Shown here in pieces: positions 1-64,000 of a stretch of 64,000 nucleotides of DNA. A model generated the notes under the pieces. That model ran no database searches. It was not told the origin of the DNA and saw only the letters and a program-made list of their open reading frames with translations. The position numbers and the translations under genes were made by a program. This DNA is from Candidatus Adamsella avium (lineage in GTDB: Bacteria; Cyanobacteriota; Vampirovibrionia; Gastranaerophilales; CAJFVJ01): positions 705,266-769,265 of the forward strand of contig CAJFVJ010000001.1 of the NCBI GenBank assembly GCA_904420445.1. Direction: 5' to 3'. The first letter of the stretch is position 1. The number at the start of each line of letters is the position of its first letter.

Positions 1-106
1 TCAGTCTTTTTATCCGGAATGTTATCTTCCTTAATTAGTCTTGCATAAAAACCTTCTGTTGGAGCTTTGGCTTGTTCCTCTATCTTCTCTGATTGAAATT
101 CTCTTC
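1..106 (-). other. open -1 frame at left edge, probable displaced C-terminus
   Basis: Read on the minus strand, a second frame is open from about position 106 to the window edge and has coding character (charged, with stretches such as EKIEEQAKAP and FYARLIKEDN). It has no ATG, GTG or TTG start. Upstream of about 106 the same frame reads as unlikely protein. The simplest reading is that it is the continuation of the gene at 80-298 after a frameshift, real or an assembly error. Its function is unknown and it leaves the window. Confidence 0.35.
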
Positions 107-298
107 CCTTTGGGCTATCTGTGGCATTCGGCGCATTATCTCCATTAATACGTCTGTTTTGCTCATCCCCGCCATCCGGCATTCTTTCGCTATTCTCAAG
201 ACTTCTTCCTCTTCCTCTTTCAGGATTATTCCGTTCTCCATAAATCTTTTTATACTCTTTAGTGTTCTCTCCCAGAACTCGTCGTGCTTGTGATTCAT
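80..298 (-). CDS. small charged protein, possibly frameshifted
   Basis: A 72-residue, strongly charged, helical-looking protein with a run of five Glu near residue 28. The start at 298 is supported by an AGGAAGG ribosome site a few bases upstream. There is no membrane segment or recognised domain. Near its C-terminus the coding character moves into the -1 frame (see 1-106), so the annotated stop at 80 may be artificial and the true protein longer. It is divergent from the gene at 435. I do not recognise a family. Confidence 0.55.
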   Translation of the reverse strand: MNHKHDEFWERTLKSIKRFMENGIILKEEEEEVLRIAKECRMAGMSKTDVLMEIMRRMPQIAQREENFNQRR

Positions 299-434
299 TC
301 GATATATCCTTCCTGTTTTCTTTCAGGTTATTATATCTGTTTTCACGGACAGGGGCAATGCCTTGATTATATATTAAAGAAGGATTGCTCAACTGCAGAA
401 TAATATTTATAATAAGAGTAAGGGAAGATTATCT
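299..434. promoter_or_regulatory. divergent intergenic region
   Basis: These 136 bases separate two divergent genes. AT-rich hexamers resembling -10 boxes occur around 370-376 and 410-416 (TATAAT-like on the plus strand), followed by a GGGAAG ribosome site before the gene at 435. No convincing -35 pair or operator was seen. Confidence 0.3.
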
Positions 435-872
435 ATGAGAGAAGTTATATATTGCAAGAATATTAATGAAGCGGGAAATCTATACAGAATAAAGGTCATT
501 CCTTTAATAAAGGAAAGAATGGACATGTTTTATTATGATAAAACACATTGGTCAATGTGCTGGATAGATGCAATATGTGTGTTAATGATAGAAGATAAAA
601 TACCACGTATAACAATTGATAAATATAAAAACGCATTATTTGAAGAAAATTCTAAAAATATGTCCGCTGCAAGAAAAATTATATATTGCAAGAATATGAC
701 GGAGGCAGATGAAAAATATCATAAGAAACTATTTCCTCTTATATATGAAAGAATGAACAGGAATTATTATAGAGAACCCCTTACTCACTGGTCGATGGGA
801 ATTATTGAAGCTGTATATGAATTAGTGCAGGAAGGTATACTTCCACGGCTTGTAATCAGCAGAGTGAATTGA
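435..872 (+). CDS. unknown protein with two tandem copies of one domain
   Basis: The 145-residue protein consists of two imperfect copies of a domain of about 65 residues. Copy 1 (residues 4-62) and copy 2 (about 81-141) share the order I-Y-C-K-N, then P-L-I-x-E-R-M, then Y-Y, then T-H-W-S-M, then I-(D/E)-A, then I/L-P-R. The link between copies is about 18 residues. A good ribosome site (AAGGGAAG) precedes the ATG. It has no signal peptide or membrane helix. The conserved Cys, His and Trp are candidates for a binding or metal site, but I do not recognise the family. Confidence 0.7.
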   Translation: MREVIYCKNINEAGNLYRIKVIPLIKERMDMFYYDKTHWSMCWIDAICVLMIEDKIPRITIDKYKNALFEENSKNMSAARKIIYCKNMTEADEKYHKKLFPLIYERMNRNYYREPLTHWSMGIIEAVYELVQEGILPRLVISRVN

Positions 873-901
873 TGTGCCGTGATGGCTGAGCATAAGAGGT
901 A

Positions 902-1846
902 TCAGTCAAACATATCATAGAAGTGGTAGAATTGAAGCGGGGCGATTTTGATTATTTCTTCGAGAAATTTGATGTATTCATCCTGCATTTTTGAGAGGTT
1001 TTGTTTTTTTGTCAGTGAGTTATTTTGTTCAAATTTTTTGACATAAATCTTGTAGGTATCTTTTTTAGCTTTCAACGCAGCTATGAAATAAACAGGTGCC
1101 TGCGTGAGCTGGGCAAGTTTGAAAGTGCCTGATGGAAATTCAGCCTGGCGGTTGAGAAAATCAGTTTTGAAGGTGATTACAGAGGAGCCAGCAGACACTC
1201 TATCACCGGCTATAAAAACGATGTCACCGTGTTCGAGTTTTTCTTGTATTTCGACAGCTGTTGACATATCGATGTCTTCGACGGGGTAGGTTGAAGAATC
1301 TACTTTGGCTGATATTTTTGAAAGGAAATTATTAAAAATTTTACACTGGCTTTTGCTCAAAAATATGTTTGCATGCGGGTTCATCGGCCATATATAATTC
1401 TCCGGATTTGAGATGAAAGTTCTCAGGACTTCGATGTTACCTATATGAGTGCAGATGAAGAAGATTCCCTTTTTCTCATTCATCTGCTTCAGCAATTCTT
1501 CTTTGTCCGTTTCTTCTGCGAAGTTCAGTTTTTTTATGTCAAAGGTGCGTGCGCAGGTTTCCATTTTATCGACAAGAGAGAGTGCATAGTTCAGAACATT
1601 TTTATACATATTGATGATGGTTGGTTTGGCGTCTTTGTTTTTTGTATATTCAAAGATTATCGAGAGGTTTTTTCTTGTATATGTCCTAAGCTGTTTTGAG
1701 AAAACGAACGTGCAGAGCGAAACAACGACAGCAATAAGCTGCAGGGCTTTTTTGCCGAAAATTTTATAAACATGCCATGAGAACAGGAGCCTTTTTTCTC
1801 CGGCGGCTTTTTCTTTTTGCTGATACCATTTCATTTTTTCCGGCAC
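902..1846 (-). CDS. LpxL/HtrB-type acyltransferase
   Basis: A 314-residue member of the lipid A biosynthesis acyltransferase superfamily. An N-terminal hydrophobic helix (about 34-50) suggests an inner-membrane anchor. The catalytic HX4E signature is visible as H134-I-G-N-I-E139, and a later GDR segment (about 217-219) fits the family. In aryl-polyene clusters such enzymes are thought to move acyl or polyene groups to a lipid carrier; the substrate here is inference. Its start overlaps the stop of the methyltransferase by 16 bases, so both are translated from one message. It ends the left arm of the cluster. Confidence 0.8.
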   Translation of the reverse strand: MPEKMKWYQQKEKAAGEKRLLFSWHVYKIFGKKALQLIAVVVSLCTFVFSKQLRTYTRKNLSIIFEYTKNKDAKPTIINMYKNVLNYALSLVDKMETCARTFDIKKLNFAEETDKEELLKQMNEKKGIFFICTHIGNIEVLRTFISNPENYIWPMNPHANIFLSKSQCKIFNNFLSKISAKVDSSTYPVEDIDMSTAVEIQEKLEHGDIVFIAGDRVSAGSSVITFKTDFLNRQAEFPSGTFKLAQLTQAPVYFIAALKAKKDTYKIYVKKFEQNNSLTKKQNLSKMQDEYIKFLEEIIKIAPLQFYHFYDMFD

Positions 1847-2916
1847 TCCAGAAAGGTATAGTCATATTTGCCGATATTATAATAAGTTTTTTTGATTTTA
1901 AGCTTTGATTGTTCGATGAGTTCTCTCATTTCTGTTTCTTTGTACATTTTGCTGCATCCGTTTGCCATGCAGGTAAAATAAAGAGAAATATGCGCAAGAG
2001 CATATGCTGCGCCTTCGAACAGCTGGTTATCTATAAACGGTTCGAGTATGAAAATTCTTGTGTTTTCGTCTGATGCGTCAGCTATTTTGTTGAGGATGAA
2101 CAAAACCTGTTCTTTTGAAAAACAGTCGAGAAACTGGCTCATAAGGAAAGTATCCGGATGAGGAGTTATTGAGAGTTTCTCATCAGAAAGGATATTTGCG
2201 CCGACAAACTTGCATCTTTCAGTATTAAAGTTTTTTTGAGTTTCTGCAATGTTTTCAGGCAAATCGAGCATGACAATCGTGCAATTTTTGTCAAAATCAA
2301 GGCAGGCTTTTTCGAATTTGCCGGTGTTGCCTCCGATGTCACAGATGACGCTTGTTTTCTTTTCGAAGATAATTCTCAGAATTTCATCGAAGCAGTCATC
2401 AGAGTAATGGTGATCAAACTCACACCAGCTTTTTATCATCTTGTCATTGAGTTTTGTGAGCACCTGATAAATTGTCGGCGAGTCAAAGTAATGTTTTTGC
2501 AACCCGAGGGGTTTGTTTTCTCTCAGAGATTGTGTGAGCTCGGTCACTCCTATGCAGCAGATATCACGTACAAAGTTGAAGTTTACACGTGTCATCTCAT
2601 CAAAGAGGAAGGCTTCTGCGAGTTTTGTGTTTGAGTATGTAAGGTCAGGATTTTCGCTGACGAGTCCGATGCAGACAGCGGCATCAAACAGGGTATCGAC
2701 GGCATATCTTGAAACATTGCAGGCTTCTGCCAGCTGTTGTCTTGTTTTGGGACTTTCGTTGAGTGATTGCAGCAGACCAAATTCGAGCAGCGCTACGACA
2801 ATCTGGAACGTAAACGGAGCAAAGGCAATCTTTTGCGCTTCTGTCAGTGCGCTAACCGTTTCAGAAGTGTTTTTCTTTTTTCTTGTATATTTTGTTTTTG
2901 TTGATTTTTCTTCCAT
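1831..2916 (-). CDS. SAM-dependent O-methyltransferase
   Basis: The 361-residue protein has the plan of class I O-methyltransferases with an N-terminal winged-helix dimerisation domain (about 30-105) and a C-terminal Rossmann domain. SAM motif I reads D-I-G-G-N-T-G at about 193-199, followed by an acidic strand end (M-L-D-L-P). Aryl-polyene clusters often carry a methyltransferase acting on the aryl head group, the likely role here. Only 20 bases separate its ATG from the divergent phosphopantetheinyl transferase. No ribosome site precedes it, but a TATAAT box at 2929-2934 would give a near-leaderless transcript. Confidence 0.82.
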   Translation of the reverse strand: MEEKSTKTKYTRKKKNTSETVSALTEAQKIAFAPFTFQIVVALLEFGLLQSLNESPKTRQQLAEACNVSRYAVDTLFDAAVCIGLVSENPDLTYSNTKLAEAFLFDEMTRVNFNFVRDICCIGVTELTQSLRENKPLGLQKHYFDSPTIYQVLTKLNDKMIKSWCEFDHHYSDDCFDEILRIIFEKKTSVICDIGGNTGKFEKACLDFDKNCTIVMLDLPENIAETQKNFNTERCKFVGANILSDEKLSITPHPDTFLMSQFLDCFSKEQVLFILNKIADASDENTRIFILEPFIDNQLFEGAAYALAHISLYFTCMANGCSKMYKETEMRELIEQSKLKIKKTYYNIGKYDYTFLECRKK

Positions 2917-2936
2917 AGTGCAACTAAAATTATAGC

Positions 2937-3608
2937 ATGAATAATATTAATATATTTTTTATTAACATCAGTAAATTTTTAAAAAATATTGATGAGTCTT
3001 CTCTTGATTGTTTTCTTGAAGGTAAAAACTTTTTGAGTGCAAAGAGAAAACGGGAGTTTTGTTTGGGGCGGTTTCTTCTTAAGTATGTTTTGAAGAATTT
3101 TTATGACTTATCAGAGGTAGAGATTGATGTTGAGAACAACAAACCCTGCATAAAAAACGGCAGTGTAAAATTCAGCATATCTCATTCAAACAATATGGTT
3201 GCTGCGGCATTTTATAGGAAGAATATCGGTGTAGACATTGAGTTTATGAAAGAGCGGGACTTTGAGAAGCTTTTTGATTATTGCGGGATTGATGGAGAAT
3301 GTTTGGATAAAAAAGAAGAATTTTATCGCTACTGGACGAGATATGAAGCTGAGATAAAGCTTGCAGAGCCTGTTTGTGAGTTTATCACTATGAAAATTTT
3401 TGATGATTATATGTTATCGCTGGCTTTTGGAGATGGGGCGGATGTATCAGGCATCAAAACAAGGCTCAGGATGTATGAGCTTGTTAGCCCGAGTGAAAGG
3501 ATGAACCCAAGCGAGCTGATTAATCTGAAACTTGTCATGGCAAGCAAAAAGAATGAGAACACTGTTGTTGCGCAGGAAATCAATACAGCCCAGTTTGATT
3601 TCAGATGA
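2937..3608 (+). CDS. Sfp-type 4'-phosphopantetheinyl transferase
   Basis: This 223-residue enzyme should transfer phosphopantetheine from CoA to the serine of the two carrier proteins of this cluster (8697-9224). Visible motifs are the N-terminal R-x-L-L region (44-49), S-I-S-H-S (80-84), G-V-D-I-E (98-102, Mg-binding D100 and E102), and W133-x3-E137-x3-K141. The recognisable fold ends near residue 165; the remaining 60 residues overlap, on the opposite strand, the end of the exporter gene. It is the only plus-strand gene in the left arm. No clear ribosome site precedes the ATG. Confidence 0.88.
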   Translation: MNNINIFFINISKFLKNIDESSLDCFLEGKNFLSAKRKREFCLGRFLLKYVLKNFYDLSEVEIDVENNKPCIKNGSVKFSISHSNNMVAAAFYRKNIGVDIEFMKERDFEKLFDYCGIDGECLDKKEEFYRYWTRYEAEIKLAEPVCEFITMKIFDDYMLSLAFGDGADVSGIKTRLRMYELVSPSERMNPSELINLKLVMASKKNENTVVAQEINTAQFDFR

Positions 3609-5626
3609 GGGGTTGTTTGATTTTTGGTCGAGTTGTATCTGAAGATTGAATAATCAAGGCTGAAGCCTGCAATTAAAAACAAAGAGAGGATGTGAAAGAG
3701 GTTAATCTGTCTGTTTGACAGACTCAGGATGCCGATGACAAAGAGTCCCGCAAGGAGAGGGGGAAGGATTATTTTTGCTGCATTTTTGGGTTTGTAGATG
3801 ATTGAGAGAATTGCAAACAAAATCAAAACAGCAGGAAGTATAAGTTTCAGGCAGGAGGTTCTGCAGTGTTTAATTTTATTTGATATGTCATTTTTCAGGT
3901 CGATGAATTTCAGATTTTTGTTGTTTTGAGAGTTTTTAAGTTTTTGCGACGTTTCGTTTTGCAGGATGATTATAGATGTATGGTCGTCGACCATAAAATC
4001 TTTGAGTACGGGGAGTTTTAGTTTATCATATGTTAAATATTCCTGTTCATCAGATGTGTTGAGGAGGTTTGTTCTTATATTTTCAGGGAGGAAGGCGGCG
4101 TAGTTATTCAGTTCTTTTTTATATAAGGTGTTGATAAGGAGGTTGTTTTCCTTTTGTTGTTTTATTGATGGAAGAAATTTGCTCAGAGAGGAGAAAGAGT
4201 TTTGGTCGAGGTCTTTTGTAGCTGTTTCCTCCGCTTCTAGTATTTCTTGCAGATTGTCACCTTTTATCAACAAGAATAAGGGTGATGAGTTGTTTTTATT
4301 CAGCTTGTTGTAGAGAGCTTCTGCATTTGCAAGAAATTTCGGCGGTCTGTACATGTCTGTTATACTGTCGTTAAAACTGATTTTGAACAATCCTGCGCAG
4401 GCAATCAGCAAAAGTGTTGAGGCTGATATTATTTTTATTTTTTGTGGACCTTTGTTGAATGGAGTAAATATATCTAAGTTTGCGGGAGTGGGTTTTATGT
4501 TTTTGCATAAGATGGGATAGAAGAGAACGACGAAGAGGTAGACGCAGAAAAGACCACCTGAAGTGAAGACAGAGATTTGTTTTAGCAGTTCGATGTGTGA
4601 GAATAACAGCACGAGGAAGGCGCAGACGGTTGTCAGCATACTCATTGTCAGACTTTTGAAGATGAGTTTTAGGTCATTGTTATGGGCAAAATAGTGCAGG
4701 GAGTAGTCAACGCAGATACCAATCAGAGTTGATGAGAACACAAATGTGAGGATATGGATTGAATCGAAAAAAATTGATGTGAGCATATAACCGCAGAGCA
4801 TTCCCAATGACAGACTCAGCGCAATCGGAAGAAGAAGTTTGTAAGACCGGAAATAGAACTTGCAGATAAGGATTATAAACAGCGAAGAGAGCAGGCAGAT
4901 GAGGTTTATTTCCTTCATTGACTTTGAGCTTGCATAATAGGTATGGACAGGCGAGCCTGTCAGGAAGATGTTTGTACCTTTGTATTTTTGCTCGATTTGC
5001 TCTTTTGTTTTGATTATTTTGGGCATCTCAAGATTGAGCAATGTGGGAGAGAGCGAGATGTCTTTTTTGAATGTAAGTTTGAGAATTGTGTAATATTTTC
5101 CGTCTAGTTCATATAAGTCGCCTGTGTTTTGCTGCGATAGCATGCTGAGATAGTCGCTGAAGAGCAGAAACGGGTCTTCTTCAAGCGGGAGCAAATTGAT
5201 GCTCAACGGGTTGTAGAGTCTTTCGAGGCTTTCTTTTTTAATGAGTTCATAGTTGTCATTTTTCAGTTCGGTTCTTGTTTTTTTGGAGAGAAGTTTTTTG
5301 TGGTGCGTTTTATATAACTCAAGAAGGTCTGAAATTTCTTCTCCTGTTGAGATATCAGATTGAAGAGAACTTTTATCGGTCAGTTTGAGAAATTCTTTTT
5401 GTGCTGCATCAGCCTGTGTCATATCATCAGATTCGAATATAACGTTGAAGCGCCCCGAGTGTTTGTTGCTGAGGTTAATGAGTGTTGTATCTTCTTTGCT
5501 GTTTGATAAGACAGCTTTCAGGATGTTTGTCTGGGATTTTTTCGGGTGAAAGAAGACGAATATTGCCATAGAGGCAAATATTATGCAAAAGAGTATTCTC
5601 AGTATGTTGATGACGGTGTTTTTCAT
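3407..5626 (-). CDS. MMPL/RND-superfamily exporter
   Basis: A 739-residue inner-membrane transporter with two homologous halves: an N-terminal helix (about 5-25), a periplasmic domain, a block of hydrophobic helices from about 240 to 375, a further helix near 400, a second soluble domain, then helices from about 595 to the C-terminus. Lipid and polyene exporters of this family occur in aryl-polyene clusters (ApeM-type). It probably moves the finished or lipid-linked product across the inner membrane and passes it to the LolA-like protein encoded just upstream. Its last 67 codons overlap the phosphopantetheinyl transferase gene in antiparallel orientation. Confidence 0.85.
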   Translation of the reverse strand: MKNTVINILRILFCIIFASMAIFVFFHPKKSQTNILKAVLSNSKEDTTLINLSNKHSGRFNVIFESDDMTQADAAQKEFLKLTDKSSLQSDISTGEEISDLLELYKTHHKKLLSKKTRTELKNDNYELIKKESLERLYNPLSINLLPLEEDPFLLFSDYLSMLSQQNTGDLYELDGKYYTILKLTFKKDISLSPTLLNLEMPKIIKTKEQIEQKYKGTNIFLTGSPVHTYYASSKSMKEINLICLLSSLFIILICKFYFRSYKLLLPIALSLSLGMLCGYMLTSIFFDSIHILTFVFSSTLIGICVDYSLHYFAHNNDLKLIFKSLTMSMLTTVCAFLVLLFSHIELLKQISVFTSGGLFCVYLFVVLFYPILCKNIKPTPANLDIFTPFNKGPQKIKIISASTLLLIACAGLFKISFNDSITDMYRPPKFLANAEALYNKLNKNNSSPLFLLIKGDNLQEILEAEETATKDLDQNSFSSLSKFLPSIKQQKENNLLINTLYKKELNNYAAFLPENIRTNLLNTSDEQEYLTYDKLKLPVLKDFMVDDHTSIIILQNETSQKLKNSQNNKNLKFIDLKNDISNKIKHCRTSCLKLILPAVLILFAILSIIYKPKNAAKIILPPLLAGLFVIGILSLSNRQINLFHILSLFLIAGFSLDYSIFRYNSTKNQTTPHLKSNWAVLISCATTVFSFFLLAMTSFRLISSLGFILSLGLTSSYILSLVLMPDTSAPSPKASDNI

Positions 5627-5629
5627 TTT

Positions 5630-6172
5630 CTAAGCGCATTGAGTAAAGCTGATTGTTGTTGTATTGTTTTCTGTTGATATTGTCATTTTGGTAATAATGC
5701 CCGAGTTGTTGATGTTTTCTCCTGTTATGCAAAGACTTTTCAGGCTTTTGTTCAGCGGGCTTTTTGATTTCGGTTTCAGGGCAAAAATCCATTGCGAGCT
5801 GTTGAGGGGCATATAGTAGAGGTCAAAGTTTTTTTCGATGTATGAGAAGTTTTTATTCACCACTGCTTTGACAATGGAGTTTATTTGTTTGTTGTCAGCT
5901 GTTGTATAGGAGTTTTTTGCCTGAATGGGGTATGTTGTTTCGAAGTTTACGCCTTTATCTTTGATGAATTGAAAATTGCCGCCTGAAGTCAGATTTATTT
6001 TTGATGAGGTGAGATATTTATTTTGAGTGAATTTGCAGGTTTTATTTTCAAAAACGGGCATTTTTTTTGAGGCGTCCTCTGCGCTGATGGGGTGGTTGAA
6101 TATATCAGAGGCATAAGCATTTTTAGAAATTGCAAATAAAAGCAGTGCAAGAAGCAGAATGTTTTTTTTCAT
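5630..6172 (-). CDS. LolA-like periplasmic carrier
   Basis: This 180-residue protein starts with a classical signal peptide (K-K, a leucine-rich core, cleavage after A-Y-A near residue 22). The rest matches the size and strand pattern of LolA-type outer-membrane lipoprotein carriers, which bind lipid chains in a half-barrel. In aryl-polyene clusters the equivalent protein (ApeL-type) is thought to shuttle the hydrophobic product to the outer membrane together with the MMPL exporter. It lies three bases before that exporter and four bases after the thioesterase, so the three genes form one unit. Confidence 0.78.
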   Translation of the reverse strand: MKKNILLLALLLFAISKNAYASDIFNHPISAEDASKKMPVFENKTCKFTQNKYLTSSKINLTSGGNFQFIKDKGVNFETTYPIQAKNSYTTADNKQINSIVKAVVNKNFSYIEKNFDLYYMPLNSSQWIFALKPKSKSPLNKSLKSLCITGENINNSGIITKMTISTENNTTTISFTQCA

Positions 6173-6176
6173 CTGT

Positions 6177-6587
6177 TTAGTATTCCTCGATTTTTTTCAG
6201 AAATTTTTCATGTGCGGTATAGAGAGATTCTTTTGTTGTTGAGTCAATTCGAATTTGCATACTTCTTGCTTTGAAGATTTTTTCGCCTGTTTTTGAGTCT
6301 TTTATTATATAGCTTATAATCAGGGCAGGTTCAACGCTTTCAAGGGTTGATTCAACACGGAGTTTTTGCCCGAAAAAGGCGGGTTTTATGTATTTCAAGT
6401 CCATTGTGGCGACAGGATATGCAGTGTTGTCATTTTTCATATCTTCGTAGGTATAGCCTATTTTTTCGAGCATGTCGCATCTTGCTGCTTCGATATATTT
6501 GAGATAATTCCCATGCCAGACAACTTCCATGGGGTCGAGGTCATAGAATTCCACTTTCAGGTCATATTCGGTTTTTATTTTTTTCAT
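6177..6587 (-). CDS. YbgC-like 4HBT acyl thioesterase
   Basis: A hotdog-fold thioesterase of about 136 residues. The 4HBT signature D18-P-M-E-V-V-W-H-G-N-Y is near the N-terminus, with Asp18 as the catalytic residue. It most likely releases or proof-reads acyl chains from the carrier proteins (ApeK-type role). A TTG fifteen bases upstream (6602) could also start it; I prefer the ATG at 6587 because an AGGA site lies just in front. Length is typical of the family. Confidence 0.82.
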   Translation of the reverse strand: MKKIKTEYDLKVEFYDLDPMEVVWHGNYLKYIEAARCDMLEKIGYTYEDMKNDNTAYPVATMDLKYIKPAFFGQKLRVESTLESVEPALIISYIIKDSKTGEKIFKARSMQIRIDSTTKESLYTAHEKFLKKIEEY

Positions 6588-6608
6588 GAGTCCTAAGTCC
6601 AAATAGTG

Positions 6609-8243
6609 CTAGTTTTCTGAGGTTTCAAAAATTCCGCTTGAATATATTATATCATTGTATTCATAAGTGTAGTTCAGTTTTTTTCCGTTAAGACGGAGTT
6701 TGAGTTTTAGTTTTTCGTCAGGTTTTATGACGTGAGAGAATTTTATTTTTTTTGCGGGGGAAGCGAGAATTTTTTTGTTGAAGGATGCAGCGGCGAACAT
6801 GTGGGCAAAATAAAGCTGTACAACTCCCGGCAGAACGGGGAAGTTCGTGAAATGTCCTTCGAAGAAATTGCAGCTTTTTGAGAATGTCATTTCGTATTCT
6901 GCTTCTGTTTCACCGATGGTGTAGTTTGTGACAAGAGGAAGAGATAAATTCATGTTGAAGAGTTCTTCTATTTTTGCTTTGTCGATTTTTCCCGTGTTCG
7001 TTTTCGGGATTTCGTAGAGAAATTTCCATTTTTGGGGGACTATTTCTGATTTATTTTTCAGGAGATTTTTGAGTTGTTTTACTAGTGTTTGTCTTCCTTG
7101 CGAGTGTGTATTGAGGTATATTTCCTTGCCTTTTTGAGTCAGAACTGCGGCGCAGGCAAGTTTTTCTCCGTGTTTGAAGCAATAAGACGCTTCAATCAGG
7201 TCTGTGTTGTTCAAAAAGGTTTCTATTTCCTGTGTATTGACTCTTTTCTCCTGAATTTTGACAATTTTATCCGTTCTTGCCCCAAGGATGAAGGTTTTGT
7301 CATCGAGTTTTTCGATGGTGTCATTCAGAGATATTTTATCTGAGAGGAAATAAGGTGATTTGACCGTTATCTGAGAATTTTCATCCGTTTGAATTTCGGC
7401 GCTTCCAAAGCAGCGGTAGTTTTCATCTCCTGTTTTGATTGCGACAGTCCCTGTTTCCGTGCTGCCATAAATTTCCGTAATCAGCACTCCGAATTTTTTG
7501 AAGTATTCTGCTGTTGATGGTTTGAGTTTATCTCCTGCAGAGAAGATAACTTTTGGCGGTTTGCTCAGGTTTACACCGTATTTTTCGTATTTTTCAAGGA
7601 AAGACGGGGTTGATACAAAAATGGTGTCGTGTATGTCAGAGGTATCGGGGTATATGATTTCATCAGCGCAGAGCAGAAAACTGTCGCATTCGCATAATGC
7701 GATGACAAGCCAGAAAACGAAGCAGTACATATGGGCGGCTCTTGTTGAGGTTATGATTTTTATGCGTTTATTTTCAAGCGGGGAGATTGAGTTTATTTCG
7801 TTCAGAAGGTCTTTTGATTCGACGACCATGTTTCTGAGGTTTTTTCTCGCCTTTTTGGGTATGCCTGTTGAGCCTGAAGTGAAAAGGGTTATGTATGTTT
7901 TGTCATAATCGGGCTTTTTGAATTCTATGTCTCCGGAGTGGATATTGTCACATTTTTTGACTTTTTCAAGTGAGATATATTCTTCTTCGATGAGGAAGGT
8001 TTTGTTGAGGTCAGCGAGAAGAAATATTTCTTTCTCTGCAAAAGCGGCTGCAAGAAAGCACAGAGCAAAGTCAAAGTTGTTTTTTGCGGCGATAAGGACA
8101 TTTTTGCATTTGTCCTCTTTAAGCCTTATGATATCATGAGCTATCTGCGACTTTAGCCACCCGAGGGTATAAGTCTTTTTCCCGTCGTCTATAATTTCGA
8201 GATTGTCGTATTTTTTGTTGTTTATTATTTCAAATATATTCAT
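6609..8243 (-). CDS. AMP-dependent acyl ligase fused to FabZ/ApeI-like dehydratase
   Basis: The 544-residue protein has two parts. Residues 1 to about 440 are an adenylate-forming ligase: the P-loop T-S-G-S-T-G-I-P-K is at 122-130, the Y-G-S-T-E-T-G motif near 260, and a C-terminal catalytic-lysine segment (T-N-T-G-K) near 425. Residues about 450-544 are a hotdog domain with the dehydratase signature G-H-F-x4-V-L-P-G-V (from 463, catalytic His464). It should activate the starter acid and load it on a carrier protein, and dehydrate beta-hydroxyacyl intermediates. In many clusters these are separate genes (ApeH and ApeI types). Confidence 0.85.
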   Translation of the reverse strand: MNIFEIINNKKYDNLEIIDDGKKTYTLGWLKSQIAHDIIRLKEDKCKNVLIAAKNNFDFALCFLAAAFAEKEIFLLADLNKTFLIEEEYISLEKVKKCDNIHSGDIEFKKPDYDKTYITLFTSGSTGIPKKARKNLRNMVVESKDLLNEINSISPLENKRIKIITSTRAAHMYCFVFWLVIALCECDSFLLCADEIIYPDTSDIHDTIFVSTPSFLEKYEKYGVNLSKPPKVIFSAGDKLKPSTAEYFKKFGVLITEIYGSTETGTVAIKTGDENYRCFGSAEIQTDENSQITVKSPYFLSDKISLNDTIEKLDDKTFILGARTDKIVKIQEKRVNTQEIETFLNNTDLIEASYCFKHGEKLACAAVLTQKGKEIYLNTHSQGRQTLVKQLKNLLKNKSEIVPQKWKFLYEIPKTNTGKIDKAKIEELFNMNLSLPLVTNYTIGETEAEYEMTFSKSCNFFEGHFTNFPVLPGVVQLYFAHMFAAASFNKKILASPAKKIKFSHVIKPDEKLKLKLRLNGKKLNYTYEYNDIIYSSGIFETSEN

Positions 8244-8253
8244 ATCGGATAGA

Positions 8254-8691
8254 TTAGAATTTGTTTTTTAACCTGAATATTGTCCTGATAGTATATTCTA
8301 TCGCAAAAAAACATCCGAGGAAAAAATAAGATAAAAATCCGTTGTATAACATCCAGATTTTATCTGACATAAAACATGTGGCAACTGACAGAGCAAACTG
8401 AACAAACAGGTATACACACCAGATATAGGTCAGATTTTTTGTATAAATCTTTACGGATTCAGATAGAGTTCCTTCTGTTATTTTTGCAAATTTTTGGATG
8501 ATAGTTTCTTCCTGAAACAAAGAAGAAACAAAAACGAGGAAGATGGCAAAGTTGACAGCGACAGGATAAAGCTTAAGCCCGTTGAAGCGGGTAAAGTGAA
8601 AAATCAGAATAACGGCAAACGTAAAAAATGTTGAAAAAACAAATCCGTATTTTTTGATTAGTGTCTGAAGAGTCTTCAACAAAATTCTCAC
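8254..8691 (-). CDS. COG4648-like inner-membrane protein
   Basis: A 145-residue membrane protein with about four hydrophobic helices (residues 18-33, 45-57, 88-105 and 115-135). The pattern Y-P-V-x-V-N followed by S-L-F and a later L-T-Y-I-W matches the small COG4648-type membrane proteins that accompany aryl-polyene genes (ApeG-type). Its biochemical role is unknown; it could anchor the soluble synthesis enzymes. Translation probably starts at a GTG at 8691, six bases after the carrier protein stop. Confidence 0.65.
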   Translation of the reverse strand: MRILLKTLQTLIKKYGFVFSTFFTFAVILIFHFTRFNGLKLYPVAVNFAIFLVFVSSLFQEETIIQKFAKITEGTLSESVKIYTKNLTYIWCVYLFVQFALSVATCFMSDKIWMLYNGFLSYFFLGCFFAIEYTIRTIFRLKNKF

Positions 8692-8696
8692 CGGTT

Positions 8697-8951
8697 TTAT
8701 TTTACGAGTTCTTCAATTGCGTCAATCACGTCTTTTACTGTTCTGATTTGTTTGAAGTTATCAGGAGAAATCTTTTTTTGAGTATAATCCTGCAAACGCA
8801 CGGCGAGGTCAACAGCGTCTATGCTGTCAAATTCCAAATCCTCAAACAGGTTTGCATCAGGAGTGATTTTTGATTCGTTGATTTCAAAATCTTCAACCAA
8901 AATACTCTTAAGTTCTTTTTCTATTTCTTCTCTCGTGAATGTAGAACTCAT
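8697..8951 (-). CDS. acyl carrier protein 1
   Basis: An 84-residue acidic carrier protein. The attachment motif is L-E-F-D-S43-I-D, where Ser43 would carry phosphopantetheine added by the transferase at 2937-3608. Helix spacing and length are typical of type II carriers. It is one of two consecutive carriers, as in aryl-polyene clusters (ApeE/ApeF types), and differs clearly in sequence from its neighbour, which suggests separate roles in starter loading and elongation. Confidence 0.92.
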   Translation of the reverse strand: MSSTFTREEIEKELKSILVEDFEINESKITPDANLFEDLEFDSIDAVDLAVRLQDYTQKKISPDNFKQIRTVKDVIDAIEELVK

Positions 8952-8966
8952 CTTAATCCTCTAGAG

Positions 8967-9224
8967 TTAGTTTGTTTGCTGGCTTCTGATTAAATCGGCA
9001 AGTGTTTTGACGGAATAAAAATGTTTCCGGTTTTGTTCTTTATCCGAGCCCATTTTGAGGTTATATTTCTTTTTCAGCGCCATACCGAGTTCGAGGGCAT
9101 CAATTGAATCAAGCCCAAGCCCGTCGATAAAAAGAGCTTCATCAGTATTGATATCATCAGGAGTGATATCTTCAAGCTCCAGCACGTCTATAATAAGTTT
9201 TTTTAATTCATCTTCCAGCGTCAT
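8967..9224 (-). CDS. acyl carrier protein 2
   Basis: An 85-residue acidic carrier protein with the motif G-L-G-L-D-S40-I-D-A-L-E; Ser40 is the phosphopantetheine site. It lies 15 bases upstream of carrier 1 in the same operon. The two share less sequence than a recent duplication would, so they are probably functionally distinct carriers. Confidence 0.92.
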   Translation of the reverse strand: MTLEDELKKLIIDVLELEDITPDDINTDEALFIDGLGLDSIDALELGMALKKKYNLKMGSDKEQNRKHFYSVKTLADLIRSQQTN

Positions 9225-9269
9225 AATCTGTCCTTTTACTATATTTTATAGCCTAAACAACACACAAAG

Positions 9270-10034
9270 TCAATTCATTGAAGCTGATTTGATTTTTTCT
9301 TTTATAGCCTGGTTTACACGGTTTCTCTTCTGAATTTGTGTGAGATTTTGTTCTTTAAAGTCTGAGGTTTTTATTTCGTTGTTGACGGTTATTGTATAGG
9401 TTGGTGTTTTATCCCCTGCGTCATAAAATTTTTGATGTTTTGCAAGAAATTTTGTATCACAGCTGATGTGTATTGGGATTATATCTGCACCTGTATGCAG
9501 AGCCATAACAGCAGCCCCTTTATGGAGCTTCAGGTCTTCGCCATCTGTTGTTCTTGTTCCTGTCGGGAAGATTATGATGTTGTAGCCTTGGTTGAGAATT
9601 TCGACCGATTCTTCTAACATTTTGTCGTTATCTTCATCGTTTATGAGATAAAGTGATTTGACGATGTTTCCCATGAAGGGGTTTCTTTTTATTTCTTTTT
9701 TTGCAATGCACAGGGTATTCGGAAGAAATCCGATTAAAATTACTATATCAATAAAACTCGGGTGATTTGCGACGATAATTTTCCCATGCGGGTTGTTTAG
9801 TTTTTCAGGGTTTGTGAAGTTGACTTTTATCAGTCCTGTTTTTTTCATCAGCTCGGTAAAGTATTTCCAGGTTTTGTGAATTGTTTTGCAGAATTTTTGA
9901 CGTCTGTTTTCTTTTTTTACAAAGACGGAAATAATCGGAAAAATAAAATAGTTGATGAGAATGGCACCGATGCCGAAGACAGAGAATAAGAAGGATATCA
10001 AAACACTTCTCCACACTCTTCTCAAAAGATGCAT
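9270..10034 (-). CDS. PlsC-type 1-acylglycerol-3-phosphate acyltransferase-like
   Basis: A 254-residue membrane-associated acyltransferase. A hydrophobic segment (10-40) precedes the catalytic motif N-H91-P-S-F-I-D96 (HX4D), and the substrate motif appears as F-P-T-G-T-R (156-161) instead of the usual FPEGTR. The true start is the ATG at 10034, which overlaps the stop of the upstream gene by 13 bases; a longer reading would run into unrelated sequence. Relatives sit in aryl-polyene clusters (ApeD-type) and probably help attach the product to a lipid. Confidence 0.82.
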   Translation of the reverse strand: MHLLRRVWRSVLISFLFSVFGIGAILINYFIFPIISVFVKKENRRQKFCKTIHKTWKYFTELMKKTGLIKVNFTNPEKLNNPHGKIIVANHPSFIDIVILIGFLPNTLCIAKKEIKRNPFMGNIVKSLYLINDEDNDKMLEESVEILNQGYNIIIFPTGTRTTDGEDLKLHKGAAVMALHTGADIIPIHISCDTKFLAKHQKFYDAGDKTPTYTITVNNEIKTSDFKEQNLTQIQKRNRVNQAIKEKIKSASMN

Positions 10035-10564
10035 TGTGAATCTCCGTCTATTTTGTAAAGTTTGTTGCCTATGAGTTCTGCATTCGCTTCTCCATGAGGC
10101 GAGATGATGCATCCAAAACCATGGACTGTATCTGGAGTCAGCGCATCGCAAAAACAGTATAAAACATAATCATCATCAGCACTCAGCACTGCTTCTATCA
10201 AACCTGCGCCGAATGTGACATCTTCTGCAGAAACGGAGTTATAGCTTTTTGTGATTTTGTTCAGAAGAGAGAATTGCCCTACTGCGCTGTTGTGTACTGA
10301 ACCGCTGAATGTTGCTGGAGAAACTTCATTTTCTTCGGAGTATTGTTTTATGAGCTTGTTCAGGTTGTCGAGTTCTCCGTATTGAGAGGCGAAGACGATT
10401 TTTATGTTTCGATTTTTTTCATCCAAACTCGAAAAACATTCATTCATTATGCAAAGGGCTGTTTTGTCAACGGGCGTGAGTTTTCTTCTTGCCATCGGGT
10501 GCAAAAATGATACATCTGTGCTCTTTGCGTTTTTTGTGCAATATGTTTTTATACAAAATTTCAA
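10022..10564 (-). CDS. ketosynthase-like N-terminal domain protein (chain length factor type)
   Basis: A 180-residue protein resembling the Ketoacyl-synt_2 domain found in aryl-polyene clusters. The region S-G-S-V-H-N-S-A-V-G-Q near 87-97 is typical. There is no cysteine nucleophile where a ketosynthase would have one (the segment reads V-T-F-G-A-G), so it cannot condense by itself; a partner or chain-length role with one of the two full ketosynthases is likely. It starts with TTG at 10564 and is the first gene of the left arm, 97 bases from the divergent right arm. Confidence 0.72.
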   Translation of the reverse strand: MKFCIKTYCTKNAKSTDVSFLHPMARRKLTPVDKTALCIMNECFSSLDEKNRNIKIVFASQYGELDNLNKLIKQYSEENEVSPATFSGSVHNSAVGQFSLLNKITKSYNSVSAEDVTFGAGLIEAVLSADDDYVLYCFCDALTPDTVHGFGCIISPHGEANAELIGNKLYKIDGDSQCIF

Positions 10565-10661
10565 GTTTTACTCAGACTCTCAATAAAATTTTCTACGGTT
10601 TATGGTAATATTTATTTTATTATAAATTTGTTTTTTTATCAAAAGAGGACGCTCTTTCCTT
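10565..10661. promoter_or_regulatory. divergent promoter region of the polyene cluster
   Basis: These 97 bases lie between the two arms. They are about 80 percent A+T and hold several overlapping TATTTTATTATAA-like stretches at 10610-10628 that could serve as -10 boxes in both directions. I see no well-placed dyad operator. Coordinated expression of both arms from here is inferred from the layout. Confidence 0.5.
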
Positions 10662-11810
10662 ATGAACGGAGTCTACATAAATTCTTACAGCGCTGTATCA
10701 AACCTTGGAGATGATATTTCATCAATGTTTTTTCATGCACTTGATGAGCGCTCAAACTTTTTGACTTTGGATGATACTGTTATAAGAGGAGAACCGTTTT
10801 ATTTCGGAGAGATAAAAACTTCTCTGCCCAAAATAGATGATGAAAAGTACAACACCCGCTGCAACAGCATATTGCTGCATTGTTTCGGGAAGATTGAAAA
10901 CGAAATAAACACTGCTTTGACAAAGTATGATAAAAGCAGAGTCGGCGTGGTGATTGCGTCGACAAATTCGGGTGTTGATGAATATGCACTCAGGGGAGAT
11001 GTTGACCTTGCTCAAATAGGTAATCCTGCTGCCTTTTTGAGGAAATATCTCGGTTTGACGGGCTTTTTCTGCGGAATTTCATCAGCGTGCACTTCGGGGA
11101 TTAAGGCTTTTTCGACGGCACGCAGACTTCTTTCTCATGATGTTTGCGACGCCGTAATTGTCGGTGGAGTTGATTCTGTGAGCAGGACACCTGTGTATGG
11201 ATTTCACTCGCTTGAAATATTATCAGGCGAGCAGACAATTCCTTTCAGCAAGAACAGAAACGGAATAAATATCGGTGAAGGCGGAGCGTTGTTTTTGCTT
11301 GAGAAAGAAAAAACTTCTGCTAATTCGATAAAACTCTGCGGAATAGGAGAAACATCAGATGCTTATCATTGTGCAACGCCTGATCCGGAAGGTATTCAAT
11401 CTTCAAAAGCAATAGAACTTGCTCTTGAGGACAGCGGGCTTGATAGAGGGGATATAGATTATATCAATCTGCACGGCACAGGAACGGTTACCAACGATTT
11501 GATGGAAGCGAATGCTGTTTATAGAGTTTTTGGAGATAAAGTTCCCGCAAGCTCAACGAAATCTCAGACAGGACATTGCCTCGGGGCGTCGGCAGCTCTT
11601 GAGTCCGCTTTATGCTGTGCGATTCTTGATAAGTCGATTAATAAAGAACATTATCTTCTCCCTCATCGTTATGATAATGTTTATGATGACAAGCTCCCTG
11701 CGCTTTCTCTTGTCAAATACGGTCAGAGAGCCGATAATATAAAATATGTAATGAACAACGCTTTTGGCTTTGGGGGGTCAAATGCCGTTATGATACTTGG
11801 GAGCGATTGA
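10662..11810 (+). CDS. beta-ketoacyl-ACP synthase (KS 1)
   Basis: A 382-residue thiolase-fold condensing enzyme. The catalytic triad is visible: Cys143 in S-S-A-C-T-S, His271 in N-L-H-G-T-G-T, and His305 in Q-T-G-H-C-L-G-A. A glycine-rich F-G-F-G-G-S loop lies near the C-terminus. It is shorter than the second synthase (408 residues). It should carry out decarboxylative condensation of malonyl-ACP with the growing chain or with the starter. The stop overlaps the next start as TGATG. Confidence 0.9.
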   Translation: MNGVYINSYSAVSNLGDDISSMFFHALDERSNFLTLDDTVIRGEPFYFGEIKTSLPKIDDEKYNTRCNSILLHCFGKIENEINTALTKYDKSRVGVVIASTNSGVDEYALRGDVDLAQIGNPAAFLRKYLGLTGFFCGISSACTSGIKAFSTARRLLSHDVCDAVIVGGVDSVSRTPVYGFHSLEILSGEQTIPFSKNRNGINIGEGGALFLLEKEKTSANSIKLCGIGETSDAYHCATPDPEGIQSSKAIELALEDSGLDRGDIDYINLHGTGTVTNDLMEANAVYRVFGDKVPASSTKSQTGHCLGASAALESALCCAILDKSINKEHYLLPHRYDNVYDDKLPALSLVKYGQRADNIKYVMNNAFGFGGSNAVMILGSD

Positions 11811-12259
11811 TGCTTATTAACGAAAAAAATCTCGAAAAAATCCTTCCGCATGATTATCCGATGATAGTTCTTGATGAGCTGTTGGAGGTTGATATGGTAA
11901 AACATGTTGTGACATCATCTGTTACCGTTCGGGAAGATAAAATCTTTTATGACGGGACATTAGGGGGGATATCACCGCTTGTCGGAATTGAATTTATGGC
12001 GCAGACAGTCGGGTGTTATGCGTATTTTGAGAACGGTCAGAAAAAACCGAGGATAGGCTATCTTTTGGGCAGCAGGCAATATAACTGCAGTCTTGAAAAA
12101 TTTGAGCTCGGCAAAACATATAAAATCGTTGCTAATCGGATTTTTTCGGATAATGAGCTTGTTTCGTTCGATTGTTTTATTTATAATGATAATATTGAGT
12201 GCGCAAGAGCAACAGTAAATGTTTATTTGCCTCAAGATGTTGAAACTTTAACAATTTAG
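11810..12259 (+). CDS. ApeP-like beta-hydroxyacyl-ACP dehydratase
   Basis: A single hotdog-fold protein of 149 residues. The N-terminal I-L-P-H-D-Y-P-M segment and the long hydrophobic helix with G-I-E-F-M-A-Q are typical of the FabA/FabZ-like dehydratases of aryl-polyene clusters. It should dehydrate beta-hydroxyacyl-ACP without later reduction, which leaves the conjugated double bonds. The ATG at 11810 overlaps the stop of KS 1; a TTG one codon earlier is also possible. It lies between condensing and reducing enzymes in one tight operon. Confidence 0.78.
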   Translation: MLINEKNLEKILPHDYPMIVLDELLEVDMVKHVVTSSVTVREDKIFYDGTLGGISPLVGIEFMAQTVGCYAYFENGQKKPRIGYLLGSRQYNCSLEKFELGKTYKIVANRIFSDNELVSFDCFIYNDNIECARATVNVYLPQDVETLTI

Positions 12260-12270
12260 CGGGTTTATCA

Positions 12271-13005
12271 ATGGGTAAGAATATTTTAATAACAGGTTCA
12301 AGCCGTGGTATCGGTAAGGAAACAGCTCTTTATATCGCAAAAAACAACAGTGATGTTGAGATTGTTCTGCATTGCAACAAAAATATTTCAAAAGCCGAAG
12401 AGGTGAAAAAAGAAATTGAATTATTAGGAAACAGTGTAAGAATTTTGCAGTTTGATGTCAGTGATAGAAAACAGTGTCATGATGTCATCTCAAAAGATAT
12501 TGAACAACACGGCGCTTATTACGGTGTTGTTTTGAATGCGGGGATTGCAAGGGATAATGTGTTCCCCGTGATGGAAGATGAAGAATGGGATGATGTTTTG
12601 AATACGAATTTGGGCGGTTTTTACAATGTTTTGAAACCCGTTGTTATGTCGATGATTGAAAACAGAGTCCGTGGCAGAATTGTCACGATGTCATCAATTT
12701 CAGGACAGGCAGGAAACAGGGGGCAGGTAAATTACAGCGCATCAAAAGCGGGGATTATCGGAGCAACAAAGGCTCTCAGCCTTGAACTTGCAAAAAGGGG
12801 CATTACCGTCAACTGTGTTGCCCCGGGAGTGATTGATACTGAGATGATAGAAGGCATTCCCGTTGATGAAGTGAAGAAAATGATTCCAATGAGAAGACCC
12901 GGGACAGCAAAAGAAGTCGCAAGTCTTGTTAACTATCTTATGGGTGAGGATGCGTCTTATATTACGGGACAGGTGATTGCCGTAAACGGAGGGATGTACC
13001 GGTGA
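12271..13005 (+). CDS. FabG-type 3-oxoacyl-ACP reductase
   Basis: A 244-residue short-chain dehydrogenase/reductase. The NAD(P) loop T-G-S-S-R-G-I-G is at 8-15, N-A-G at 89-91, and the catalytic S142, Y155-x3-K159 are in place. It reduces the beta-keto group after each condensation (ApeQ-type role). The stop overlaps the GTG start of the next gene in a GTGA arrangement. Length and motifs are complete. Confidence 0.92.
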   Translation: MGKNILITGSSRGIGKETALYIAKNNSDVEIVLHCNKNISKAEEVKKEIELLGNSVRILQFDVSDRKQCHDVISKDIEQHGAYYGVVLNAGIARDNVFPVMEDEEWDDVLNTNLGGFYNVLKPVVMSMIENRVRGRIVTMSSISGQAGNRGQVNYSASKAGIIGATKALSLELAKRGITVNCVAPGVIDTEMIEGIPVDEVKKMIPMRRPGTAKEVASLVNYLMGEDASYITGQVIAVNGGMYR

Positions 13006-14228
13006 AAAGAGTTGTTGTTACGGGCATGGCGATTGCAAGCCCTCTCGGGTGCGGTGTTGAGACAGCTTTCTCTAATTTGAAAAAGCTGAAAAATTGTGTT
13101 ATCCACTGGGATAAGCTTGATGAATTTCAGAATATGAACACCCGTCTTGCTGCTCCTGTCAGAGATTTTGTTATTCCCGAGCATTTTAACCGCAAAGTTC
13201 TTCGCACAATGGGGCGTGTTGCTTATATGAGCACGGCTGTATCTGAGGAAGCTCTAAAAGATGCGGGGCTTCTTGAGGATGAGATTATTTCAAACGGAGA
13301 AACAGGCGTAAGCTATGGTTCTTCATCAGGTTCTCTCGAGTCAATCATTGATTTTTATACAATGGAGGTCGAAAAGAAAGTCCGCTGCGTAAACTCTGGG
13401 TCTTACATAAAGATGATGCCTCAGACAACGACCGTTAATATATCGTTGTATTTCAAGACAAAAGGCAGGCTTGTTCCGACATCGACAGCCTGTACTTCTG
13501 GAGCTATGGGCATCGGGTATGCCTATGAAACAATAAAAAACGGTTATCAAACAGTGATGATTGCAGGAGGGGCGGAGGAGCTGCATGAGTCGCATGTTGC
13601 GATTTTTGATACGCTGTATGCAACAAGCCTGAAAAATGATACCCCTGAACTTACACCATCGCCGTTTGATGCAGGCCGTGACGGTCTTGTCCTCGGAGAA
13701 GGCGCAGGGACATTGATTCTTGAAGAATATGAGCATGCAAAAAAACGCGGGGCAAAGATTTATGCTGAGATAATAGGCTTTGGAACTTCGACTGACGGCT
13801 CTCACATTACAAATCCTTGCCATGAAACAATGGGGAAGGCTCTCGAGCTTGCGATAAAAGATGCCGGAATATCTCCTGATGATATAGGTTATGTCAATGC
13901 TCACGGTACCGCTACCATACACGGTGATGAAGCTGAGAGCATTGCAACATATGATGTTTTCAAAAGAGCTGTGCCGATAAGTTCTCTTAAGAGTTATACA
14001 GGGCATACTCTCGGTGCCTGCGGTGCGATAGAAGCTATACTTTCTCTTGAGATGATGAACAGCGGGTGGTATGCCCCGACGTTAAATCTTGAGAACGTTG
14101 ATGCAAAATGTGCACCGCTTGATTATATCACAGGCAGCGGCAGAGAGATTGATACAAATATTATTATGTCAAATAACTTTGCTTTCGGGGGGATTAATAC
14201 GTCTTTGATATTCAAGAAAGTTGAGTAG
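13002..14228 (+). CDS. beta-ketoacyl-ACP synthase II-like (KS 2)
   Basis: A 408-residue FabF-type synthase with Cys164 (S-T-A-C-T-S-G), His301 (N-A-H-G-T-A-T) and His335 (Y-T-G-H-T-L-G). The C-terminal N-N-F-A-F-G-G-I-N segment is standard. Translation starts with GTG overlapping the reductase stop. Together with KS 1 and the cysteine-less partner encoded across the divergent promoter it gives the cluster three ketosynthase-related proteins, as in known aryl-polyene systems. It closes the right arm. Confidence 0.92.
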   Translation: MKRVVVTGMAIASPLGCGVETAFSNLKKLKNCVIHWDKLDEFQNMNTRLAAPVRDFVIPEHFNRKVLRTMGRVAYMSTAVSEEALKDAGLLEDEIISNGETGVSYGSSSGSLESIIDFYTMEVEKKVRCVNSGSYIKMMPQTTTVNISLYFKTKGRLVPTSTACTSGAMGIGYAYETIKNGYQTVMIAGGAEELHESHVAIFDTLYATSLKNDTPELTPSPFDAGRDGLVLGEGAGTLILEEYEHAKKRGAKIYAEIIGFGTSTDGSHITNPCHETMGKALELAIKDAGISPDDIGYVNAHGTATIHGDEAESIATYDVFKRAVPISSLKSYTGHTLGACGAIEAILSLEMMNSGWYAPTLNLENVDAKCAPLDYITGSGREIDTNIIMSNNFAFGGINTSLIFKKVE

Positions 14229-14245
14229 TAATATTGAGCAAACAA

Positions 14246-14353
14246 TCACCCCTGTCACTCTGAGCAAAGCGAAGAGTCTTTTTTGGGGTGAAGGTCATAT
14301 TGAGCGGAGCGAAATATCTTTGTTGTAGAGTTTTCACCATTTGAATGACAGGG
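14246..14353. repeat. hairpin-rich repeat with three nested inverted repeats
   Basis: Two related units of about 25 bases (14256-14280 and 14295-14321, core TGAGC-RRAGCGAA) each fold into a short hairpin. They are embedded in longer arms: CCCTGTCA (14250-14257) with TGACAGGG (14346-14353), TCACCCC (14246-14252) with GGGGTGA (14285-14291), and GGTGAA (14287-14292) with TTCACC (14333-14338). It lies 20 bases after the polyene operon and may end its transcription. The units resemble dispersed TGAGCGAAGCGAA-type repeats seen in many genomes. Confidence 0.6.
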
Positions 14354-14385
14354 ATAGCAAAAATATGCTAAAATAATTTATATTT

Positions 14386-15810
14386 TTGTTCGGTTTAATC
14401 GGGGTATGTCTATTATTACTAATTTTATTAGTAAGTATAACCCTATCAAATTGTGCATATTCTTCAAAAGAAAAAGGCGGATATTTTAAAAAAATACGCA
14501 CTGATTATCAATTACAGGAAGGTTTTCCGATAGTAAAATTAAAAGATGGAAGAATTTTTCTTACAGCTTTGAAACTTTTTTTTGATCCAAAAACAAACAC
14601 TTTTAGAAAAACTACTCAATATCCTAAAAACGTTTCAGGTGATGCAATTTTATTAAACAATGGTAAAATTTTATTTTTTGAATATTATCTCCCTCAACCT
14701 TCGAATTCTGACCCTTTAAAATCAAAATTAATTAATTTATTTTATGACGATTATATAAAAAAATTAATTAAAGAGGATATAGGATATGATATGCCATTTG
14801 AGTTACTTACATTATTAGAGCAAACCAAATATAAAAAACAACTGCGAGATGAATATTATAAAAAAAGTGAAAAAGATAGGGCCGCAATATATATGCCTTA
14901 TTTGAAGAAAAATCCCGAATTGTTGAAAAAATATAATGATTATCTTGCAGAAAGAGAAAATAGAAAATATGCTTGGTTGTTTGATCCGGAAACAGAGACT
15001 TTTGAAAAAATAGGCAAAACTATTTATCTTAGAGAAGATACGCTTAAGACGTTATTAAAAGATGGAAGAGTTTTTTTAACGGATAATTACGGAAAAAATA
15101 TAGAAATATATGACCCGGAAGATGGTCAATTTAAAGCCTTGAATACTGAAGCACCTGATTTATTTTTTACTTTTAGACCTCAAGCTTCTATAAAAATAAA
15201 AACATTAAATAATGGAAATATTTTTTTATGGGGAAGTAAATATACAATATATGATGTTAAAAATAATACTTTTTCGTCTCCGAAACCATTTCCTCTAAAA
15301 TCATATAGTAATTTTCTGATGTTGAAAGATGATAAAATTCTATTATTTACAGGAGGAAAAAGTGTATTTTTAACAAAAGAATTGAAAAATTTTCCTAATA
15401 GTCCTGCCCCAAACTCAAAAATGTATGCATATTATTGGGAAAAGGTTGATGCGACTGAAATTATGATATTTGATATAAAAAAAGAAGAAATCTCTTATGT
15501 CGGACATTTGGCAATCCCAAGAGGAGGGGATGTTAGTGTGAAGTTCAGTGCTGTTGAGTTGAAAGATGGACGAATTTTGATTTTTGGAGGAGAAAAAGAT
15601 TATAGCAACAGACGGTTGGGCGCACCTGCTAAAGAACTGAAAGAAGCAGAAATACTGGATTTAAAAACAGGAAAATCAACACTTCTCAACAATAAAATGA
15701 ATTTTTCGAGAGTAAATGACGATGCAATATTGCTTGATGATGGAAGAGTTTTAATATATGGCTGTAATAATTACTATACTTATTCTGGAGAGCTGTTTAT
15801 TCCAAGATAA
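14386..15810 (+). CDS. kelch-like beta-propeller protein with N-terminal membrane segment
   Basis: A 474-residue protein with a hydrophobic N-terminus (2-20) followed by L-S-N-C, an imperfect lipobox, so it may be an exported lipoprotein. The rest contains at least six kelch/galactose-oxidase-like repeats of the type L-K-D-G-R-I-x-L-x then D-P-x-T-x-x-F (from about residues 48, 85, 220, 280, 310, 380 and 445). Such propellers bind partners or sugars; I cannot name a ligand. An insert of about 90 charged residues (100-190) interrupts the repeats. It starts at TTG without a strong ribosome site, and A+T is higher than in the polyene genes. Confidence 0.6.
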   Translation: MFGLIGVCLLLLILLVSITLSNCAYSSKEKGGYFKKIRTDYQLQEGFPIVKLKDGRIFLTALKLFFDPKTNTFRKTTQYPKNVSGDAILLNNGKILFFEYYLPQPSNSDPLKSKLINLFYDDYIKKLIKEDIGYDMPFELLTLLEQTKYKKQLRDEYYKKSEKDRAAIYMPYLKKNPELLKKYNDYLAERENRKYAWLFDPETETFEKIGKTIYLREDTLKTLLKDGRVFLTDNYGKNIEIYDPEDGQFKALNTEAPDLFFTFRPQASIKIKTLNNGNIFLWGSKYTIYDVKNNTFSSPKPFPLKSYSNFLMLKDDKILLFTGGKSVFLTKELKNFPNSPAPNSKMYAYYWEKVDATEIMIFDIKKEEISYVGHLAIPRGGDVSVKFSAVELKDGRILIFGGEKDYSNRRLGAPAKELKEAEILDLKTGKSTLLNNKMNFSRVNDDAILLDDGRVLIYGCNNYYTYSGELFIPR

Positions 15811-15901
15811 TATAATTTCTAAGGAGAATTCAATATGGTCTCAATGTAAAGAGTCACATGGTTTGATTTCTTGTTACAGATGGTTTGATTATTTTGGGCA
15901 A

Positions 15902-15927
15902 CATAAATTTAAAATTTTAAATTTATG
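15902..15927. terminator. perfect 26-base AT palindrome between convergent genes
   Basis: The sequence is a perfect palindrome of 26 bases with a single C-G pair at its outer ends. It lies in the 159-base gap between two convergent genes (stops at 15810 and 15970). A bidirectional terminator or protein-binding dyad is possible; being almost pure A+T it would form only a weak RNA hairpin. At 15820-15857 a good ribosome site is followed by a four-codon frame (Met-Val-Ser-Met-stop), perhaps a gene remnant. Confidence 0.35.
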
Positions 15928-15969
15928 AGCAAATTTTTATTCCAAAGTTCATAATAAAATTAGAAATTT

Positions 15970-17394
15970 TTAATAAAACTCAGCTCTAGATACTGAATTA
16001 ATTTTTCTCCTATGATACTCTATTTCATTTTTAAAAGTATCTAAAGTGTAAAATTTAATAGGAATCCTTGTTTGAGATAAATTCAAATCAAAATATGGCA
16101 TTTTAGTTAATGATAATAAAGTTTCATATGGAAGCATTTTATCTGCCTTGTGATTTTCATATATTATTGTTTTATATGGAATCATTATAATGACCGCTGA
16201 TATGTGCTTATTTTCTTCTCTTTCAAACATTCCATTAAACTTTAATGTTGGTATATTACCGGCACCGGAATAATCTTCCAAGACGAGATCTCTTTCCTGA
16301 GCATAAAAAGCCTGCCATAAATATCCAGAATAAAAATATTCACCTCTGAAAGATAAAAATAATGGCTTTGCAGCTTTGCCTGAAATAGAAAAATAATCCG
16401 GATTAAATAGATTAATTGCTAATATATTATAATTTCCTACACTTAATTGTCCGCTTGATGATTTTATATTAGAAAACTTACTAATACACATTTCCCCTAC
16501 TGTTTTAAATTTTGGATTATATCCAACGGGAGACACCGTAATAATTGATGATTGTATACTTCCCTTTGGTGCACTTTTTATTTTTTCTGCAACTTCTTTT
16601 TTAAATTTTTCTAGTTTTTTCTGTTCTTGTTCATTCATTGAAGGAGTATTAACTTCAATGTAAACTTTATGTCCATTTATTATACTTTCAAAATCAGGTG
16701 TTGCAGTTTTCTTTTCTTTTATAGGAGTAAAGTCTTCAGGATGAATAAAAAATATATATCCCATAGTAAAAATTTCACCGAGAATCGCATTTCTTCCAGA
16801 TAAAGTTTTTTCTTTAAGATACATATCAAACTTTTTTCTTAACCATTGTTTATGTGTCTCATTCCCTAATTTCAAAACTTGTTCTATTATGAGATTTAGC
16901 CTTGTGGCTTTTTTATTTTCATCGTTATCATTGGAGTTAAAGGAATGTCCGAAATGATTATTTGTTACTGCGGATAACATTATCTTAAGCGGATCTTTAT
17001 CTTTGAAACTACAAATTTTCAATAAATCACTGTCTGATAAATATTGATTCAAAGTTGCCTTGAATGTTTTTTGCAGTGCCATTCTTACTTTATTATAATT
17101 TGTATATTCAATAATTTTATAAGTAATTTCAGTATATGAACCGACATTTTTTTCTTCAGAAAATTCCGCCTGAATATCGTGCTTCGTACAAGTTTCTAAT
17201 TCTTCTATGTCTAAAGACATATTTTTGCACTGCCGTCTTAATAAATTCATATATCTTGTTGCATTATTGGGGATTATAAAAGAAATACGTTTATTTAATT
17301 CATCAAGCTTTACTTCAAACTTAGCATCATTGAGAATGGGAATCTCTTGCTTGCAAAACTTTATTTTTATTTCATTTGACTTAAAGTTCTTCAT
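15970..17394 (-). CDS. unknown protein with possible PD-(D/E)XK-like core
   Basis: The 474-residue protein has no membrane segment. In the middle, G-E-I-F, then T-P-D-F-E (about 241-245) and, a dozen residues later, V-Y-I-E-V-N (about 252-257) match the order of acidic residues in PD-(D/E)XK nucleases, with Asn in place of the usual Lys. This could be a degenerate or variant nuclease and the assignment is tentative. The ATG at 17394 follows TTGGAGA, so I take it rather than a TTG four codons upstream. It sits divergently beside the defence island, which fits a defence role but does not prove it. Confidence 0.55.
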   Translation of the reverse strand: MKNFKSNEIKIKFCKQEIPILNDAKFEVKLDELNKRISFIIPNNATRYMNLLRRQCKNMSLDIEELETCTKHDIQAEFSEEKNVGSYTEITYKIIEYTNYNKVRMALQKTFKATLNQYLSDSDLLKICSFKDKDPLKIMLSAVTNNHFGHSFNSNDNDENKKATRLNLIIEQVLKLGNETHKQWLRKKFDMYLKEKTLSGRNAILGEIFTMGYIFFIHPEDFTPIKEKKTATPDFESIINGHKVYIEVNTPSMNEQEQKKLEKFKKEVAEKIKSAPKGSIQSSIITVSPVGYNPKFKTVGEMCISKFSNIKSSSGQLSVGNYNILAINLFNPDYFSISGKAAKPLFLSFRGEYFYSGYLWQAFYAQERDLVLEDYSGAGNIPTLKFNGMFEREENKHISAVIIMIPYKTIIYENHKADKMLPYETLLSLTKMPYFDLNLSQTRIPIKFYTLDTFKNEIEYHRRKINSVSRAEFY

Positions 17395-17599
17395 TAATAT
17401 CTCCAATAAATTATATATACAATACGTTAAAATAAGTTACTTTCTATTAATCCATGGTACAAAAAAAATCTATTTAAACAAAATAATTCAAATACAACAA
17501 TCAAAAATAGCCAAACTGTTTTTAATTACTAAAGAATGAAATTTATGTGTACGGAGAATTTTTTATAATATTTTATGCTAAAATTAGTGCAGATTATTT
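17395..17599. promoter_or_regulatory. divergent intergenic region before the defence island
   Basis: About 205 bases, very A+T rich. A plausible plus-strand -10 region (TATAAT-like) is at 17562-17568, followed by TTATGCTAAAAT. No clear operator or repeat. The helicase ATG at 17600 has no strong ribosome site. Confidence 0.3.
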
Positions 17600-20215
17600 A
17601 TGAGAACAATCAATACAAAGTTTCAGAATCAATATTCTGCATTAATAGAGGCAAAGCGTCTTGAAGAATTGTCAAAAGACAAAAATTTGTTGCCTGTTTA
17701 TGCCTCATCGACTGCAAAGATTTTGCCATATCAGATAGCGGCGGCAAGATTTGCATTACGGTCTGACTTTTTAAAAGGCTGTATTCTCTGTGACGAGGGT
17801 TCTCTTGGTAAAACTTATGAGGCATTGTTTGTTGCAGGACAAAAATGGTATGAGGGAAAGGAAAACATTTTGGTTGTTCTTCCGTCAAATCTTGTAACAC
17901 AGTGGAAACGGAAACTTGACAGGGATTTTACACTCCCGTATGTTTTTTGGAATAATACAAAAAATATTCCTGATGAAGACGGTATTGTTTTGACAACATA
18001 CGATTGTGCTATCAGACATGCCGATAAAATAAAAGAACGTGATTGGGACCTGGCGATTTTTGATGAGGCTGATGTACTTGCAAATTACACAAAAGACACG
18101 ACGGTCATATTAAAAAATGCAGTACGTGAGGCATACAAGTTACTTTTAACTCCGACACCCATTACAAAAGACATTCGGGACATTTACGGGCTAATTCATT
18201 TTATAGATGAAAGTATTTTGCCGGATGTTGATTGGTTTTACAAACGATATTTCAGAAAGCCCGAAAATTACCCTGAATTAACAGGCTGGGTTTCGCAATT
18301 TTGTTTCAGAACACTTAAAACTCAGGCAACTGAGTATGTAAATTTTTCACGCAGACTGCCGATTACTGTCGATTATCCACTTATACAGGAAGAAAAAGAA
18401 CTGTATAAACTTATTTCAACATATATTGCCTCTGACGATAAGGTTGCTTACCCCGAAATAGATGAATACAACCTTAACCTGTTGTTTTTCAAAACACTTT
18501 CATCTTCACCGCAGGCGTTTGTGAATATGATATCTCCCGCAATTCAAAGAACTTACGGACTTGAAAAAGCCGCTCTGCTGCATATTCAAAAACTTGCATC
18601 CGAAATAAAAATTAATTCAAAAACCACACAGCTTTTGAAGATTTTAAAAACAGTTTTTAACCACCTGAAAGCAACGAAAGTTAATCAAAAAGCGATTGTC
18701 TTTGTGGATAATAACACAACACTTGATAATCTTTATATGATTTTCAGGCAAAACGGATATAACACGCTTAAATACAAAGATAATGACACACTTGAGAATT
18801 TCCGTAATGATGAGGATGTTCAAATCCTTGTAACAACGGACACAGCGGCAAAGGGTTTGGATATAGAATACTGTCCTGTAGTTGTGAATTACGATATGAT
18901 TTACAATTCAATTCAAATGGAGCAGAGGATTTGCAGGTGCCACAGACAGGGACAGAATTCTGATGTGCTAGTTATTAATCTTTTAAGCCATGAAAATTTT
19001 GCAGATGTCAGAATGCTGGAACTTATAAACAAACGGACTTTGCAGTTTAACGGGATTTTCGGGATGTCGGATGATATTGTAGGAAATTTTGATGTAAAGA
19101 TAAAAGAAGTCCTAAAAGGTTTCAGACACAGAGATGAAGTTGCTCGGGCATTCAAAGAAAACTTGACGGAGCACAGGCAAGCAAATGAACAGCTTGTTGA
19201 AAATTCGGAAGATATTCTGTTTACGACATTTACAAAATCTATTGCCGATAAAGTTACGGTTACTCCTGCATATATTGAAGAAAAAACAGAGGAACTAAAT
19301 AATGACCTTTGGGAATTTGTGAAATATTACTTTGAAACAATAAAGCCCGACTGGTACGAAATAGACGAAGAAAATAAAACTTTGACCCTGATTGAGGGTT
19401 ATAAACGCCCGTATTTGTTTTCGTTCAACGATAACGGACGAATGAGAAATTATGAGGGGTACAAAAGATACGGATTAGGCAAGGATTTCAAACCTCAAAC
19501 AGGCAGAATAAGTTTTACATCTGTTTTTGCAAAAGGGATTTTGAGAGAAATTGACACGAACATTGCCCCCGAGGCGAAAATTTATGTAAATGCGGATATT
19601 GAGCCTTGCGAGATTGGATTATATAATGTAGCAATAACCTCAAAAGATGTTTCGTCAAGCCATTGTTTATTAATCGGACAGACAAAAAGCGGGGAGATTT
19701 TGCTGGATGAAAAGTGCAGACAACTGTTAAGTTTGCCCGTAATTGAAATTAAAGAACGAACAAGTCTTGAAAAAATAAGGCTTGGCAGTTTACTTGAAGA
19801 TTTCGGGAATTTGGATGAAAAAATATCTAAAGATGAGATAATACAAGAGTATATAAAAAGCCAGGAAGGCTCATTTGCTTTTGAGGTTGAAAAAATAAAA
19901 CTTGTTGCAGGCAGAAAGAAAACTCAGCTTGAAACGGATTTGAACGATATAAAAACAGAAATAAAAGATTTGAAAAAACAGGCTTGTGCAAACAAACTTG
20001 AGGAGCTGAAAACAACAAAACAGATAAAGGTTTTGGAAAAAGAACTTTTGCAGCGAGAAGAAAAACTATTTTACGATAAAGCAAAGATTGACGTTGAAAC
20101 AGAAAAGGAAATAGCGGATTTGTCGGATGAATACAATTTTAATGTTCTTATGAGCCCGCATTTCAAAGTGCAAATTTTCAGTACAAATAAAAAAAGCAGC
20201 CCGAACAGGCGTTAG
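17600..20215 (+). CDS. SNF2/HepA-like superfamily 2 helicase, C-terminus probably continued by frameshift
   Basis: An 871-residue SF2 ATPase. Walker A is G-S-L-G-K71-T, motif II F-D-E-A-D (154-158), motif III L-T-P-T-P (183-187), motif V around T-A-A-K-G-L-D (415-421) and motif VI E-Q-R-I-C-R-C-H-R-Q-G-Q (441-452). This pattern is typical of SNF2/RapA-type translocases of bacterial defence loci. A coiled coil follows (about 780-850). The frame stops soon after a run of seven A (20189-20195), but the -1 frame continues with coding character to 20271. It is the first gene of the island; 109 bases separate it from the methyltransferase. Confidence 0.82.
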   Translation: MRTINTKFQNQYSALIEAKRLEELSKDKNLLPVYASSTAKILPYQIAAARFALRSDFLKGCILCDEGSLGKTYEALFVAGQKWYEGKENILVVLPSNLVTQWKRKLDRDFTLPYVFWNNTKNIPDEDGIVLTTYDCAIRHADKIKERDWDLAIFDEADVLANYTKDTTVILKNAVREAYKLLLTPTPITKDIRDIYGLIHFIDESILPDVDWFYKRYFRKPENYPELTGWVSQFCFRTLKTQATEYVNFSRRLPITVDYPLIQEEKELYKLISTYIASDDKVAYPEIDEYNLNLLFFKTLSSSPQAFVNMISPAIQRTYGLEKAALLHIQKLASEIKINSKTTQLLKILKTVFNHLKATKVNQKAIVFVDNNTTLDNLYMIFRQNGYNTLKYKDNDTLENFRNDEDVQILVTTDTAAKGLDIEYCPVVVNYDMIYNSIQMEQRICRCHRQGQNSDVLVINLLSHENFADVRMLELINKRTLQFNGIFGMSDDIVGNFDVKIKEVLKGFRHRDEVARAFKENLTEHRQANEQLVENSEDILFTTFTKSIADKVTVTPAYIEEKTEELNNDLWEFVKYYFETIKPDWYEIDEENKTLTLIEGYKRPYLFSFNDNGRMRNYEGYKRYGLGKDFKPQTGRISFTSVFAKGILREIDTNIAPEAKIYVNADIEPCEIGLYNVAITSKDVSSSHCLLIGQTKSGEILLDEKCRQLLSLPVIEIKERTSLEKIRLGSLLEDFGNLDEKISKDEIIQEYIKSQEGSFAFEVEKIKLVAGRKKTQLETDLNDIKTEIKDLKKQACANKLEELKTTKQIKVLEKELLQREEKLFYDKAKIDVETEKEIADLSDEYNFNVLMSPHFKVQIFSTNKKSSPNRR

Positions 20216-20271
20216 AGGAACTTGTTTTGGAAGATCCAAATAGCAGATATTGCATCAAGCCTCAGGGGTAA
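20194..20271 (+). other. -1 frame extension of the helicase
   Basis: From the A7 run the -1 frame gives 25 further codons (beginning K-Q-P-E-Q-A-L-E-E-L) before TAA at 20269-20271. It is acidic and protein-like, unlike the short 0-frame tail (S-S-P-N-R-R). It could be reached by ribosomal slippage of Lys-tRNA on AAA-AAA, by RNA-polymerase slippage, or because one A is missing in this copy. Confidence 0.5.
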
Positions 20272-20324
20272 TTTTTGTGGTAAGATTAACTTAACAGGGA
20301 AAATAACTAATAGGAATTTATATT

Positions 20325-22196
20325 GTGGATATTGAAAGATTACCGTCACAGAGTATGGATATTGAAAAAGCGGATTTAGAAAAGTTTAGAGCGGTTTTTC
20401 CTCAGTGTTTTTCAGAGGGAAAGCTGGATATTAGCAAACTTTTGGCTTTATTCGGAGAATATGATGATAACGACTTTGAGAAATACAAGTTTGAGTGGAA
20501 AGGCAAATCAGAATGTTACCGTATCGCGGGAAAACGTTCAACCGGAACGCTAAGACCCTGTGTTGAAGAAAGTGTAAATTTTGACACAACAAACAATATC
20601 TATATAGAGGGTGATAACCTTGAAGTTTTGAAACTTTTGCAATCGTCTTATTACAATAAAGTTAAGATGATTTATATCGACCCGCCGTATAATACCGGCA
20701 ATGACTTTGTATATGAAGATGATTTTGCTGACCCAATGGCAAAGTATAAGGAAGTAACGCAGCAGACAACAAAGTCAAATCCTGAAACAATGGGGCGTTT
20801 TCACACCAATTGGCTGAATATGATGTACCCAAGGTTACGTTTAGCGGCAAACCTCTTGCGAGATGACGGTGTGATTTTTATTTCCATTGATGAAAACGAA
20901 ATAACGAATTTAAAAAAAGTTTGTAATGAAGTTTTTGGAGAAGAAAATTATATAGGCTCGTTCATATGGAGAAAAAAAGACGGCGGCGGGCAAGCAAAAG
21001 AATATTTTGTAATTGAACATGAATTCATAGTAGTTTATCGCAAAAGTCAACAGCTTGTATGGTATGACAAAGAAGAAGCTCGAGATATTGCTCAATATAA
21101 TAAATCAGATGAACGAGGGAATTTTAAAATTACGAAATTGGCAAAATGGGGGAATACAGCGAGAAGGGAAGATAGACCTTCTATGTATTTTAGTTTAATT
21201 GCTCCTGATGGTACAGAAGCTTTTCCAATAGCTCCTGATGGGAATGATGGACGTTGGAGAGTTGGTAGGGAACGAATGAATGAATTATTACAAAATGACC
21301 TTGTACATTGGGAAATGAAAGAAGGGAAATGGATACCTTACGAAAAAGAATATTTTGCAAACCAAGTGAAAGTCTTAAAACAAAGAAGTATTTTATATGA
21401 TGTAGCAAATACTGGCGACGGCTCAAATGTTTTAACCGGCTTGTTCAGTACAAAAGATATGTTTGAAAATCCAAAACCAATTGAACTTGTAAAAGTTTTT
21501 CTTGAAGCAACAACAAAGGACAATGACATAATCCTCGACTTTTTCTCAGGGAGTGCCACAACCGCTCATGCAGTAATGCAGTTGAATGCCGAAGACGGCG
21601 GGAACCGCCAATTTATAATGGTACAGCTGCCTGAACTTTGCGATGAAAAATCAGAAGCCTACAAAGCCGGTTGCAAAAATATTTGTGACATCGGCAAAGA
21701 ACGTATCCGTCGTGCCGGCAAAAAACTTACAGCAAATAACGGTCAACTTGCATTGGAAGAAAAGAAGCCATTAGACATAGGTTTTAAAGTATTTAAACTA
21801 GACACGTCAAATCTTGTAGAGTGGGACAGCACGCCAACACAAGATGAACAGGTTGTTGCACAAAGATTTTCATTACTGAACGAAACTATCAAGCCCGACC
21901 GTAACGACCTGGATGTTGTTTATGAAGTAATGCTAAAAATGGGAATTCCACTTGATTACAAAGTAATTCCGACAGAAATTAACGACAAAAAAGCGTATTC
22001 AATAGGGGAAGATTGCTTAGTGCTTATTTGTCTTGACTATGGCAAAGACGGAATAACTCCTGAAGATATAAAAGAAATGTGCGAGCTTGTTCCTGCAAAA
22101 ATCGTCTCCTCTGAACAAGCCTTCAAAGACAGTACGGCTCTTTCAAATGCTTACTACATCCTGAAAGACAAAGGCATCGAAATGAAATTGTTGTAA
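20325..22196 (+). CDS. mod: Type III restriction-modification methyltransferase (Mod)
   Basis: A 623-residue adenine-N6 methyltransferase of the beta class: the catalytic D-P-P-Y motif (119-122, followed by N-T-G) precedes the SAM motif F-S-G-S-A-T-T (about 405-411). The central region (about 205-380) is the target recognition domain. Mod methylates the recognition site and also provides specificity for the Res subunit at 24608. Translation starts at GTG with AGGAA upstream. In usual Type III operons res follows directly; here two other genes lie between. Confidence 0.93.
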   Translation: MDIERLPSQSMDIEKADLEKFRAVFPQCFSEGKLDISKLLALFGEYDDNDFEKYKFEWKGKSECYRIAGKRSTGTLRPCVEESVNFDTTNNIYIEGDNLEVLKLLQSSYYNKVKMIYIDPPYNTGNDFVYEDDFADPMAKYKEVTQQTTKSNPETMGRFHTNWLNMMYPRLRLAANLLRDDGVIFISIDENEITNLKKVCNEVFGEENYIGSFIWRKKDGGGQAKEYFVIEHEFIVVYRKSQQLVWYDKEEARDIAQYNKSDERGNFKITKLAKWGNTARREDRPSMYFSLIAPDGTEAFPIAPDGNDGRWRVGRERMNELLQNDLVHWEMKEGKWIPYEKEYFANQVKVLKQRSILYDVANTGDGSNVLTGLFSTKDMFENPKPIELVKVFLEATTKDNDIILDFFSGSATTAHAVMQLNAEDGGNRQFIMVQLPELCDEKSEAYKAGCKNICDIGKERIRRAGKKLTANNGQLALEEKKPLDIGFKVFKLDTSNLVEWDSTPTQDEQVVAQRFSLLNETIKPDRNDLDVVYEVMLKMGIPLDYKVIPTEINDKKAYSIGEDCLVLICLDYGKDGITPEDIKEMCELVPAKIVSSEQAFKDSTALSNAYYILKDKGIEMKLL

Positions 22197-22206
22197 GGAG
22201 TACGTT

Positions 22207-23751
22207 TTGTTGATGGATACTGGTTTTCAATCAAGAATGAACATATTAACAAGCGATTTTCAACGATCAACAGTACCGTTGCTTGAAAGTCATGGGTGGG
22301 TATGGGAAATTGAAGATACTGTAGAGCAAGGTGAATACCTCATTATTAAAATATACAGAGGAAATTGGACTAAAAGATTTGCTATACTTTATTCTCAACA
22401 AACAAGAAAAGAAGTATATTCCGTTATCCAACAACGTGCTGACGCTTGTTTGATACATGGAATGAATCTTGACCCAAATTGTTCTTTCTCTTCAGGTTTT
22501 AGCAAACCTCTTGAACTTGCATCCAACTTTATAAATATACTAAAGGACTGGAATAAAGAATGTCCTACAGAAGAGGTTAATTCTCCACAAAAAGATTGCA
22601 GAGGGTGTGTTAAAACTCCTATTAAAATATATTTGACAGCAGAGAACCCATCAGAACAGTATTGGATGTTAATTAAAACATTAAAAAGCTCAGAAGTTTG
22701 TAAGCGTTTCTTAACTGAACGTTATCCAGATTTATCTTCAGAAGTAATTAAAAGTAAGTCAGAAGGTGTAGCATTCTTAATGCAAAATTCTTGTGATTAT
22801 TTTGACTCGGCTCAAACTCAGAATCCAACACAAAGATTACTAAATCTTTATTACGGCACTTTAGCACTTATTGAAGCTGATATTTTAATGAACTCTGACA
22901 AGTATACAGATTTGAAAGCTGTTGAAGAAATTACAAAAGGCGGACATGGATTATATATATACATTCCAGAGAATGATTATAGTATAAACTCATTATATAC
23001 TTGTATTCTTAAGAATGGATTATTTGCAAAATGGCTAAATGTACTAGATTATGATACTAATGATTTTCCTGAAAAACGCATACGTAAAGATGATGAGCTA
23101 AATAAGTATTGCTACTTGTTTAATGATATCTTAGCTAGAATTCCCGAATTAGCAGTCCTTATGAGAATGATAAACCCTGAGTATTCAACAGGCTTCTTAG
23201 AACCACACTACTCAGATAGATTGAATCAAAAAAGTAGTATAACCAGTAGAAACCCTGGTTATACTACACAAAATGAAGGGTCTTATATTAGTTTAGTTGA
23301 TAAATCTGGTTGTTCAAATTTAGATATGGTTAAAACACTAATAGGGAATATCGAACAAGTATCCGAAAATCGTAGCGAGCGAGACCAATTTGATGAGAAT
23401 GATGACGGCAGGACATACAAACGCTATAGCATATTTGTAAAACATTCTCCTGATAGTCACTGGTATCAACATCTCAATTTGTATAAAAGTTCTTATTGTC
23501 TTCAGAGCATAATTATTCCACTATCAGGGTTAAAGGATGACTGGATTGTATATGCCGTTATGATTTTATATACATTCTCAATAATTGTAAGGTATTATCC
23601 TAACTTATGGAGAAGAATGCAAGACGGAGAATGGGATAAATATTATACGGTATGTTTACAATTTGCAATGATAGTAGAAAAAATAGTTCCACACATATTT
23701 TATGAAAAGCTGACAGGACAAAAGTTACATGTATCATCATCTATATGGTAA
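22207..23751 (+). CDS. YaaC-like protein of unknown function
   Basis: The 514-residue protein has two parts. The N-terminal 100 residues are a separate alpha/beta-looking domain. From about 190 onward it resembles YaaC-family proteins: a helix with N-P-T-Q-R-L-L-N-L-Y-Y-G-T-L-A, and a C-terminal segment in which a hydrophobic helix is followed by V-R-Y-Y-P-N-L-W. The biochemical function of YaaC is not known to me. A ribosome site (AAGGAG, 22196-22201) could serve TTG codons at 22207 or 22210 or the ATG at 22213. It is 10 bases after mod and overlaps the next gene's longest reading, so it belongs to the operon. Confidence 0.6.
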   Translation: MLMDTGFQSRMNILTSDFQRSTVPLLESHGWVWEIEDTVEQGEYLIIKIYRGNWTKRFAILYSQQTRKEVYSVIQQRADACLIHGMNLDPNCSFSSGFSKPLELASNFINILKDWNKECPTEEVNSPQKDCRGCVKTPIKIYLTAENPSEQYWMLIKTLKSSEVCKRFLTERYPDLSSEVIKSKSEGVAFLMQNSCDYFDSAQTQNPTQRLLNLYYGTLALIEADILMNSDKYTDLKAVEEITKGGHGLYIYIPENDYSINSLYTCILKNGLFAKWLNVLDYDTNDFPEKRIRKDDELNKYCYLFNDILARIPELAVLMRMINPEYSTGFLEPHYSDRLNQKSSITSRNPGYTTQNEGSYISLVDKSGCSNLDMVKTLIGNIEQVSENRSERDQFDENDDGRTYKRYSIFVKHSPDSHWYQHLNLYKSSYCLQSIIIPLSGLKDDWIVYAVMILYTFSIIVRYYPNLWRRMQDGEWDKYYTVCLQFAMIVEKIVPHIFYEKLTGQKLHVSSSIW

Positions 23752-23768
23752 TAATGAGGATTGAAAAG

Positions 23769-24611
23769 ATGAAAAACGAAATTAAGATTTTTGAACAAAA
23801 TAATATTCGTTCTGTATATGATGAAGATCAAGAAAAATGGTACTTCTCAGTAGTTGATATTATAGCGGTTTTAACAGAAAGTAAAGACCCTGCTACATAT
23901 TGGAGAGTCTTAAAAAAGAGATTAAAAGAAGAAGGAAATGAAACCGTTACAAGTTGTAACGGTTTGAAAATGATGTCCAAAGACGGCAAAATGAGAAAGA
24001 CTGATGCTCTTGATGTAGAAGGGTGTTTGAGACTTGTTCAATCCGTGCCAAGTCTGAAGGCTGAGCCTGTTAAATTGTGGCTTGCAAAAGTCGGATATGA
24101 GCGTATGAAAGAAATGGCAGATCCTTCAACAGCTATTGATAGAGCTAGAGATACCTATAAAAAATTAGGCAGGTCTGAAAAGTGGATACAACAAAGAATG
24201 ATGGGGCAAGAGACAAGGAATAAACTCACTGACTACTGGAAAGACCATGAAATTAAAGAAGGTGAAGAATTTGCTATTCTTACAAATATCATTCATCAGG
24301 AATGGAGCGGCTTATCTGTTAAAGAACACAAGAACCTCAAGGGATTAAAATCACAAAATCTTCGAGATCACATGTCTGAGGCAGAACTTATCTTTACAGC
24401 ACTTGCGGAACTTTCAACAAGACAAATTGCTGAGAGCGAAAATGCTACCGGCTTGGATGAAAATAAGACTTCTGCAAAGAAGGGCGGCAAAATTGCACGT
24501 GAGGCAAGGGAAAAGTTAGAGCTTCAAACCGGACAAAAAGTTGTAACAGACAACAATTTCCTGCCTACAAAGAAACAAAAGCTGATTAAAGACAAAGGAC
24601 AAACTAAGTGA
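23769..24611 (+). CDS. BRO-N domain protein
   Basis: A protein of 280 residues. Its N-terminal 100 residues form a BRO-N domain: K-W-Y-F-S-V-V-D-I-I-A-V-L, then D-P-A-T-Y-W-R-V-L-K-K-R, as in phage antirepressors and DinD-like proteins. The C-terminal part is helical and basic, ending in a Lys-rich tail. BRO-N domains usually bind DNA. Between mod and res it could regulate the operon or support restriction, which is inference. I take the ATG at 23769 because GAGGA lies eight bases upstream; earlier in-frame ATGs overlap the previous stop. The stop overlaps the res start in GTGA. Confidence 0.72.
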   Translation: MKNEIKIFEQNNIRSVYDEDQEKWYFSVVDIIAVLTESKDPATYWRVLKKRLKEEGNETVTSCNGLKMMSKDGKMRKTDALDVEGCLRLVQSVPSLKAEPVKLWLAKVGYERMKEMADPSTAIDRARDTYKKLGRSEKWIQQRMMGQETRNKLTDYWKDHEIKEGEEFAILTNIIHQEWSGLSVKEHKNLKGLKSQNLRDHMSEAELIFTALAELSTRQIAESENATGLDENKTSAKKGGKIAREAREKLELQTGQKVVTDNNFLPTKKQKLIKDKGQTK

Positions 24612-27600
24612 AGTTAAAATTTAAACATCAAGAATTTCAAACAGAGGCAGTAAATGTGGTTGCTGATTTATTTACAGGTCAGGAGAAATCAACAACTACA
24701 TTTTCTATTGACAGAAACCCCGATCAGATGAAGTTAATTCAAAATGATTTTGGTTTCGGCAACAAACTTGAAATAGATAACGACACACTGCTTTCAAATA
24801 TGCACGCAATTCAAAGACGAAACAAACTCCCGTTATCTCGTGATTACGACAGCCACCAGTTTTCTATTGAAATGGAAACAGGAACGGGTAAAACATACGT
24901 TTACACAAAAACAATTCTTGAACTCAATAAGCGTTACGGATTTTCAAAATTTATTATTGTTGTTCCGTCCGTTGCAATCAGGGAGGGTGTTTTTAAATCC
25001 TTGCAGGTAACAGAAGAACATTTTAAAAACCTTTATGACGGAATTCCTTACAGATATTTTATTTATAACTCGGCTAAACTTTCGGATGTCCGCCAGTTTG
25101 CGACATCAGGTAACATTGAAATAATGATTATAAATATTGACGCATTTAAAAAAGCCGAAAACATAATCAATCAGGAACAGGACAAGCTCAACGGCGAAAC
25201 TGCTATGAGATACATTCAGGACACAAATCCCGTTGTAATTATTGACGAACCGCAATCCGTTGACAACACTCCGAAAGCAAAAGAGGCAATTCAATCATTA
25301 AATCCTCTTTGTGTTCTCCGCTACAGTGCAACTCACAGAGAAAAAATAAACCTGCTTTACCGCTTAACTCCTGTTGATGCTTATCAAATGGGCCTTGTAA
25401 AACAGATTTGCGTTTCGTCAAACTCTGTAACTAATGACTTTAATAAACCATATATTCACTTAAAATCAGTTTCAAACCAAAACGGGTTTACTGCAAAAAT
25501 TGAAATGGATATTGAAAGCAAAGCAGGAAAAGTAGAACGTAAAACAATTACTGTCAAGCCTGGTGATGATTTGTTTATGCTTTCAGGAAAACGCAGTTTA
25601 TACGAAGGCTATACAATTGAAGGCATTGATTGCACAAAAGGTTTTGAATGTGTTGAATTTACGAACTCCGAAACAGTTAAACTCGGCAAATCTATCGGAA
25701 GTATTGATGAAAATATAATTAAGCATGCTCAAATATACAGAACAATCGAAGCACATCTTGAAAAAGAACTCCGCTACCACGACAAAGGTATAAAAGTTTT
25801 GTCATTATTCTTTATTGATGAGGTTAAAAAATACCGTACTGAAACAGGCGAAAAAGGCATATATGCTCAGATGTTTGAAGAATGCTATAACGAGCTTATG
25901 AGCAAAGAAAAGTATGCCCCGCTGAAAACTTATTTTAATACAGATATTGAAAAAGCCCACAACGGTTACTTTTCACAGGACAAAAAAGGGATTTACAAAA
26001 ATACTAAAGGCGATACCCTAGCAGATGATGATACGTATAACACAATTATGCGTGATAAAGAATGGCTATTGTCTTTTGATTGTCCTTTACGGTTTATTTT
26101 CTCCCACTCCGCATTAAAAGAGGGCTGGGACAACCCGAATGTGTTTCAGGTTTGTACATTAATTGAACAGAAATCAACATTTACCTGCCGCCAAAAAGTC
26201 GGACGAGGTTTAAGGCTTTGCGTAAATCAGGAGGGTGAACGGATTGAAGATAGAAATATAAACATCCTGCACGTTATGGCAAACGAAAGTTTTGCTGAAT
26301 TTGCCGAAACTCTGCAAAAAGAAATTGAACAGGAAACTGGCATGAAGTTTGGTGTGCTGCAGCTTAGTGCGTTGATGGATTTGACTTATGAAGAAAAAGT
26401 CGAAATTGAACATCAAATGGATGAAGCCTCAGCCTTTGATGTTTATGAGGCACTTGTGGCAAACGATGTTCTTGATGCTAACGGAAACGTAAAAGAAGAT
26501 GTAAAAATAGAAGAAATTGAACTTCCTGAAATAGCAGAGCCACTAAAGCAGGAAGTCAAAAAAATAATGAAACAGGCTGAACCTGTAACTTTTGAAAAGC
26601 TTAAAGAAGTTAAATGTGTTGAAACCCGTATTGAAGAAAAATCATTTACGCATGAACAAGCCTCAGAGATCATGAAAGAACTCAAAGAAATGAAAGTAAT
26701 CTCAAAAGAGGGTAAAATAAAAGATACAATGAAAGCACAGCTTAAAGCCGGCAAACTTGATTTGAGTGAACGTTATTCAAAAGCCGCACAGCGTGCAATT
26801 ATTCAGGCATTAGAAAAAGCCGACAACCGCCCTGTAATTCGTGATGCAAACAAAGAAGTTACGGTTAAACTGAAAAAACAGGCAATTTTATCCCCTGAAT
26901 TTAGAGAACTGTGGGATAAAATTAAGCAAAAAACAACATACAGAGTAAATATAGACAGTGAAACTTTAATTAAAAATTGCGTGAAAGAGCTGTCTGAAAT
27001 GCCGGTTATTCCAAAAGCAAAACTTGTTTCATCAACTGCAGAAATAGAACTTGAAAATTCCGGAGTATCCTCAACAGAAATGCACAGAAGAAGTTTGGAT
27101 ATTGCAGGCTCTTATGAAGTTCTGCCGGATATTGTCAGATTAATTTCAGCCGAAACACTTTTAAAACGGAGCGACATAATCCGTATATTGCAGGAAAGCG
27201 GCAGAATAAAAGATTTTATAAACAACCCTCAAGGATTTTATGAAAAAGCACTTGAGATAATCTCACGCAACCGCCACAGTCTGGCTATTGATGGCATAAA
27301 ATATGTTAAACTTGCAGGCGAAGAATATTATGTTCAGGAAATTTTTGACAGTGCTGAACTTCTTGCAAACCTTGACCGAAATGCTGTTCAGGTAGAACAC
27401 AGTGTTTACGATTACCTGATTTATGATAGCGGAGTTGAAAGCAGGTTTGCCAAATCTCTTGATGAAGATCCGGATGTAAAAATGTTCTTCAAAATCCCGC
27501 CAAGGTTTAAAATTGAAACACCTATTGGAAGTTATAACCCTGATTGGGCGGTGTTCTTAGAAAAAGACGGCGAACAAAAACTTTATTTTGTACTTGAAAC

Positions 27601-27748
27601 AAAAGGTACAACAAGCCTGTTTGATTTGAGAAGTCCTGAAAGATTAAAAATTCATTGCGGGAAACAACACTTTGACGCCTTGCAAGACGGTATTCTATTC
27701 TCAGAACAACCGGTTAAGGATTGGAAAGAGTTTAAGGTTAACATATAA
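24608..27748 (+). CDS. res: Type III restriction enzyme helicase-nuclease subunit (Res)
   Basis: A 1046-residue protein. The N-terminal SF2 helicase has Walker A M-E-T-G-T-G-K95-T and a DExH-type box I-I-D-E-P-Q (about 212-217), with motif VI Q-K-V-G-R-G-L-R near 530. The C-terminal endonuclease is a PD-(D/E)XK domain: N-P-D-W (about 977-980) and L-E-T-K-G (about 995-999). With Mod it should form the Type III complex that translocates and cuts when two unmethylated sites are met. It starts at GTG overlapping the BRO-N stop by four bases. All key motifs are present, so the system looks active. Confidence 0.93.
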   Translation: MKLKFKHQEFQTEAVNVVADLFTGQEKSTTTFSIDRNPDQMKLIQNDFGFGNKLEIDNDTLLSNMHAIQRRNKLPLSRDYDSHQFSIEMETGTGKTYVYTKTILELNKRYGFSKFIIVVPSVAIREGVFKSLQVTEEHFKNLYDGIPYRYFIYNSAKLSDVRQFATSGNIEIMIINIDAFKKAENIINQEQDKLNGETAMRYIQDTNPVVIIDEPQSVDNTPKAKEAIQSLNPLCVLRYSATHREKINLLYRLTPVDAYQMGLVKQICVSSNSVTNDFNKPYIHLKSVSNQNGFTAKIEMDIESKAGKVERKTITVKPGDDLFMLSGKRSLYEGYTIEGIDCTKGFECVEFTNSETVKLGKSIGSIDENIIKHAQIYRTIEAHLEKELRYHDKGIKVLSLFFIDEVKKYRTETGEKGIYAQMFEECYNELMSKEKYAPLKTYFNTDIEKAHNGYFSQDKKGIYKNTKGDTLADDDTYNTIMRDKEWLLSFDCPLRFIFSHSALKEGWDNPNVFQVCTLIEQKSTFTCRQKVGRGLRLCVNQEGERIEDRNINILHVMANESFAEFAETLQKEIEQETGMKFGVLQLSALMDLTYEEKVEIEHQMDEASAFDVYEALVANDVLDANGNVKEDVKIEEIELPEIAEPLKQEVKKIMKQAEPVTFEKLKEVKCVETRIEEKSFTHEQASEIMKELKEMKVISKEGKIKDTMKAQLKAGKLDLSERYSKAAQRAIIQALEKADNRPVIRDANKEVTVKLKKQAILSPEFRELWDKIKQKTTYRVNIDSETLIKNCVKELSEMPVIPKAKLVSSTAEIELENSGVSSTEMHRRSLDIAGSYEVLPDIVRLISAETLLKRSDIIRILQESGRIKDFINNPQGFYEKALEIISRNRHSLAIDGIKYVKLAGEEYYVQEIFDSAELLANLDRNAVQVEHSVYDYLIYDSGVESRFAKSLDEDPDVKMFFKIPPRFKIETPIGSYNPDWAVFLEKDGEQKLYFVLETKGTTSLFDLRSPERLKIHCGKQHFDALQDGILFSEQPVKDWKEFKVNI

Positions 27749-27751
27749 TTC

Positions 27752-29053
27752 ATGAAAAAATGTGTATTTTGTGGACAAGAATTTAGTGAGTTAACAGAAG
27801 AACATATTATTCCTAATGTTATATGCGGAAGAATAAAATCAAAAAATTTATTGTGTAAAAATTGTAATTCTTGGTTGGGCAACAATATAGATAATGCATT
27901 TGATGGTGTTTACAACCAAATAATTAATATGTTTAAAATCAAAAGAGAACGGGGAACGCCACAACCTGTACTGGTTGATGATTTAAACAGTGAACAACAA
28001 TATTTGTACAAATATGGCGGAGAATATGAACTTGCAGATGTATATATAAATGAAACCCCATTGCATCAAAACGGTTTTAGTTTTCAAATTCAGGGGAATA
28101 AAAATAAACAACAAATAAAAAACAAGATAGGTAAAATTCTTGCAGATAAAAAACAAGAACTTGAAAAACTTGGTATTGATTACAAACAGGAAATAAGGAA
28201 ACAGCATAATATCATTGATGCTGGCTGGGCAGCTATTTCTCAAAATACTCACAAATTTAAACCCTTTATGATTAAGTTAAAATTTGATTTTGGTGGAAAA
28301 GGTGTAGCATTAGCCGTTCTTAAAATTGCATATTTGTTTTTTAAAGAGGTTAAACCTGATATAAAGATTGATGATACTGAAATAATTAATATTTTAAAAA
28401 GTCAATCAGATAATGTTTTTGACAGATGCATCTATTACTCACTTGCTAGTGATTTATTTAAAGAAATACCTGATGAAATATCTCATTATATATATATTAG
28501 TGGTTCAAAGGAGAAGAAAAAGATTATTGCATATCTTAAACTTTTTAGTATTACTCCTTATATTTGTATACTGAATGATGATTATCATGGGAAAGACTTT
28601 AATGTTTCATACGGATTTAATTTACTTTCTCAACAAATATTTACTCCTATTTGTAATGAACTTGATACTGTAAGTAATTTAAAAGAACTGCTAGATTATG
28701 CAAAAAATTTTGATAATACGAGAATACAAATAGAAAAAGACATATCTAGAATTATGGATTTGTACTACAAGTTAAATCCGAAGGCACGATACAATGAATT
28801 ACAACTAGATGTTGATATGTATTTAAGGACACTTGTTTGTGACTCTATTGTAGATACAGAGTTATGCCAATTTTGTATAAATAATATTAAAGGTGATTAT
28901 ACAATAAATCTTTCTGAAGATAATAAGATAAAATGCACCAAGATGTTTGCTGATGCAATAATTAATGCTTTGGATTTGATTTTAAAACAGAATAATGCTA
29001 TTCCAAATAATTCATCGTTGAAGCAATTATTTCCTCAAAATCCTCATCAGTAA
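27752..29053 (+). CDS. HNH endonuclease-like protein
   Basis: A 433-residue protein with an N-terminal HNH-type zinc site: C4-x2-C7, then E-E-H18-I-I-P, then C35-x2-C38. The remaining 380 residues are helical and not recognised. It begins three bases after res, so it is probably co-transcribed with the Type III system. Its last 18 codons overlap, in antiparallel orientation, the end of the first prophage gene (stop at 28998); the border between island and prophage is therefore unclear. A defence-associated nuclease is likely. Confidence 0.7.
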   Translation: MKKCVFCGQEFSELTEEHIIPNVICGRIKSKNLLCKNCNSWLGNNIDNAFDGVYNQIINMFKIKRERGTPQPVLVDDLNSEQQYLYKYGGEYELADVYINETPLHQNGFSFQIQGNKNKQQIKNKIGKILADKKQELEKLGIDYKQEIRKQHNIIDAGWAAISQNTHKFKPFMIKLKFDFGGKGVALAVLKIAYLFFKEVKPDIKIDDTEIINILKSQSDNVFDRCIYYSLASDLFKEIPDEISHYIYISGSKEKKKIIAYLKLFSITPYICILNDDYHGKDFNVSYGFNLLSQQIFTPICNELDTVSNLKELLDYAKNFDNTRIQIEKDISRIMDLYYKLNPKARYNELQLDVDMYLRTLVCDSIVDTELCQFCINNIKGDYTINLSEDNKIKCTKMFADAIINALDLILKQNNAIPNNSSLKQLFPQNPHQ

Positions 29054-29444
29054 GTTTTAAATAAGGACGTGCAGGAATTTCAACAGATTTATTCCGCCCT
29101 GACTGTCCGCCGAGTTGGTGTATTGCTGCGTATTCAAGGTTTGAACCTATAACTGCTGAATCGTTATCATAATAAGTATTAACAGAAGAAGCAAGCTGCC
29201 CTGTTACCTGCAAAATCATGCCGGGCCACTGTTTATTTTTAGTCCGCTGTTTTATTGTTGATTCAGATAATTCAGTCCATTTATCAGGTCTTCCCTCATT
29301 TTTAAAATTTTCTTCTGTTGAATATGCGAAAATCCCTGCGATGTTTTTCATTAACGGCCGCAGGTTTTCACTTCTTTGAGCCAAATCAAGGAGTCTTGAT
29401 TCGACTTCTTTGTTATCAATTTTTATTTCAATAGAGTCAGACAT
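28998..29444 (-). CDS. Mu gpG-like virion morphogenesis protein
   Basis: A 148-residue phage protein of the virion morphogenesis (Mu gpG) family: an N-terminal D-N-K-E-V segment, the central R-P-D-K-W-T-E-L-S-E-S-T-I-K and the C-terminal I-P-A-R-P-Y-L region are characteristic. Members act in head-tail joining or tail completion. It is the last gene of the minus-strand virion operon and overlaps the Dam-type gene by eight bases. Normally it follows gpF directly; here a methylase gene lies between them. Confidence 0.82.
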   Translation of the reverse strand: MSDSIEIKIDNKEVESRLLDLAQRSENLRPLMKNIAGIFAYSTEENFKNEGRPDKWTELSESTIKQRTKNKQWPGMILQVTGQLASSVNTYYDNDSAVIGSNLEYAAIHQLGGQSGRNKSVEIPARPYLKLTDEDFEEIIASTMNYLE

Positions 29445-30249
29445 TTTTAAATAATTCTTTTATAGGGTAATTAGCAATCAGCAGTTCTTTATATACCTTA
29501 TTCGCCCTGCTAGTACCCTCACGATTGTTAATTCCGTTCTGCCTTTCAACTTCAATCATCTCAAAGCCTTTGTATAATTCTCGGACTTTTGGAGAATCAT
29601 CGTATGAGAGCAGAAAACGCCCTTTGATGCTGCCTAAAACATTCCTTAAACGTTCGTGGTCAAAGTCTGTGGTAGATGTTACTTCATAACCGCAACCTGA
29701 AGTGTACGGCGGATCGCAATAGAAAAAAGCACCTTCAAAATCGTATTGTTTAATCAATTTTTCAAAGTCACGGTTTTCAACCATAACTTTATCAAGGCGT
29801 TTGTGGATTGCGTCAATTTTTTCTAAAACATTGCGTTGAGATTTCGATGCACCGCCTGAAGATTTTTTCACAGTTCCGAAAGTATCACCACGCCCTCCAA
29901 ATGAACGGGTGATTAAAAACAGAAACTGTGCTGCTTTTTGGATATCTGTAATAAAAGTTCCGTTCAAAAATTGGAAAAACATCTCACGTGAGCCTAAAAG
30001 ATACTGCAATTCTTCTTTTAAGGCATTCGGGTGGTATTTTACAATCCTGAAAAGATTAACCAATCTTCCGTCAAGGTCGTTGTATATCTCTAAATCAGCC
30101 CAACGGTCTTTATAAAACAAAACCCAACCGGCACCGCCGAATGGTTCAATGTATGATTGAATATCCGTAGGAACTAACGGTGCAATACGTTTGCGGAGTA
30201 ATCTTTTTCCGCCAACCCAGTTTAATAAACTTTTTTTATCAACTGTCAT
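29437..30249 (-). CDS. phage DNA adenine methyltransferase (D12 class)
   Basis: A 270-residue alpha-class N6-adenine methyltransferase. Motif X/I is N-W-V-G-G-K-R (10-16), the SAM motif E-P-F-G-G-A-G is at 34-40, and the catalytic D-P-P-Y is at 178-181. It resembles Dam-type orphan methylases of phages and should methylate the phage genome, protecting it from host restriction. It lies between the gpF-like and gpG-like genes. Confidence 0.9.
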   Translation of the reverse strand: MTVDKKSLLNWVGGKRLLRKRIAPLVPTDIQSYIEPFGGAGWVLFYKDRWADLEIYNDLDGRLVNLFRIVKYHPNALKEELQYLLGSREMFFQFLNGTFITDIQKAAQFLFLITRSFGGRGDTFGTVKKSSGGASKSQRNVLEKIDAIHKRLDKVMVENRDFEKLIKQYDFEGAFFYCDPPYTSGCGYEVTSTTDFDHERLRNVLGSIKGRFLLSYDDSPKVRELYKGFEMIEVERQNGINNREGTSRANKVYKELLIANYPIKELFKNV

Positions 30250-30282
30250 TCAAAACTCCTTTAATTATTATTCAAATAGCGT

Positions 30283-31041
30283 TCAAATATCGTTTAAACC
30301 CGATGCGGGATTATGAGACCACCCGACATCAGGTGCAATCTTTTTACCGGTAAGAGGGTCTGTATAAACAGTAACGGGCTTATACTCACCCGATTTTTTA
30401 GAAACTAATCTCATCTCTTGAGACAAAGTACCTGTGGAATTACCCGGCTTTGCATCTTTCTTTTTGAGGTTATAACCTGAAAGAGCGTTAACTCTGCAAC
30501 GGCATCTCCAACCGTTCGGTGGGTAAAAACTTGCCCAGAAAGGATCATCATATCTGTAAATTAAGCCATGAAGTTGTGCGTGTTCGGGTCTTGTTCTGTT
30601 ATCAAGGACAGCAACGTATTCCCAATACGGTCTATTGTCCACATTATCCATCTGAGTTTTATACCGTCCTGTCATATATGAAGTCTGCATATTAACGGCA
30701 TAGATGGTTTTTAATCGGTACATTGAACCAAGCTGAACTTTTTCTGCATTGCCTTGAGTATCAACAACAATCTGTTCTCCCCACCAACCTTTCTTTTGCA
30801 GGGTTGGTTTGAGTTCTTTTTGAAACTCTTTGAATGTTTTTCCCTCAGACAGAGCTTTATCCAAAGCAGAGCGAATATCTTTTAGAATATCCTCACGCAT
30901 AACTTTGGCAACTGTGAAAGTCTTTTTATGTGCATCTTGCCAGAGTTCGTACCAATCCCAAGTGAAAGTTTGACCTTTTCGCCTGAAATATTTTATGGCT
31001 GCTGCCGGAGCAAGTTTAAATAGACCTTTAAGTTCGATCAT
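30283..31041 (-). CDS. Mu gpF-like minor head protein
   Basis: A protein of 252 residues of the phage minor head (SPP1 gp7/Mu gpF) family. The signature region A-V-L-D-N-R-T-R-P-E-H-A-Q-L-H-G followed by P-P-N-G-W-R-C-R-C-R is complete. It probably helps initiate head assembly and DNA injection. The ATG at 31041 has AGAGGT upstream and overlaps the stop of the Dcm-type gene by 14 bases; a longer frame to 31158 lies wholly inside that gene and is not the real start. Confidence 0.86.
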   Translation of the reverse strand: MIELKGLFKLAPAAAIKYFRRKGQTFTWDWYELWQDAHKKTFTVAKVMREDILKDIRSALDKALSEGKTFKEFQKELKPTLQKKGWWGEQIVVDTQGNAEKVQLGSMYRLKTIYAVNMQTSYMTGRYKTQMDNVDNRPYWEYVAVLDNRTRPEHAQLHGLIYRYDDPFWASFYPPNGWRCRCRVNALSGYNLKKKDAKPGNSTGTLSQEMRLVSKKSGEYKPVTVYTDPLTGKKIAPDVGWSHNPASGLNDI

Positions 31042-32227
31042 TCTCGACCTCTGCCGCTTGGTTGCTCGCATTAAACGGGTCTGCGGTCTTGGACTTCTCC
31101 AAGCCCTCCGCCCTCTGCTCGCAATCCGCGATTTTTCTTGCAACAGCTTCAACAACATTTACGGTTACGGCATTGCCTGCCATCTTGTATAAACGACAAT
31201 CTGCCAATCCGATTTCACGAGCTTTCTCTATCATTTCATCAGGAAATCCCTGAAGTCTGAAACACTCAAGCGGAGTTAATCTTCTAATTCTGTATCCGTC
31301 AATAGTTCCCATATTGCAGTTTGTATCAAGAGTCTGAGAGCAGCCTTTACCAACTCTTCCACGTCTTGTTTTAGAATGAGGGAAAGCAAGATTTATTCCG
31401 TCTCCTGGGATTGCCTCATCGTAACCTTTTTTAGTACCGTTCCTCACACGCATTAAAGGAGTATCTCCTGCAACCAAAAGTGTTTGAACAGTATCAGAAG
31501 GACGATATTTGTCATAACGTACCCTGTTTACAAAATACAAACCTGTTTTAGCACCGAGTCCGCCGCCGTTTGCAGTAAGACAGGAACTTAAACCGTCCGG
31601 TAAATAAATTCTGTTGCCTTGAGGTGTCTTGGAACTTAATGGATGTTTATTGAGCGTGCTAATATTTTCGATTCCATCCGGGGTGAGAGGAAATATTTTG
31701 CCGGCACATCCTTTTCCATAACATCCAACAATGTACACTCTTTCCCTGTTTTGAGGAACTCCGAAGAACTTAGAATTAAGTAATTGCCATTGCACTTGAT
31801 ACCCAAGGTCGGTGAGAATTTTAAGTATTGTTTGGAAAGTTTTTCCACTGTCGTGATTAAGTAAGCCTTTAACGTTTTCGAGTATAAAATATCGGGGTCG
31901 CTTGTCTTTGAGAATCCGTGCGACTTCAAAAAACATTGTGCCTCTGGTGTCTTCAAAGCCGCGTCTTTTTCCTGCAATCGAGAAAGACTGGCAAGGAAAT
32001 CCTCCGCAGAGAATGTCGAAGTCGGGCAATTCTTCTGTATTGATTGTTCTGATGTCATTAAAAAATAACTCCTCTTCGGTATTAAAATATGCTTTGTATA
32101 ATTTGTTGGCATATTCGTCATTATCACAATAGCCGATACTTTTAAAACCCGCTCTTTCAAGTCCGATTCTGAAACCGCCTATACCGGAAAATAAATCCAA
32201 AAACGTTAATTGCTTATTCAAGACCAT
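31028..32227 (-). CDS. phage DNA cytosine-5 methyltransferase
   Basis: A 399-residue C5-cytosine methyltransferase: motif I D-L-F-S-G-I-G-G-F (11-19), motif IV G-F-P-C79-Q-S-F with the catalytic cysteine, motif VI E-N-V-K-G, motif VIII Q-N-R-E-R-V and the C-terminal G-N-A-V motif X. The target recognition region is about 200-330. The ATG at 32227 is preceded by GGGAGGAG and overlaps the portal stop by 14 bases; an upstream in-frame start is inside the portal gene. It most likely shields phage DNA from restriction. Confidence 0.92.
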   Translation of the reverse strand: MVLNKQLTFLDLFSGIGGFRIGLERAGFKSIGYCDNDEYANKLYKAYFNTEEELFFNDIRTINTEELPDFDILCGGFPCQSFSIAGKRRGFEDTRGTMFFEVARILKDKRPRYFILENVKGLLNHDSGKTFQTILKILTDLGYQVQWQLLNSKFFGVPQNRERVYIVGCYGKGCAGKIFPLTPDGIENISTLNKHPLSSKTPQGNRIYLPDGLSSCLTANGGGLGAKTGLYFVNRVRYDKYRPSDTVQTLLVAGDTPLMRVRNGTKKGYDEAIPGDGINLAFPHSKTRRGRVGKGCSQTLDTNCNMGTIDGYRIRRLTPLECFRLQGFPDEMIEKAREIGLADCRLYKMAGNAVTVNVVEAVARKIADCEQRAEGLEKSKTADPFNASNQAAEVENDRT

Positions 32228-33677
32228 CACTCCTCCCTTGCAGTTCACACAGGAAAAGTGCCTTTTGAAGAGATTGTTCAAACTTCTTTGAATGCAGGTT
32301 TTTATCCGTTAAAAGTTCATAAGCCTCATCGAAGTCATCACAATCCTCAAGCAGTGAAATTAAAGGTGAAAGCATCTGTTGAGCCTGTTCATTTAATTTT
32401 TTTGTTGAAATAAACTCAAGCAGATTTTCTATCTGGTCTTGTCCGGGAACGGACGGCTCGCTTTCCTTGAATTCCTTAAACTGAGAATTTGTTGCAGGGA
32501 TAACATCTTCCCTGATATCAAAATCCTCATCTTCAAGACCGTATGCTTTAATAAAATAATTTTTCGTAAATTTAACACCGGTATCGGAGAGAATTTTGTC
32601 TCTCTGTGCAAGAGTCAAATCAACATCTTCCGGTGCATATAACTGAAATATCGGGACTTCTTCATTAGAGAAATTAATTTCATAAATCCAACGAATAAGC
32701 TGGTTTATAACACTTTCAACGAGTTTTTTATCAGAATCAATAATATCCTGACGAACCGCCATGTGCGTATTTGCAGCCGCATAACTTCCTGTTGAACCGA
32801 TTTCGGTTGTAAGAGTTTGTCCTAAGATTGCTTTTGAAATTTCAGAATTCATCTTGTCGATGAGTTTTTCATAAATTTCGGCAGATGAAGATTTGTTTGC
32901 CTCTTGGATTTCTACAGACGAATCATCAGGAATAACAGCGATTGCATCTTGAACCATATCCTCAAGCATATCTGCGAGAGTCGTGGTTTCTTCTCTTGAT
33001 GCTCCACGTGGGTGTTTGCCTATCAAATGAGGCATTCCGTATTTTTCCGTAAATACTACCCAAAACTTGAGTCCGCCTTTTTTGAATGTAACAGACCAAA
33101 AGACACGAGATAACGTTCTCTCACCGTAAGGATTGTTATAAGATGGATTATTTTGAGCAAGCAGGAATTTTTTATCCGGAACAATTTCGCCGTAGTAATT
33201 TTCTTTAGTTCTAAATTTTAGATTATTGTCATCATCAAAACAAAACCATTCCGGCGGCTTTGCAATAATTTTTTCAGGCAGAACGTGTCCTGATTTGGTT
33301 TTCTTCCAGATAATCTCTAAAGGCTGATAACCAAACTGAGTTGCATCAAGAATATCATTTATTATTTTATGAATATCCAGTTTTTTAAGTAATTCTTCAA
33401 TCGCCTCAGCATTTTTGTCTTTATCCAAACCACGATTGATTTCCCAATCAAGAGATAAAACACCTGCTTTTCTTGATTGAGTGCAGGCAAAAACGTGCGG
33501 ATCACAAAGCAATTCCTTATAAATCCTAATATCCTTGCCCTGTTTTCTGAGAACAATATCAGGATCAGGGAGAATGTTTGCCAATGAATAAAAGTTTAAT
33601 GCTCGTTTTCGGGTCGCAATTTCTTCTGACAAACTTTTTTTAGAGTTTGCTTTTTTAAGAATAGAATCGTCTGTCAT
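32214..33677 (-). CDS. Mu gp29-like portal protein (DUF935)
   Basis: A 487-residue protein of the DUF935 family that forms the portal of Mu-like phages. It includes R-K-A-G-V-L-S-L-D-W (about 74-83), the conserved P-E-W-F-x-F-D region and I-L-G-Q-T-L-T-T (about 289-296). The portal ring is the channel for DNA packaging and joins head to tail. It begins on the last base of the tail tube gene. Its place after the tail tube gene, not next to the terminase, is unusual. Confidence 0.88.
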   Translation of the reverse strand: MTDDSILKKANSKKSLSEEIATRKRALNFYSLANILPDPDIVLRKQGKDIRIYKELLCDPHVFACTQSRKAGVLSLDWEINRGLDKDKNAEAIEELLKKLDIHKIINDILDATQFGYQPLEIIWKKTKSGHVLPEKIIAKPPEWFCFDDDNNLKFRTKENYYGEIVPDKKFLLAQNNPSYNNPYGERTLSRVFWSVTFKKGGLKFWVVFTEKYGMPHLIGKHPRGASREETTTLADMLEDMVQDAIAVIPDDSSVEIQEANKSSSAEIYEKLIDKMNSEISKAILGQTLTTEIGSTGSYAAANTHMAVRQDIIDSDKKLVESVINQLIRWIYEINFSNEEVPIFQLYAPEDVDLTLAQRDKILSDTGVKFTKNYFIKAYGLEDEDFDIREDVIPATNSQFKEFKESEPSVPGQDQIENLLEFISTKKLNEQAQQMLSPLISLLEDCDDFDEAYELLTDKNLHSKKFEQSLQKALFLCELQGRSDGLE

Positions 33678-34198
33678 TAAGCCCCCGTATTCTTTTTGAA
33701 TGTAGCGAGCATATCGACCATTCCGACCTTGTAGATGTTTTCAAGAACATCTATTTCAAAAATCTCGACTCCGTCAACGATTAATTTGGCATAGGTTACA
33801 GCCATAGTTGTTTCATATTCGGCATTTTCCTGCGGCTTAATATTACCGAGAGGGAATTCTTTGAAAGTTCCGATTAAAAAAGCAGTGGCAGGAACTTCCT
33901 TAATTCTTCCCGTTCCGTTGTAGGTTTCAAGGTTGGCTCTAACCTGTATCATTGTTGCTAAGAACGGATTAGAACATATAGCCATAACACTCGGATAAAG
34001 TGCATTCCACTTAATCTTGCATTCAAGTTTGTCGATCCCGGCAAAAAATTCAGCAGAACCAACCATACCAAGAGCCTTATGCTCTGCCATTTTATGCTTA
34101 ATCTGCGGAAGCTGAACTTCTTCAGCACGTCCGAGCAGGTTGATGCCGTTCATATAAACATTGGCATTGGTTAATTTATTAATCTCTATTTTCGACAT
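33677..34198 (-). CDS. P2 FII-like major tail tube protein
   Basis: A 173-residue protein of the P2 FII tail-tube family: N-A-N-V-Y-x-x-G near the start, then L-P-x-I-x-x-K, and a central G-S-A-E-F-F-A-G-I-D-K-L-E region. It should form the inner tube of a contractile tail together with the sheath protein at 34394-35626. The tail is P2-like while the head is Mu-like. Confidence 0.85.
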   Translation of the reverse strand: MSKIEINKLTNANVYMNGINLLGRAEEVQLPQIKHKMAEHKALGMVGSAEFFAGIDKLECKIKWNALYPSVMAICSNPFLATMIQVRANLETYNGTGRIKEVPATAFLIGTFKEFPLGNIKPQENAEYETTMAVTYAKLIVDGVEIFEIDVLENIYKVGMVDMLATFKKNTGA

Positions 34199-34213
34199 TA
34201 GTGTAAAAACTCC

Positions 34214-34393
34214 TTAAGACTTCTTGAAAAGACCGCAATCCCTAATCTCCACGTCTGAATAGTGCATAATGACATACTCCTTGCTGATGGCTTGGATTAA
34301 GGGACATTTGTAGATGTTTTTGCAGTTAAAGCAAATGTCCGCACAATCGGTGTGCACCTCTAAAACTCCTCTGTCGTTAACGATTGCGTACAT
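34214..34393 (-). CDS. 59-residue cysteine-rich small protein
   Basis: A short frame fills the gap between the sheath and tube genes. Its ATG (34393) directly follows the sheath TAA. The protein has a cluster C17-x3-C21-x2-C24-x5-C30 (D-C-A-D-I-C-F-N-C-K-N-I-Y-K-C), suited to metal binding, and one further Cys at 53. It lies where other phages carry small tail genes. I do not recognise the family. Confidence 0.6.
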   Translation of the reverse strand: MYAIVNDRGVLEVHTDCADICFNCKNIYKCPLIQAISKEYVIMHYSDVEIRDCGLFKKS

Positions 34394-35626
34394 TTATGAA
34401 CCGCCCAGAGATTTCAACAATTCAATATTGATGAACGATTCAAACGTAATTCTTTCAGCCGGAGTCGGAGGCATAAATTCGATGTCAAACGTTAAATGTC
34501 CGTTTGCGATTTCCGTTGCAGGGTTTTTATCCTGGTTGAATGTACATTTACCGTCAATCAATGCACCTCTGCCGATTAGAGTTCTAATAAACTGGTTCAC
34601 AGTTTCACAAATTGAATCAATCAAACCATTATCAATCGGATAGTCCATAAACTGGAGCATTGAATATTCAACCGATTCGTGAAGAATATCTGCGGTTCTT
34701 CTGACGTTAATAAAATTGGTCGGAGTTGTGGATGATGGATAAGCAGCAGAGCGGTTACCCCACGTCCTGAAACCTGAACCGTAAGAATTGAATACCGTTA
34801 CAACACCGCATTCATTCAAAGCGTTAACTTCAGATGTCGGGTCATTAATCATTGAAGTTAATTGCCGTTCAACTCCGACAATTCCTTGAATTTCAGTATT
34901 TGAAGGAGACCAATGGTAACCCTTCTCAACATCTTTTGACGCAATTACACCGGCTAACCTTTGAGAATACGGTTGTAATTTTATGGAATCAGAAGTTGCA
35001 TCATATACCTTTAAGTGCGGATAACAAAGAATTATACGCTCAGATGAAGTATTGAAATTGATTGTACCTTCAGGCCCACGACCTGAAATAACTTCTTGAA
35101 CAGAAGCACCGACAGGTGCATCAACAATACCCATCGCACGAATTTTATTACAGATAGTATTCATCTCGGTAACGACAGCCGTTTCCTCACAAAATACAGG
35201 TGCAATAATAGTTTTAGGATAATAGCCAAATAAGGAATAACAATCCTCAAAGGCTTTCATTCCGGTGCGTTTTCCTGTAAGTGCATCAACACTTCCGTTG
35301 ATTTCGCCGACTGTAACATCTGAAACATCTTCGTGTTTTTCAGGATCATAGACGTTTATAACAATCGCAATCCCGGCACCCTGATCGAATATTGCTTGCA
35401 GGGCTTGAGGAATAGTAAATCCGGCTTTATGATTGCCGAAATACCTTACAGCCTCAATCTCATTCATAATCAAAGTCGGGGTGTTGATTGTTTTGTACTC
35501 GTCTTCAACATCTTCAATCGGTGCAGTTCCGACAATTCCGACAACAGCAGTTTTTACTGTAGTAATTGTTCTTGCACCTTTTGTAATTTCTATGGTTTCA
35601 ACACCATGAAGAAAACTTGCAGGCAT
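34394..35626 (-). CDS. P2 FI-like contractile tail sheath protein
   Basis: A 410-residue phage tail sheath protein. The N-terminal H-G-V-E-T-I-E-I and the T-A-V-V-G-I-V-G-T-A segment are typical of the P2 FI/Mu L sheath family, as is the C-terminal D-I-E-F-M-P-P-T-P-A-E-R-I region. It forms the contractile outer sheath around the tail tube. It is followed by a small gene and then the tube. Confidence 0.9.
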   Translation of the reverse strand: MPASFLHGVETIEITKGARTITTVKTAVVGIVGTAPIEDVEDEYKTINTPTLIMNEIEAVRYFGNHKAGFTIPQALQAIFDQGAGIAIVINVYDPEKHEDVSDVTVGEINGSVDALTGKRTGMKAFEDCYSLFGYYPKTIIAPVFCEETAVVTEMNTICNKIRAMGIVDAPVGASVQEVISGRGPEGTINFNTSSERIILCYPHLKVYDATSDSIKLQPYSQRLAGVIASKDVEKGYHWSPSNTEIQGIVGVERQLTSMINDPTSEVNALNECGVVTVFNSYGSGFRTWGNRSAAYPSSTTPTNFINVRRTADILHESVEYSMLQFMDYPIDNGLIDSICETVNQFIRTLIGRGALIDGKCTFNQDKNPATEIANGHLTFDIEFMPPTPAERITFESFINIELLKSLGGS

Positions 35627-35652
35627 ATATATAAACTCCTTGGGGGTAAAAA

Positions 35653-36069
35653 TTAAATTTCTAAATCTTGTATATTTGTTGTGGTTAGTGTGAAATTAAC
35701 TCCGTATTGCCAGATACCGGCTTTTTCGGAGATGAAAAAATCTTTTGATGGACTTAATTTTGAGCAACCGTCAGGTGCAAAACCTGTAAGAACTGCTTTA
35801 ATTTTGTCAATATATTCGTATGCTCCCTCGTTTTTTCTGAGGTTTCGGGTTACAACAGTAATTGAAAATTCTTTTTTGTTTTCCTGAGAGATAAATCCGA
35901 GTGCATCTGTTGAAGTGTAGTTACTTCCCTGATAATGCACAAGCAAAGCACCGATTGGATGGAGTAAGATAAATTCCGCAGGCTTGTCGGGAAAACCTTG
36001 AACAAGGACTTCGGAGAATACTGTTTTTAATTTTCCAATTATTGCGTTTTCAATATCACGTATATTCAA
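35653..36069 (-). CDS. Mu gp37-like protein
   Basis: A 138-residue protein of the Gp37 family: an N-terminal I-E-N-A-I-I-G-K-L, a middle segment G-A-L-L-V-H-Y-Q-G-S-x-Y and a C-terminal W-Q-Y-G-V-N-F region. Relatives lie between head-completion and sheath genes in Mu-like phages and probably act at the head-tail joint. It starts with TTG, preceded by AGGAG. Upstream lies the unusual GC-rich element at 36081-36190. Confidence 0.78.
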   Translation of the reverse strand: MNIRDIENAIIGKLKTVFSEVLVQGFPDKPAEFILLHPIGALLVHYQGSNYTSTDALGFISQENKKEFSITVVTRNLRKNEGAYEYIDKIKAVLTGFAPDGCSKLSPSKDFFISEKAGIWQYGVNFTLTTTNIQDLEI

Positions 36070-36080
36070 TAAATAAAGCT

Positions 36081-36190
36081 CCTGTGGTACTCGGACTTAC
36101 GTCCTGCGTTCCTACGTCGCCATCGAACGGTTACGCCCTGCATCGTCTTTGCCTACGCAAAGCCGTTTCGGGCTTCACACACGGCTCACG
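36081..36190. repeat. GC-rich structured element between two virion genes
   Basis: This 110-base stretch is 59 percent G+C, far above the surrounding phage genes. It contains several hairpins: GGAC-TTAC-GTCC (36093-36104), CTTTGC-CTAC-GCAAAG (36147-36162) and AGCCGT (36161-36166) with ACGGCT (36181-36186). It has no open frame of note and is not a recognisable tRNA. It fills the gap between the gp36 and gp37-like genes. It may be an inserted repetitive palindromic element or a structured RNA that modulates operon expression. Confidence 0.55.
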
Positions 36191-36193
36191 CAT

Positions 36194-36637
36194 TTAATAT
36201 TCAAACATCCGCTCCTTGCTAAAGAGCCTGTCAATTATCGACTTATTTGTTTTGTATTCTTCAGCATTAAATCCTGCGGTTTCAAGGGAATCGTTTTCGC
36301 TTTGCAGGGAGATAACACCCTTTTGAATGTCTTTGAGAGTTGAGATTGCGTTTTTGTAGTTATTTTCAATAACTTCCGGCATTTCATCTCTCATACGTCT
36401 TGAATACAGGCGGTGAATACTTAAATCAATGGCAAGAATTCTGAGTAAAGGGAAATGGGCATCTAAGGGTAGAGTGTATCTGCCACGAAGATACCCATCG
36501 ATGAGCGTAGAAGAATAAAGGATAGCCTCTTGGGCAACGACACGATCGACAGCTTCTTGCCCATCATCAGAAGTGAGCTGGATAAGAGTAGGGGTAGAGG
36601 TTTGTGTTTCGATATCGTCAATCGTGCAATAATCCAT
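36194..36637 (-). CDS. Mu gp36-like protein (DUF1320)
   Basis: A 147-residue member of DUF1320 (Mu gp36 family): M-D-Y-C-T-I-D-D-I at the start, I-D-G-Y-L-R-G-R-Y-T-L-P-L in the middle and a helical C-terminus with S-I-H-R-L-Y. These proteins are thought to complete the connector below the portal. It ends next to the GC-rich element. Confidence 0.85.
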   Translation of the reverse strand: MDYCTIDDIETQTSTPTLIQLTSDDGQEAVDRVVAQEAILYSSTLIDGYLRGRYTLPLDAHFPLLRILAIDLSIHRLYSRRMRDEMPEVIENNYKNAISTLKDIQKGVISLQSENDSLETAGFNAEEYKTNKSIIDRLFSKERMFEY

Positions 36638-36639
36638 TT

Positions 36640-36978
36640 TTAACCTTTCAAAATTCTTATTTCCTGACCTGCGGTTCCGGCATCAAGGGCATAGCCGTTT
36701 GTAATGGCAGAGTCTGCGACCTTAACAGCTTTACCTTCTGCATCAGATGCAACGGCATCTCCGACAGCGATGGTTCCTGCGGCTTCAACAAGCAGAATTC
36801 CTAAAACCGCAACAGGTGCATATTCACCTTTAGCGGTTGAAACATCTGAAACTCCGAGAGCCTTAGCACCTGCGGCACAATAATTGCCGTCAAATCCGAT
36901 AAATCTGTGCTGTTCCAAATCCGCAGCAGCAAGAGTAGAATCAATTAACAGAGGTTTGTATGTTTTATTTGTTGTCAT
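36640..36978 (-). CDS. DUF2190-like capsid decoration protein
   Basis: A 112-residue protein rich in Ala and Gly with the pattern of DUF2190 proteins, which are small capsid decoration or cement proteins: V-L-G-I-L-L-V-E-A-A-G-T-I-A-V-G-D-A-V and a final G-Q-E-I-R-I-L. Such proteins follow the major capsid gene in Mu-like phages. The ATG at 36978 follows AAGGAGG at ideal spacing; an earlier in-frame start overlaps that site and is rejected. Confidence 0.75.
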   Translation of the reverse strand: MTTNKTYKPLLIDSTLAAADLEQHRFIGFDGNYCAAGAKALGVSDVSTAKGEYAPVAVLGILLVEAAGTIAVGDAVASDAEGKAVKVADSAITNGYALDAGTAGQEIRILKG

Positions 36979-37294
36979 CAGAACCTCCTTTTTCATCAGC
37001 TTTTGATTCTTCTTCCACAGTTACGGTTTGAGATTCAGTTTCGGTTTTTGTTTCTGCTTTTGTTTGATTTTTAGCAGAAGTTTTATTTTCAGACTTCTTG
37101 TTTCCTGTTGATGCAGTTTTTGAAGTCTGAGTCTGCACTTTAGATTTTGCAGGGGCTGACTGATTCGGCAGAAGTTCCACAAAATCTTCAAGACGTTTTG
37201 CTTGAGTGTCATCAAGTTCAATGGTTGAACCTTCTTTATACACAGTTTTATTGTGCATGATTGAGGTGTGTTTAACTTTGTACTTCAGAGCCAT
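36965..37294 (-). CDS. small virion operon protein with low-complexity tail
   Basis: A protein of 109 residues. The first 50 residues are a compact domain (K-Y-K-V-K-H, then V-Y-K-E-G-S-T-I-E-L-D-D, then A-K-R-L-E-D) like the small DUF7210-type proteins found beside phage capsid genes. The tail is low-complexity and rich in Lys, Thr, Ser and Glu. The 15 bases around its ATG (AAGGAGGTTCTGATG) are identical to those of the following gene. It overlaps the capsid gene by 23 bases. Confidence 0.65.
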   Translation of the reverse strand: MALKYKVKHTSIMHNKTVYKEGSTIELDDTQAKRLEDFVELLPNQSAPAKSKVQTQTSKTASTGNKKSENKTSAKNQTKAETKTETESQTVTVEEESKADEKGGSDDNK

Positions 37295-38252
37295 CAGAAC
37301 CTCCTTGTTCGCTATCATCTTCTTTTTTTGCTTCACCGTTTACTTTTGAAATTAAGTACCCGGCTTCAGCACCGACTAAAAACGGTGTGTAAATGTCGGT
37401 AGCCCTGATATACTTAACTTTGTTGCCCTCTTTTTGGTATTCATCAATTTGCAGGGCATCTTTTTTGCGGACAGTGTATCCGTAAGAGGGGTCGTATTCC
37501 GTTCTTGAATTGCCAAGATTTGGAACATATGCAAGCACAATATTATCCTGCCAGATTCTGACAAAATTTCCGTCTTTATCCGCAAAGATTGATTTTCCGA
37601 TGAAAATATTTTCAATCTCGAAAATTTCTTTTAATAAATTAATTGTTACTAATTTATTGAGATTGTCGGAAATCAAACCTTTAAGTTGTGGGTGTTTTTT
37701 GAGGGTTTTCCAAGCTGCTTGCCCTATAATCATAGTGTTCGGATCTTGAGCAATTTTAGAGGAAACCGCATCTTTGGCATCATCGATTACACCCTGCGGA
37801 TCAGAATTCTCATCGGTAAAACAAGATGTGCCGGACAATAAAATTTTGTTGCCGGTAGGATATTTGTTAGCATCTTGAGCCAAATCAGCACACTGTTTTT
37901 CAAGTTTCAGCTTCAAACCTTCCGTTACAACATTTGTTGCGTGAAGTTGTAATTTAACTTTTTCCGCTTCCTGTTCTTCACGATAATCAATCGGGTATGA
38001 CAAATCGTGTTCGGCGAGGGTAGTTGTATGTTTTTTGAAACCTTGCGGCGAGATAACATTTGAATTCGCCCTGATAGCACGTTCGGTATCGTAAAGATTG
38101 AACGCTTCCTTGTTGAATTCAAAAATGTCAATTTTTTCTTTCTCAGAAGTAATTTCAGGGAACAGATGCTGAGCCACAAAGGCATTATTACTGTATCCGC
38201 GGGCGACCTCTGAGAGATACGCATTTATGCGTAATTCTTCCAATCTTCCCAT
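37272..38252 (-). CDS. major capsid protein
   Basis: A 326-residue protein placed directly after the protease/scaffold gene and with the features of HK97-fold major capsid proteins of the E type: an N-terminal R-G-Y-S-N-N-A-F-V-A-Q-H-L-F-P segment, the central T-M-I-I-G-Q-A-A-W-K region and R-I-W-Q-D-N-I-V-L-A-Y near residue 231. The acidic C-terminal tail (E-D-D-S-E-Q-G-G) is unusual. It should build the icosahedral head. Confidence 0.85.
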   Translation of the reverse strand: MGRLEELRINAYLSEVARGYSNNAFVAQHLFPEITSEKEKIDIFEFNKEAFNLYDTERAIRANSNVISPQGFKKHTTTLAEHDLSYPIDYREEQEAEKVKLQLHATNVVTEGLKLKLEKQCADLAQDANKYPTGNKILLSGTSCFTDENSDPQGVIDDAKDAVSSKIAQDPNTMIIGQAAWKTLKKHPQLKGLISDNLNKLVTINLLKEIFEIENIFIGKSIFADKDGNFVRIWQDNIVLAYVPNLGNSRTEYDPSYGYTVRKKDALQIDEYQKEGNKVKYIRATDIYTPFLVGAEAGYLISKVNGEAKKEDDSEQGGSDGSEVQS

Positions 38253-38284
38253 TTAAACTCCTTTTATATCAATGTTTCGGGGTA

Positions 38285-39265
38285 TTACTTATTTAATTTG
38301 AGCAGTGCATCTTTAAATGAGATGTTTTCTTTTGTTGCAAGAGCCTTAGCCTCTTTGAAAATCTCAACGCTTTCCTCATCTGCGTTTGCAAATTTTTCCA
38401 CATCTTCATTTGTTTGGTCTGTTTGCTTTTCTTTAGTGGCAAACTCACCGTATTTTATTTGATTCGGCAAGGTTTCAATAAAAGATTTGAAGTCGAGAAC
38501 GACTGTTGAATCCTCGCCGAATTTTTTGACATTATCTAACTCCTGAAGAACGGATAAGACAATATTTTTGTTTGCAGGGACTAACGTTCCTTTTTCAATT
38601 TGTTTGTCGATGAATTCTTCAAATTCTTTTTTCTTCAAAGAAGTTTTAATGTCATTCAATTCTTTTTCGATTTCTTCCTTACCCTGAGCTTTTTCTTTAA
38701 AAGTTGCGACTTCATCGGATAAGGCAGAAATTTTTTCTTTTAAAGATTTGATTGTTTCAAGTTTTTTGTTTGATTCTTTGAATGTTGCAAGCTGCTTTTC
38801 AAGGTCTGTAATCTGATTTTTTAAATCTTCAATCTCTTGTTCCGAAAAATTTTCAGTCTCATCATCTGATTCGAATTCGTAAGTGTCAGATTCTGCCTCC
38901 ATAAATTTAATTGCTTCTAAGCCCTTAACTTGTGGCATTGCAGCACCTAAGAATGAAACAGCTTTAAGGTATGCACCTTTACCATCTAAGTTTCTGTACA
39001 ACTCTACAGATACTTTTTTGTATTTCCCATCATTGACAGCTTGCTCAAATTCTTTTGGAACTTCTTTAAAACTTACTTTAAGTTTTTCTCCGTCTGCTTT
39101 TACATCATCAACCCAACCATATGCCGGTCCGGATTGTTGATGGTCGATAGTAATTGGAGCTTCACAGAATGTTGGGTCATAATTTTTCGCAATTTGTGCG
39201 ATTTCTTTTTTTGTGAACTTTCCTTGAGGATAAGTTCCTGCTTTAAAAACTTCAAAATACTTCAT
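38285..39265 (-). CDS. Mu gpI-like head protease and scaffold
   Basis: A 326-residue protein of the Mu I protease/scaffold family. The N-terminal part holds the protease-like domain (A-P-I-T-I-D-H43, then G-W-V-D-D, then V-S-V-E-L), and residues about 140-235 form a long coiled coil that acts as scaffold. The protein should template capsid assembly and then cleave itself and the capsid protein. It is the first gene of the minus-strand virion operon, read from the divergent promoter region at 39266-39529. Confidence 0.86.
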   Translation of the reverse strand: MKYFEVFKAGTYPQGKFTKKEIAQIAKNYDPTFCEAPITIDHQQSGPAYGWVDDVKADGEKLKVSFKEVPKEFEQAVNDGKYKKVSVELYRNLDGKGAYLKAVSFLGAAMPQVKGLEAIKFMEAESDTYEFESDDETENFSEQEIEDLKNQITDLEKQLATFKESNKKLETIKSLKEKISALSDEVATFKEKAQGKEEIEKELNDIKTSLKKKEFEEFIDKQIEKGTLVPANKNIVLSVLQELDNVKKFGEDSTVVLDFKSFIETLPNQIKYGEFATKEKQTDQTNEDVEKFANADEESVEIFKEAKALATKENISFKDALLKLNK

Positions 39266-39529
39266 TTAAAAAACCTTTTTCTTTTGTATGACAACTTTAA
39301 AAATTGCCCTATACGAAATTCATATATTCACAGTCTAACCCTTGTGCGATATGGGTTTCAAAAGATATGTGCAAAAATTTTTTCTTTGCACAGTTCAATG
39401 AATAAAAACTTGTATATATCTTTTGAAAAGCAGTCATAGAAAGATTTAGACTGCTATATATAAGCAAAAAAGAAGGACACGCAGTCCTTTCTTTCGTTTC
39501 TTCTTTCTAATCAATAAATAAGGAGTTAT
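39266..39529. promoter_or_regulatory. divergent late-promoter region with mirror-image elements
   Basis: These 264 bases separate the two virion operons. Two inverted repeats share one centre at 39392: TTTCAAAAGATAT (39356-39368) with ATATCTTTTGAAA (39416-39428), and CAGTCTAA (39331-39338) with TTAGACTG (39446-39453). Both directions therefore read ATATCTTTTGAAA, 17 bases, TTAGACTG, then an ATATAT-type -10 box (39454-39463 on plus, 39321-39328 on minus). A further dyad TGTGCAAA/TTTGCACA lies at 39368-39392. The layout suggests two copies of one activator-dependent late promoter, probably served by the Mor-like protein at 58287. A hairpin (AAGGAC/GTCCTT, 39473-39489) follows in the plus leader. 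Confidence 0.6.
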
Positions 39530-39775
39530 ATGGACTTTATTAATCAAATTTTACCTTTATGTGAAAGTATCGGTTTCCCTGCGTTGGTTTTTGCTATTTG
39601 GTATATTTACCATCAATCGCAAGTTAAGGCTTTTGAGTTAATAATTCAAGATAATTTTGAAATCTTAAAAGATTTACTTGAAACCAACCAATATCACGCA
39701 GCACTTCTTTCAAGAATTGAAAGTAAAATCGACAACAATCTATGGTGTCCGATTTTAAAAAAGGAGGTTTCATAA
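39530..39775 (+). CDS. small phage membrane protein, holin-like
   Basis: An 81-residue protein with one N-terminal membrane helix (about 9-27) and a charged, helical cytoplasmic part. The arrangement resembles BhlA/UviB-like holins, although its place next to the terminase rather than the endolysin is not decisive. A strong AAGGAG site precedes the ATG. It is the first gene of the plus-strand virion operon. Confidence 0.55.
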   Translation: MDFINQILPLCESIGFPALVFAIWYIYHQSQVKAFELIIQDNFEILKDLLETNQYHAALLSRIESKIDNNLWCPILKKEVS

Positions 39776-40018
39776 ATGAATCCCGAAATTTTACAAATGA
39801 AAGGAATGCTCGCTGAAGCAAAAAAGAAATACCGTTCTCTTGACACAGAGGCATCAGGACTTGTTATTCTTATTCGCTCACTTTTAAATCCGTATGAAGA
39901 AATACAAAAACTTGATATGGATAAAGTACTTGTGTCTGTAAAAAGACTTAAAAGTGTAACTGTTGAAATGCAAGCTCTGAATGACAAAATTAAAAGATTG
40001 GAGTCAGAACTTGAATAA
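39776..40018 (+). CDS. small coiled-coil phage protein
   Basis: An 80-residue, entirely helical protein with heptad-like leucines in the second half (about 45-80). It begins immediately after the previous stop and sits before the terminase small subunit, where Mu-like phages carry several small conserved proteins. No membrane segment. Function unknown. Confidence 0.65.
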   Translation: MNPEILQMKGMLAEAKKKYRSLDTEASGLVILIRSLLNPYEEIQKLDMDKVLVSVKRLKSVTVEMQALNDKIKRLESELE

Positions 40019-40463
40019 TAACAATAGCAAAAGAGAAGAGTTACTTCCTGAAGCCGAAAGACTTTTTATTTATGAATATATGCCTGCAACAACAATCGCA
40101 AGAAAATTAAACCTAAACAGAAAAACGGTTAATACTTGGCGTGCAGAGCAAGAATGGGATAAAAAACGTGGTGCATTTTTAAAATCGAAGATGTCTTTTC
40201 ATAATGAAATGTATGAATTTGCACGCAAACTAATGTCAGGGATAATTTCAGATATGGAAGCAGGAGAAAAAATCGATCCCGGAAGAATGTACACCTTTTG
40301 TAAGATTATCCCAATGTTTACAAAAGTCAAAAATTATGAAGACCTTGTTGCTAAAAAAGAAGAAAAAGCAACACCAAAAGGCTTAACACCTGAGCTTATT
40401 GCACAGATTGAAGAAGAAATATTGGGAATTACTCATAATGACGACATCAATGAAACAAAATAA
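40011..40463 (+). CDS. Mu gp27-like terminase small subunit
   Basis: A protein of about 150 residues with an N-terminal helix-turn-helix: A-T-T-I-A-R-K-L-N-L-N-R-K-T-V-N-T-W, followed by E-W-D-K-K-R-G. This matches DNA-binding small terminase or DUF1804-type proteins that recognise phage DNA for packaging. A TTG at 40011 with GGAG upstream is a likely start; an ATG at 39981 inside the previous gene is the alternative. The stop overlaps the terminase large start. Confidence 0.75.
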   Translation: MNNNNSKREELLPEAERLFIYEYMPATTIARKLNLNRKTVNTWRAEQEWDKKRGAFLKSKMSFHNEMYEFARKLMSGIISDMEAGEKIDPGRMYTFCKIIPMFTKVKNYEDLVAKKEEKATPKGLTPELIAQIEEEILGITHNDDINETK

Positions 40464-41799
40464 AACTCCATTTTTTCTACCGTATCAGATACGGTGGCTA
40501 AATGATAAATCAAAAGTAAAAATATGGGAGAAATCCCGAAGAATAGGAGCAACTTATGTACAAAGTTATGAAGATGTAAGAGATTGTGTAAAAAGAACAA
40601 TTCCTGCTGTTTGGTTTTCATCAGCTGATGAGTCTGCTGCCAGAGAATATATTGATTATTGTAAGCAATGGGCAACTTTATTCAATATTGCAGCAAAAGA
40701 CTTAGGCGAACAGATTCTTGATTCGGATAAGGATATAAAAGCATATGTTATAGCATTTTCAAATGGCACTAAAATTCATGCACTATCTTCAAACCCTAAA
40801 GGATTCAGAAGTAAAGGCGGAAAAGTTGTACTTGATGAATTTGCTTTCCATAACAATCCTGAAGAGTTATGGAAAGCGGCACGACCTTGTATTACTTGGG
40901 GTTATCCTTTAAGAATCCTTTCTACACACAACGGTCAAAGCTGTTTGTATTATAAATTCTTGGATCAGGTTCAAAAAGGTAAACTAAAATGGGCTCATCA
41001 TAAAACACCAATACAACTTGCAGTTGAAGAAGGTCTGATTGATAAAATTTATGGCAGACCAACTACACCTGAAGAACGTGAAGAATGGCTGAATGAAGAA
41101 CGCAAAAACTGTTTTGATGAATACACTTGGTTGCAGGAGTATTGCTGCGTTGCAATAGACGAAGCCTGTGCGTTTCTTCCTTATGATTTAATCTCTACCT
41201 GTGAGATGCCGGATGTTTTAAAATCTCTTGATGAGATAAAGGGCGATTTGTATGTTGGAATCGATATCGGAAGAAGAAAAGACTTAACAGTAATATGGTG
41301 CTTAGAACGATTTGAGAATTCCAAATATACACGAAAAGTTAAAGTTCTTGAAAAAACTCCATTTCACATTCAATACGAAATTATCTCGGAAATTCTTAAA
41401 CATCCAAAATTAAGACGTTGTTGCATTGACTCAACAGGCTTAGGTATGCAGATAGCTGAAACAGCACAAAGAGACTTCGGACAATATCGAGTAGAAGCAG
41501 TTATGTTCACAAATAAATCAAAAGAGGAAATGGCATACAACCTAAGAACCAATTTTGAAAGTAAAACTGTATTTATTCCACAAGAACATGAAATAAGAGA
41601 AGACTTGCACTCAATAAGAAGAATTGCAACTAAGGCAGGAAATATAAGGTTTGATGCAGAAAGCTCAGAAGTAAACGGACACGCTGACCGATTTTGGGCT
41701 TTAGCACTCGCTCTAATAGCTTGTAGCGTACCTTATAGTCCGGTAGAAATTACAACAAGAAAAAGATATGAAACACTAAAACTCACAGAAGCCTTTTAA
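40438..41799 (+). CDS. Mu gp28-like terminase large subunit
   Basis: A protein of 453 residues that packages DNA into the head. The ATPase part has a Walker A-like W-E-K-S-R-R-I-G-A-T near residue 29, and Walker B V-V-L-D-E-F-A-F-H near 129-137. The nuclease part shows V-G-I-D-I-G-R-R-K-D-L-T (about 263-274) and C-I-D-S-T-G-L-G-M. I place the start at the ATG at 40438; an earlier frame start (40399) lies inside the small subunit gene. Confidence 0.88.
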   Translation: MTTSMKQNKTPFFLPYQIRWLNDKSKVKIWEKSRRIGATYVQSYEDVRDCVKRTIPAVWFSSADESAAREYIDYCKQWATLFNIAAKDLGEQILDSDKDIKAYVIAFSNGTKIHALSSNPKGFRSKGGKVVLDEFAFHNNPEELWKAARPCITWGYPLRILSTHNGQSCLYYKFLDQVQKGKLKWAHHKTPIQLAVEEGLIDKIYGRPTTPEEREEWLNEERKNCFDEYTWLQEYCCVAIDEACAFLPYDLISTCEMPDVLKSLDEIKGDLYVGIDIGRRKDLTVIWCLERFENSKYTRKVKVLEKTPFHIQYEIISEILKHPKLRRCCIDSTGLGMQIAETAQRDFGQYRVEAVMFTNKSKEEMAYNLRTNFESKTVFIPQEHEIREDLHSIRRIATKAGNIRFDAESSEVNGHADRFWALALALIACSVPYSPVEITTRKRYETLKLTEAF

Positions 41800-41931
41800 A
41801 GGGCTCTAAAATTTTTCGGATGATAATTTATGCCACCCCCAACATAAAAATTCAATACAGAGCTTTTTGAACACTTTTTGAACACTATCAAAATATATTT
41901 AAAAGACAAAAAATTTAAAGGAGAACAAATT

Positions 41932-42270
41932 ATGCCAAAAGAATTAGTTTTACCATCAGGAAAAATTGCAATTATTGAAAAGGGCAAAGGGAAGGATTTG
42001 TTGCAGGCTCAAATGAAAGCAAAGACTTCAGACGAGATTCCATACGCACTAATTGCCGAACTTGCTGAAATTGACGGACAAAAACTAGTGTATGAAGACA
42101 TCTTAGAAATGGACTTAGAAGATGTAATTGCACTTCAGGGCGAAATTTCGGGAAAGTTGACGACAGGGAAAGCCAAAGAGGTTCCACCGAAACAAGAAGA
42201 AAAGATGGAAGTAGTTACTCCGATAACAGAGACGATTACTGCTCTAGCCTCCCAGACAGCCAAAGCATAA
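41932..42270 (+). CDS. tail assembly chaperone (P2 E / Mu gp41-like)
   Basis: A protein of 112 residues placed directly upstream of the tape measure gene. The ATG at 41932 follows AAAGGAG; an upstream frame start at 41878 is rejected. The protein starts with a short beta-rich region (L-V-L-P-S-G-K) and contains P-Y-A-L-I-A-E-L-A-E-I-D-G, as in small phage tail assembly proteins. The tail-chaperone frame continues in the -1 frame after this stop (see 42267-42413). Confidence 0.75.
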   Translation: MPKELVLPSGKIAIIEKGKGKDLLQAQMKAKTSDEIPYALIAELAEIDGQKLVYEDILEMDLEDVIALQGEISGKLTTGKAKEVPPKQEEKMEVVTPITETITALASQTAKA

Positions 42271-42413
42271 TTCATTTATGCAAGATAACGGGATGGCAGT
42301 ATTCCGAACTTTGCGAAATGTCCATCCCTACCCTTGCATACTGGTGCAATCAAGCAATTAAGTACACGAACAATCGCAATGAGGAACTTGAAGAACAATG
42401 CTCGACACAATGA
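42267..42413 (+). other. -1 frame extension of the tail chaperone (E+E' type)
   Basis: The -1 frame relative to the chaperone gene is open across its stop and encodes about 48 residues including I-T-G-W-Q-Y-S-E-L-C-E-M and L-A-Y-W-C-N-Q-A, ending at TGA 42411-42413. This matches the second part of phage tail chaperones, which is made as a fusion by programmed frameshifting; P2 E+E' is a known -1 case. I could not identify a perfect slippery heptamer. The frame overlaps the tape measure start by 16 bases. Confidence 0.65.
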
Positions 42414-44848
42414 TGAAAGTATCATTAACTCTTGTAGCCTTTGATAAAATGTCAAAGGTTATAAAAGATGCTGTTCGCAAGTCCAACGATGAGTTTGCAA
42501 AGTTGCAGGATGAAATCAAAGATACATCTGAAATGTTAGATAAACTCGGTCAGAATATGACTAAATTAGGTGCAGGATTAACTGCTATCGGTGGTGGTCT
42601 TGCATATAAATTAGGGATAACAGAAGCAATTCCCGAAGCCTTTCAGATGGAGCACAGATTAAGAGAACTCGGCAATGTTGGACAATTATCCGCAAAACAA
42701 TTAGAAGATATGGATAAACGTCTTGCTTCCATTTCAAGATACACAAACCAAATGCGACCTGAAATCGCAGAAGGTTTGAACGTTCTAGTTGCATCAGGTA
42801 TTGACCCGCAAAAAGCCCTTGATTATATGAACGTAATAGGAAGAACTGCTACAGGTGAACAGGCAGCCATTGAAGATATTTCAAGAACAGCTTTTGCTGT
42901 AAGCGATAACTTAAAAGTTCCTATTAATGATTTAGGAAAGTCAATGGACATCCTTGCAATGTCAGGTAAGGAAGGACGATTTGAATTAAAGGATATGGCA
43001 GCAGCATTTCCAAGTTTAACCGCTGGTGCTGCTATGCTCGGAATGAAAGGCACACCTGCCGTTGCTTCTTTAGGTGCTGCGTTGCAGGTTGCTATGAAAG
43101 GTGCCGGAGAAGCTTCCGAAGCTGCCAATAACTTAGAAAACTTTATTCAAAAAGTTACATCTCCACTTGCTGTTAAAAACTTTGAAGAAGTATTTGGAGT
43201 TAATTTAAAACAGGTTCTTTTGGATGCAGCAGCTCAAGGGCGTGATCCTATTCTTGAAGTTATAGAAATGATGACACAACTCTCAGGAGGAGATGTTTTC
43301 AAAGTATCAGAAGTATTCCAAGACAAGCAGGTATTAAATTTTATTAAACCTATGATGCAAAATCTTGACGAATATAAAAGGATTAAAGCATCTGCTCTAA
43401 GTGCTGAAGGTGTTGTTGATTCTGACTTTGAGAATATGATGCAAACTACAAACGAACAGTTTAAACTGCTCAAAATCAATATGAAAGAGCTTGTATTCCC
43501 TCATCTACACGAACCGATTCAAAAAATTAATGAATTACTCACTAAAATAAACAACAATCCACTACTTCAAAAAGGCTTATTTGGTGCAATTATAGGGACA
43601 ATCGGATTAGGAATACTTCTCACAACCCTCGGTACTGCTACGATAATTATAGGAAAATTTGTTGGAATGTACGGCAAATTTTTAGGATATGCTCGTGATT
43701 TAACACCTGTTCTTACTAAAAATGCAGTTCTGTTGTTACAAAATGCAGGATTAACAAGCACCTCTCACTCTCTTGATACAGCATTTAACGTCTTTAAATC
43801 GGGAAATAAACTTGGTTTAAATCTTCCGAAACATACTTTATTGGGCTTCGGTGCGGATATAAGGCGAATTGATAATGAGATGAGAAAAGGTCTAATAAGA
43901 ACTTTCACTGAACTGCCTGCAAATATTTCAAAGTCAGCTATATCACTAAAGGATTGGACAGTTACATCATTAAAAGCACTGCCGACAAATTTTATAAGCG
44001 GTTTAAAGGCGTTCAAAACAGGTTTTCTGTCCATTCCGGGCATGATAAAAAATGCAATTGTTGCTTTTAGAGCTTTCTCTGTAACGCTTCTCACTTCTCC
44101 ATTAGGTTGGATTGCCTTAGCAATTGGTGTTGTTGCTCTTGTAATTTACAAATACTGGAAACCAATTTCAGCTTTCTTTAAAGGTATGTGGCAAGGATTA
44201 AAAGAAGGTTTACAACCGTTAATGCCATTATTCCAAAGAATCGGTAAGGCTATCTCTCCTATACTTGCACCTATCAAAGCAATTGTTGAGTGGTTCAAAA
44301 AACTTATAAAACCTGTTGATGATACAGGTGGAGCCGCAGAAAAAATGGGCGTTCGTTTTGGAAAAGCGATTGCAAATATAATCGTTAAATTAGTTGAACT
44401 TGTAACTAAAGCATTTGAATTTGGCAGTAAAATCACGACTATGCTTGCAAGCGGAATAATGTCAGGACTCGCAAAAGTAAAAGGTTGTATTGCAAAAGTT
44501 GCCCAAGTTATAAGAGACCACCTGCCACATTCACCTGCTAAAACAGGACCTTTAAAAGATTTGCACAAAGTAAAAATTATCGAGACTATTGCATCAACAT
44601 TAAAACCGTTGCCACTTCAAAATGCGATGAACAAGACGTTGGGAGTCTTTTCAGGGGGATTAAAAGCCCACACAAGAGGAGTGAATAAATCAGCTTCTCC
44701 ATCATTTGTCATTACCTACAACCCAACAATCACAATATCAGGAAGTGAATCTAAGGATGAGTTTCTGAAAATGCTTAAAAAACATAAAGATGAAGTTGTG
44801 AACATCATTAAAAGAGAATTTGAACGCAAGGAAAGGGTAGCTTACTAA
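42398..44848 (+). CDS. tail tape measure protein
   Basis: An 816-residue tape measure protein of the TP901-like family that sets tail length. An N-terminal helical and coiled part is followed by the conserved region with R-E-L-G-N-V-G and R-Y-T-N-Q-M-R-P-E-I-A-E-G-L-N-V-L-V-A-S-G (about 90-135). Hydrophobic segments lie near 395-430 and 560-590. The C-terminal H-L-P-H-S-P-A-K-T-G-P-L is typical. The start at 42398 lies inside the chaperone extension frame. Confidence 0.88.
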   Translation: MLDTMMKVSLTLVAFDKMSKVIKDAVRKSNDEFAKLQDEIKDTSEMLDKLGQNMTKLGAGLTAIGGGLAYKLGITEAIPEAFQMEHRLRELGNVGQLSAKQLEDMDKRLASISRYTNQMRPEIAEGLNVLVASGIDPQKALDYMNVIGRTATGEQAAIEDISRTAFAVSDNLKVPINDLGKSMDILAMSGKEGRFELKDMAAAFPSLTAGAAMLGMKGTPAVASLGAALQVAMKGAGEASEAANNLENFIQKVTSPLAVKNFEEVFGVNLKQVLLDAAAQGRDPILEVIEMMTQLSGGDVFKVSEVFQDKQVLNFIKPMMQNLDEYKRIKASALSAEGVVDSDFENMMQTTNEQFKLLKINMKELVFPHLHEPIQKINELLTKINNNPLLQKGLFGAIIGTIGLGILLTTLGTATIIIGKFVGMYGKFLGYARDLTPVLTKNAVLLLQNAGLTSTSHSLDTAFNVFKSGNKLGLNLPKHTLLGFGADIRRIDNEMRKGLIRTFTELPANISKSAISLKDWTVTSLKALPTNFISGLKAFKTGFLSIPGMIKNAIVAFRAFSVTLLTSPLGWIALAIGVVALVIYKYWKPISAFFKGMWQGLKEGLQPLMPLFQRIGKAISPILAPIKAIVEWFKKLIKPVDDTGGAAEKMGVRFGKAIANIIVKLVELVTKAFEFGSKITTMLASGIMSGLAKVKGCIAKVAQVIRDHLPHSPAKTGPLKDLHKVKIIETIASTLKPLPLQNAMNKTLGVFSGGLKAHTRGVNKSASPSFVITYNPTITISGSESKDEFLKMLKKHKDEVVNIIKREFERKERVAY

Positions 44849-44849
44849 A

Positions 44850-45269
44850 ATGTTCGCTCAACTTGGAGATATAAAATTTGAATTAATCACTTACTTTAAC
44901 GGTTTAAACGAAACTGTCTCATACAATTATGCTCAGCACGAGCGGATTGAAAACAAACCCATTCTTCAATTCTTAGGCAAGAATTTGCAGGAAGAAGATA
45001 TTAAACTTAATTTTCATCGTTCTTTTTGTGTCCCTGAAGATGAAATAAAAAAGCTAAAAGATGTCGCAGATACAGCAACACCTTTGAAATTTATTAAAGG
45101 AAACGGTGAATATGTCGGAGTATTCATCATAGAAGAAATCGGACAAGCAGTAGAACAAGCCTCTTCAGAAGGAGATTTGATGTCTGTGCAGGTCGATGTC
45201 CGGTTAAGAGAATATACAGGAAAAGTCCCTGAAGATAAAAAAAATGAAAAAGGATTTAAGAAAAAATGA
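44850..45269 (+). CDS. P2 gpU-like tail protein
   Basis: A 139-residue protein of the P2 U family: M-F-A-Q-L-G-D-I-K-F at the start, then Y-N-Y-A-Q-H-E-R-I-E-N-K-P-I-L-Q-F-L-G. It acts in tail completion or at the tail terminator. It follows the tape measure gene by one base, as in P2-like phages, and overlaps the next gene by four bases. Confidence 0.87.
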   Translation: MFAQLGDIKFELITYFNGLNETVSYNYAQHERIENKPILQFLGKNLQEEDIKLNFHRSFCVPEDEIKKLKDVADTATPLKFIKGNGEYVGVFIIEEIGQAVEQASSEGDLMSVQVDVRLREYTGKVPEDKKNEKGFKKK

Positions 45270-45481
45270 CGGAATTTTATTCCTACATAACCAAAGACGG
45301 AGACCGTTGGGATAGTATCTCATACAAGTTTTATGATAATCCCAATCTTTATGAAGAGATTATAAAAGCGAATCCAACAGTACCCAAAGACCCCGTTATT
45401 GAATCAGGAATAAAACTAAAAATCCCAGTTTTAGATACTTCTCAGACTATACAATTTGAATTGCCCCCTTGGAAAAAATAA
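45266..45481 (+). CDS. P2 gpX-like tail protein (LysM fold)
   Basis: A 71-residue protein of the tail protein X family: D-G-D-R-W-D-S-I-S-Y-K-F-Y-D-N, then I-I-K-A-N-P, then I-E-S-G-I-K-L-K-I-P. It resembles a LysM domain and probably sits at the baseplate hub. The ATG overlaps the previous stop (ATGA), and its own stop overlaps the next ATG (TAATG). Confidence 0.9.
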   Translation: MTEFYSYITKDGDRWDSISYKFYDNPNLYEEIIKANPTVPKDPVIESGIKLKIPVLDTSQTIQFELPPWKK

Positions 45482-46449
45482 TGCTAGTCCCAATTTTTGA
45501 GTTGTTTTATGACAAAAAGAATATAACACGAGATGTCGCTCCATACGTTACTTCTATTGAATATACAGATGTTGAACATGGAGAATCTGACGAACTTGTA
45601 ATTACTTTTGAAGATGCCGAAAAAATATGGCAAGGTGCTTGGATACCAACTAAAGGTGATTCCTTGCGTGCATATATTGGTTATGAGGCAGAAAAACTTC
45701 TGAATTGCGGAGTATTTGAAATTGACGAGTTAGAATACGACACTCCTCCGGATACAATTACTGTAAAGGGTCTTGCTACCGGAATAAAAAAGCCTTTAAG
45801 ACAAAAAAATTCTGTCGGATATGAAAATAAAACTCTAAAACAAATTGCAAAAGAGATAGCAGATAAGCACGGATACACTCTCGTTGGCGAGATTGCAGAT
45901 GTGCGAGTTGATAGGATAACTCAAAATCAAGAAAGAGACTTATCATTCCTCACAAAGTTAGCAGAACAATACGGTTATATTTTCAAAATAGCTGAAAATA
46001 ATCTTGTTTTCTATGATGTACAAAAACTTAAAGGTTCAAAACCAACACAAATATTCTACAAACAAGATTTAATTCACATAAATCTTAGAGAAAAGACATC
46101 ACAAAAATACAAAGCAGTTCAAGTTTCTTATTTTGATCCAAAGAAAAAGAAAACCGTTAAAGCAACTGCGAGGAATGAGAACGTTGCAAAGGGTGATACT
46201 TTAAAAATCGCAGCTCGTTGCTCTGATAAAAAACAAGCAATAGTAAAAGCAAAAGCAGCACTAGGAACTGCCGATGATAAAATCGAAGGTTCACTTGAGT
46301 TTATCGGAAATCCGTATTTAATTGCAGGTACTAACATTGAACTCAAAGGAATTGGGCATTTTTCAGGTAAATATCACATAAAACAAGCTCGTCATGTTTA
46401 TGACAGGTCAAATGGTTATAAAACATATTGCGAGGTGGAATCGTGCTAA
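45481..46449 (+). CDS. P2 gpD-like baseplate hub protein
   Basis: A protein of 322 residues of the phage late control D / gp27-like hub family: Y-V-T-S-I-E-Y-T-D near the start, D-E-L-V-I-T-F-E-D-A, then the Q-N-Q-E-R-D-L-S-F-L-T-K-L-A-E-Q-Y-G-Y segment. The C-terminal part holds a beta domain with Y-H-I-K-Q-A-R-H-V. It forms the hub above the spike. A TTG four codons upstream is possible, but the ATG at 45481 overlapping the X stop is preferred. Confidence 0.86.
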   Translation: MLVPIFELFYDKKNITRDVAPYVTSIEYTDVEHGESDELVITFEDAEKIWQGAWIPTKGDSLRAYIGYEAEKLLNCGVFEIDELEYDTPPDTITVKGLATGIKKPLRQKNSVGYENKTLKQIAKEIADKHGYTLVGEIADVRVDRITQNQERDLSFLTKLAEQYGYIFKIAENNLVFYDVQKLKGSKPTQIFYKQDLIHINLREKTSQKYKAVQVSYFDPKKKKTVKATARNENVAKGDTLKIAARCSDKKQAIVKAKAALGTADDKIEGSLEFIGNPYLIAGTNIELKGIGHFSGKYHIKQARHVYDRSNGYKTYCEVESC

Positions 46450-46952
46450 GATTTGGAATCGTCTCTCAAATTAACGCTCTGAACGCTCAAGCTCGTGTAA
46501 GTTTTCAAGACGACGAATCGACTTCTTACTGGTTGCCAGTCCTGCAAACAAAAACACTCAAAGACAAATTTTATGTAATGCCCGATATTGGAGAATTAGT
46601 TGCGTGTTTAATGGATGAAAATTCGGAAGACGGAGTCATTTTAGGAACAATTTATTCAACTGAAGATGTTCCAGTCACGCAAAGTGAAAAAGAAATATCA
46701 ATGAATCTTGAAGACGGCTCATACATAAATGCTAACAAGGAAAGTCAAACGCTTACTGTAGCTTTTTCAACAATGAAACTTATTGGAAATATCGAACACG
46801 AAGGGACTTTCACAAATACCGCAGGAATAAAATCAAACGCTGACATTACAGACAAAACATCCTCTATGCAAGCGATGAGAGAAATATATAATCCTCATAC
46901 TCACACAGGAAATCAAGGAAGCCCGACATCTGCCCCTAATAAAACAATGTAA
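46443..46952 (+). CDS. P2 gpV-like baseplate spike protein
   Basis: A protein of 169 residues of the baseplate assembly V / gp45 family. It starts with L-R-F-G-I-V-S-Q-I-N, has an OB-like domain (Y-W-L-P-V-L-Q then P-D-I-G-E-L-V-A-C-L) and a beta-helical C-terminus with G-N-I-E-H-E-G-T-F. The final I-Y-N-P-H-T-H-T-G region contains the His motif often used for a metal at the spike tip. A GTG at 46443, preceded by GAGGTGG, is the likely start; a TTG at 46428 is the alternative. Confidence 0.85.
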   Translation: MLRFGIVSQINALNAQARVSFQDDESTSYWLPVLQTKTLKDKFYVMPDIGELVACLMDENSEDGVILGTIYSTEDVPVTQSEKEISMNLEDGSYINANKESQTLTVAFSTMKLIGNIEHEGTFTNTAGIKSNADITDKTSSMQAMREIYNPHTHTGNQGSPTSAPNKTM

Positions 46953-46957
46953 TATCT

Positions 46958-47329
46958 ATGACAAATTTAAATGAAATCACCTACGTTGATTGGCAATTAA
47001 AACTAAATTCAATCGGAGAAGTTGCGCAAGGTGTTGATGATATAAATCAATGCATTGCAATCATACTTCTGACTAAAAAAGGTACAGTTCCGCATCGTCC
47101 GACATTCGGCTCTGATATCTACAAATATATTGATTACCCTATCAATGAAGCAACCCCAAATATAGTCAGAGAAGCAACTGATGCAATCACGATGTGGGAA
47201 ACACGAATAAAAATAAACTCTATAAAGGTCGAAATAGAAGAATCAAATTTAACAGTAAAGGTTGAATGGACATTGAAGAATACAAGCACAACAGGTATAG
47301 CGGAGGTTACTTATGACACAGCTGCCTGA
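46958..47329 (+). CDS. P2 gpW / T4 gp25-like baseplate protein
   Basis: A 123-residue protein of the gp25-like family: I-N-Q-C-I-A-I-I-L-L-T-K-K-G-T-V-P, then R-P-T-F-G-S-D-I-Y-K-Y-I-D-Y-P-I. These proteins form the baseplate wedge core and initiate the sheath. Its stop overlaps the J gene by 17 bases. The order V, W, J, I is that of P2. Confidence 0.9.
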   Translation: MTNLNEITYVDWQLKLNSIGEVAQGVDDINQCIAIILLTKKGTVPHRPTFGSDIYKYIDYPINEATPNIVREATDAITMWETRIKINSIKVEIEESNLTVKVEWTLKNTSTTGIAEVTYDTAA

Positions 47330-48422
47330 ACCTAATTTTATAGAACGAGACCCCGATGTAATTACAAAAGAATGGATTACAGCTTATGAAGAAAAGAGCG
47401 GTAAAGTGCTTCAGCCTGCACAAATTGAACGGCTAATGATTGATGTTGGTGCATATCGTGAAACCGTTTTAAGAATGAAAATTCAAGAAACCGCAAAACA
47501 AAATCTCTTAAGTTATGCACCAATAGATATTTTAGAACATATTGGAGAACCTCTCGGTGTAACTAAGTTGTTGGCAAATAGTTCAACAACGACTCTAAAA
47601 TTCTCTCTGGATGAGCCATTAGATTTTACTTGTAGCATCCAAAAAGGTTGTGAAGTAGAAACAAAAGACGGTCTTTTTATTTTTCAAACGCTCGAAGATG
47701 TCAAAATTCTTGCAGGAGAATTATCCGTAAGTGTGGATGCAATATGCGAAACACCCGGTAGTGCCTCAAATAATTACACATTAGGTTCAATCAATAATTT
47801 AATCACACCTTTAGATTATATTTCTACCGTAGAAAACACAACAGTAAGTTCGGGCGGTGCTGATGATGAAGAAGCGGACAGCTTAAGAGAAAGAATAAGA
47901 CAGGCACCTGAGAAATTCTCAAACGCAGGAAGTCGTGGAGCATATCGCTATCATACATTGTCTGCACACCAATCAATAATTGATGTCGCAATAAATTCAC
48001 CATCAGCCGGGGTTGTGAACATTTACCCTTTAACTAAGGATGGGAATCCGAGCGAAGAGATTTTAGAAATAGTTGAAAAATACTTAAACGAAGATAAAAT
48101 TCGACCTCTTACAGATAAAGTTCAAGTTTTATCACCAGAAAAGAAAGATTTTTCAATAATAGCAACAATTTATTTGTATCAAGATGCAGATGAAACAAGC
48201 GTTATGACAACGATAAATGCAAAATTAGAAGAATACAAATTATTGCTCAAAGAAAAACTTGGAAAAAACGTTGTTCAAACACAGATTATTGCCATTTTAA
48301 ACAGTGTTTATGGAGTGTTTAAAGTCGAAATTGAATCACCGGAAGACATCGAAGTTTCAGAATTTCAGTGGGCAAATCTGTTGAAATCAGAAATAAAAAT
48401 GGGAGGATATGCCGATGAGTAA
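47313..48422 (+). CDS. P2 gpJ-like baseplate assembly protein
   Basis: A 369-residue protein of the baseplate J family: an N-terminal helix with E-R-D-P-D-V-I, a beta-rich centre, and the highly conserved E-E-A-D-S-L-R-E-R-I-R-Q-A-P (about 188-201) followed by G-S-R-G-A-Y-R-Y. It is a wedge component. It overlaps the I gene at its end. Confidence 0.92.
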   Translation: MTQLPEPNFIERDPDVITKEWITAYEEKSGKVLQPAQIERLMIDVGAYRETVLRMKIQETAKQNLLSYAPIDILEHIGEPLGVTKLLANSSTTTLKFSLDEPLDFTCSIQKGCEVETKDGLFIFQTLEDVKILAGELSVSVDAICETPGSASNNYTLGSINNLITPLDYISTVENTTVSSGGADDEEADSLRERIRQAPEKFSNAGSRGAYRYHTLSAHQSIIDVAINSPSAGVVNIYPLTKDGNPSEEILEIVEKYLNEDKIRPLTDKVQVLSPEKKDFSIIATIYLYQDADETSVMTTINAKLEEYKLLLKEKLGKNVVQTQIIAILNSVYGVFKVEIESPEDIEVSEFQWANLLKSEIKMGGYADE

Positions 48423-48960
48423 TTCATTAGCACCTATTAATGACATTAATTTAAAAATATTTGATGAAATCTGCGAAGAAAGGTTTGGCAATATAGACTT
48501 AGAGGCTGTCTTAGTTTCTATTATTGACAATGTACCTGCTGATGCCTTGCCACATTTAGCTGAACAATATCACATTACGGGGAATGAGGGTTGGTTGCAG
48601 GCTCTCAGTGAACAGGAAAAAAGAAATTTAATAAAATCCTCTATAAAAATGCACAGATATAAAGGTACTAAATATGCTTTAGAGGAAATCTTTAAAACCT
48701 TAAACATCGTTGGAAGTGTTGAAGAATGGTTTAATTACGGCGGAAAGCCTTATTACTTTAAAGTTATTCTTCAAATCTTTAATCGTTCAATCAATGAAGA
48801 GACAGAACAAAAGCTGCGAGATTTGATTAACGAATATAAAAATGAACGTTCTTGGCTTGAGGAGATTCAATTTCACCTGACAACAAATGCCAAAATGCAT
48901 GCATATTCTGCGTGTCTTACAGAAGAAATCATAACAGTAAATTCTAAGGAGGCTGTATAA
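48415..48960 (+). CDS. P2 gpI-like tail protein
   Basis: A protein of 181 residues of the phage tail protein I family: L-P-H-L-A-E-Q-Y-H near residue 47, then R-Y-K-G-T-K-Y-A-L-E-E-I-F. It connects the baseplate to the tail fibre. GGAGG lies eight bases upstream of the ATG at 48415; an earlier ATG at 48409 is too close to that site. Confidence 0.88.
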   Translation: MSNSLAPINDINLKIFDEICEERFGNIDLEAVLVSIIDNVPADALPHLAEQYHITGNEGWLQALSEQEKRNLIKSSIKMHRYKGTKYALEEIFKTLNIVGSVEEWFNYGGKPYYFKVILQIFNRSINEETEQKLRDLINEYKNERSWLEEIQFHLTTNAKMHAYSACLTEEIITVNSKEAV

Positions 48961-50336
48961 TGGCTGAAGAATTTTATTCATTAGTTACTGATTACGGTGC
49001 AGAAAAACAATTAAAATGCCTTCAAGATGGGACACCTTTTGATGTTTATCAAATAGCACTTGGAGATGGGAATGGACGATATTATGAACCAACAACGGAT
49101 CAAACAAAACTTGTTAAGGAAGTTTGGCGTGGACTAATTGATAAATGCGAATGGGTAGATGATAGATTTTATTGTGTAACAACAGTTTCGGCTGATGTCG
49201 GAGGTTTTACAGTAAGAGAAGCCGGTGTTTTTGATGACGAAGGACATCTGATTGTTATTTCGAAATTCCCTGAAACTTACAAACAAACACCTGATAGTGG
49301 CACTGTTAAGCAACTTACAATAAGAATAGAACTTTTGTTATCAAATAAAGAACTTGCGGAGTTAGTAATTAACCCCAACATGCAAATGGTGACAAAAGAA
49401 GAATTGGATAAAATTACTGAAGATATAGATGCTACATATCAAAAAAAAGAAGAAAAAGGAAAGGCTAATGGTTATGCCCCTATTGGAGAAAATGGCTTAA
49501 TACCTTTAGAATTTATACCTGAAATCAGCACTAAAAGTATATTGACCCCTTTTTGTTTAAATTCTTGTAAGTTAGATACCAGAGGAAATCCTGATTTATT
49601 AAGCTCTGAAACAGTCAAAGTTTTAAAATACACATCAAGTCATTTAGGTGTATTTTATACCGCTCTAGGTACTGTTTTAGAAAAAGATACAGTTGTTTAT
49701 TCTGATACTGAATTGTCGCAAAAATTAAATACAATAGTTACTATAAATAAAGAAACAAAGCATGTTTCTTTTGGAGAAATAGAGACTCTAAGTGAATTTG
49801 AAGGTGAATCTCAACATTATTCAGGCTCACTAACAGGTGATTTTTATGTAAAAGAAACCCTTGCAGTCGGTGTGGAATGTTATTCTGATGCAGAATTCCT
49901 TAATCGAATAGGAGTTGTAACTTATTTAAACCTTACCAAAATATGCATAAGTGAAGACGAAACATATACAGAAAACGGTGAAATCACAACTCATATTTAC
50001 ATTACAGCACACGCACCATTCACATACACGACAGCTTCAAGTCAAACTCACAATGTTGAAAAAGATTTGGTAATAGATGTTGTTAACCTGTGTCCTGAAG
50101 CAAGTCAAACAAAGAACTTTAATCTTTTTGTCGGCTTTGAGGATGAAGAATACTCTTTAACAGCATTATCCAATCAAATATTTACTCAAATGCTAGAACC
50201 TGAAGATTATAACCCTAATGATATTTGGTTCAAAATTCTTGAACCATTAGCAAGCTATATATACTTATTTGATACTTGGCAAGATACTAATCTTGTATTA
50301 ATAGGAATTTTTAGTCTAGAAGGAGGACAATGCTAA
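48960..50336 (+). CDS. tail fibre protein (P2 gpH-like N-terminus)
   Basis: A 458-residue tail fibre. The N-terminal 150 residues match the baseplate-attachment domain of P2-type fibres: T-D-Y-G-A-E-K-Q, then V-Y-Q-I-A-L-G-D-G-N-G, then G-F-T-V-R-E-A-G-V-F-D-D-E-G. A junction with A-N-G-Y-A-P-I-G-E-N-G-L-I-P (about 170-183) leads into a receptor-binding part of unknown fold. The gene for a tail-collar fibre follows with a seven-base overlap. Confidence 0.88.
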   Translation: MAEEFYSLVTDYGAEKQLKCLQDGTPFDVYQIALGDGNGRYYEPTTDQTKLVKEVWRGLIDKCEWVDDRFYCVTTVSADVGGFTVREAGVFDDEGHLIVISKFPETYKQTPDSGTVKQLTIRIELLLSNKELAELVINPNMQMVTKEELDKITEDIDATYQKKEEKGKANGYAPIGENGLIPLEFIPEISTKSILTPFCLNSCKLDTRGNPDLLSSETVKVLKYTSSHLGVFYTALGTVLEKDTVVYSDTELSQKLNTIVTINKETKHVSFGEIETLSEFEGESQHYSGSLTGDFYVKETLAVGVECYSDAEFLNRIGVVTYLNLTKICISEDETYTENGEITTHIYITAHAPFTYTTASSQTHNVEKDLVIDVVNLCPEASQTKNFNLFVGFEDEEYSLTALSNQIFTQMLEPEDYNPNDIWFKILEPLASYIYLFDTWQDTNLVLIGIFSLEGGQC

Positions 50337-50809
50337 AAAATTTAAAAACAAAATTATTAAATCAAAATAATTACAATTTGAACATCAATTCAAATTTAAT
50401 TCCAACCGGATGTATAATTTCATTTTCAAGTTATGAACTACCCGAAGGTTTTCTTATTTGTGATGGCTCACAATTATTAATTAAAGACTATCCAGAATTA
50501 TACAGTATTATTGGATCAATATATGGAAATGATGGTACTAATTTTAATCTTCCAGACTTTAGAGGGTGTTTTCTTCGAGGATATAAAAAAGGAGAAAGCT
50601 TTGAATTAGGAAAATTTCAAGATCACGCACTGCAGAGCCATACACATACTTATACTGCTCCAAACACACAGTATATGCCAAGAGGAGATGACAGAACAAA
50701 TTGTGTAACCTATACCTTATCTCCAGAGACAAGTACTCCAAATAATTGCAATGTTGCAGAAGAAACCCGTCCAAAAAATTATGCGGTTATATATTTAATC
50801 AAATACTAA
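50330..50809 (+). CDS. tail collar domain fibre protein
   Basis: A 159-residue protein with a phage tail collar domain: P-T-G-C-I-I-S-F, then P-E-G-F-L-I-C-D-G-S, then N-F-N-L-P-D-F-R-G-C-F-L-R-G, and the H-S-H-T-H-T tract (about 103-108). The end (R-P-K-N-Y-A-V-I-Y-L-I-K-Y) is standard for the C-terminus of receptor-binding fibres. It is a short fibre tip. GGAGGA precedes the ATG. Confidence 0.86.
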   Translation: MLKNLKTKLLNQNNYNLNINSNLIPTGCIISFSSYELPEGFLICDGSQLLIKDYPELYSIIGSIYGNDGTNFNLPDFRGCFLRGYKKGESFELGKFQDHALQSHTHTYTAPNTQYMPRGDDRTNCVTYTLSPETSTPNNCNVAEETRPKNYAVIYLIKY

Positions 50810-50828
50810 GGAAGGTAAAATTACAGAT

Positions 50829-51404
50829 ATGAAATACTACTACAGTTACAACACAGAAGATAAAATATTTTCAGGAAAATATCCTGCAATAAAAAATCCA
50901 AGAAGACAATCTGAATATCTTTTACCTGCAATGGCAACATTCAGAGAACCTCCACTAATAAACAAGGATGAAGTTGCCATTTGGGATGGCAACGATTGGG
51001 TTGTTGAACCTGATTATAGAGGCGAAAAACAAGTAGAAGTTAAAACAAAACTTATATCAGCTATTGAATATATTGGAAAAATAAAAGATGGATTTCAAAG
51101 AATTTCTGATGAAATGGCTGAAGATATTGGATTAAATCCTGAAAAATATAAAGAAATCGCTGGAGTTCTAAGTGATATTTCAAATACTGAAGAATACAAA
51201 AAAACGATAGAGCAAAATCAATTAAAAATAAGAAAAACAGAAATTGAACGTTCTCTTTACGATTTGGATATAAAACGTATAAGAGCAATGTGTGAACCAT
51301 CAGTAAAAGATGAGGCTACTGGTGAAACTTGGCTTGAATATTATAACAATCAAGTAATTGAATTGAGAAATGAACTGAATCAAATAGAAACTGAAATTAG
51401 TTAA
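50829..51404 (+). CDS. tail fibre assembly-like protein
   Basis: A 191-residue protein placed directly after the fibre genes. The N-terminal 60 residues contain A-T-F-R-E-P-P and A-I-W-D-G-N-D-W-V-V, as in tail fibre assembly chaperones and phage proteins with the W-x-G-x-x-W motif; the rest is helical and charged. It probably helps folding or attachment of the fibre. The family assignment rests on position and the short motif. Confidence 0.6.
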   Translation: MKYYYSYNTEDKIFSGKYPAIKNPRRQSEYLLPAMATFREPPLINKDEVAIWDGNDWVVEPDYRGEKQVEVKTKLISAIEYIGKIKDGFQRISDEMAEDIGLNPEKYKEIAGVLSDISNTEEYKKTIEQNQLKIRKTEIERSLYDLDIKRIRAMCEPSVKDEATGETWLEYYNNQVIELRNELNQIETEIS

Positions 51405-51471
51405 GTTATTTTATGAGAAGTTAAAAATCCCCGATTATAAAATAACAATAGAGTTTTACGAAGATAACTGA

Positions 51472-51582
51472 AACAGAACCGCCAATGTTGCATCTTCAAC
51501 GACGAATAATACAATTTATGGGAAATCAACAACTGTTCAACCCCCATCACAAGTAGTTCATATCTGCATTCGTTATAAATAA
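51472..51582 (+). pseudogene. remnant of a second tail fibre C-terminus
   Basis: In the 187-base gap after the assembly gene a frame without start encodes about 36 residues, including N-N-T-I-Y-G-K-S-T-T-V-Q-P-P-S and ending C-I-R-Y-K. This is the usual C-terminus of tail collar fibres (G-K-S-x-T-V-Q-P-P-S ... R-Y-K). It differs from the intact fibre tip at 50809, so it is probably a leftover of an older or alternative fibre cassette. A TGA at 51469-51471 blocks it upstream. Confidence 0.6.
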
Positions 51583-51591
51583 GGAGAAAAA

Positions 51592-52149
51592 ATGACATCA
51601 TTATCAAAAATTTGTTTGCACTGGACAGCAGGTGCTAATAGCCCTTGTGACACTGATTTAAAAGCATACCACTATTGTGTAGATAAATATGGGAAGATTT
51701 TTGCAGGCACACATAGACCTGAAGATAACCTAAATTGCTATGACGGCAATTATGCAATGCACTGTGGCGCTGGAAATACAGGTTGTATTGGTCTGTCAGT
51801 ATGTGGAATGGCAGGTTTTACATCCGATACAAAGCAGACAAAGTACCCATTAACAAAAAAACAAATTGAAGTACTGTGCTGTTTAACTGCTTATTTGAGT
51901 ATTAAATACGGGATTTTAATATTCGAAAAATCTGTATTTACACATTATGAATTCGACAAAAGGCGTGCAAAACAAAAACGTGAAGGCAAAATAGACATTA
52001 CTTATCTACATTATTTGCCTCACTTGTCAGCAGATAGTGTCGGGAAGTACCTTAGACAAAAAATATCTTGGTATAGAGACAAGATAAAAGCCAACAAATA
52101 CAAGTTCATTAAGAAAGGAGATTACTATGAGTTTATTCTCGTGGCTTAA
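51592..52149 (+). CDS. phage endolysin, N-acetylmuramoyl-L-alanine amidase type
   Basis: A 185-residue protein of the Amidase_2 / PGRP fold: the zinc ligand site L-H-W-T-A-G (9-14), A-M-H-C-G-A-G-N-T-G-C-I-G-L-S (about 62-76) and T-H-Y-E-F-D (about 122-127). It should cut between muramic acid and the stem peptide during lysis. It has no signal peptide, so it needs a holin. AAGGAG precedes the ATG. Confidence 0.8.
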   Translation: MTSLSKICLHWTAGANSPCDTDLKAYHYCVDKYGKIFAGTHRPEDNLNCYDGNYAMHCGAGNTGCIGLSVCGMAGFTSDTKQTKYPLTKKQIEVLCCLTAYLSIKYGILIFEKSVFTHYEFDKRRAKQKREGKIDITYLHYLPHLSADSVGKYLRQKISWYRDKIKANKYKFIKKGDYYEFILVA

Positions 52150-52417
52150 AGATTGGAAAGTTTTGAATGAGCTATGGGACGTTATTGAGCCATTTATCAT
52201 CAATTTGGCAGAAAAGAATGTCCCAAAGTATGTCACAAAACTATATGAGAACCTTGCTAAGGTTGCTCAGCCTGCAATAGACAGCTTGTATAAGTTAAAG
52301 GAGAAAATTAAAACTTCTCCGAATGCATTGGACGATTATTGTTTTAATCAAGGAGTTAACACAATAGAATCCTTTGCCAAACATCTTCTAGAGGCTGTTG
52401 AGAAGTTGAGAGCTTAA
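52127..52417 (+). CDS. phage protein after the endolysin
   Basis: A 96-residue, mostly helical protein whose start overlaps the endolysin by 23 bases with GGAG upstream. No clear membrane helix, so a holin role is not supported; the hydrophobic residues are amphipathic. It lies in the lysis cassette and may assist lysis, but I do not recognise it. Confidence 0.6.
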   Translation: MSLFSWLKDWKVLNELWDVIEPFIINLAEKNVPKYVTKLYENLAKVAQPAIDSLYKLKEKIKTSPNALDDYCFNQGVNTIESFAKHLLEAVEKLRA

Positions 52418-52662
52418 TGCTTGGACTATCAGCAATAATTAAATCTTTTTTTGACTGTATTTCGCAATTTGCGAAATATGGTCAGGCAAAGATTGAAAAT
52501 CAAGAAACAACAACAATCATAGAAGATAAAGAAAACTTAGAAAAAGCCAGAAATATTGCAGAACAAATTATTGAAATAGCACAAAAATATAAATCCTCTA
52601 TGTCTAAGAGGGATCAAAGAAAGTTAAAATCATTAATTAAAAAATTTAATAAGGTAGATTAG
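52417..52662 (+). CDS. small phage protein of the lysis cassette
   Basis: An 81-residue protein whose ATG overlaps the previous stop by one base. The N-terminal 20 residues are hydrophobic and amphipathic, followed by a charged helical region with many Lys at the end. Its position could suit a spanin- or holin-like helper, but the sequence gives no proof. Confidence 0.55.
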   Translation: MLGLSAIIKSFFDCISQFAKYGQAKIENQETTTIIEDKENLEKARNIAEQIIEIAQKYKSSMSKRDQRKLKSLIKKFNKVD

Positions 52663-52664
52663 TT

Positions 52665-53285
52665 ATGTCTTGGAGAAATTTATTAAACGTACAAAATATT
52701 GAAAAAGGTTTCTTTTCCTCCTCTAATTCCTATGGCATACCTGATATAAACAAGGATGAGTTCGAAGTAAAAGAACTCATCCCATATCGGGTAGATTCAA
52801 ATAGAAATGGCACAGCCCACTTCTTTTTAGATGATTATAGGTTTGAAAGATGTTGGAAAAACGCTGATTCTCAAATTAAAGAATTAAAAAAATATGATGG
52901 AGTCTTATCTCCCGACTTTTCTATGTACACAAACTATCCTGAAGCATTCCAAATTTGGCAAGTTTACAGGAATCGTTGGTGTGCTCGTTACTGGCAAATG
53001 CTTGGAATTAAGGTTATTCCATCAATTAGTTGGTCAGATGAATCCAGTTATAAATATGCATTTTTAGGTGTTCCAAAGGGTTCAATCGTTGCAGTGGGTA
53101 CTGTTGGAGTACTTAATTCAGAAGATGCTAAAAGACTGTTCTTGCAAGGTTTTAAAGAAATGATAAAACAACTTGAACCAAAGCAGATTTTGATTTATGG
53201 AAACAAACTGACCGAACTTGAAGGTTATAAAAACCTCAAGTGGTTTGAACCATACATGAATAAATTTGAAAAGAAAGGTAGGTAA
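52665..53285 (+). CDS. DUF4417 protein
   Basis: A 206-residue protein that matches the DUF4417 family found on phages and plasmids: F-F-L-D-D-Y-R-F-E-R, then Y-D-G-V-L-S-P-D-F-S-M-Y-T-N-Y-P, then R-N-R-W-C-A-R-Y-W, then G-T-V-G-V-L. The function of the family is unknown to me. It starts three bases after the previous gene and is followed by two Gly-rich MGGRGSGG proteins, a linkage worth noting. Confidence 0.82.
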   Translation: MSWRNLLNVQNIEKGFFSSSNSYGIPDINKDEFEVKELIPYRVDSNRNGTAHFFLDDYRFERCWKNADSQIKELKKYDGVLSPDFSMYTNYPEAFQIWQVYRNRWCARYWQMLGIKVIPSISWSDESSYKYAFLGVPKGSIVAVGTVGVLNSEDAKRLFLQGFKEMIKQLEPKQILIYGNKLTELEGYKNLKWFEPYMNKFEKKGR

Positions 53286-53287
53286 AA

Positions 53288-53938
53288 ATGGGAGGACGTG
53301 GTTCAGGAGGCGGAAAAGGTGGCGGAGGTGCTGCTTCAAAAGCCCCTAAAAACATCGGAGAAGGTATTACGGATAAAAACGAACTTATAAGGTTGTATAA
53401 CAGTATTTCAGGAAATACGGCTTATACAGCCGAAGAAAGAGTACGAGCAATGGAATCTATAAAAAAACGAATAGATGAACTTGATGCTAAAAAAGCCGCA
53501 GATTTAAAACAAAAACGTCTTGATGCTCTTGCTAAAGCTCGTGCTAAACGTGCAGAAAACCTCAAAAATGATGTAAAACCCGAAAAGAAACCAAGAACAC
53601 CAAAAGCCAAAATGTCTATGGATAGCACAGTTTCTAATTTGAAAGATGAATTAATAAGTAAAGTTTCAACTGATGGATACATTAGACGTAGCGACTTTAG
53701 GGTTGAAGATTACGGAGACTTTATAAACGTATCAGTTCGCAGCCTCGGGAAATGGAAAAATCCTTCTGATGCAAGAGGAGAGGAAGATTATGATTGGCAA
53801 GTCCTGCACCAATCAAGTCGTGCTCAAATTGACAAAGTAGTTAATCGAATAGCCAAAAAATCAGGAAGGAAACTTTCTTGGTCGCAAGAAGAGAAAAACT
53901 GGATTGGCGTAGATATTCCGAAAATGAAAGGAGATTAA
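53288..53938 (+). CDS. MGGRGSGG-tagged phage protein 1
   Basis: A 216-residue protein. The first 20 residues are a Gly-rich tag beginning M-G-G-R-G-S-G-G, followed by a Lys/Ala-rich helical stretch (40-110) and a compact C-terminal domain (about 112-216) with V-S-V-R-S-L-G-K-W. The same tag starts the next gene. Such tags are known on phage and plasmid proteins but their purpose is unclear to me; they may be a secretion, packaging or protein-interaction signal. Confidence 0.65.
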   Translation: MGGRGSGGGKGGGGAASKAPKNIGEGITDKNELIRLYNSISGNTAYTAEERVRAMESIKKRIDELDAKKAADLKQKRLDALAKARAKRAENLKNDVKPEKKPRTPKAKMSMDSTVSNLKDELISKVSTDGYIRRSDFRVEDYGDFINVSVRSLGKWKNPSDARGEEDYDWQVLHQSSRAQIDKVVNRIAKKSGRKLSWSQEEKNWIGVDIPKMKGD

Positions 53939-53941
53939 TAT

Positions 53942-54496
53942 ATGGGAGGACGTGGCTCAGGCGGTAGCAGAGGCGGAGGCGGAGCAAGTAAATCAATTAA
54001 TGCTAAAACTGAGAACGAATTAAATTACTTGTTAAATAAATCATATAAATACGATGATGATGCCTACGAATTCTCAAGAAGAGCTGCCTCTGAACAAGCT
54101 ATTGCGAGAAAGTATAAACAAGCCGGTAAAAAAGAATTGGCGGAAAAATATACACAATACGCAAAAGAGGCACTGGCAAAAGCCGATGAAGCAAAAGCAC
54201 AGTCTAAAAAATTTAAAACAGAAGCTTCAAAATTAGCAAGTAAAAAAGTACAAGATATTCCAAGGACATACCAATACAAGGGTGAAAATGGTGTAAGAAC
54301 CGTATATAAGAGCCCTCAAAATGCACGAAAAGCCTACGATCAAGCAAGAGAAAATTTGGTTAGTACAGCATATAGAGACCACCCAAGTATAGTGAAATCT
54401 CCAAAAGGGGGATATAGTGTTGTTCCACATGGAATAGCAAAATTGAATAACTTAAAAGAAATCAGCCCATATAGCATTGATATGAGCGATTCTTAA
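53942..54496 (+). CDS. MGGRGSGG-tagged phage protein 2
   Basis: A 184-residue protein with the same N-terminal M-G-G-R-G-S-G-G tag as its neighbour but an unrelated body: Ala/Lys-rich helices (25-100) and a C-terminal domain with T-V-Y-K-S-P-Q-N-A. The two starts are also similar at the DNA level (ATGGGAGGACGTGG in both), so the tag was copied or shuffled. Function unknown. Confidence 0.65.
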   Translation: MGGRGSGGSRGGGGASKSINAKTENELNYLLNKSYKYDDDAYEFSRRAASEQAIARKYKQAGKKELAEKYTQYAKEALAKADEAKAQSKKFKTEASKLASKKVQDIPRTYQYKGENGVRTVYKSPQNARKAYDQARENLVSTAYRDHPSIVKSPKGGYSVVPHGIAKLNNLKEISPYSIDMSDS

Positions 54497-54514
54497 TTGT
54501 GTCAGAATGATACG

Positions 54515-54540
54515 GAATTGGAAGAAACGACTTCCAATTC
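54515..54540 (+). terminator. strong hairpin between accessory genes
   Basis: A perfect 10-base stem, GAATTGGAAG with CTTCCAATTC, encloses a six-base loop; the stem can be extended by TACG/CGTA outside. It is followed by TTCGTATTC, not a long T run, so it may be a weak terminator or an RNA processing and stability hairpin rather than a classical terminator. It separates the MGGRGSGG genes from the DUF4268 gene. Confidence 0.45.
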
Positions 54541-54587
54541 TTCGTATTCAGAGTGATTAATGTGGTTGTAAAATAAAGGAGGTCAAT

Positions 54588-55388
54588 ATGACAGAAGCAA
54601 TCACAGCACAAGAAGTTTTAAAAAGCAGACAAAACTTCAGCAATTACATTGAAAAATACAAAGATGATGTAATTACTGAATTACTTAAGGATTATCCAAA
54701 TCGAGGCTTACACATTATTTGCCCTCAATTAACACAAAATGCAGATGGTTTAATAGAGGCAGTTGGCGAATTAAGAGGAAATCAAAAAGCCTATATATTT
54801 TGGTTTATCGCAAACGAGAAAGAAGATTTAATTAATATCGCTAAAACATTAAATCATTGTTTTAATCAGAATTATTGTGGACTTTTTGTAATTAAAACTA
54901 TTTTGAACGGGGATAAAATAGAATTTAAACCTATTTTAAAACCCGAAATCCCAACAAAACAAGTTAGAAATAATAATACACCTGCAAAACAAATACAAAA
55001 AGAATACTGGGATAGATACTTTGAAGTCTGTGACGAATTACAAAGCGAAATGCAAATCAATCCTGCTCCACAGCATTATCAATATATTTCAATCGGTAAA
55101 AAAGGTGTGCAGATAATGCAAACCGTAAATACTAAAGATAAATATGTTGCAACTGAACTATTTATTAACAACGACAAAGACATATTCAATAATCTGCTTA
55201 AATCAAAAGATGAAATTGAAACAAAATTAGGATTCTTAGATTGGCAGAATTTAGAAGGTAAAAAATCTTCAAGAATTAGACAGGTTCTGCATTATGACAT
55301 AACCGATACAAGCAATCTCGATGAAACTATCAAATCTCACATAAAAATGGCAGAAGATTTTAGAGATACTTTCAGAAAGTTTTTATAA
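54588..55388 (+). CDS. DUF4268 protein, nuclease-like
   Basis: A 266-residue protein with a C-terminal DUF4268 domain: Y-W-D-R-Y-F-E-V-C near 140, P-A-P-Q-H-Y-Q-Y-I-S-I-G-K-K-G-V-Q-I, then K-D-E-I-E-T-K-L-G-F and W-Q-N-L-E-G-K-K-S-S-R-I. The N-terminal 110 residues look like a small alpha/beta domain. DUF4268 proteins often sit near restriction or defence genes and have been suspected to be nucleases. As a late phage accessory gene it could act in defence or against host DNA; this is inference. Confidence 0.72.
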   Translation: MTEAITAQEVLKSRQNFSNYIEKYKDDVITELLKDYPNRGLHIICPQLTQNADGLIEAVGELRGNQKAYIFWFIANEKEDLINIAKTLNHCFNQNYCGLFVIKTILNGDKIEFKPILKPEIPTKQVRNNNTPAKQIQKEYWDRYFEVCDELQSEMQINPAPQHYQYISIGKKGVQIMQTVNTKDKYVATELFINNDKDIFNNLLKSKDEIETKLGFLDWQNLEGKKSSRIRQVLHYDITDTSNLDETIKSHIKMAEDFRDTFRKFL

Positions 55389-55398
55389 GGGGGCTTAA

Positions 55399-55554
55399 AT
55401 GAAAAGAATAGTTGTTGAATTTAAAGAAACCTATATGGAACATAGCGTTATAAGAGAATGCGAAGTTTCAAGTTTGGACGAAGTAATAAGACTTTATGAA
55501 CTAAACAATAATGACATTGAATATTGGAAAGTTCTTGAAGAAACCGATTTATAG
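55399..55554 (+). CDS. small phage protein (51 residues)
   Basis: A short frame with a good ribosome site (AAGGGGG) ten bases after the previous stop. The protein is acidic, with K-R-I-V-V-E-F-K-E-T at the start and a strand-helix-strand look. Spacing and ribosome site support it as a real gene; no family recognised. Confidence 0.6.
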   Translation: MKRIVVEFKETYMEHSVIRECEVSSLDEVIRLYELNNNDIEYWKVLEETDL

Positions 55555-55568
55555 GTACAGGAGGTCTT

Positions 55569-55766
55569 ATGGCAAAGAAAAACCTTAAAGAATCAGCTCT
55601 TAGATATGAAATTCAAATAAACCTTGATAATGTCCTAGATGTTTTAGGCAAACTTAACTTTATAAATATATCAGAAGTTTGGTTTGAAAGTCTTGCCTAC
55701 GATTGGCTGGATAATAATCCCTCTGAAAAAGATATGAATAAGGTTTTAAAAGAGTTGGGATATTAA
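55569..55766 (+). CDS. small phage protein (65 residues)
   Basis: A 65-residue acidic protein, 14 bases after the previous small gene and preceded by AGGAGG. Helical, with D-N-V-L-D-V-L-G-K-L-N and a conserved-looking W-F-E-S-L-A-Y-D-W. No family recognised. Part of the accessory tail of the plus-strand operon. Confidence 0.6.
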   Translation: MAKKNLKESALRYEIQINLDNVLDVLGKLNFINISEVWFESLAYDWLDNNPSEKDMNKVLKELGY

Positions 55767-55876
55767 ATCTCAATTCTTTTTTAATATGTCTGAATGATAC
55801 AGAATAGTCTCAATAACTTGAAATAGTCTAAACACTATTCGATTAATGACAATGCACAATACGAAAGGACAATAAA

Positions 55877-56026
55877 ATGAAAGTAAAAGAATTAATTGAA
55901 ATTTTAAAAAATGTAGATGAAAATTTTGAAGTAAAAATCACTGATATGGAAGGCAATGTTGATGAAGATATACAAGTTGTTGACCACGATTTTGAAACAG
56001 TTTATTTAGTAGCAGAGTATTTATAA
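55877..56026 (+). CDS. small phage protein (49 residues)
   Basis: A short acidic frame with GAAAGGA upstream. The sequence starts K-V-K-E-L-I-E-I-L and contains alternating strand residues. Such K-V-K-E-L-I-E-x-L-x-x-x-D proteins are common as tiny phage ORFs. In the 110-base gap before it there is an inverted repeat GAATAGT/ACTATTC (about 55812-55851). Function unknown. Confidence 0.55.
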   Translation: MKVKELIEILKNVDENFEVKITDMEGNVDEDIQVVDHDFETVYLVAEYL

Positions 56027-56039
56027 GAAAGAATAAATT

Positions 56040-56234
56040 ATGGAATTAAAAAGCAAAAATGATATGTTGTTCGGAACTAAAATTTACAATAATAAAACTA
56101 ATGAAATAGGACTACTTATTTATACTTGGACAAATTCATTTGCCGATGGAGATATTGAGTATGCAACCTGTGTTGATAAAAACGGGAAAAGATATAATAT
56201 CGAAATGGATTTAATTATCCCAGTTGAAGAATAG
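56040..56234 (+). CDS. small phage protein (64 residues)
   Basis: A 64-residue protein 14 bases after the previous gene. It is beta-rich with G-L-L-I-Y-T-W and Y-A-T-C-V-D-K-N-G-K-R, as in small SH3-like barrel proteins. It is the last gene of the plus-strand phage operon. Function unknown. Confidence 0.55.
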   Translation: MELKSKNDMLFGTKIYNNKTNEIGLLIYTWTNSFADGDIEYATCVDKNGKRYNIEMDLIIPVEE

Positions 56235-56423
56235 CAATAAAGCGAAACATATTTTTAAATATTTAAAAGATAATTTTGTGTATTTTAAACTTTAAATAAA
56301 GATAACTATTCAATATTTATTGCATCAAACATTATATAATAGTTAAAAATTATAACTAACTTGAGTAATATAGATTCTTACAACCCGTATTTGCAAATAA
56401 CAAAAATATCTCATTCTTTTTTA
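56235..56423. other. convergent gap between late operon and HEPN gene
   Basis: This 189-base gap separates converging transcription units. It is very A+T rich, with an inverted repeat TAACTATT (56303-56310) and AATAGTTA (56338-56345). No G+C-rich terminator hairpin is visible for either direction. Confidence 0.35.
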
Positions 56424-57887
56424 TTATGAGTCAATGTTATAAGTAGTAAGTTTTTCTTTTATTATCAAAATAATTTTGTTTCCCCATTCAGTTTTTAATA
56501 AATAGTTGTCTTTTTTTAAATACTCAAGAGAGCAATACTCTTCTTTTTTAATATTTGACCTTTCTATAGTTCGAATTAGCTCTTCTAATATAGTATCTCG
56601 TTCAGCAGTGTTCATATTATTAATTATTGATAATACAGACTCAATACAGCGTTCTTTATACCGAATTTCATTATTTTCATTAACAAAAACTTCAAATATT
56701 ATACCTTTAAGAAAATCAACTGGTAACGAATAAATATCTTGTGATTCAAGAAAGGCACGAGCTTCATTTTCACCGCCATTAGCTGTTTGTAATACATTTC
56801 GACCCAATTCAATTTGTTTGTCTATTGGTAAATCTTTAAGAGAACTCTTTTTATTTATTATTATTAAAATGGCTGGTGATTGAACATACCAATTATAACT
56901 TTTTAAATCAGAAATAATTCTATCGTAAAGAAAATTTAAATCAGCATCTGAATTAGCAAATACTTCAAGTGACAAATTATTCAATTCTTGTTGAATAATA
57001 TTATATTGATCAGTGGTTAATACTTTGGTTTTAATTAGATTAATTATTCCGTTTAAAACCGGCAGGTAACGATTTATAAGATTTTTTGCTTTTGTTAGCA
57101 GTGTATTCTGTGCATCAAATCCAATTTTTGAGAAAAGGACAGGTTCTAAAAGTATAAAACTATCTACTATTTTCAACTTCATTGTAATTTGATGCCAATC
57201 GGCATTAGGCAGTTCAGCTATATCAGTTTTTTTTAACAATACAGACAAAAGATTTATGCCTAGGTTAACTTCTTCTGTTTTTGTACTTTTTGTCAAATAT
57301 TGATCTAACTTTTCAAAATAGCCTTGTATAAACAACATTAAATTATCTGTTTCAATCCTTTTGAGTAAGAACTCTGTATGCCTTTCTATCGAAGCAGGAA
57401 AATTTGCGACGTATAACATATTATTGGTAAGTTTAGAAATCTCCTGTTTTATATTGTTTTTTGTAAAATACAGTGTTTTTGCCAGTATTATATCTATTAC
57501 ATCAACAAAGGCACTATCAACATTTTCTAATTTAGGACTTTGGTTATATGGATGTGCGTATATGCACCTATTTTCATAAATTTGTTTTAATTTATTTTCT
57601 TCAATTGCATCAATAAATCCATATTCTTTTGCTTTTGTTAAAATAATCTTATCAGTGGCTTGTTTTCCTTCACTTATATTAGTAATTTCATCATGAAATT
57701 TTTTTGCAACCGAGTCCGTTAGACTTAATTTTTTAAATCTTTCAAGAATAGATTCTATGCAAGCAAGCCAAATTAATATATATGCTGCTCTATATTGCCC
57801 ACAGTGAATAATTTTAACTGCTTCTTTTATTAAAACTTTATCAATGTCTTCTGGGATTTTTTTTATATATTCGTCATAATTAGTCAT
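56424..57887 (-). CDS. HEPN-like protein, candidate phage-borne defence effector
   Basis: A 487-residue helical protein. The N-terminal 150 residues resemble a HEPN domain: a helix with Y-R-A-A-Y-I-L-I-W-L-A-C-I-E (about 32-45) and the catalytic-type motif R107-C-I-Y-A-H112 (RX4H) in the sequence Y-E-N-R-C-I-Y-A-H-P. HEPN RNases cut RNA in abortive-infection and toxin-antitoxin systems. The C-terminal 330 residues are all-helical and unrecognised, perhaps the sensor part. It is translated after an 82-residue protein (overlap eight bases), with its own promoter and behind an intrinsic terminator, so it is a separate unit within the prophage. Confidence 0.68.
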   Translation of the reverse strand: MTNYDEYIKKIPEDIDKVLIKEAVKIIHCGQYRAAYILIWLACIESILERFKKLSLTDSVAKKFHDEITNISEGKQATDKIILTKAKEYGFIDAIEENKLKQIYENRCIYAHPYNQSPKLENVDSAFVDVIDIILAKTLYFTKNNIKQEISKLTNNMLYVANFPASIERHTEFLLKRIETDNLMLFIQGYFEKLDQYLTKSTKTEEVNLGINLLSVLLKKTDIAELPNADWHQITMKLKIVDSFILLEPVLFSKIGFDAQNTLLTKAKNLINRYLPVLNGIINLIKTKVLTTDQYNIIQQELNNLSLEVFANSDADLNFLYDRIISDLKSYNWYVQSPAILIIINKKSSLKDLPIDKQIELGRNVLQTANGGENEARAFLESQDIYSLPVDFLKGIIFEVFVNENNEIRYKERCIESVLSIINNMNTAERDTILEELIRTIERSNIKKEEYCSLEYLKKDNYLLKTEWGNKIILIIKEKLTTYNIDS

Positions 57888-58128
57888 TTATTATTGAATC
57901 CTCTAATGCAAACTTTTGGTAAAGCAGCATCCGCAGTCGTTCATAGGCTCTAAAACGTTGAACCATATCTTCAGTAATGGTTGAGTCATAATCGCAGTCT
58001 GGTATTGTATAGGTATAAGATTTGCTTTTTCTTTTTATATCTTGAAATAACTTGATATGGTCGTCATAATAACGAACATTTAAATCTGCTATTTCAATCT
58101 CTTGCTTAATCTGTTTTAAAGCGTTCAC
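57880..58128 (-). CDS. 82-residue partner of the HEPN-like protein
   Basis: A small helical, charged protein starting at GTG (58128), directly upstream of and overlapping the HEPN-like gene by eight bases. It contains heptad-like helices at both ends (residues 1-30 and 58-80). The tight coupling suggests a functional pair, for example regulator or antitoxin with effector, but no family is recognised. Confidence 0.6.
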   Translation of the reverse strand: MNALKQIKQEIEIADLNVRYYDDHIKLFQDIKRKSKSYTYTIPDCDYDSTITEDMVQRFRAYERLRMLLYQKFALEDSIIND

Positions 58129-58149
58129 ATTTATAGCCCCAATGTTTTC

Positions 58150-58177
58150 ATAATATATAAAAAAAACAAAAGTTCAA
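58150..58177 (-). promoter_or_regulatory. predicted promoter of the HEPN unit
   Basis: On the minus strand TTGAAC (58172-58177) and TATTAT (58150-58155) are separated by 16 bases, close to a sigma-70 promoter. It lies between the Mor terminator and the GTG of the 82-residue gene, 21 bases upstream of it. This would allow expression in the lysogen independent of phage early and late control. Confidence 0.5.
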
Positions 58178-58229
58178 TATTGTTATTTTGTTTAACATTT
58201 TATTAGCTATATCAGTTTGAATAAATTAT

Positions 58230-58266
58230 AAAAAACTTCAATGTGTAATAAATATAAACATTGAAG
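58230..58266 (-). terminator. intrinsic terminator after the Mor-like gene
   Basis: On the minus strand CTTCAATGT and ACATTGAAG (58236-58244 and 58258-58266) form a perfect nine-base stem with a 13-base loop, followed directly by six T. It is 20 bases after the Mor-like stop and should end the early transcript there. Confidence 0.75.
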
Positions 58267-58286
58267 TATAGAAGTGATGTATTATA

Positions 58287-58640
58287 TTAGCTTTTGCTTT
58301 TAGGATGTGACTTATTTGGGAGGTGGTTTTGAATTATTTTATAAATATATCTTTGGGAAAACTCACATTCTAATGCTAATCGATTAATCGTATATTTCCT
58401 GCCATCATACTGACTTATTATGTACCTCTTTTTAACCTCTGTAAAAGCATTTTTTGGAATCGTAACAGTTAATCCTGGAGTTAGAAAAATTAAAGCCAAA
58501 GCTGAACGTATGCCAGCTGATTCAGCAATTGTCTTTAAATCATCATTTGGCATATCTTCAGATTTTATATAATCCATCCAAGGCTTATATTCCATAATCT
58601 CCTCATTCTTATTACGTTTGGTCTCATCAGTTAGAGCCAT
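58287..58640 (-). CDS. Mor-like transcription activator
   Basis: A 117-residue protein of the Mor/C family: the dimerisation region I-A-E-S-A-G-I-R-S-A-L-A-L and the C-terminal helix-turn-helix Y-T-I-N-R-L-A-L-E-C-E-F-S-Q-R-Y-I-Y-K-I. In Mu these proteins turn on middle and late genes. Here it probably acts on the two mirror-image promoters at 39321-39463. A second ATG at 58595, preceded by GAGGAG, may be the true start; the first ATG (58640) has a hairpin instead of a ribosome site. Confidence 0.8.
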   Translation of the reverse strand: MALTDETKRNKNEEIMEYKPWMDYIKSEDMPNDDLKTIAESAGIRSALALIFLTPGLTVTIPKNAFTEVKKRYIISQYDGRKYTINRLALECEFSQRYIYKIIQNHLPNKSHPKSKS

Positions 58641-58647
58641 ACTCTAA

Positions 58648-58677
58648 GACGGTCAGCTTGCACCGTTAGCCGACCGT
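58648..58677 (-). promoter_or_regulatory. GC-rich hairpin before the Mor-like gene
   Basis: A stem of eight pairs with one mismatch (ACGGTC-A-GC, 58649-58657, against GC-C-GACCGT, 58669-58677) and an 11-base loop sits in the 49-base gap upstream of the Mor-like gene, between two A+T-rich genes. It could pause transcription or control translation of the activator. Confidence 0.4.
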
Positions 58678-58689
58678 TTCGACCTGTAA

Positions 58690-59007
58690 TTACATAGCAA
58701 CAATCATTGGATTACTTTGCATAGACTGAATTTCTTTATTTAATTTTTCAAGAACACTAATTTTACCCTCAATCACTTTAACGTTGCTTTCTCTTTCAGC
58801 AACTATACTCCAATGGATACTTTGGTCATGTTTAGCGTCATAACTTTTAATCTTTGCATCGTCTAATTCATATCTAAACATTAGAATTTTTTGTCTAATC
58901 GATTCTAAAATTTGAGATTCTATGCCACATGAGTTTTGCATAGTGTTATTTTTTTGTTGTGTCTCAGTGTTTAATTGCATTTCATTGTTTGCTTCCATTG
59001 TTAACAT
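58690..59007 (-). CDS. early phage protein, coiled coil
   Basis: A 105-residue protein rich in Gln and Asn at its N-terminus and with a helical, heptad-like second half (about 30-95). AAGGAG precedes the ATG. Its place between the GemA-like and Mor-like genes matches small unnamed early genes of Mu-like phages. Function unknown. Confidence 0.65.
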   Translation of the reverse strand: MLTMEANNEMQLNTETQQKNNTMQNSCGIESQILESIRQKILMFRYELDDAKIKSYDAKHDQSIHWSIVAERESNVKVIEGKISVLEKLNKEIQSMQSNPMIVAM

Positions 59008-59033
59008 AATTTTCTCCTTTACTTTTTCTTCTA

Positions 59034-59483
59034 CTAATTAAGTGTGGCCGCACTTTTTTCTACATTCTTTTTCATTGCTATAATTCCATGAATTACTTTA
59101 TTTGCTTTTATTCGAGTCAAAAACATAACGTCATTGATTTTGAATCTTAATTTTAAAAATTTTCTTAAGGATTTTTTAGCAAATTTATCATTGTTATAAT
59201 AGCTAAGCTCTCTCCATAAACTTTCTATCATTCTAAGTTGTGCATCTGATGCCATATTGTCTGAACGATTTAAGCCTGCATATTTTTTTTGTTGTCTAGT
59301 CCACTTGTTTATTGCAATTGCTTTTTCTTCAAGAATTTCAATAAATTTGGATGCATTTGTAAAGTCTAATTTTTTAGATGTATTAACGTTAAATGTTAAA
59401 AGCATTTCACGATATAAATCGTCATCAATACTTAATATATTTTTTAATGTATGAATCTTTTTAATCTGAAAACTCGTAGCCAT
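59034..59483 (-). CDS. GemA/Mu gp16-like protein (DUF1018)
   Basis: A 149-residue protein of the GemA/DUF1018 family: Q-I-K-K-I-H-T-L-K at the start, D-D-L-Y-R-E-M-L near residue 21 and the A-S-D-A-Q-L-R-M-I-E-S-L-W region near 79-91. Mu GemA modulates host gene expression and DNA topology. Its start overlaps the small membrane protein gene by 23 bases. Confidence 0.82.
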   Translation of the reverse strand: MATSFQIKKIHTLKNILSIDDDLYREMLLTFNVNTSKKLDFTNASKFIEILEEKAIAINKWTRQQKKYAGLNRSDNMASDAQLRMIESLWRELSYYNNDKFAKKSLRKFLKLRFKINDVMFLTRIKANKVIHGIIAMKKNVEKSAATLN

Positions 59484-59625
59484 ATTTAATACTCATATCT
59501 TCAAGTTGAAGTTCTCGTCCATGTTTTATGCCTATTTGCACTCCCAAAATAAAAATGGCAAGAGCTATTAAAAAGATGTTTAACCATAATGAAGTGTCGG
59601 GTCGGAATTTCTTACCATCGTTCAT
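59461..59625 (-). CDS. 54-residue single-pass membrane protein
   Basis: A short frame between MuB and GemA. AAGAAGG precedes the ATG by five bases. A hydrophobic helix (about 13-32) is followed by a charged tail. It resembles small early membrane proteins of Mu-like phages; its role is unknown. Confidence 0.65.
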   Translation of the reverse strand: MNDGKKFRPDTSLWLNIFLIALAIFILGVQIGIKHGRELQLEDMSIKYGYEFSD

Positions 59626-59637
59626 TCTAATACCTTC

Positions 59638-60516
59638 TTAAGCCATTAATAATTTGGAAGTTTGTTTGATCACAACATCATCGACCTCAGCTTTGCCATT
59701 AAATTTAGCAATGCTAATGCTGTGAGAAATTAAGTGTTCTAATCTTCTTGTATTACCATCAGAATAAAAAAGATATTTCTCTGCTAGTTTTACGTTCTGT
59801 CCAATTGACTCAAGAATTTTAATTACATCTTGAATTAAAATTTTATCTATAATCTTTGTAAATTTAACTCTTGAATAAAGTTGGTCATATTGATTGTTGT
59901 AGCCCTTAAGGTTTTCTAATAAAATTCCTCTGCCTACCAATAAAATTCCAACACCTGTTTTATCGTGAATTCTTCTTGTAATTTCAAGTGCTCTATATGG
60001 TAAATTTTCAGCTTCATCAATAATTAAAAGCCTACCGGATTGATTTAATTTTCTTATTACCTCATCCATTAAGTCATAAACAGAACCTTTACCAGCTAAA
60101 CCTAAACGTCTATGAATTTCTTTAAGTAAAGATTTTGCAGTATAACCTGAATCACTTTCTATAAGAATTGAATCCATAAATTCTTTTGTATATCTTTTGA
60201 CAGCAACAGTTTTACCAAGTCCGGCTTTGCCAACACAAACACCAATTTTCCCTTGGGTATGACAAAGCCTACCTATTTCAGAAATATATTTAACAGTTGA
60301 AATTTCAACATATGGAAGTTCATTGTTGCCTGAACGTTCACGTTCTCTTTGAATAAAATTATTAATAGCATCAGTTATTTTATCGTTTTTACCGTTATAA
60401 TTGCCGTTAATCCACATACTTATAGTCGATTTTGCAATACCTGTGGCTGTTGAAATATATCCAATGCTGTAATTTCTACATTCCATCAGTTCTTTTAATT
60501 CTGTTCTAATATCCAT
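59638..60516 (-). CDS. MuB-like transposition ATPase
   Basis: A 292-residue AAA+ ATPase. An N-terminal helix-turn-helix (about 17-37, G-Y-I-S-T-A-T-G-I-A-K-S-T-I-S-M-W) is followed by Walker A G-K-A-G-L-G-K102-T and Walker B L-L-I-I-D167-E-A-E. MuB binds DNA, selects the target and stimulates MuA. The gene overlaps MuA by 11 bases, the usual A-B order. Confidence 0.9.
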   Translation of the reverse strand: MDIRTELKELMECRNYSIGYISTATGIAKSTISMWINGNYNGKNDKITDAINNFIQRERERSGNNELPYVEISTVKYISEIGRLCHTQGKIGVCVGKAGLGKTVAVKRYTKEFMDSILIESDSGYTAKSLLKEIHRRLGLAGKGSVYDLMDEVIRKLNQSGRLLIIDEAENLPYRALEITRRIHDKTGVGILLVGRGILLENLKGYNNQYDQLYSRVKFTKIIDKILIQDVIKILESIGQNVKLAEKYLFYSDGNTRRLEHLISHSISIAKFNGKAEVDDVVIKQTSKLLMA

Positions 60517-62431
60517 TCACCACTCCTTTTAATTCTTGTTCAAGAATTTTATCAGTTTCATACAGATACAATGGCTTTTCTTCAATCTTTTTATCTTCTA
60601 AGAAAATTGATAAATCTTGTTTGCCAAATTCTTCCATTTCTTTATTTTTTCTAATGGCTTTATCCATATTGGTATTTGCTAATTTAGAAATTTTAGGTTT
60701 TAATTGTTTTTCAGTATTTGCATACACAGTTTTATAATTTTCATATTGTTCTTCAAGAGGACTTTCCATTGTTTGTTTAATATATGATTTAGCAACCTTC
60801 AAATTACGTTTTTTAATTGACATTGCTTCTTTAAATTCTTCTTTGGAAACAGTTTCTGCATGCAGAGCAGCAACAGCTTTTACGGCTGTTATTTTTCCGA
60901 CAAATTCATCATTATCAGCTCTAAATGCCCAAGCTTCTTTATAATTTTGAATATCTCTTCGAAGATAAACTTTTAATCCTGTTTGAGATATCATCCAATC
61001 TGCCCAGTATGTAATACCAAGAGAATTATCTTTGATTCCATTTCTGCCAATGGTGTAAGTTTTAGATGTTCTCATACAAAATAGCTTGAGTGCACTCTGA
61101 GATGTCGTAATTTTCTCTTTAAATTCTTGATAGAAAAGTTCATCCGGACATAAACCCTGTAAATTTTTACCTTGTGAAGGTCTTTTGTTTAGAACATTAA
61201 GGATAAATTTATCAAATATTGATTTAAATTCGTTAAAAGGAATAATTTTACCTGATTTAATTTCATTTATCAATTTTTCAGGTCTTTCAACAACATTACC
61301 TCCCCTATAGCCAATGCAATGTTTTGAAATTAATTCTTTTATTTTTAGAAAATCTCTCTCGATAGGTTTTGTTTGTGCATTATATGGAAGTGCAAAATGT
61401 ACTTGAATATTCAATTCATCTAACATAGATGTTGTTTTAGAAGTGTTTGTTTCAACTTTTATTTTATTTTGTCTTCCTCCTGCGAAATCTTTACAACGAT
61501 AATCTTTTCCATTATCAATAATCACATCTTCAGGAAGTCCAAATTCTTTTGCTGCATAATAAAAAGTTTGAAATATGTGATCTGAATTAGGATGCCCACA
61601 TTGAAGCAACCAACCAAGCCATTTCCCCGATTTATAATCTCGCCAAGCAGTTACCCAAGGGAAAACAATATCACCATCAGGACTCAAGCAAGCAACATCA
61701 ATTTGTGCGTGGTCTGATACCCATACCTTGCCACAAATAATATTAGAATAGTCTCGTTCAATATAATTATTATATTTTCTATTCCACGCAGATTGTCCAT
61801 AACGTGCTAAATAAATACTTTGTTGCGGAATTTCACGTTTTAATTTTCTTTTAAAAGTAGAACAACTTGGAAAATCAGATACCTCAATATTTTTATTCCT
61901 AATTGCATAGCCAAGTGTTAAATCCCAACAACTTTGTAATGAGGGAGCACCTTCCTTTAAGTATAAATTCTTAAAATATTCAAAATCATTGTCATCAATT
62001 ATACTTTTGCCATAATTATTTCCATATTGGGCTAAAAGACCACTTATTCCGCATTGAATATATCGACTTCTCATTCTTATTACAGAAGAATAAGACGTTG
62101 TAAAATCTGGATTATCATTATTCCACTTATTTATAAAGTCTTTTAATTCTTTCCCTCTAATATTTAAGCTTTTTCTTACAATTTTAATATATTTATCAGC
62201 TTGTATTTTAGACCATTTGGGTGCATCTGAATATTTTTTATCGTCTATCTCTGATATTTTTTTTAATTTAATAGAGGAACTATGAATAAAAAATTGTTTA
62301 ACATTATTTTTTAATTGAATTTTATATATAAAATTGCCTTTATAACAACGATTTTTGACAGTTTTAGGTGTAATATGTAATAACTCACATACTTGTTCTA
62401 GTGTAAACCAAGTTTGAGACTTTATTGACAT
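60506..62431 (-). CDS. MuA-like transposase
   Basis: A 641-residue DDE transposase. The N-terminal DNA-binding part has a helix-turn-helix (about 11-29). The integrase core has its acidic residues in D-H-A-Q-I-D (D240 or D245), I-I-D306-N-G-K-D and P-I-E358-R-D-F, and a C-terminal MuB-interacting region follows. It cuts the phage ends and joins them to target DNA in replicative transposition. Length and domain order match Mu A (663 residues). Confidence 0.93.
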   Translation of the reverse strand: MSIKSQTWFTLEQVCELLHITPKTVKNRCYKGNFIYKIQLKNNVKQFFIHSSSIKLKKISEIDDKKYSDAPKWSKIQADKYIKIVRKSLNIRGKELKDFINKWNNDNPDFTTSYSSVIRMRSRYIQCGISGLLAQYGNNYGKSIIDDNDFEYFKNLYLKEGAPSLQSCWDLTLGYAIRNKNIEVSDFPSCSTFKRKLKREIPQQSIYLARYGQSAWNRKYNNYIERDYSNIICGKVWVSDHAQIDVACLSPDGDIVFPWVTAWRDYKSGKWLGWLLQCGHPNSDHIFQTFYYAAKEFGLPEDVIIDNGKDYRCKDFAGGRQNKIKVETNTSKTTSMLDELNIQVHFALPYNAQTKPIERDFLKIKELISKHCIGYRGGNVVERPEKLINEIKSGKIIPFNEFKSIFDKFILNVLNKRPSQGKNLQGLCPDELFYQEFKEKITTSQSALKLFCMRTSKTYTIGRNGIKDNSLGITYWADWMISQTGLKVYLRRDIQNYKEAWAFRADNDEFVGKITAVKAVAALHAETVSKEEFKEAMSIKKRNLKVAKSYIKQTMESPLEEQYENYKTVYANTEKQLKPKISKLANTNMDKAIRKNKEMEEFGKQDLSIFLEDKKIEEKPLYLYETDKILEQELKGVVNGY

Positions 62432-62640
62432 ATTCTACGATACCCCTCAATTTTTATATTGAAAACTTTCTCAATTAGAAAAATGTCACAAGGATAATAA
62501 GTCTTTTCTCCTGATAAATGTTTGCTGATAACGCTATTTGATACATTTAGCATCTTTGCAACTTTTGTTGGTGTTAGATTTAAAAATACTAACAGAATCC
62601 TTAAAATTTTTGATTTGTCATTCTGCTCTTTAATTGTCAT
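62422..62640 (-). CDS. small helix-turn-helix regulator, Ner-like
   Basis: A 72-residue protein with an XRE-like helix-turn-helix: L-T-P-T-K-V-A-K-M-L-N-V-S-N-S-V-I-S-K-H-L-S-G near residues 22-44. It is the first gene of the early operon, directly before and overlapping MuA, the position of Ner in Mu. It should regulate early transcription, perhaps through the palindrome at 62830-62849. Confidence 0.82.
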   Translation of the reverse strand: MTIKEQNDKSKILRILLVFLNLTPTKVAKMLNVSNSVISKHLSGEKTYYPCDIFLIEKVFNIKIEGYRRICQ

Positions 62641-62965
62641 TAAGTTTTCCTTTTCTTGAAATTAGTTACATATATATTTCAAGTTGTGGCTGTTAATCTC
62701 TTTTATTAGGTTATATGGCTAATTTTTGCACGACAAAATAGCCTAACACGGCTTCTCCATCAGGGAAAAATAGCTTATAACTTAATTATATTTGTATAGT
62801 TTTTTTTGAAAATGTCCCCTAAAAAATGGAAGGTCAAATATTTGACCTTTTGAAAAATTAGAACCCAGTAATAATAAGATTTTATTTTTATGCGATTTTG
62901 AAAAATGGTTTCAAAGCAAATAATCAAGAGTATTTTAAAATTAACAAATATTTTATTAAGAAATG
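62641..62965. promoter_or_regulatory. early control region and possible prophage end
   Basis: This 325-base gap is free of genes. It contains a perfect 20-base palindrome (62830-62849) and several A+T-rich stretches that may be -10 boxes for the early operon on the minus strand (TATAACT- and TATAGTT-like sequences at 62774-62803). The left end of the prophage, where MuA should bind, probably lies here, but I could not define the end repeats. No repressor gene lies between the Ner-like gene and the next coding sequence. Confidence 0.45.
62830..62849. promoter_or_regulatory. perfect 20-base palindrome, candidate operator
   Basis: AAGGTCAAAT and ATTTGACCTT abut without a spacer. A dyad of this quality close to the start of the early operon is a good candidate for a dimeric repressor or Ner-like site. 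It lies about 190 bases upstream of the Ner-like start. The right-hand end runs into CTTTTGAAA, also found in the late-promoter boxes at 39356-39428; that may be chance. Confidence 0.5.
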
Positions 62966-63643
62966 TTAAGAAAATAACATTCTATTTATTAGTGAAAATT
63001 CTTCTTCGTAAGACTTTCCGTACTTCCAAATCTCTTCAGCCAAGTGAAGATGAAATTTATTTATAAAAGAACGATTTAAGACTTTTCTATAACTTCTTAG
63101 GTATATATTTTTAATTTCCAGTCGTTCTTGTTCTTTGTGTTTGCGAGCATCCTTATTTACAAGATACTTTTCCGATACATATAAATTATGATTATATAAG
63201 TATAAATAAACTTTCGTATTCATGTAAACTCTCTCTTGGGGGATTTTAGGATATTTATCAAACTGCTTTAATAGTTCTTTGTACTGTCTATCATAAATTA
63301 ATGTTCTTAAATATACATAAAAATTATTCATAGTGTGTTTGGAATATCCAAATAAATCAATCATTTTTAGAACTTCAATATCAGCACAAAAACCTCTAAT
63401 TATATAATCAATATCTTGTTTTTTATGAAAATCAAAAAATAATGGAAGTTTACTTATTTGTTGTTTTTTACAAACTCTTTTATTGTAATAATAACTTCCA
63501 TCACAATATGTGAGCCGTTCTTCTTGAATTAAACCATCAATTATGGGCTTAAGTTCTTCCGAATCAATTTCAGATATTGTCTCAATTTCATCCAACGAGA
63601 ACTTGTTTAAACGTTTGCATAGTTTTAATATTCGTTCTTTCAT
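62966..63643 (-). CDS. unknown 225-residue protein next to a MuB-like ATPase
   Basis: A basic, helical protein. The first 55 residues look like a winged helix (L-D-E-I-E-T-I-S-E-I-D-S-E-E-L-K, then R-L-T-Y-C-D-G-S-Y-Y-Y). A second helical region includes L-F-G-Y-S-K-H-T-M-N-N-F-Y. It overlaps the preceding ATPase gene by 56 bases and probably belongs to the same mobile element, perhaps as a DNA-binding partner in transposition. I do not recognise the family. It is transcribed toward the prophage early region. Confidence 0.6.
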   Translation of the reverse strand: MKERILKLCKRLNKFSLDEIETISEIDSEELKPIIDGLIQEERLTYCDGSYYYNKRVCKKQQISKLPLFFDFHKKQDIDYIIRGFCADIEVLKMIDLFGYSKHTMNNFYVYLRTLIYDRQYKELLKQFDKYPKIPQERVYMNTKVYLYLYNHNLYVSEKYLVNKDARKHKEQERLEIKNIYLRSYRKVLNRSFINKFHLHLAEEIWKYGKSYEEEFSLINRMLFS

Positions 63644-64000
63644 TTAATAATCCTTTCATTGTGTATTCGTCTAATTCTTCAATTTGATTGGTTTTCATTA
63701 ATTTTTCAATTCTATTGATAAGTTTAACTAATTGTCTGAATTGGTTTGTACGAGTCGCAAGGTATTCAATAGCATCATCCTTGAACTTCAAATCCGTTAA
63801 TTCTGTGAGAATTTCTTTAATATCATCTGAATTAAATTTTTCAAATTTCAGCTTTTTATAAATCCGATCCATTAAATGAGGATAACGTGCAAGTTTTTTA
63901 TCTACAGCTCCCATTCCAACAAGAACTACAGGACAACCCGTTTTATCGTGTAAATCTCTTAGGGTTTCAATAATACTTTTATCGATTAAATAATCAACCT
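63588..64000 (-). CDS. second MuB/TniB-like AAA ATPase (partial)
   Basis: The coding frame is open to the right window edge; only the C-terminal 136 or so residues are present. The visible part holds I-I-E-T-L-R-D-L-H-D-K-T-G-C-P-V-V-L-V-G-M-G, the strand after Walker B of MuB/TniB/TnsC-type ATPases, followed by R-Y-P-H-L-M-D-R-I (sensor 2-like Arg) and the C-terminal helical lid. An internal Met at 63914 is not the true start. It is clearly different from the MuB of the prophage. Confidence 0.75.
   Translation of the reverse strand, partial: VDYLIDKSIIETLRDLHDKTGCPVVLVGMGAVDKKLARYPHLMDRIYKKLKFEKFNSDDIKEILTELTDLKFKDDAIEYLATRTNQFRQLVKLINRIEKLMKTNQIEELDEYTMKGLLNERTNIKTMQTFKQVLVG

Follow-up and report, generated by a model that had tools for sequence, protein, structure and literature searches.

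The window, a 64,000-nucleotide stretch of DNA from Candidatus Adamsella avium, contains a Mu-like prophage with the gene content of a transposable phage. Its early genes lie on the minus strand at 62.4-58.3 kb and encode a Mu-type transposase, a target ATPase, a GemA-like protein and a Mor-like protein, in the same order as in phage Mu. The virion block is split, with the genes for portal, protease, capsid and sheath running leftward (28998-39265, minus strand) and those for terminase and tape measure running rightward (39530 onward, plus strand). The gap between the minus-strand I protease gene, which starts at 39265, and the plus-strand genes, which begin at 39530, contains a mirror-symmetric unit of 143 bases (39321-39463). 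The features of the locus are listed in Table 1.

Table 1. Genes, candidate promoter elements and RNA features of the prophage, with positions in the window.
Feature	Position	Strand	Basis
Portal, leftward operon	32214-33677	-	PF06074, 2.9e-106
Sheath, leftward operon	34394-35626	-	PF04984, 1.8e-25
Capsid, leftward operon	37272-38252	-	PF03864, 1.5e-10
Mu-like I (protease), first gene of leftward operon	38285..39265	-	PF10123, 7.7e-8
-10 TAGACT, leftward promoter; predicted start ~39325	39332..39337	-	Alignment of relatives, exact-word search
-35 TTGAAA, leftward (head/sheath/portal) late promoter	39356..39361	-	Alignment of relatives, exact-word search
Leftward operator, -52 to -37	39362..39377	-	Alignment of relatives; left/right identity
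A-tract (UP-like), -57 to -54, leftward promoter	39379..39382	-	A in 21-23/24 representatives at each position
Axis of mirror symmetry	39392..39392	.	Repeat finder, symmetry count
Position of A-rich UP-like tract, -57 to -54, rightward promoter	39402..39405	+	A enriched in relatives; Mu Pm UP subsite (PMC4390567)
Rightward operator, -52 to -37, candidate site of a Mor-type dimer	39407..39422	+	Closer to its own mirror operator than to those of other phages; dyad covariation centre -43
-35 TTGAAA, rightward (terminase/tail) late promoter	39423..39428	+	TTG in 24/24 representatives on this strand; spacer 18 in 73/80 half-sites
-10 TAGACT, rightward promoter; predicted start ~39459	39447..39452	+	Aligns with TATAGT/TATACT/TAAACT/TATCTT of relatives
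Leader stem-loop and U-rich tail, start of rightward transcript, terminator- or attenuator-like	39470..39501	+	GAAGGAC-ACGCA-GTCCTTT-CTTTCGTTT
p81, p80, terminase small and large subunits, first rightward genes	39530..41799	+	
Tape measure, rightward operon	42398-44848	+	
Mor/C-family activator gene, proposed regulator of both promoters	58287..58595	-	phrog_836, PF08765 family, PDB/Foldseek ranks
Type II hammerhead candidate, directly upstream of mor	58620-58684	-	Stem II GGTC/GACC, stem III 10 bp, stem I 7 bp, cleavage GTC

Two inverted repeats within the unit share a single centre at 39392, as a sequence-only reading of this DNA had stated. A repeat finder recovered one pair of arms at 39356-39391 and 39393-39428, which are 78% complementary, and a second pair at 39331-39343 and 39441-39453. 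The plus strand carries ATATCTTTTGAAA (39416-39428), 17 bases and TTAGACTG (39446-39453), and the minus strand carries ATATCTTTTGAAA (39368-39356), 17 bases and TTAGACTG (39338-39331); both box pairs are symmetric about the common centre, and the boxes lie where that reading had located them in each direction. Perfect runs of at least 8 about this one centre comprise 21 symmetric bases, compared with a maximum of 17 in 5000 first-order Markov shuffles of the 143 bases (p ~2e-4). Searched with zero mismatches, the word TTGAAA-N18-TAGACT occurs within the 64-kb window only at the two mirror sites and in four copies in the 2.1-Mb genome, the other two being located on another contig. The genome also contains four further copies of ATATCTTTTGAAA, all of them outside the prophage.

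Relatives of the prophage were collected by terL and portal searches, which returned 26 and 23 IMG/VR loci, respectively, and found 47/382 genomes of the class positive. In a profile search of GTDB contigs, the hosts proved to be Candidatus Gastranaerophilales (gut Melainabacteria) together with some members of more distant phyla. Intergenic regions were obtained from 44 distinct relatives and then from 23 more, giving 67, of which 40 were retained after clustering at 80%; one of the 44 (L020), in which the minus-side half is deleted, was excluded from the statistics. In these 40 sequence-distinct relatives each half takes the form TTGAAA-N18-TAtanT, with a spacer between -35 and -10 of 18 bases in 73/80 half-sites and of 17 in the remainder. 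TTG is present in all 48 half-sites of the first 24 representatives, and the -10 column reads TATAGT, TATACT, TAAACT, TAGACT or TATCTT on both strands. Because of this conserved architecture ATATCTTTTGAAA is assigned to the operator plus the -35 element, the latter being its last six bases, and TTAGACTG to the -10 element; positions are numbered here with the -10 hexamer set to -12 to -7. Judged by sequence, the unit thus defined appears to be a bidirectional late-promoter unit with two near-consensus sigma70 promoters facing away from a common axis.

A search for the boxes in relatives, which the sequence-only reading had named as a check, found the promoter pair in every relative of the Gastranaerophilales clade with an intact intergenic region, and its central proposal of mirror-image divergent promoters for both virion operons is thereby sustained. 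The two-sided promoter score reaches at least 32 in 35/40 regions vs 0/2000 shuffles and at least 30 in 37/40 regions vs 11/2000 shuffles, and the unit of the window itself scores 34.2. The arrangement with the I protease leftward and p81 to terL rightward is kept well below 60% terL identity. Most of the distant relatives (terL <66%) lack a significant promoter pair, and the claim of conservation is therefore limited to the Gastranaerophilales clade. Suggestive pairs with other operators were seen in six of these distant relatives (L171, L236, L196, L206, L230 and L247), Mu-like phages of other phyla that may carry mirror-type pairs at the same divergent junction. The promoter region of the window has no match in any isolated phage record.

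The 16-bp operator lies directly upstream of the -35 element, and its sequence differs strongly among phages. Within one phage, the left and right operators share an identity of 0.60, compared with 0.36 between phages (p 5e-5), while hardly any such within-phage match is found in the -30 to -15 spacer (0.33 vs 0.29) or in the start region (0.42 vs 0.37). The distance from -35 to -35 in the intergenic regions of relatives is trimodal, with classes of 36-40, 49-53 and 59-64 bp and none between, and each class by itself shows the within-phage match of the operators (0.52 vs 0.37, 0.68 vs 0.33 and 0.68 vs 0.39). Covariation of dyad complementarity within a half peaks at a centre of -43.0 (z 4.7), followed by -43.5 (z 2.4); these operator z and p values derive from permutation tests that ignore relatedness and are indicative. 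Averaging the dyad signal across the 24 initial phages was dropped in favour of such per-pair tests, as the average was dominated by composition and by TTGAAA. The dyad is clearest in L083 (CTTGC-TGTC-GCAAG) and in L056 and L012 (ATGACATTGTCAT) and is imperfect in the phage of the window. A third half-site near -63 was considered for the wide-spacing class, in which several centres have similar z values. Further upstream, AAAA at -57 to -54 is near-invariant on minus-side promoters and weaker on the plus side among the 24 representatives.

In phage Mu, a Mor dimer occupies 16 bp of the middle promoter Pm with its centre at -43.5, and -57 to -52 form the UP subsite for the alpha-CTD (PMC4390567). 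The covariation centre of -43 agrees with the earlier suggestion of an activator box at the distance expected for a Mor/C-type protein, a suggestion that stands for the operator. The wider operator TTGYAYATATCTTTTGAAA has an exact match in the window only at the mirror unit, and an exact-word search for more regulon members detected no operator or promoter words elsewhere in the prophage; the mirror unit therefore probably represents the whole late regulon of the phage.

The Mor-like gene has a conserved start at 58595, although its longest open reading frame extends from 58640, and its product matches phrog_836, a late transcriptional activator, with 8e-11. By sequence profile the gene belongs to the Mor/C transcription activator family (PF08765), which is matched by 15/19 homologues (best 7.4e-7), the protein of the window scoring 8.1e-5 and 23.0 bits, just below the cut-off of 24.9. 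In a profile search against the PDB the top match is Mu C (9l0x; E 0.27, not significant alone). An AlphaFold2 model (pLDDT 86) retrieved Mu C and Mor chains as the top five Foldseek hits, which are weak (E 0.26-1.5, TM ~0.4). A Mor-like gene is present in 29/37 of the terL-positive genomes or records, and no other gene of the Mor/C late-activator family, including a separate C gene, was found in the prophage beyond 58287-58595.

Similarity among the Mor-like proteins correlates with similarity among the operators (Mantel r 0.33, p 0.001), and falls to a non-significant partial r of 0.13 (p 0.11) after removal of terL relatedness. Similarity of the Mor-like proteins also tracks the spacer, which is not part of the operator (partial r 0.25, p 0.006). 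Being confounded with phylogeny, the Mantel correlation was set aside as proof of recognition. Since co-divergence is not separable from phylogeny, binding of the Mor-like protein to these operators is an inference, as are its dimerisation and the silence of the promoters in its absence.

The reading that we favour, and consider probable, is that of two mirror-image promoters with one Mor-type dimer per side, served by a single Mor/C-type activator without a C step. The activator would be made from the early operon, in which its gene follows those for transposase, target-ATPase and gemA, and a Mor-type dimer would then settle on each 16-bp operator, centred near -43, and contact the sigma70/alpha-CTD face of RNA polymerase. 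The head operon would thereby be fired leftward and the terminase/tail operon rightward simultaneously, so that the cascade would pass from early to late in one step. This one-step cascade is suggested because searches revealed no C gene of its own and because the mirror unit divides the virion genes into two operons. Points against the favoured reading are the near-consensus -35, which is unusual in a Mor-dependent promoter and would allow basal activity or a repressor, the co-divergence that loses significance after terL correction, the imperfect dyad in the phage of the window, and PDB and fold matches to Mu C and Mor that are not significant by themselves.

In a less likely alternative, the mirror promoters are real and the control is exerted by a lysogeny repressor, by a host regulator or only by supercoiling or copy number, the operators being sites for a repressor or host factor. 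With -35 and -10 elements so close to consensus RNA polymerase may need no help, and the inseparability of Mor-operator co-divergence from phylogeny also suits this account. It is opposed by the placement of the operator upstream of the -35 element at the Mor position and by a UP-like tract resembling that of Mu Pm. Furthermore, the operator differs from phage to phage, which points to a factor encoded by the phage and not by the host, and the sole gene of a late-activator family found here is Mor-like.

More speculatively, and to our minds rather improbably, the mirror pair might be a single bidirectional machine. Dimers on the facing operators, and on extra half-sites between them, would form a shared complex that fires both operons; concerted evolution would preserve the likeness of the two operators even as the entire recognition sequence drifts among phages, and the distances of 36-40, 49-53 and 59-64 bp would correspond to 0, 1 or 2 such half-sites.

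Two further accounts appear very improbable. The first is the literal layout of the sequence-only reading, with ATATCTTTTGAAA as an activator box, TTAGACTG as a second box and the A+T-rich run downstream as the -10. The boxes and distances are as given, and on the plus strand TATATATA follows a short way downstream, but the TTAGACTG column of the relatives reads TATAGT/TATACT/TAAACT exactly 18 bp after TTGAAA, which identifies TTAGACTG as the -10 hexamer TAGACT rather than an extra box, and the A+T-rich run beyond it shows no conservation of a -10 element. The second, that the inverted repeat is mainly a feature of DNA structure or packaging (cruciform, gyrase site or pac site) with incidental promoter-like words, draws on long imperfect palindromes across the axis in several relatives and is contradicted by conservation that centres on the -35, -10 and operator and by the variable spacing between the halves.

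The favoured Mor-type reading can be compared with several known phages. In agreement with Mu Pm, the unit combines a Mor-family activator gene with a dyad operator at approximately -43 (covariation peak -43.0), an A-rich UP-like patch and a sigma70 -10. In contrast to Pm, which has no -35, it carries a conserved TTGAAA -35 element, with TTG in every half-site of the representatives. Measured against the Pm type, the operator centre near -43.5 and the UP subsite are thus found and the absence of a -35 is not; owing to the conserved -35, the unit, which would work as Pm does, is classed as a variant rather than a member of the Mor-dependent Pm type. Furthermore, Pm is a single promoter that serves the middle operon, whereas here two copies lie back to back and would drive the late operons directly. 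Like the Mu late promoters, which depend on the activator C (cryo-EM structures 9l0x and 9vw8), they are proposed to serve late operons with a Mor/C-type activator, and among solved structures Mu C comes closest to the Mor-like protein in sequence and in fold, though not significantly. Mu makes C from a separate gene in the middle phase, unlike the prophage, which yielded a single Mor/C-type gene and in which the structural operons run apart from a common point. The nearest isolated phages by terminase are Pseudomonas phage B3 and Leptolyngbya phage Lsp-JY19 (~40-42% identity), both of which share transposable-phage gene content with the prophage; their terminase, protease and capsid genes, and in B3 also the portal gene, run in one direction without a divergent centre.

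If correct, the favoured reading would describe a variant of Mor-type promoter control distinct from the three-step cascade of Mu, in which one activator and one back-to-back promoter unit serve head and tail genes, and would provide a concrete and testable late-gene switch for the Mu-like phages of the gut, a large family without cultured members. In addition, an operator that drifts among phages while its mirror copy follows offers a data set for DNA recognition by Mor/C proteins.

Two putative RNA elements were also noted. A leader hairpin with a U-rich tail occurs in 11/24 right leaders and 1/24 left leaders, where 0.05 and 0.1 are expected, and the rightward hairpin might serve for attenuation or stabilise the leader. 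Directly upstream of mor, a hammerhead candidate has the RF02276 core (CUGANGA / GAAA), closed stems I and III, an open stem II and a NUH cleavage site; when 181 bp were searched against Rfam it scored 22.7 bits (E 0.011), under the gathering score of 37. In the loci collected, a structural rule identified ~40 distinct copies, almost all of which lie just upstream of mor, and it identified none in 1.5 Mb of shuffled sequence. Compensatory changes affect all three stems, with stem II reading GGTC/GACC, GATC/GATC or AGTC/GACT, and covarying hammerheads occupy the same place in most relatives (e.g. L088, L090, L097, L105, L107 and L112). The ribozyme could separate the mor mRNA from the early transcript. 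Self-cleaving ribozymes have been associated with genes of Mu-like phages (PMC10085705), and the hammerhead described here is therefore an addition to a known pattern. In L090, two hammerheads lie ~350 nt apart (1101-1157 and 1454-1518), as is likewise the case in L089, L102, L103, L104 and L256; such pairs flank a small gene that immediately precedes mor, and the RNA of this small gene would be cut out on both sides.

Follow-up and report, generated by a model that had tools for sequence, protein, structure and literature searches.

PD-T7-3 protects E. coli against phages, and the protection is stronger against T-even phages than against T7 (PMC9519451, Vassallo et al. 2022). It was paired with HEPN (PF18735) in a review (PMC10952713). 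PD-T7-3 and Dandelion (PDB 9wxf, 9wx2, 9wwz) carry an N-terminal HEPN region of about 190 residues, with an RX4H-P motif and a conserved R33. The C-terminal half of PD-T7-3 is helical, and the length is 432–460 aa. In the literature searched, no paper on 'Dandelion' as a defence protein was found.

The locus described here lies in the window, the whole 64,000-nt stretch of DNA that was analysed. It is a pair of overlapping genes in a Mu-like prophage, encoding an 82-aa protein (P82) and a 487-aa protein (P0001). The larger protein resembles PD-T7-3/Dandelion in the N-terminal HEPN region, in both conserved sequence features, in its helical C-terminal half and roughly in size. However, its C-terminal half cannot be aligned with that of PD-T7-3 (hhalign Prob 0.1%), and a domain named SYNWYVQ here is found instead. 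The two systems also differ in that the 487-aa protein is encoded in a Mu-like prophage and overlaps the gene of a small, cotranslated partner. Because the C-terminal halves differ, the trigger of PD-T7-3 is not transferable to the 487-aa protein.

Three other systems were compared. In S. aureus prophages, the HEPN RNase Tha guards the lysogen, and the small protein Ith prevents attack on the carrier phage at induction (PMC11087260). The window pair is likewise a prophage-carried HEPN protein with a small dedicated partner. The likeness is one of working principle and not a claim of homology. In Tha, a protein of 301 aa, the HEPN domain is C-terminal, whereas it is N-terminal in the window protein; Ith is encoded by an antisense overlapping gene, whereas the P82 gene lies upstream on the same strand. 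In HEPN-MNT (HepT-MntA), the partner is a nucleotidyltransferase, unlike P82, which is a predicted helical hairpin with no family match. Finally, effector-associated domains (EADs) are small non-catalytic domains on diverse effectors, as SYNWYVQ is in its HEPN, caspase and PIN_8 fusions. EADs are defined by homotypic coupling, in which copies of the domain are paired (PMC7159879; EADs also in PMC8195603). In contrast, the host genome has a single SYNWYVQ copy, with no second one in the genome or the operon, and therefore EAD-type homotypic pairing is not seen.

Results

The host belongs to the order Gastranaerophilales and its genome is 2.1 Mb. The prophage was identified as Mu-like by MuA, MuB and GemA family matches. 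The P82 gene (57880..58128, minus strand, GTG start) precedes the gene of the 487-aa protein (56424..57887, minus strand, ATG start), and the two overlap by 8 nt. The same overlap is kept in a second prophage, L002 (6001–6008). The left neighbour is a gene for a Mor-like late activator (58287..58640, minus strand), which matched Pfam Mor with an E value of 1e-4, below the model cutoff, and a PHROG of late transcriptional activators with 8e-11. The right neighbour is a convergent 64-aa gene, p64 (56040..56234, plus strand), whose end at 56234 is also the end of the late operon. An intrinsic terminator of the Mor-like gene is located at 58230..58267 (minus strand). Its hairpin has a 10-bp stem followed by T6 and folds at –10.6 kcal/mol, compared with a mean of –2.5 for shuffled sequences (z –5.1). 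A simple terminator scanner overlooked it because the loop is long. Thus, the layout proposed in an earlier sequence-only reading was confirmed in the two overlapping genes of 82 and 487 codons, in their position behind the Mor terminator and in their orientation opposite to the late operon. The promoter of its own that the same reading had predicted has no support above chance level. Within 3 kb there are 17 sigma-70-like matches, the candidate TTGAAC-16-TATTAT (58150..58177, minus strand) being one of them, and chance alone would give 20.6, so that the candidate is by itself no evidence of a promoter. It does belong to the DNA block that the window and L002 have in common. An Rfam scan of 54000–63000 returned no RNA family, and therefore no AbiF-type RNA partner was detected there. 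A second Mu-like transposase is present in the host genome (G000:C1:388700-390628); it is 65% identical and is followed by a different downstream gene set (L072).

The pair was found to be a discrete and mobile insert. In the sister Mu-like prophage L065 (G087) of the same order, the Mor protein is 92% identical and the late proteins adjacent to the slot are 94–100% identical. The homologous flanks of the slot are 27 bp apart there, with just a terminator between them, versus 2,025 bp in the window; the segment missing from L065 corresponds to 56234..58258. The pair was also not present in the other comparable prophages fetched. The same pair occupies the same place in L002, a diverged Gastranaerophilales prophage and the nearest relative for this cassette. 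L002 and G287, a member of the order in the phylum genome search, seem to be one record. The shared cassette (56418..58181, minus strand) has 86% DNA identity in blastn. Its edges are sharp, one lying 53 bp upstream of P82 and the other 6 bp beyond the stop codon of the HEPN gene, and outside of it the flanks of L002 show just weaker patches of 66–75% similarity. A discrete insert with conserved edges, missing at the same site in a close relative, is what a phage cargo gene (moron) should look like, and the unit is such a cargo cassette of Gastranaerophilales Mu-like prophages. A moron is also expected to bring its own promoter and terminator; here the terminator upstream is strong and the promoter candidate is at chance level.

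Synonymous divergence was compared between the window and L002. The dS value is 0.32 for the HEPN gene and 1.1–1.7 for the backbone genes MuB, GemA, DUF4268 and p184. Therefore, the HEPN gene was swapped between prophages later than the backbone split. For P82, dS is about 1.0, a noisy value from 82 codons, and dN/dS is 0.06, indicating strong purifying selection. P82 thus has the larger dS of the pair, and its movement may at times be separate from that of the HEPN gene.

The N-terminal part of the 487-aa protein is, by homology, a PD-T7-3/Dandelion-type HEPN domain. It covers residues 1–160 (57408..57887, minus strand), and the homology reaches about residue 194. The PADLOC model of PD-T7-3 matched the protein in the genome search with an E value of 1.6e-6 and its first 190 residues alone with 1.6e-7, the match spanning model positions 7–170 of 432. 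When four family members were compared with 11 PD-T7-3-type proteins by hhalign, residues 2–194 were aligned with Prob 99.1 and E 1.6e-18. A profile of the three closest members found the solved Dandelion HEPN 9wx2 in the PDB with E 4e-6, and a profile including more distant HEPN relatives (A2) reached 2e-19 against the same domain. The matched Dandelion stretch fits the PD-T7-3 model with E 4e-92, and hence PD-T7-3 and Dandelion are one family. The link to PD-T7-3 was visible only through the genome profile search, the HEPN part alone and the profile–profile comparison. Direct searches of the full-length window proteins against Pfam, PADLOC and PHROGs gave nothing usable; the same was true of the HEPN part alone against Pfam, and PF18735 did not match the window protein. 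A single-sequence PDB search found nothing, and no relatives turned up among viral contigs or phages when P0001 and P0002 were the queries.

The predicted catalytic motif R107-x4-H112 (57552..57569, minus strand) is exact in the window protein, ENRCIYAHPYN. R33, R107, H112 and P113 are invariant in all 19 sequences, most of which are 18–33% identical to the window protein. Therefore, the RX4H is not a chance match. The AlphaFold2 model of the 487-aa protein is all-helical (pLDDT 86). R107 is near the end of helix 94–110, and H112 is in the loop before helix 120–135. In HEPN RNases, the arginine and the histidine are expected at such places, a helix end and the loop that follows. The sequence-only reading had named the RX4H HEPN motif, expected R107 and H112 to be retained in homologues and described a large all-helical C-terminal region; it was right on these points. 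RNase activity of the 487-aa protein is suggested by the motif and the homology. Three proteins of about 600 aa from the same phylum (L083, L084, L085) combine a PD-T7-3 HEPN with a longer C-terminal half that has an extra region.

Behind the HEPN domain, residues 161–315 (56943..57407, minus strand) form helical, solenoid-like repeats in the AlphaFold2 model, and residues 318–426 (56610..56936, minus strand) make up the SYNWYVQ domain, delimited by alignment A3 and reciprocal HMMs. Foldseek with the full model found just generic alpha-solenoids, none with an E value below 1e-3. These matches were dismissed as meaningless because their E values are above 7e-3 and the TM scores are 0.12–0.27. 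The domain is marked by the motifs KSYNWYVQNPA, LGRNIYQAACG and G-x3-E, and 16 columns are invariant among the 11 sequences of A3. It has no match in Pfam, NCBIfam, PADLOC or PDB, so that the C-terminal region, which the earlier reading had called unrecognised, is indeed so in these collections. A homology of SYNWYVQ to the C-terminus of PD-T7-3 was considered, since both contain a KSxNW-like stretch. An hhalign comparison with a reversed control did not support it.

A scan of 84,980 genomes, seeded by exact 8-residue words, yielded nine loci with the domain. Two have the full HEPN architecture (L002 and L003, the latter from Spirochaeta), four encode a caspase (Peptidase_C14) and three a PIN_8 protein. 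Further caspase-SYNWYVQ proteins were found on four viral contigs and on plasmids, and one more PIN_8 version on a plasmid. HMMs built from the caspase, PIN or HEPN rows alone each recovered the other classes among 5,000 decoys; P0001 was recovered by the caspase-only HMM with 2e-19 and by the PIN-only HMM with 1e-15, and the E values of P0001 with the single-class HMMs lie between 1e-15 and 1e-20. As judged by these searches, SYNWYVQ is a domain common to HEPN, caspase and PIN_8 proteins. In the caspase proteins (L004, L005, L007, L008, L025–L028, L030–L032) it is about 30–40% identical. They differ from the HEPN protein in having a caspase-fold protease as the effector and an extra C-terminal extension, and several of them, too, are in prophages or beside defence genes. 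The PIN_8 proteins (L006, L009, L010, L021) carry the same domain together with a PIN-like nuclease and are longer, with 612–641 aa. Because a fixed domain is combined with three unrelated killing enzymes, SYNWYVQ may be a sensor, a switch or an adaptor.

The genes around SYNWYVQ relatives mark their surroundings as defence neighbourhoods. L003 is flanked on one side by a PD-Lambda-3_B/Ymh gene and on the other by a gene that weakly matches type I specificity (HsdS) subunits. L004 has a C5 methylase, Vsr and an MvaI/BcnI endonuclease as neighbours, L007 an N6_N4 methylase and L010 a TIR protein. L016 is about 3 kb from a Cap4-type nuclease. On an Agrobacterium plasmid (L029), a caspase-SYNWYVQ gene and a second gene of the caspase family are arranged tail to tail, close to QatA of a Qat system. 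HEPN relatives were also found on plasmids and beside restriction genes.

Two caspase-SYNWYVQ loci have other neighbours. In L031 (Prevotella), a 290-aa protein (4376–5248, plus strand) overlaps and precedes the caspase-SYNWYVQ gene; it ends in a HEPN-like RNYIHP and has no Pfam match. The gene at 4265–5761 of L025 (IMGVR_UViG_3300014616_000007), a viral contig, is next to a DNA invertase-type recombinase and umuDC-like genes, these neighbours being assigned by eye.

The small partner P82 is modelled by AlphaFold2 as a helical hairpin of helices 2–37 and 53–81 (pLDDT 78). It has no family, phage or viral-contig match and no match to antitoxins, DNA-binding proteins or nucleotidyltransferases, which agrees with its earlier description as unrecognised. 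Its only paired homologue is that of L002 (87%). A weak unpaired match (E 9e-5) was obtained in G229, one of 292 genomes of the phylum. This small helical protein has no HEPN neighbour and was not counted as a relative. The HEPN relatives L003, L016, L017 and L022 have no 82-aa partner. The pairing expected by the sequence-only reading is thus conserved between the window and L002 and does not extend to these relatives. Because they are without a partner, P82 is not the family's general antitoxin but an extra specific to the phage.

Discussion

The cassette is a moron with which the Mu-like prophage probably defends its lysogen against other phages. It would consist of a PD-T7-3/Dandelion-type HEPN RNase joined through a solenoid-like region to SYNWYVQ, with P82 as the regulator. 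The best reading is that of an abortive-infection system carried by a phage, in which an HEPN RNase is equipped with a putative sensor/adaptor domain common to other effectors and with a small regulator peculiar to the phage. An anti-phage role is suggested by three lines of evidence, namely the homology to PD-T7-3/Dandelion HEPN, the empty site in the sister prophage and the transfer between prophages, and these support the phage-carried defence module of the sequence-only reading. The exchange of effectors on SYNWYVQ and the defence genes near its relatives also speak for this reading, and Tha/Ith provides a functional precedent. When a foreign phage infects, a signal would reach the C-terminal part, with or without a host or phage factor as intermediary. 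HEPN dimers would then cleave RNA, and the infected cell would stop growing. P82 might keep the effector inactive in lysogeny or while the carrier phage itself is being induced, or it might tune the sensing; control of the effector by P82 is the least certain step.

The main rival to this defence reading is a type II toxin–antitoxin or addiction module, with P82 as a protein antitoxin that binds and neutralises the HEPN protein; the pair would then keep the prophage stable or cause abortive infection when the antitoxin is lost. A small upstream gene with an 8-nt overlap kept in both prophages would fit such a module, as would the purifying selection on P82. However, the full-length HEPN-SYNWYVQ relatives L003 (Spirochaeta) and L016 (Spirosoma) have no partner, P82 resembles no antitoxin, DNA-binding protein or nucleotidyltransferase, and a multidomain effector of 487 aa is uncommon for a toxin. 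We consider this explanation unlikely. The earlier suggestion of a new abortive-infection or toxin–antitoxin type stands in part. The C-terminal domain and the architecture are new, but the effector half belongs to the known PD-T7-3 HEPN type, and the toxin–antitoxin side is weakened by the partnerless relatives and the lack of likeness to known antitoxins.

It is improbable that the HEPN protein serves the lytic cycle of the carrier phage, by degrading host RNA or shutting off the host with P82 as a timing factor. The cassette adjoins the middle regulator Mor and shares the strand of the early genes, which would suit such a role, but a strong terminator separates it from the Mor gene. Moreover, it is missing from the sister prophage with 94–100% identical late proteins adjacent to the slot and from the other comparable prophages fetched, and HEPN relatives occur on plasmids and beside restriction genes. 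Even less credit is given to an anti-defence or anti-plasmid device whose targets are another host system or competing mobile elements and not incoming phages. Carriage on a mobile element and plasmid-borne relatives are compatible with it, but the activity of PD-T7-3 is anti-phage (PMC9519451) and nothing specific indicates anti-defence. An inactive scaffold that has lost HEPN catalysis and just binds nucleic acid is very improbable, for although non-catalytic HEPN proteins exist, none of 19 diverse sequences departs from R107, H112 or P113.

Within the defence reading, the known part is the effector half, which is of the PD-T7-3 anti-phage HEPN type. The new part is the C-terminal domain common to the caspase and PIN_8 proteins, together with the present architecture. 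A wider proposal is offered tentatively. SYNWYVQ could be an undescribed infection-sensing or switch module mounted on at least three unrelated killers, a HEPN RNase, a caspase protease and a PIN nuclease. The single-protein abortive-infection systems built in this way would then form a new modular family, whose prophage version has in addition a small protein that silences it for its own phage.

If this is true, three unrelated suicide enzymes are under the control of a single small conserved domain, and the triggers of its HEPN, caspase and PIN versions, once compared, would reveal what SYNWYVQ senses and how effectors are swapped behind a fixed sensor. Gastranaerophilales (Melainabacteria), whose phage biology is little studied, would join the hosts of prophages with HEPN defence. 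In Mu-like phages, the slot that mor and the late operon enclose would be a clear place to seek further cassettes.

Other small genes were seen in the same Mor–p64 slot of L057–L060, L066, L071 and L073, and their kinds differ by prophage; one example is a 95-aa protein (MPVLEKQKPLYRHDCEDCIYLGSDEIRDYYFC...). Elsewhere in the window prophage, a DUF4268 protein is encoded at 54588–55388 (plus strand), with matches to Pfam (4e-18), the PADLOC candidate PDC-S11 (6e-25) and phrog_27742 (1.6e-97). Nearly all comparable Mu-like prophages fetched have one (33–96% identity), and therefore it looks like a standing gene of the phage group rather than sporadic cargo.
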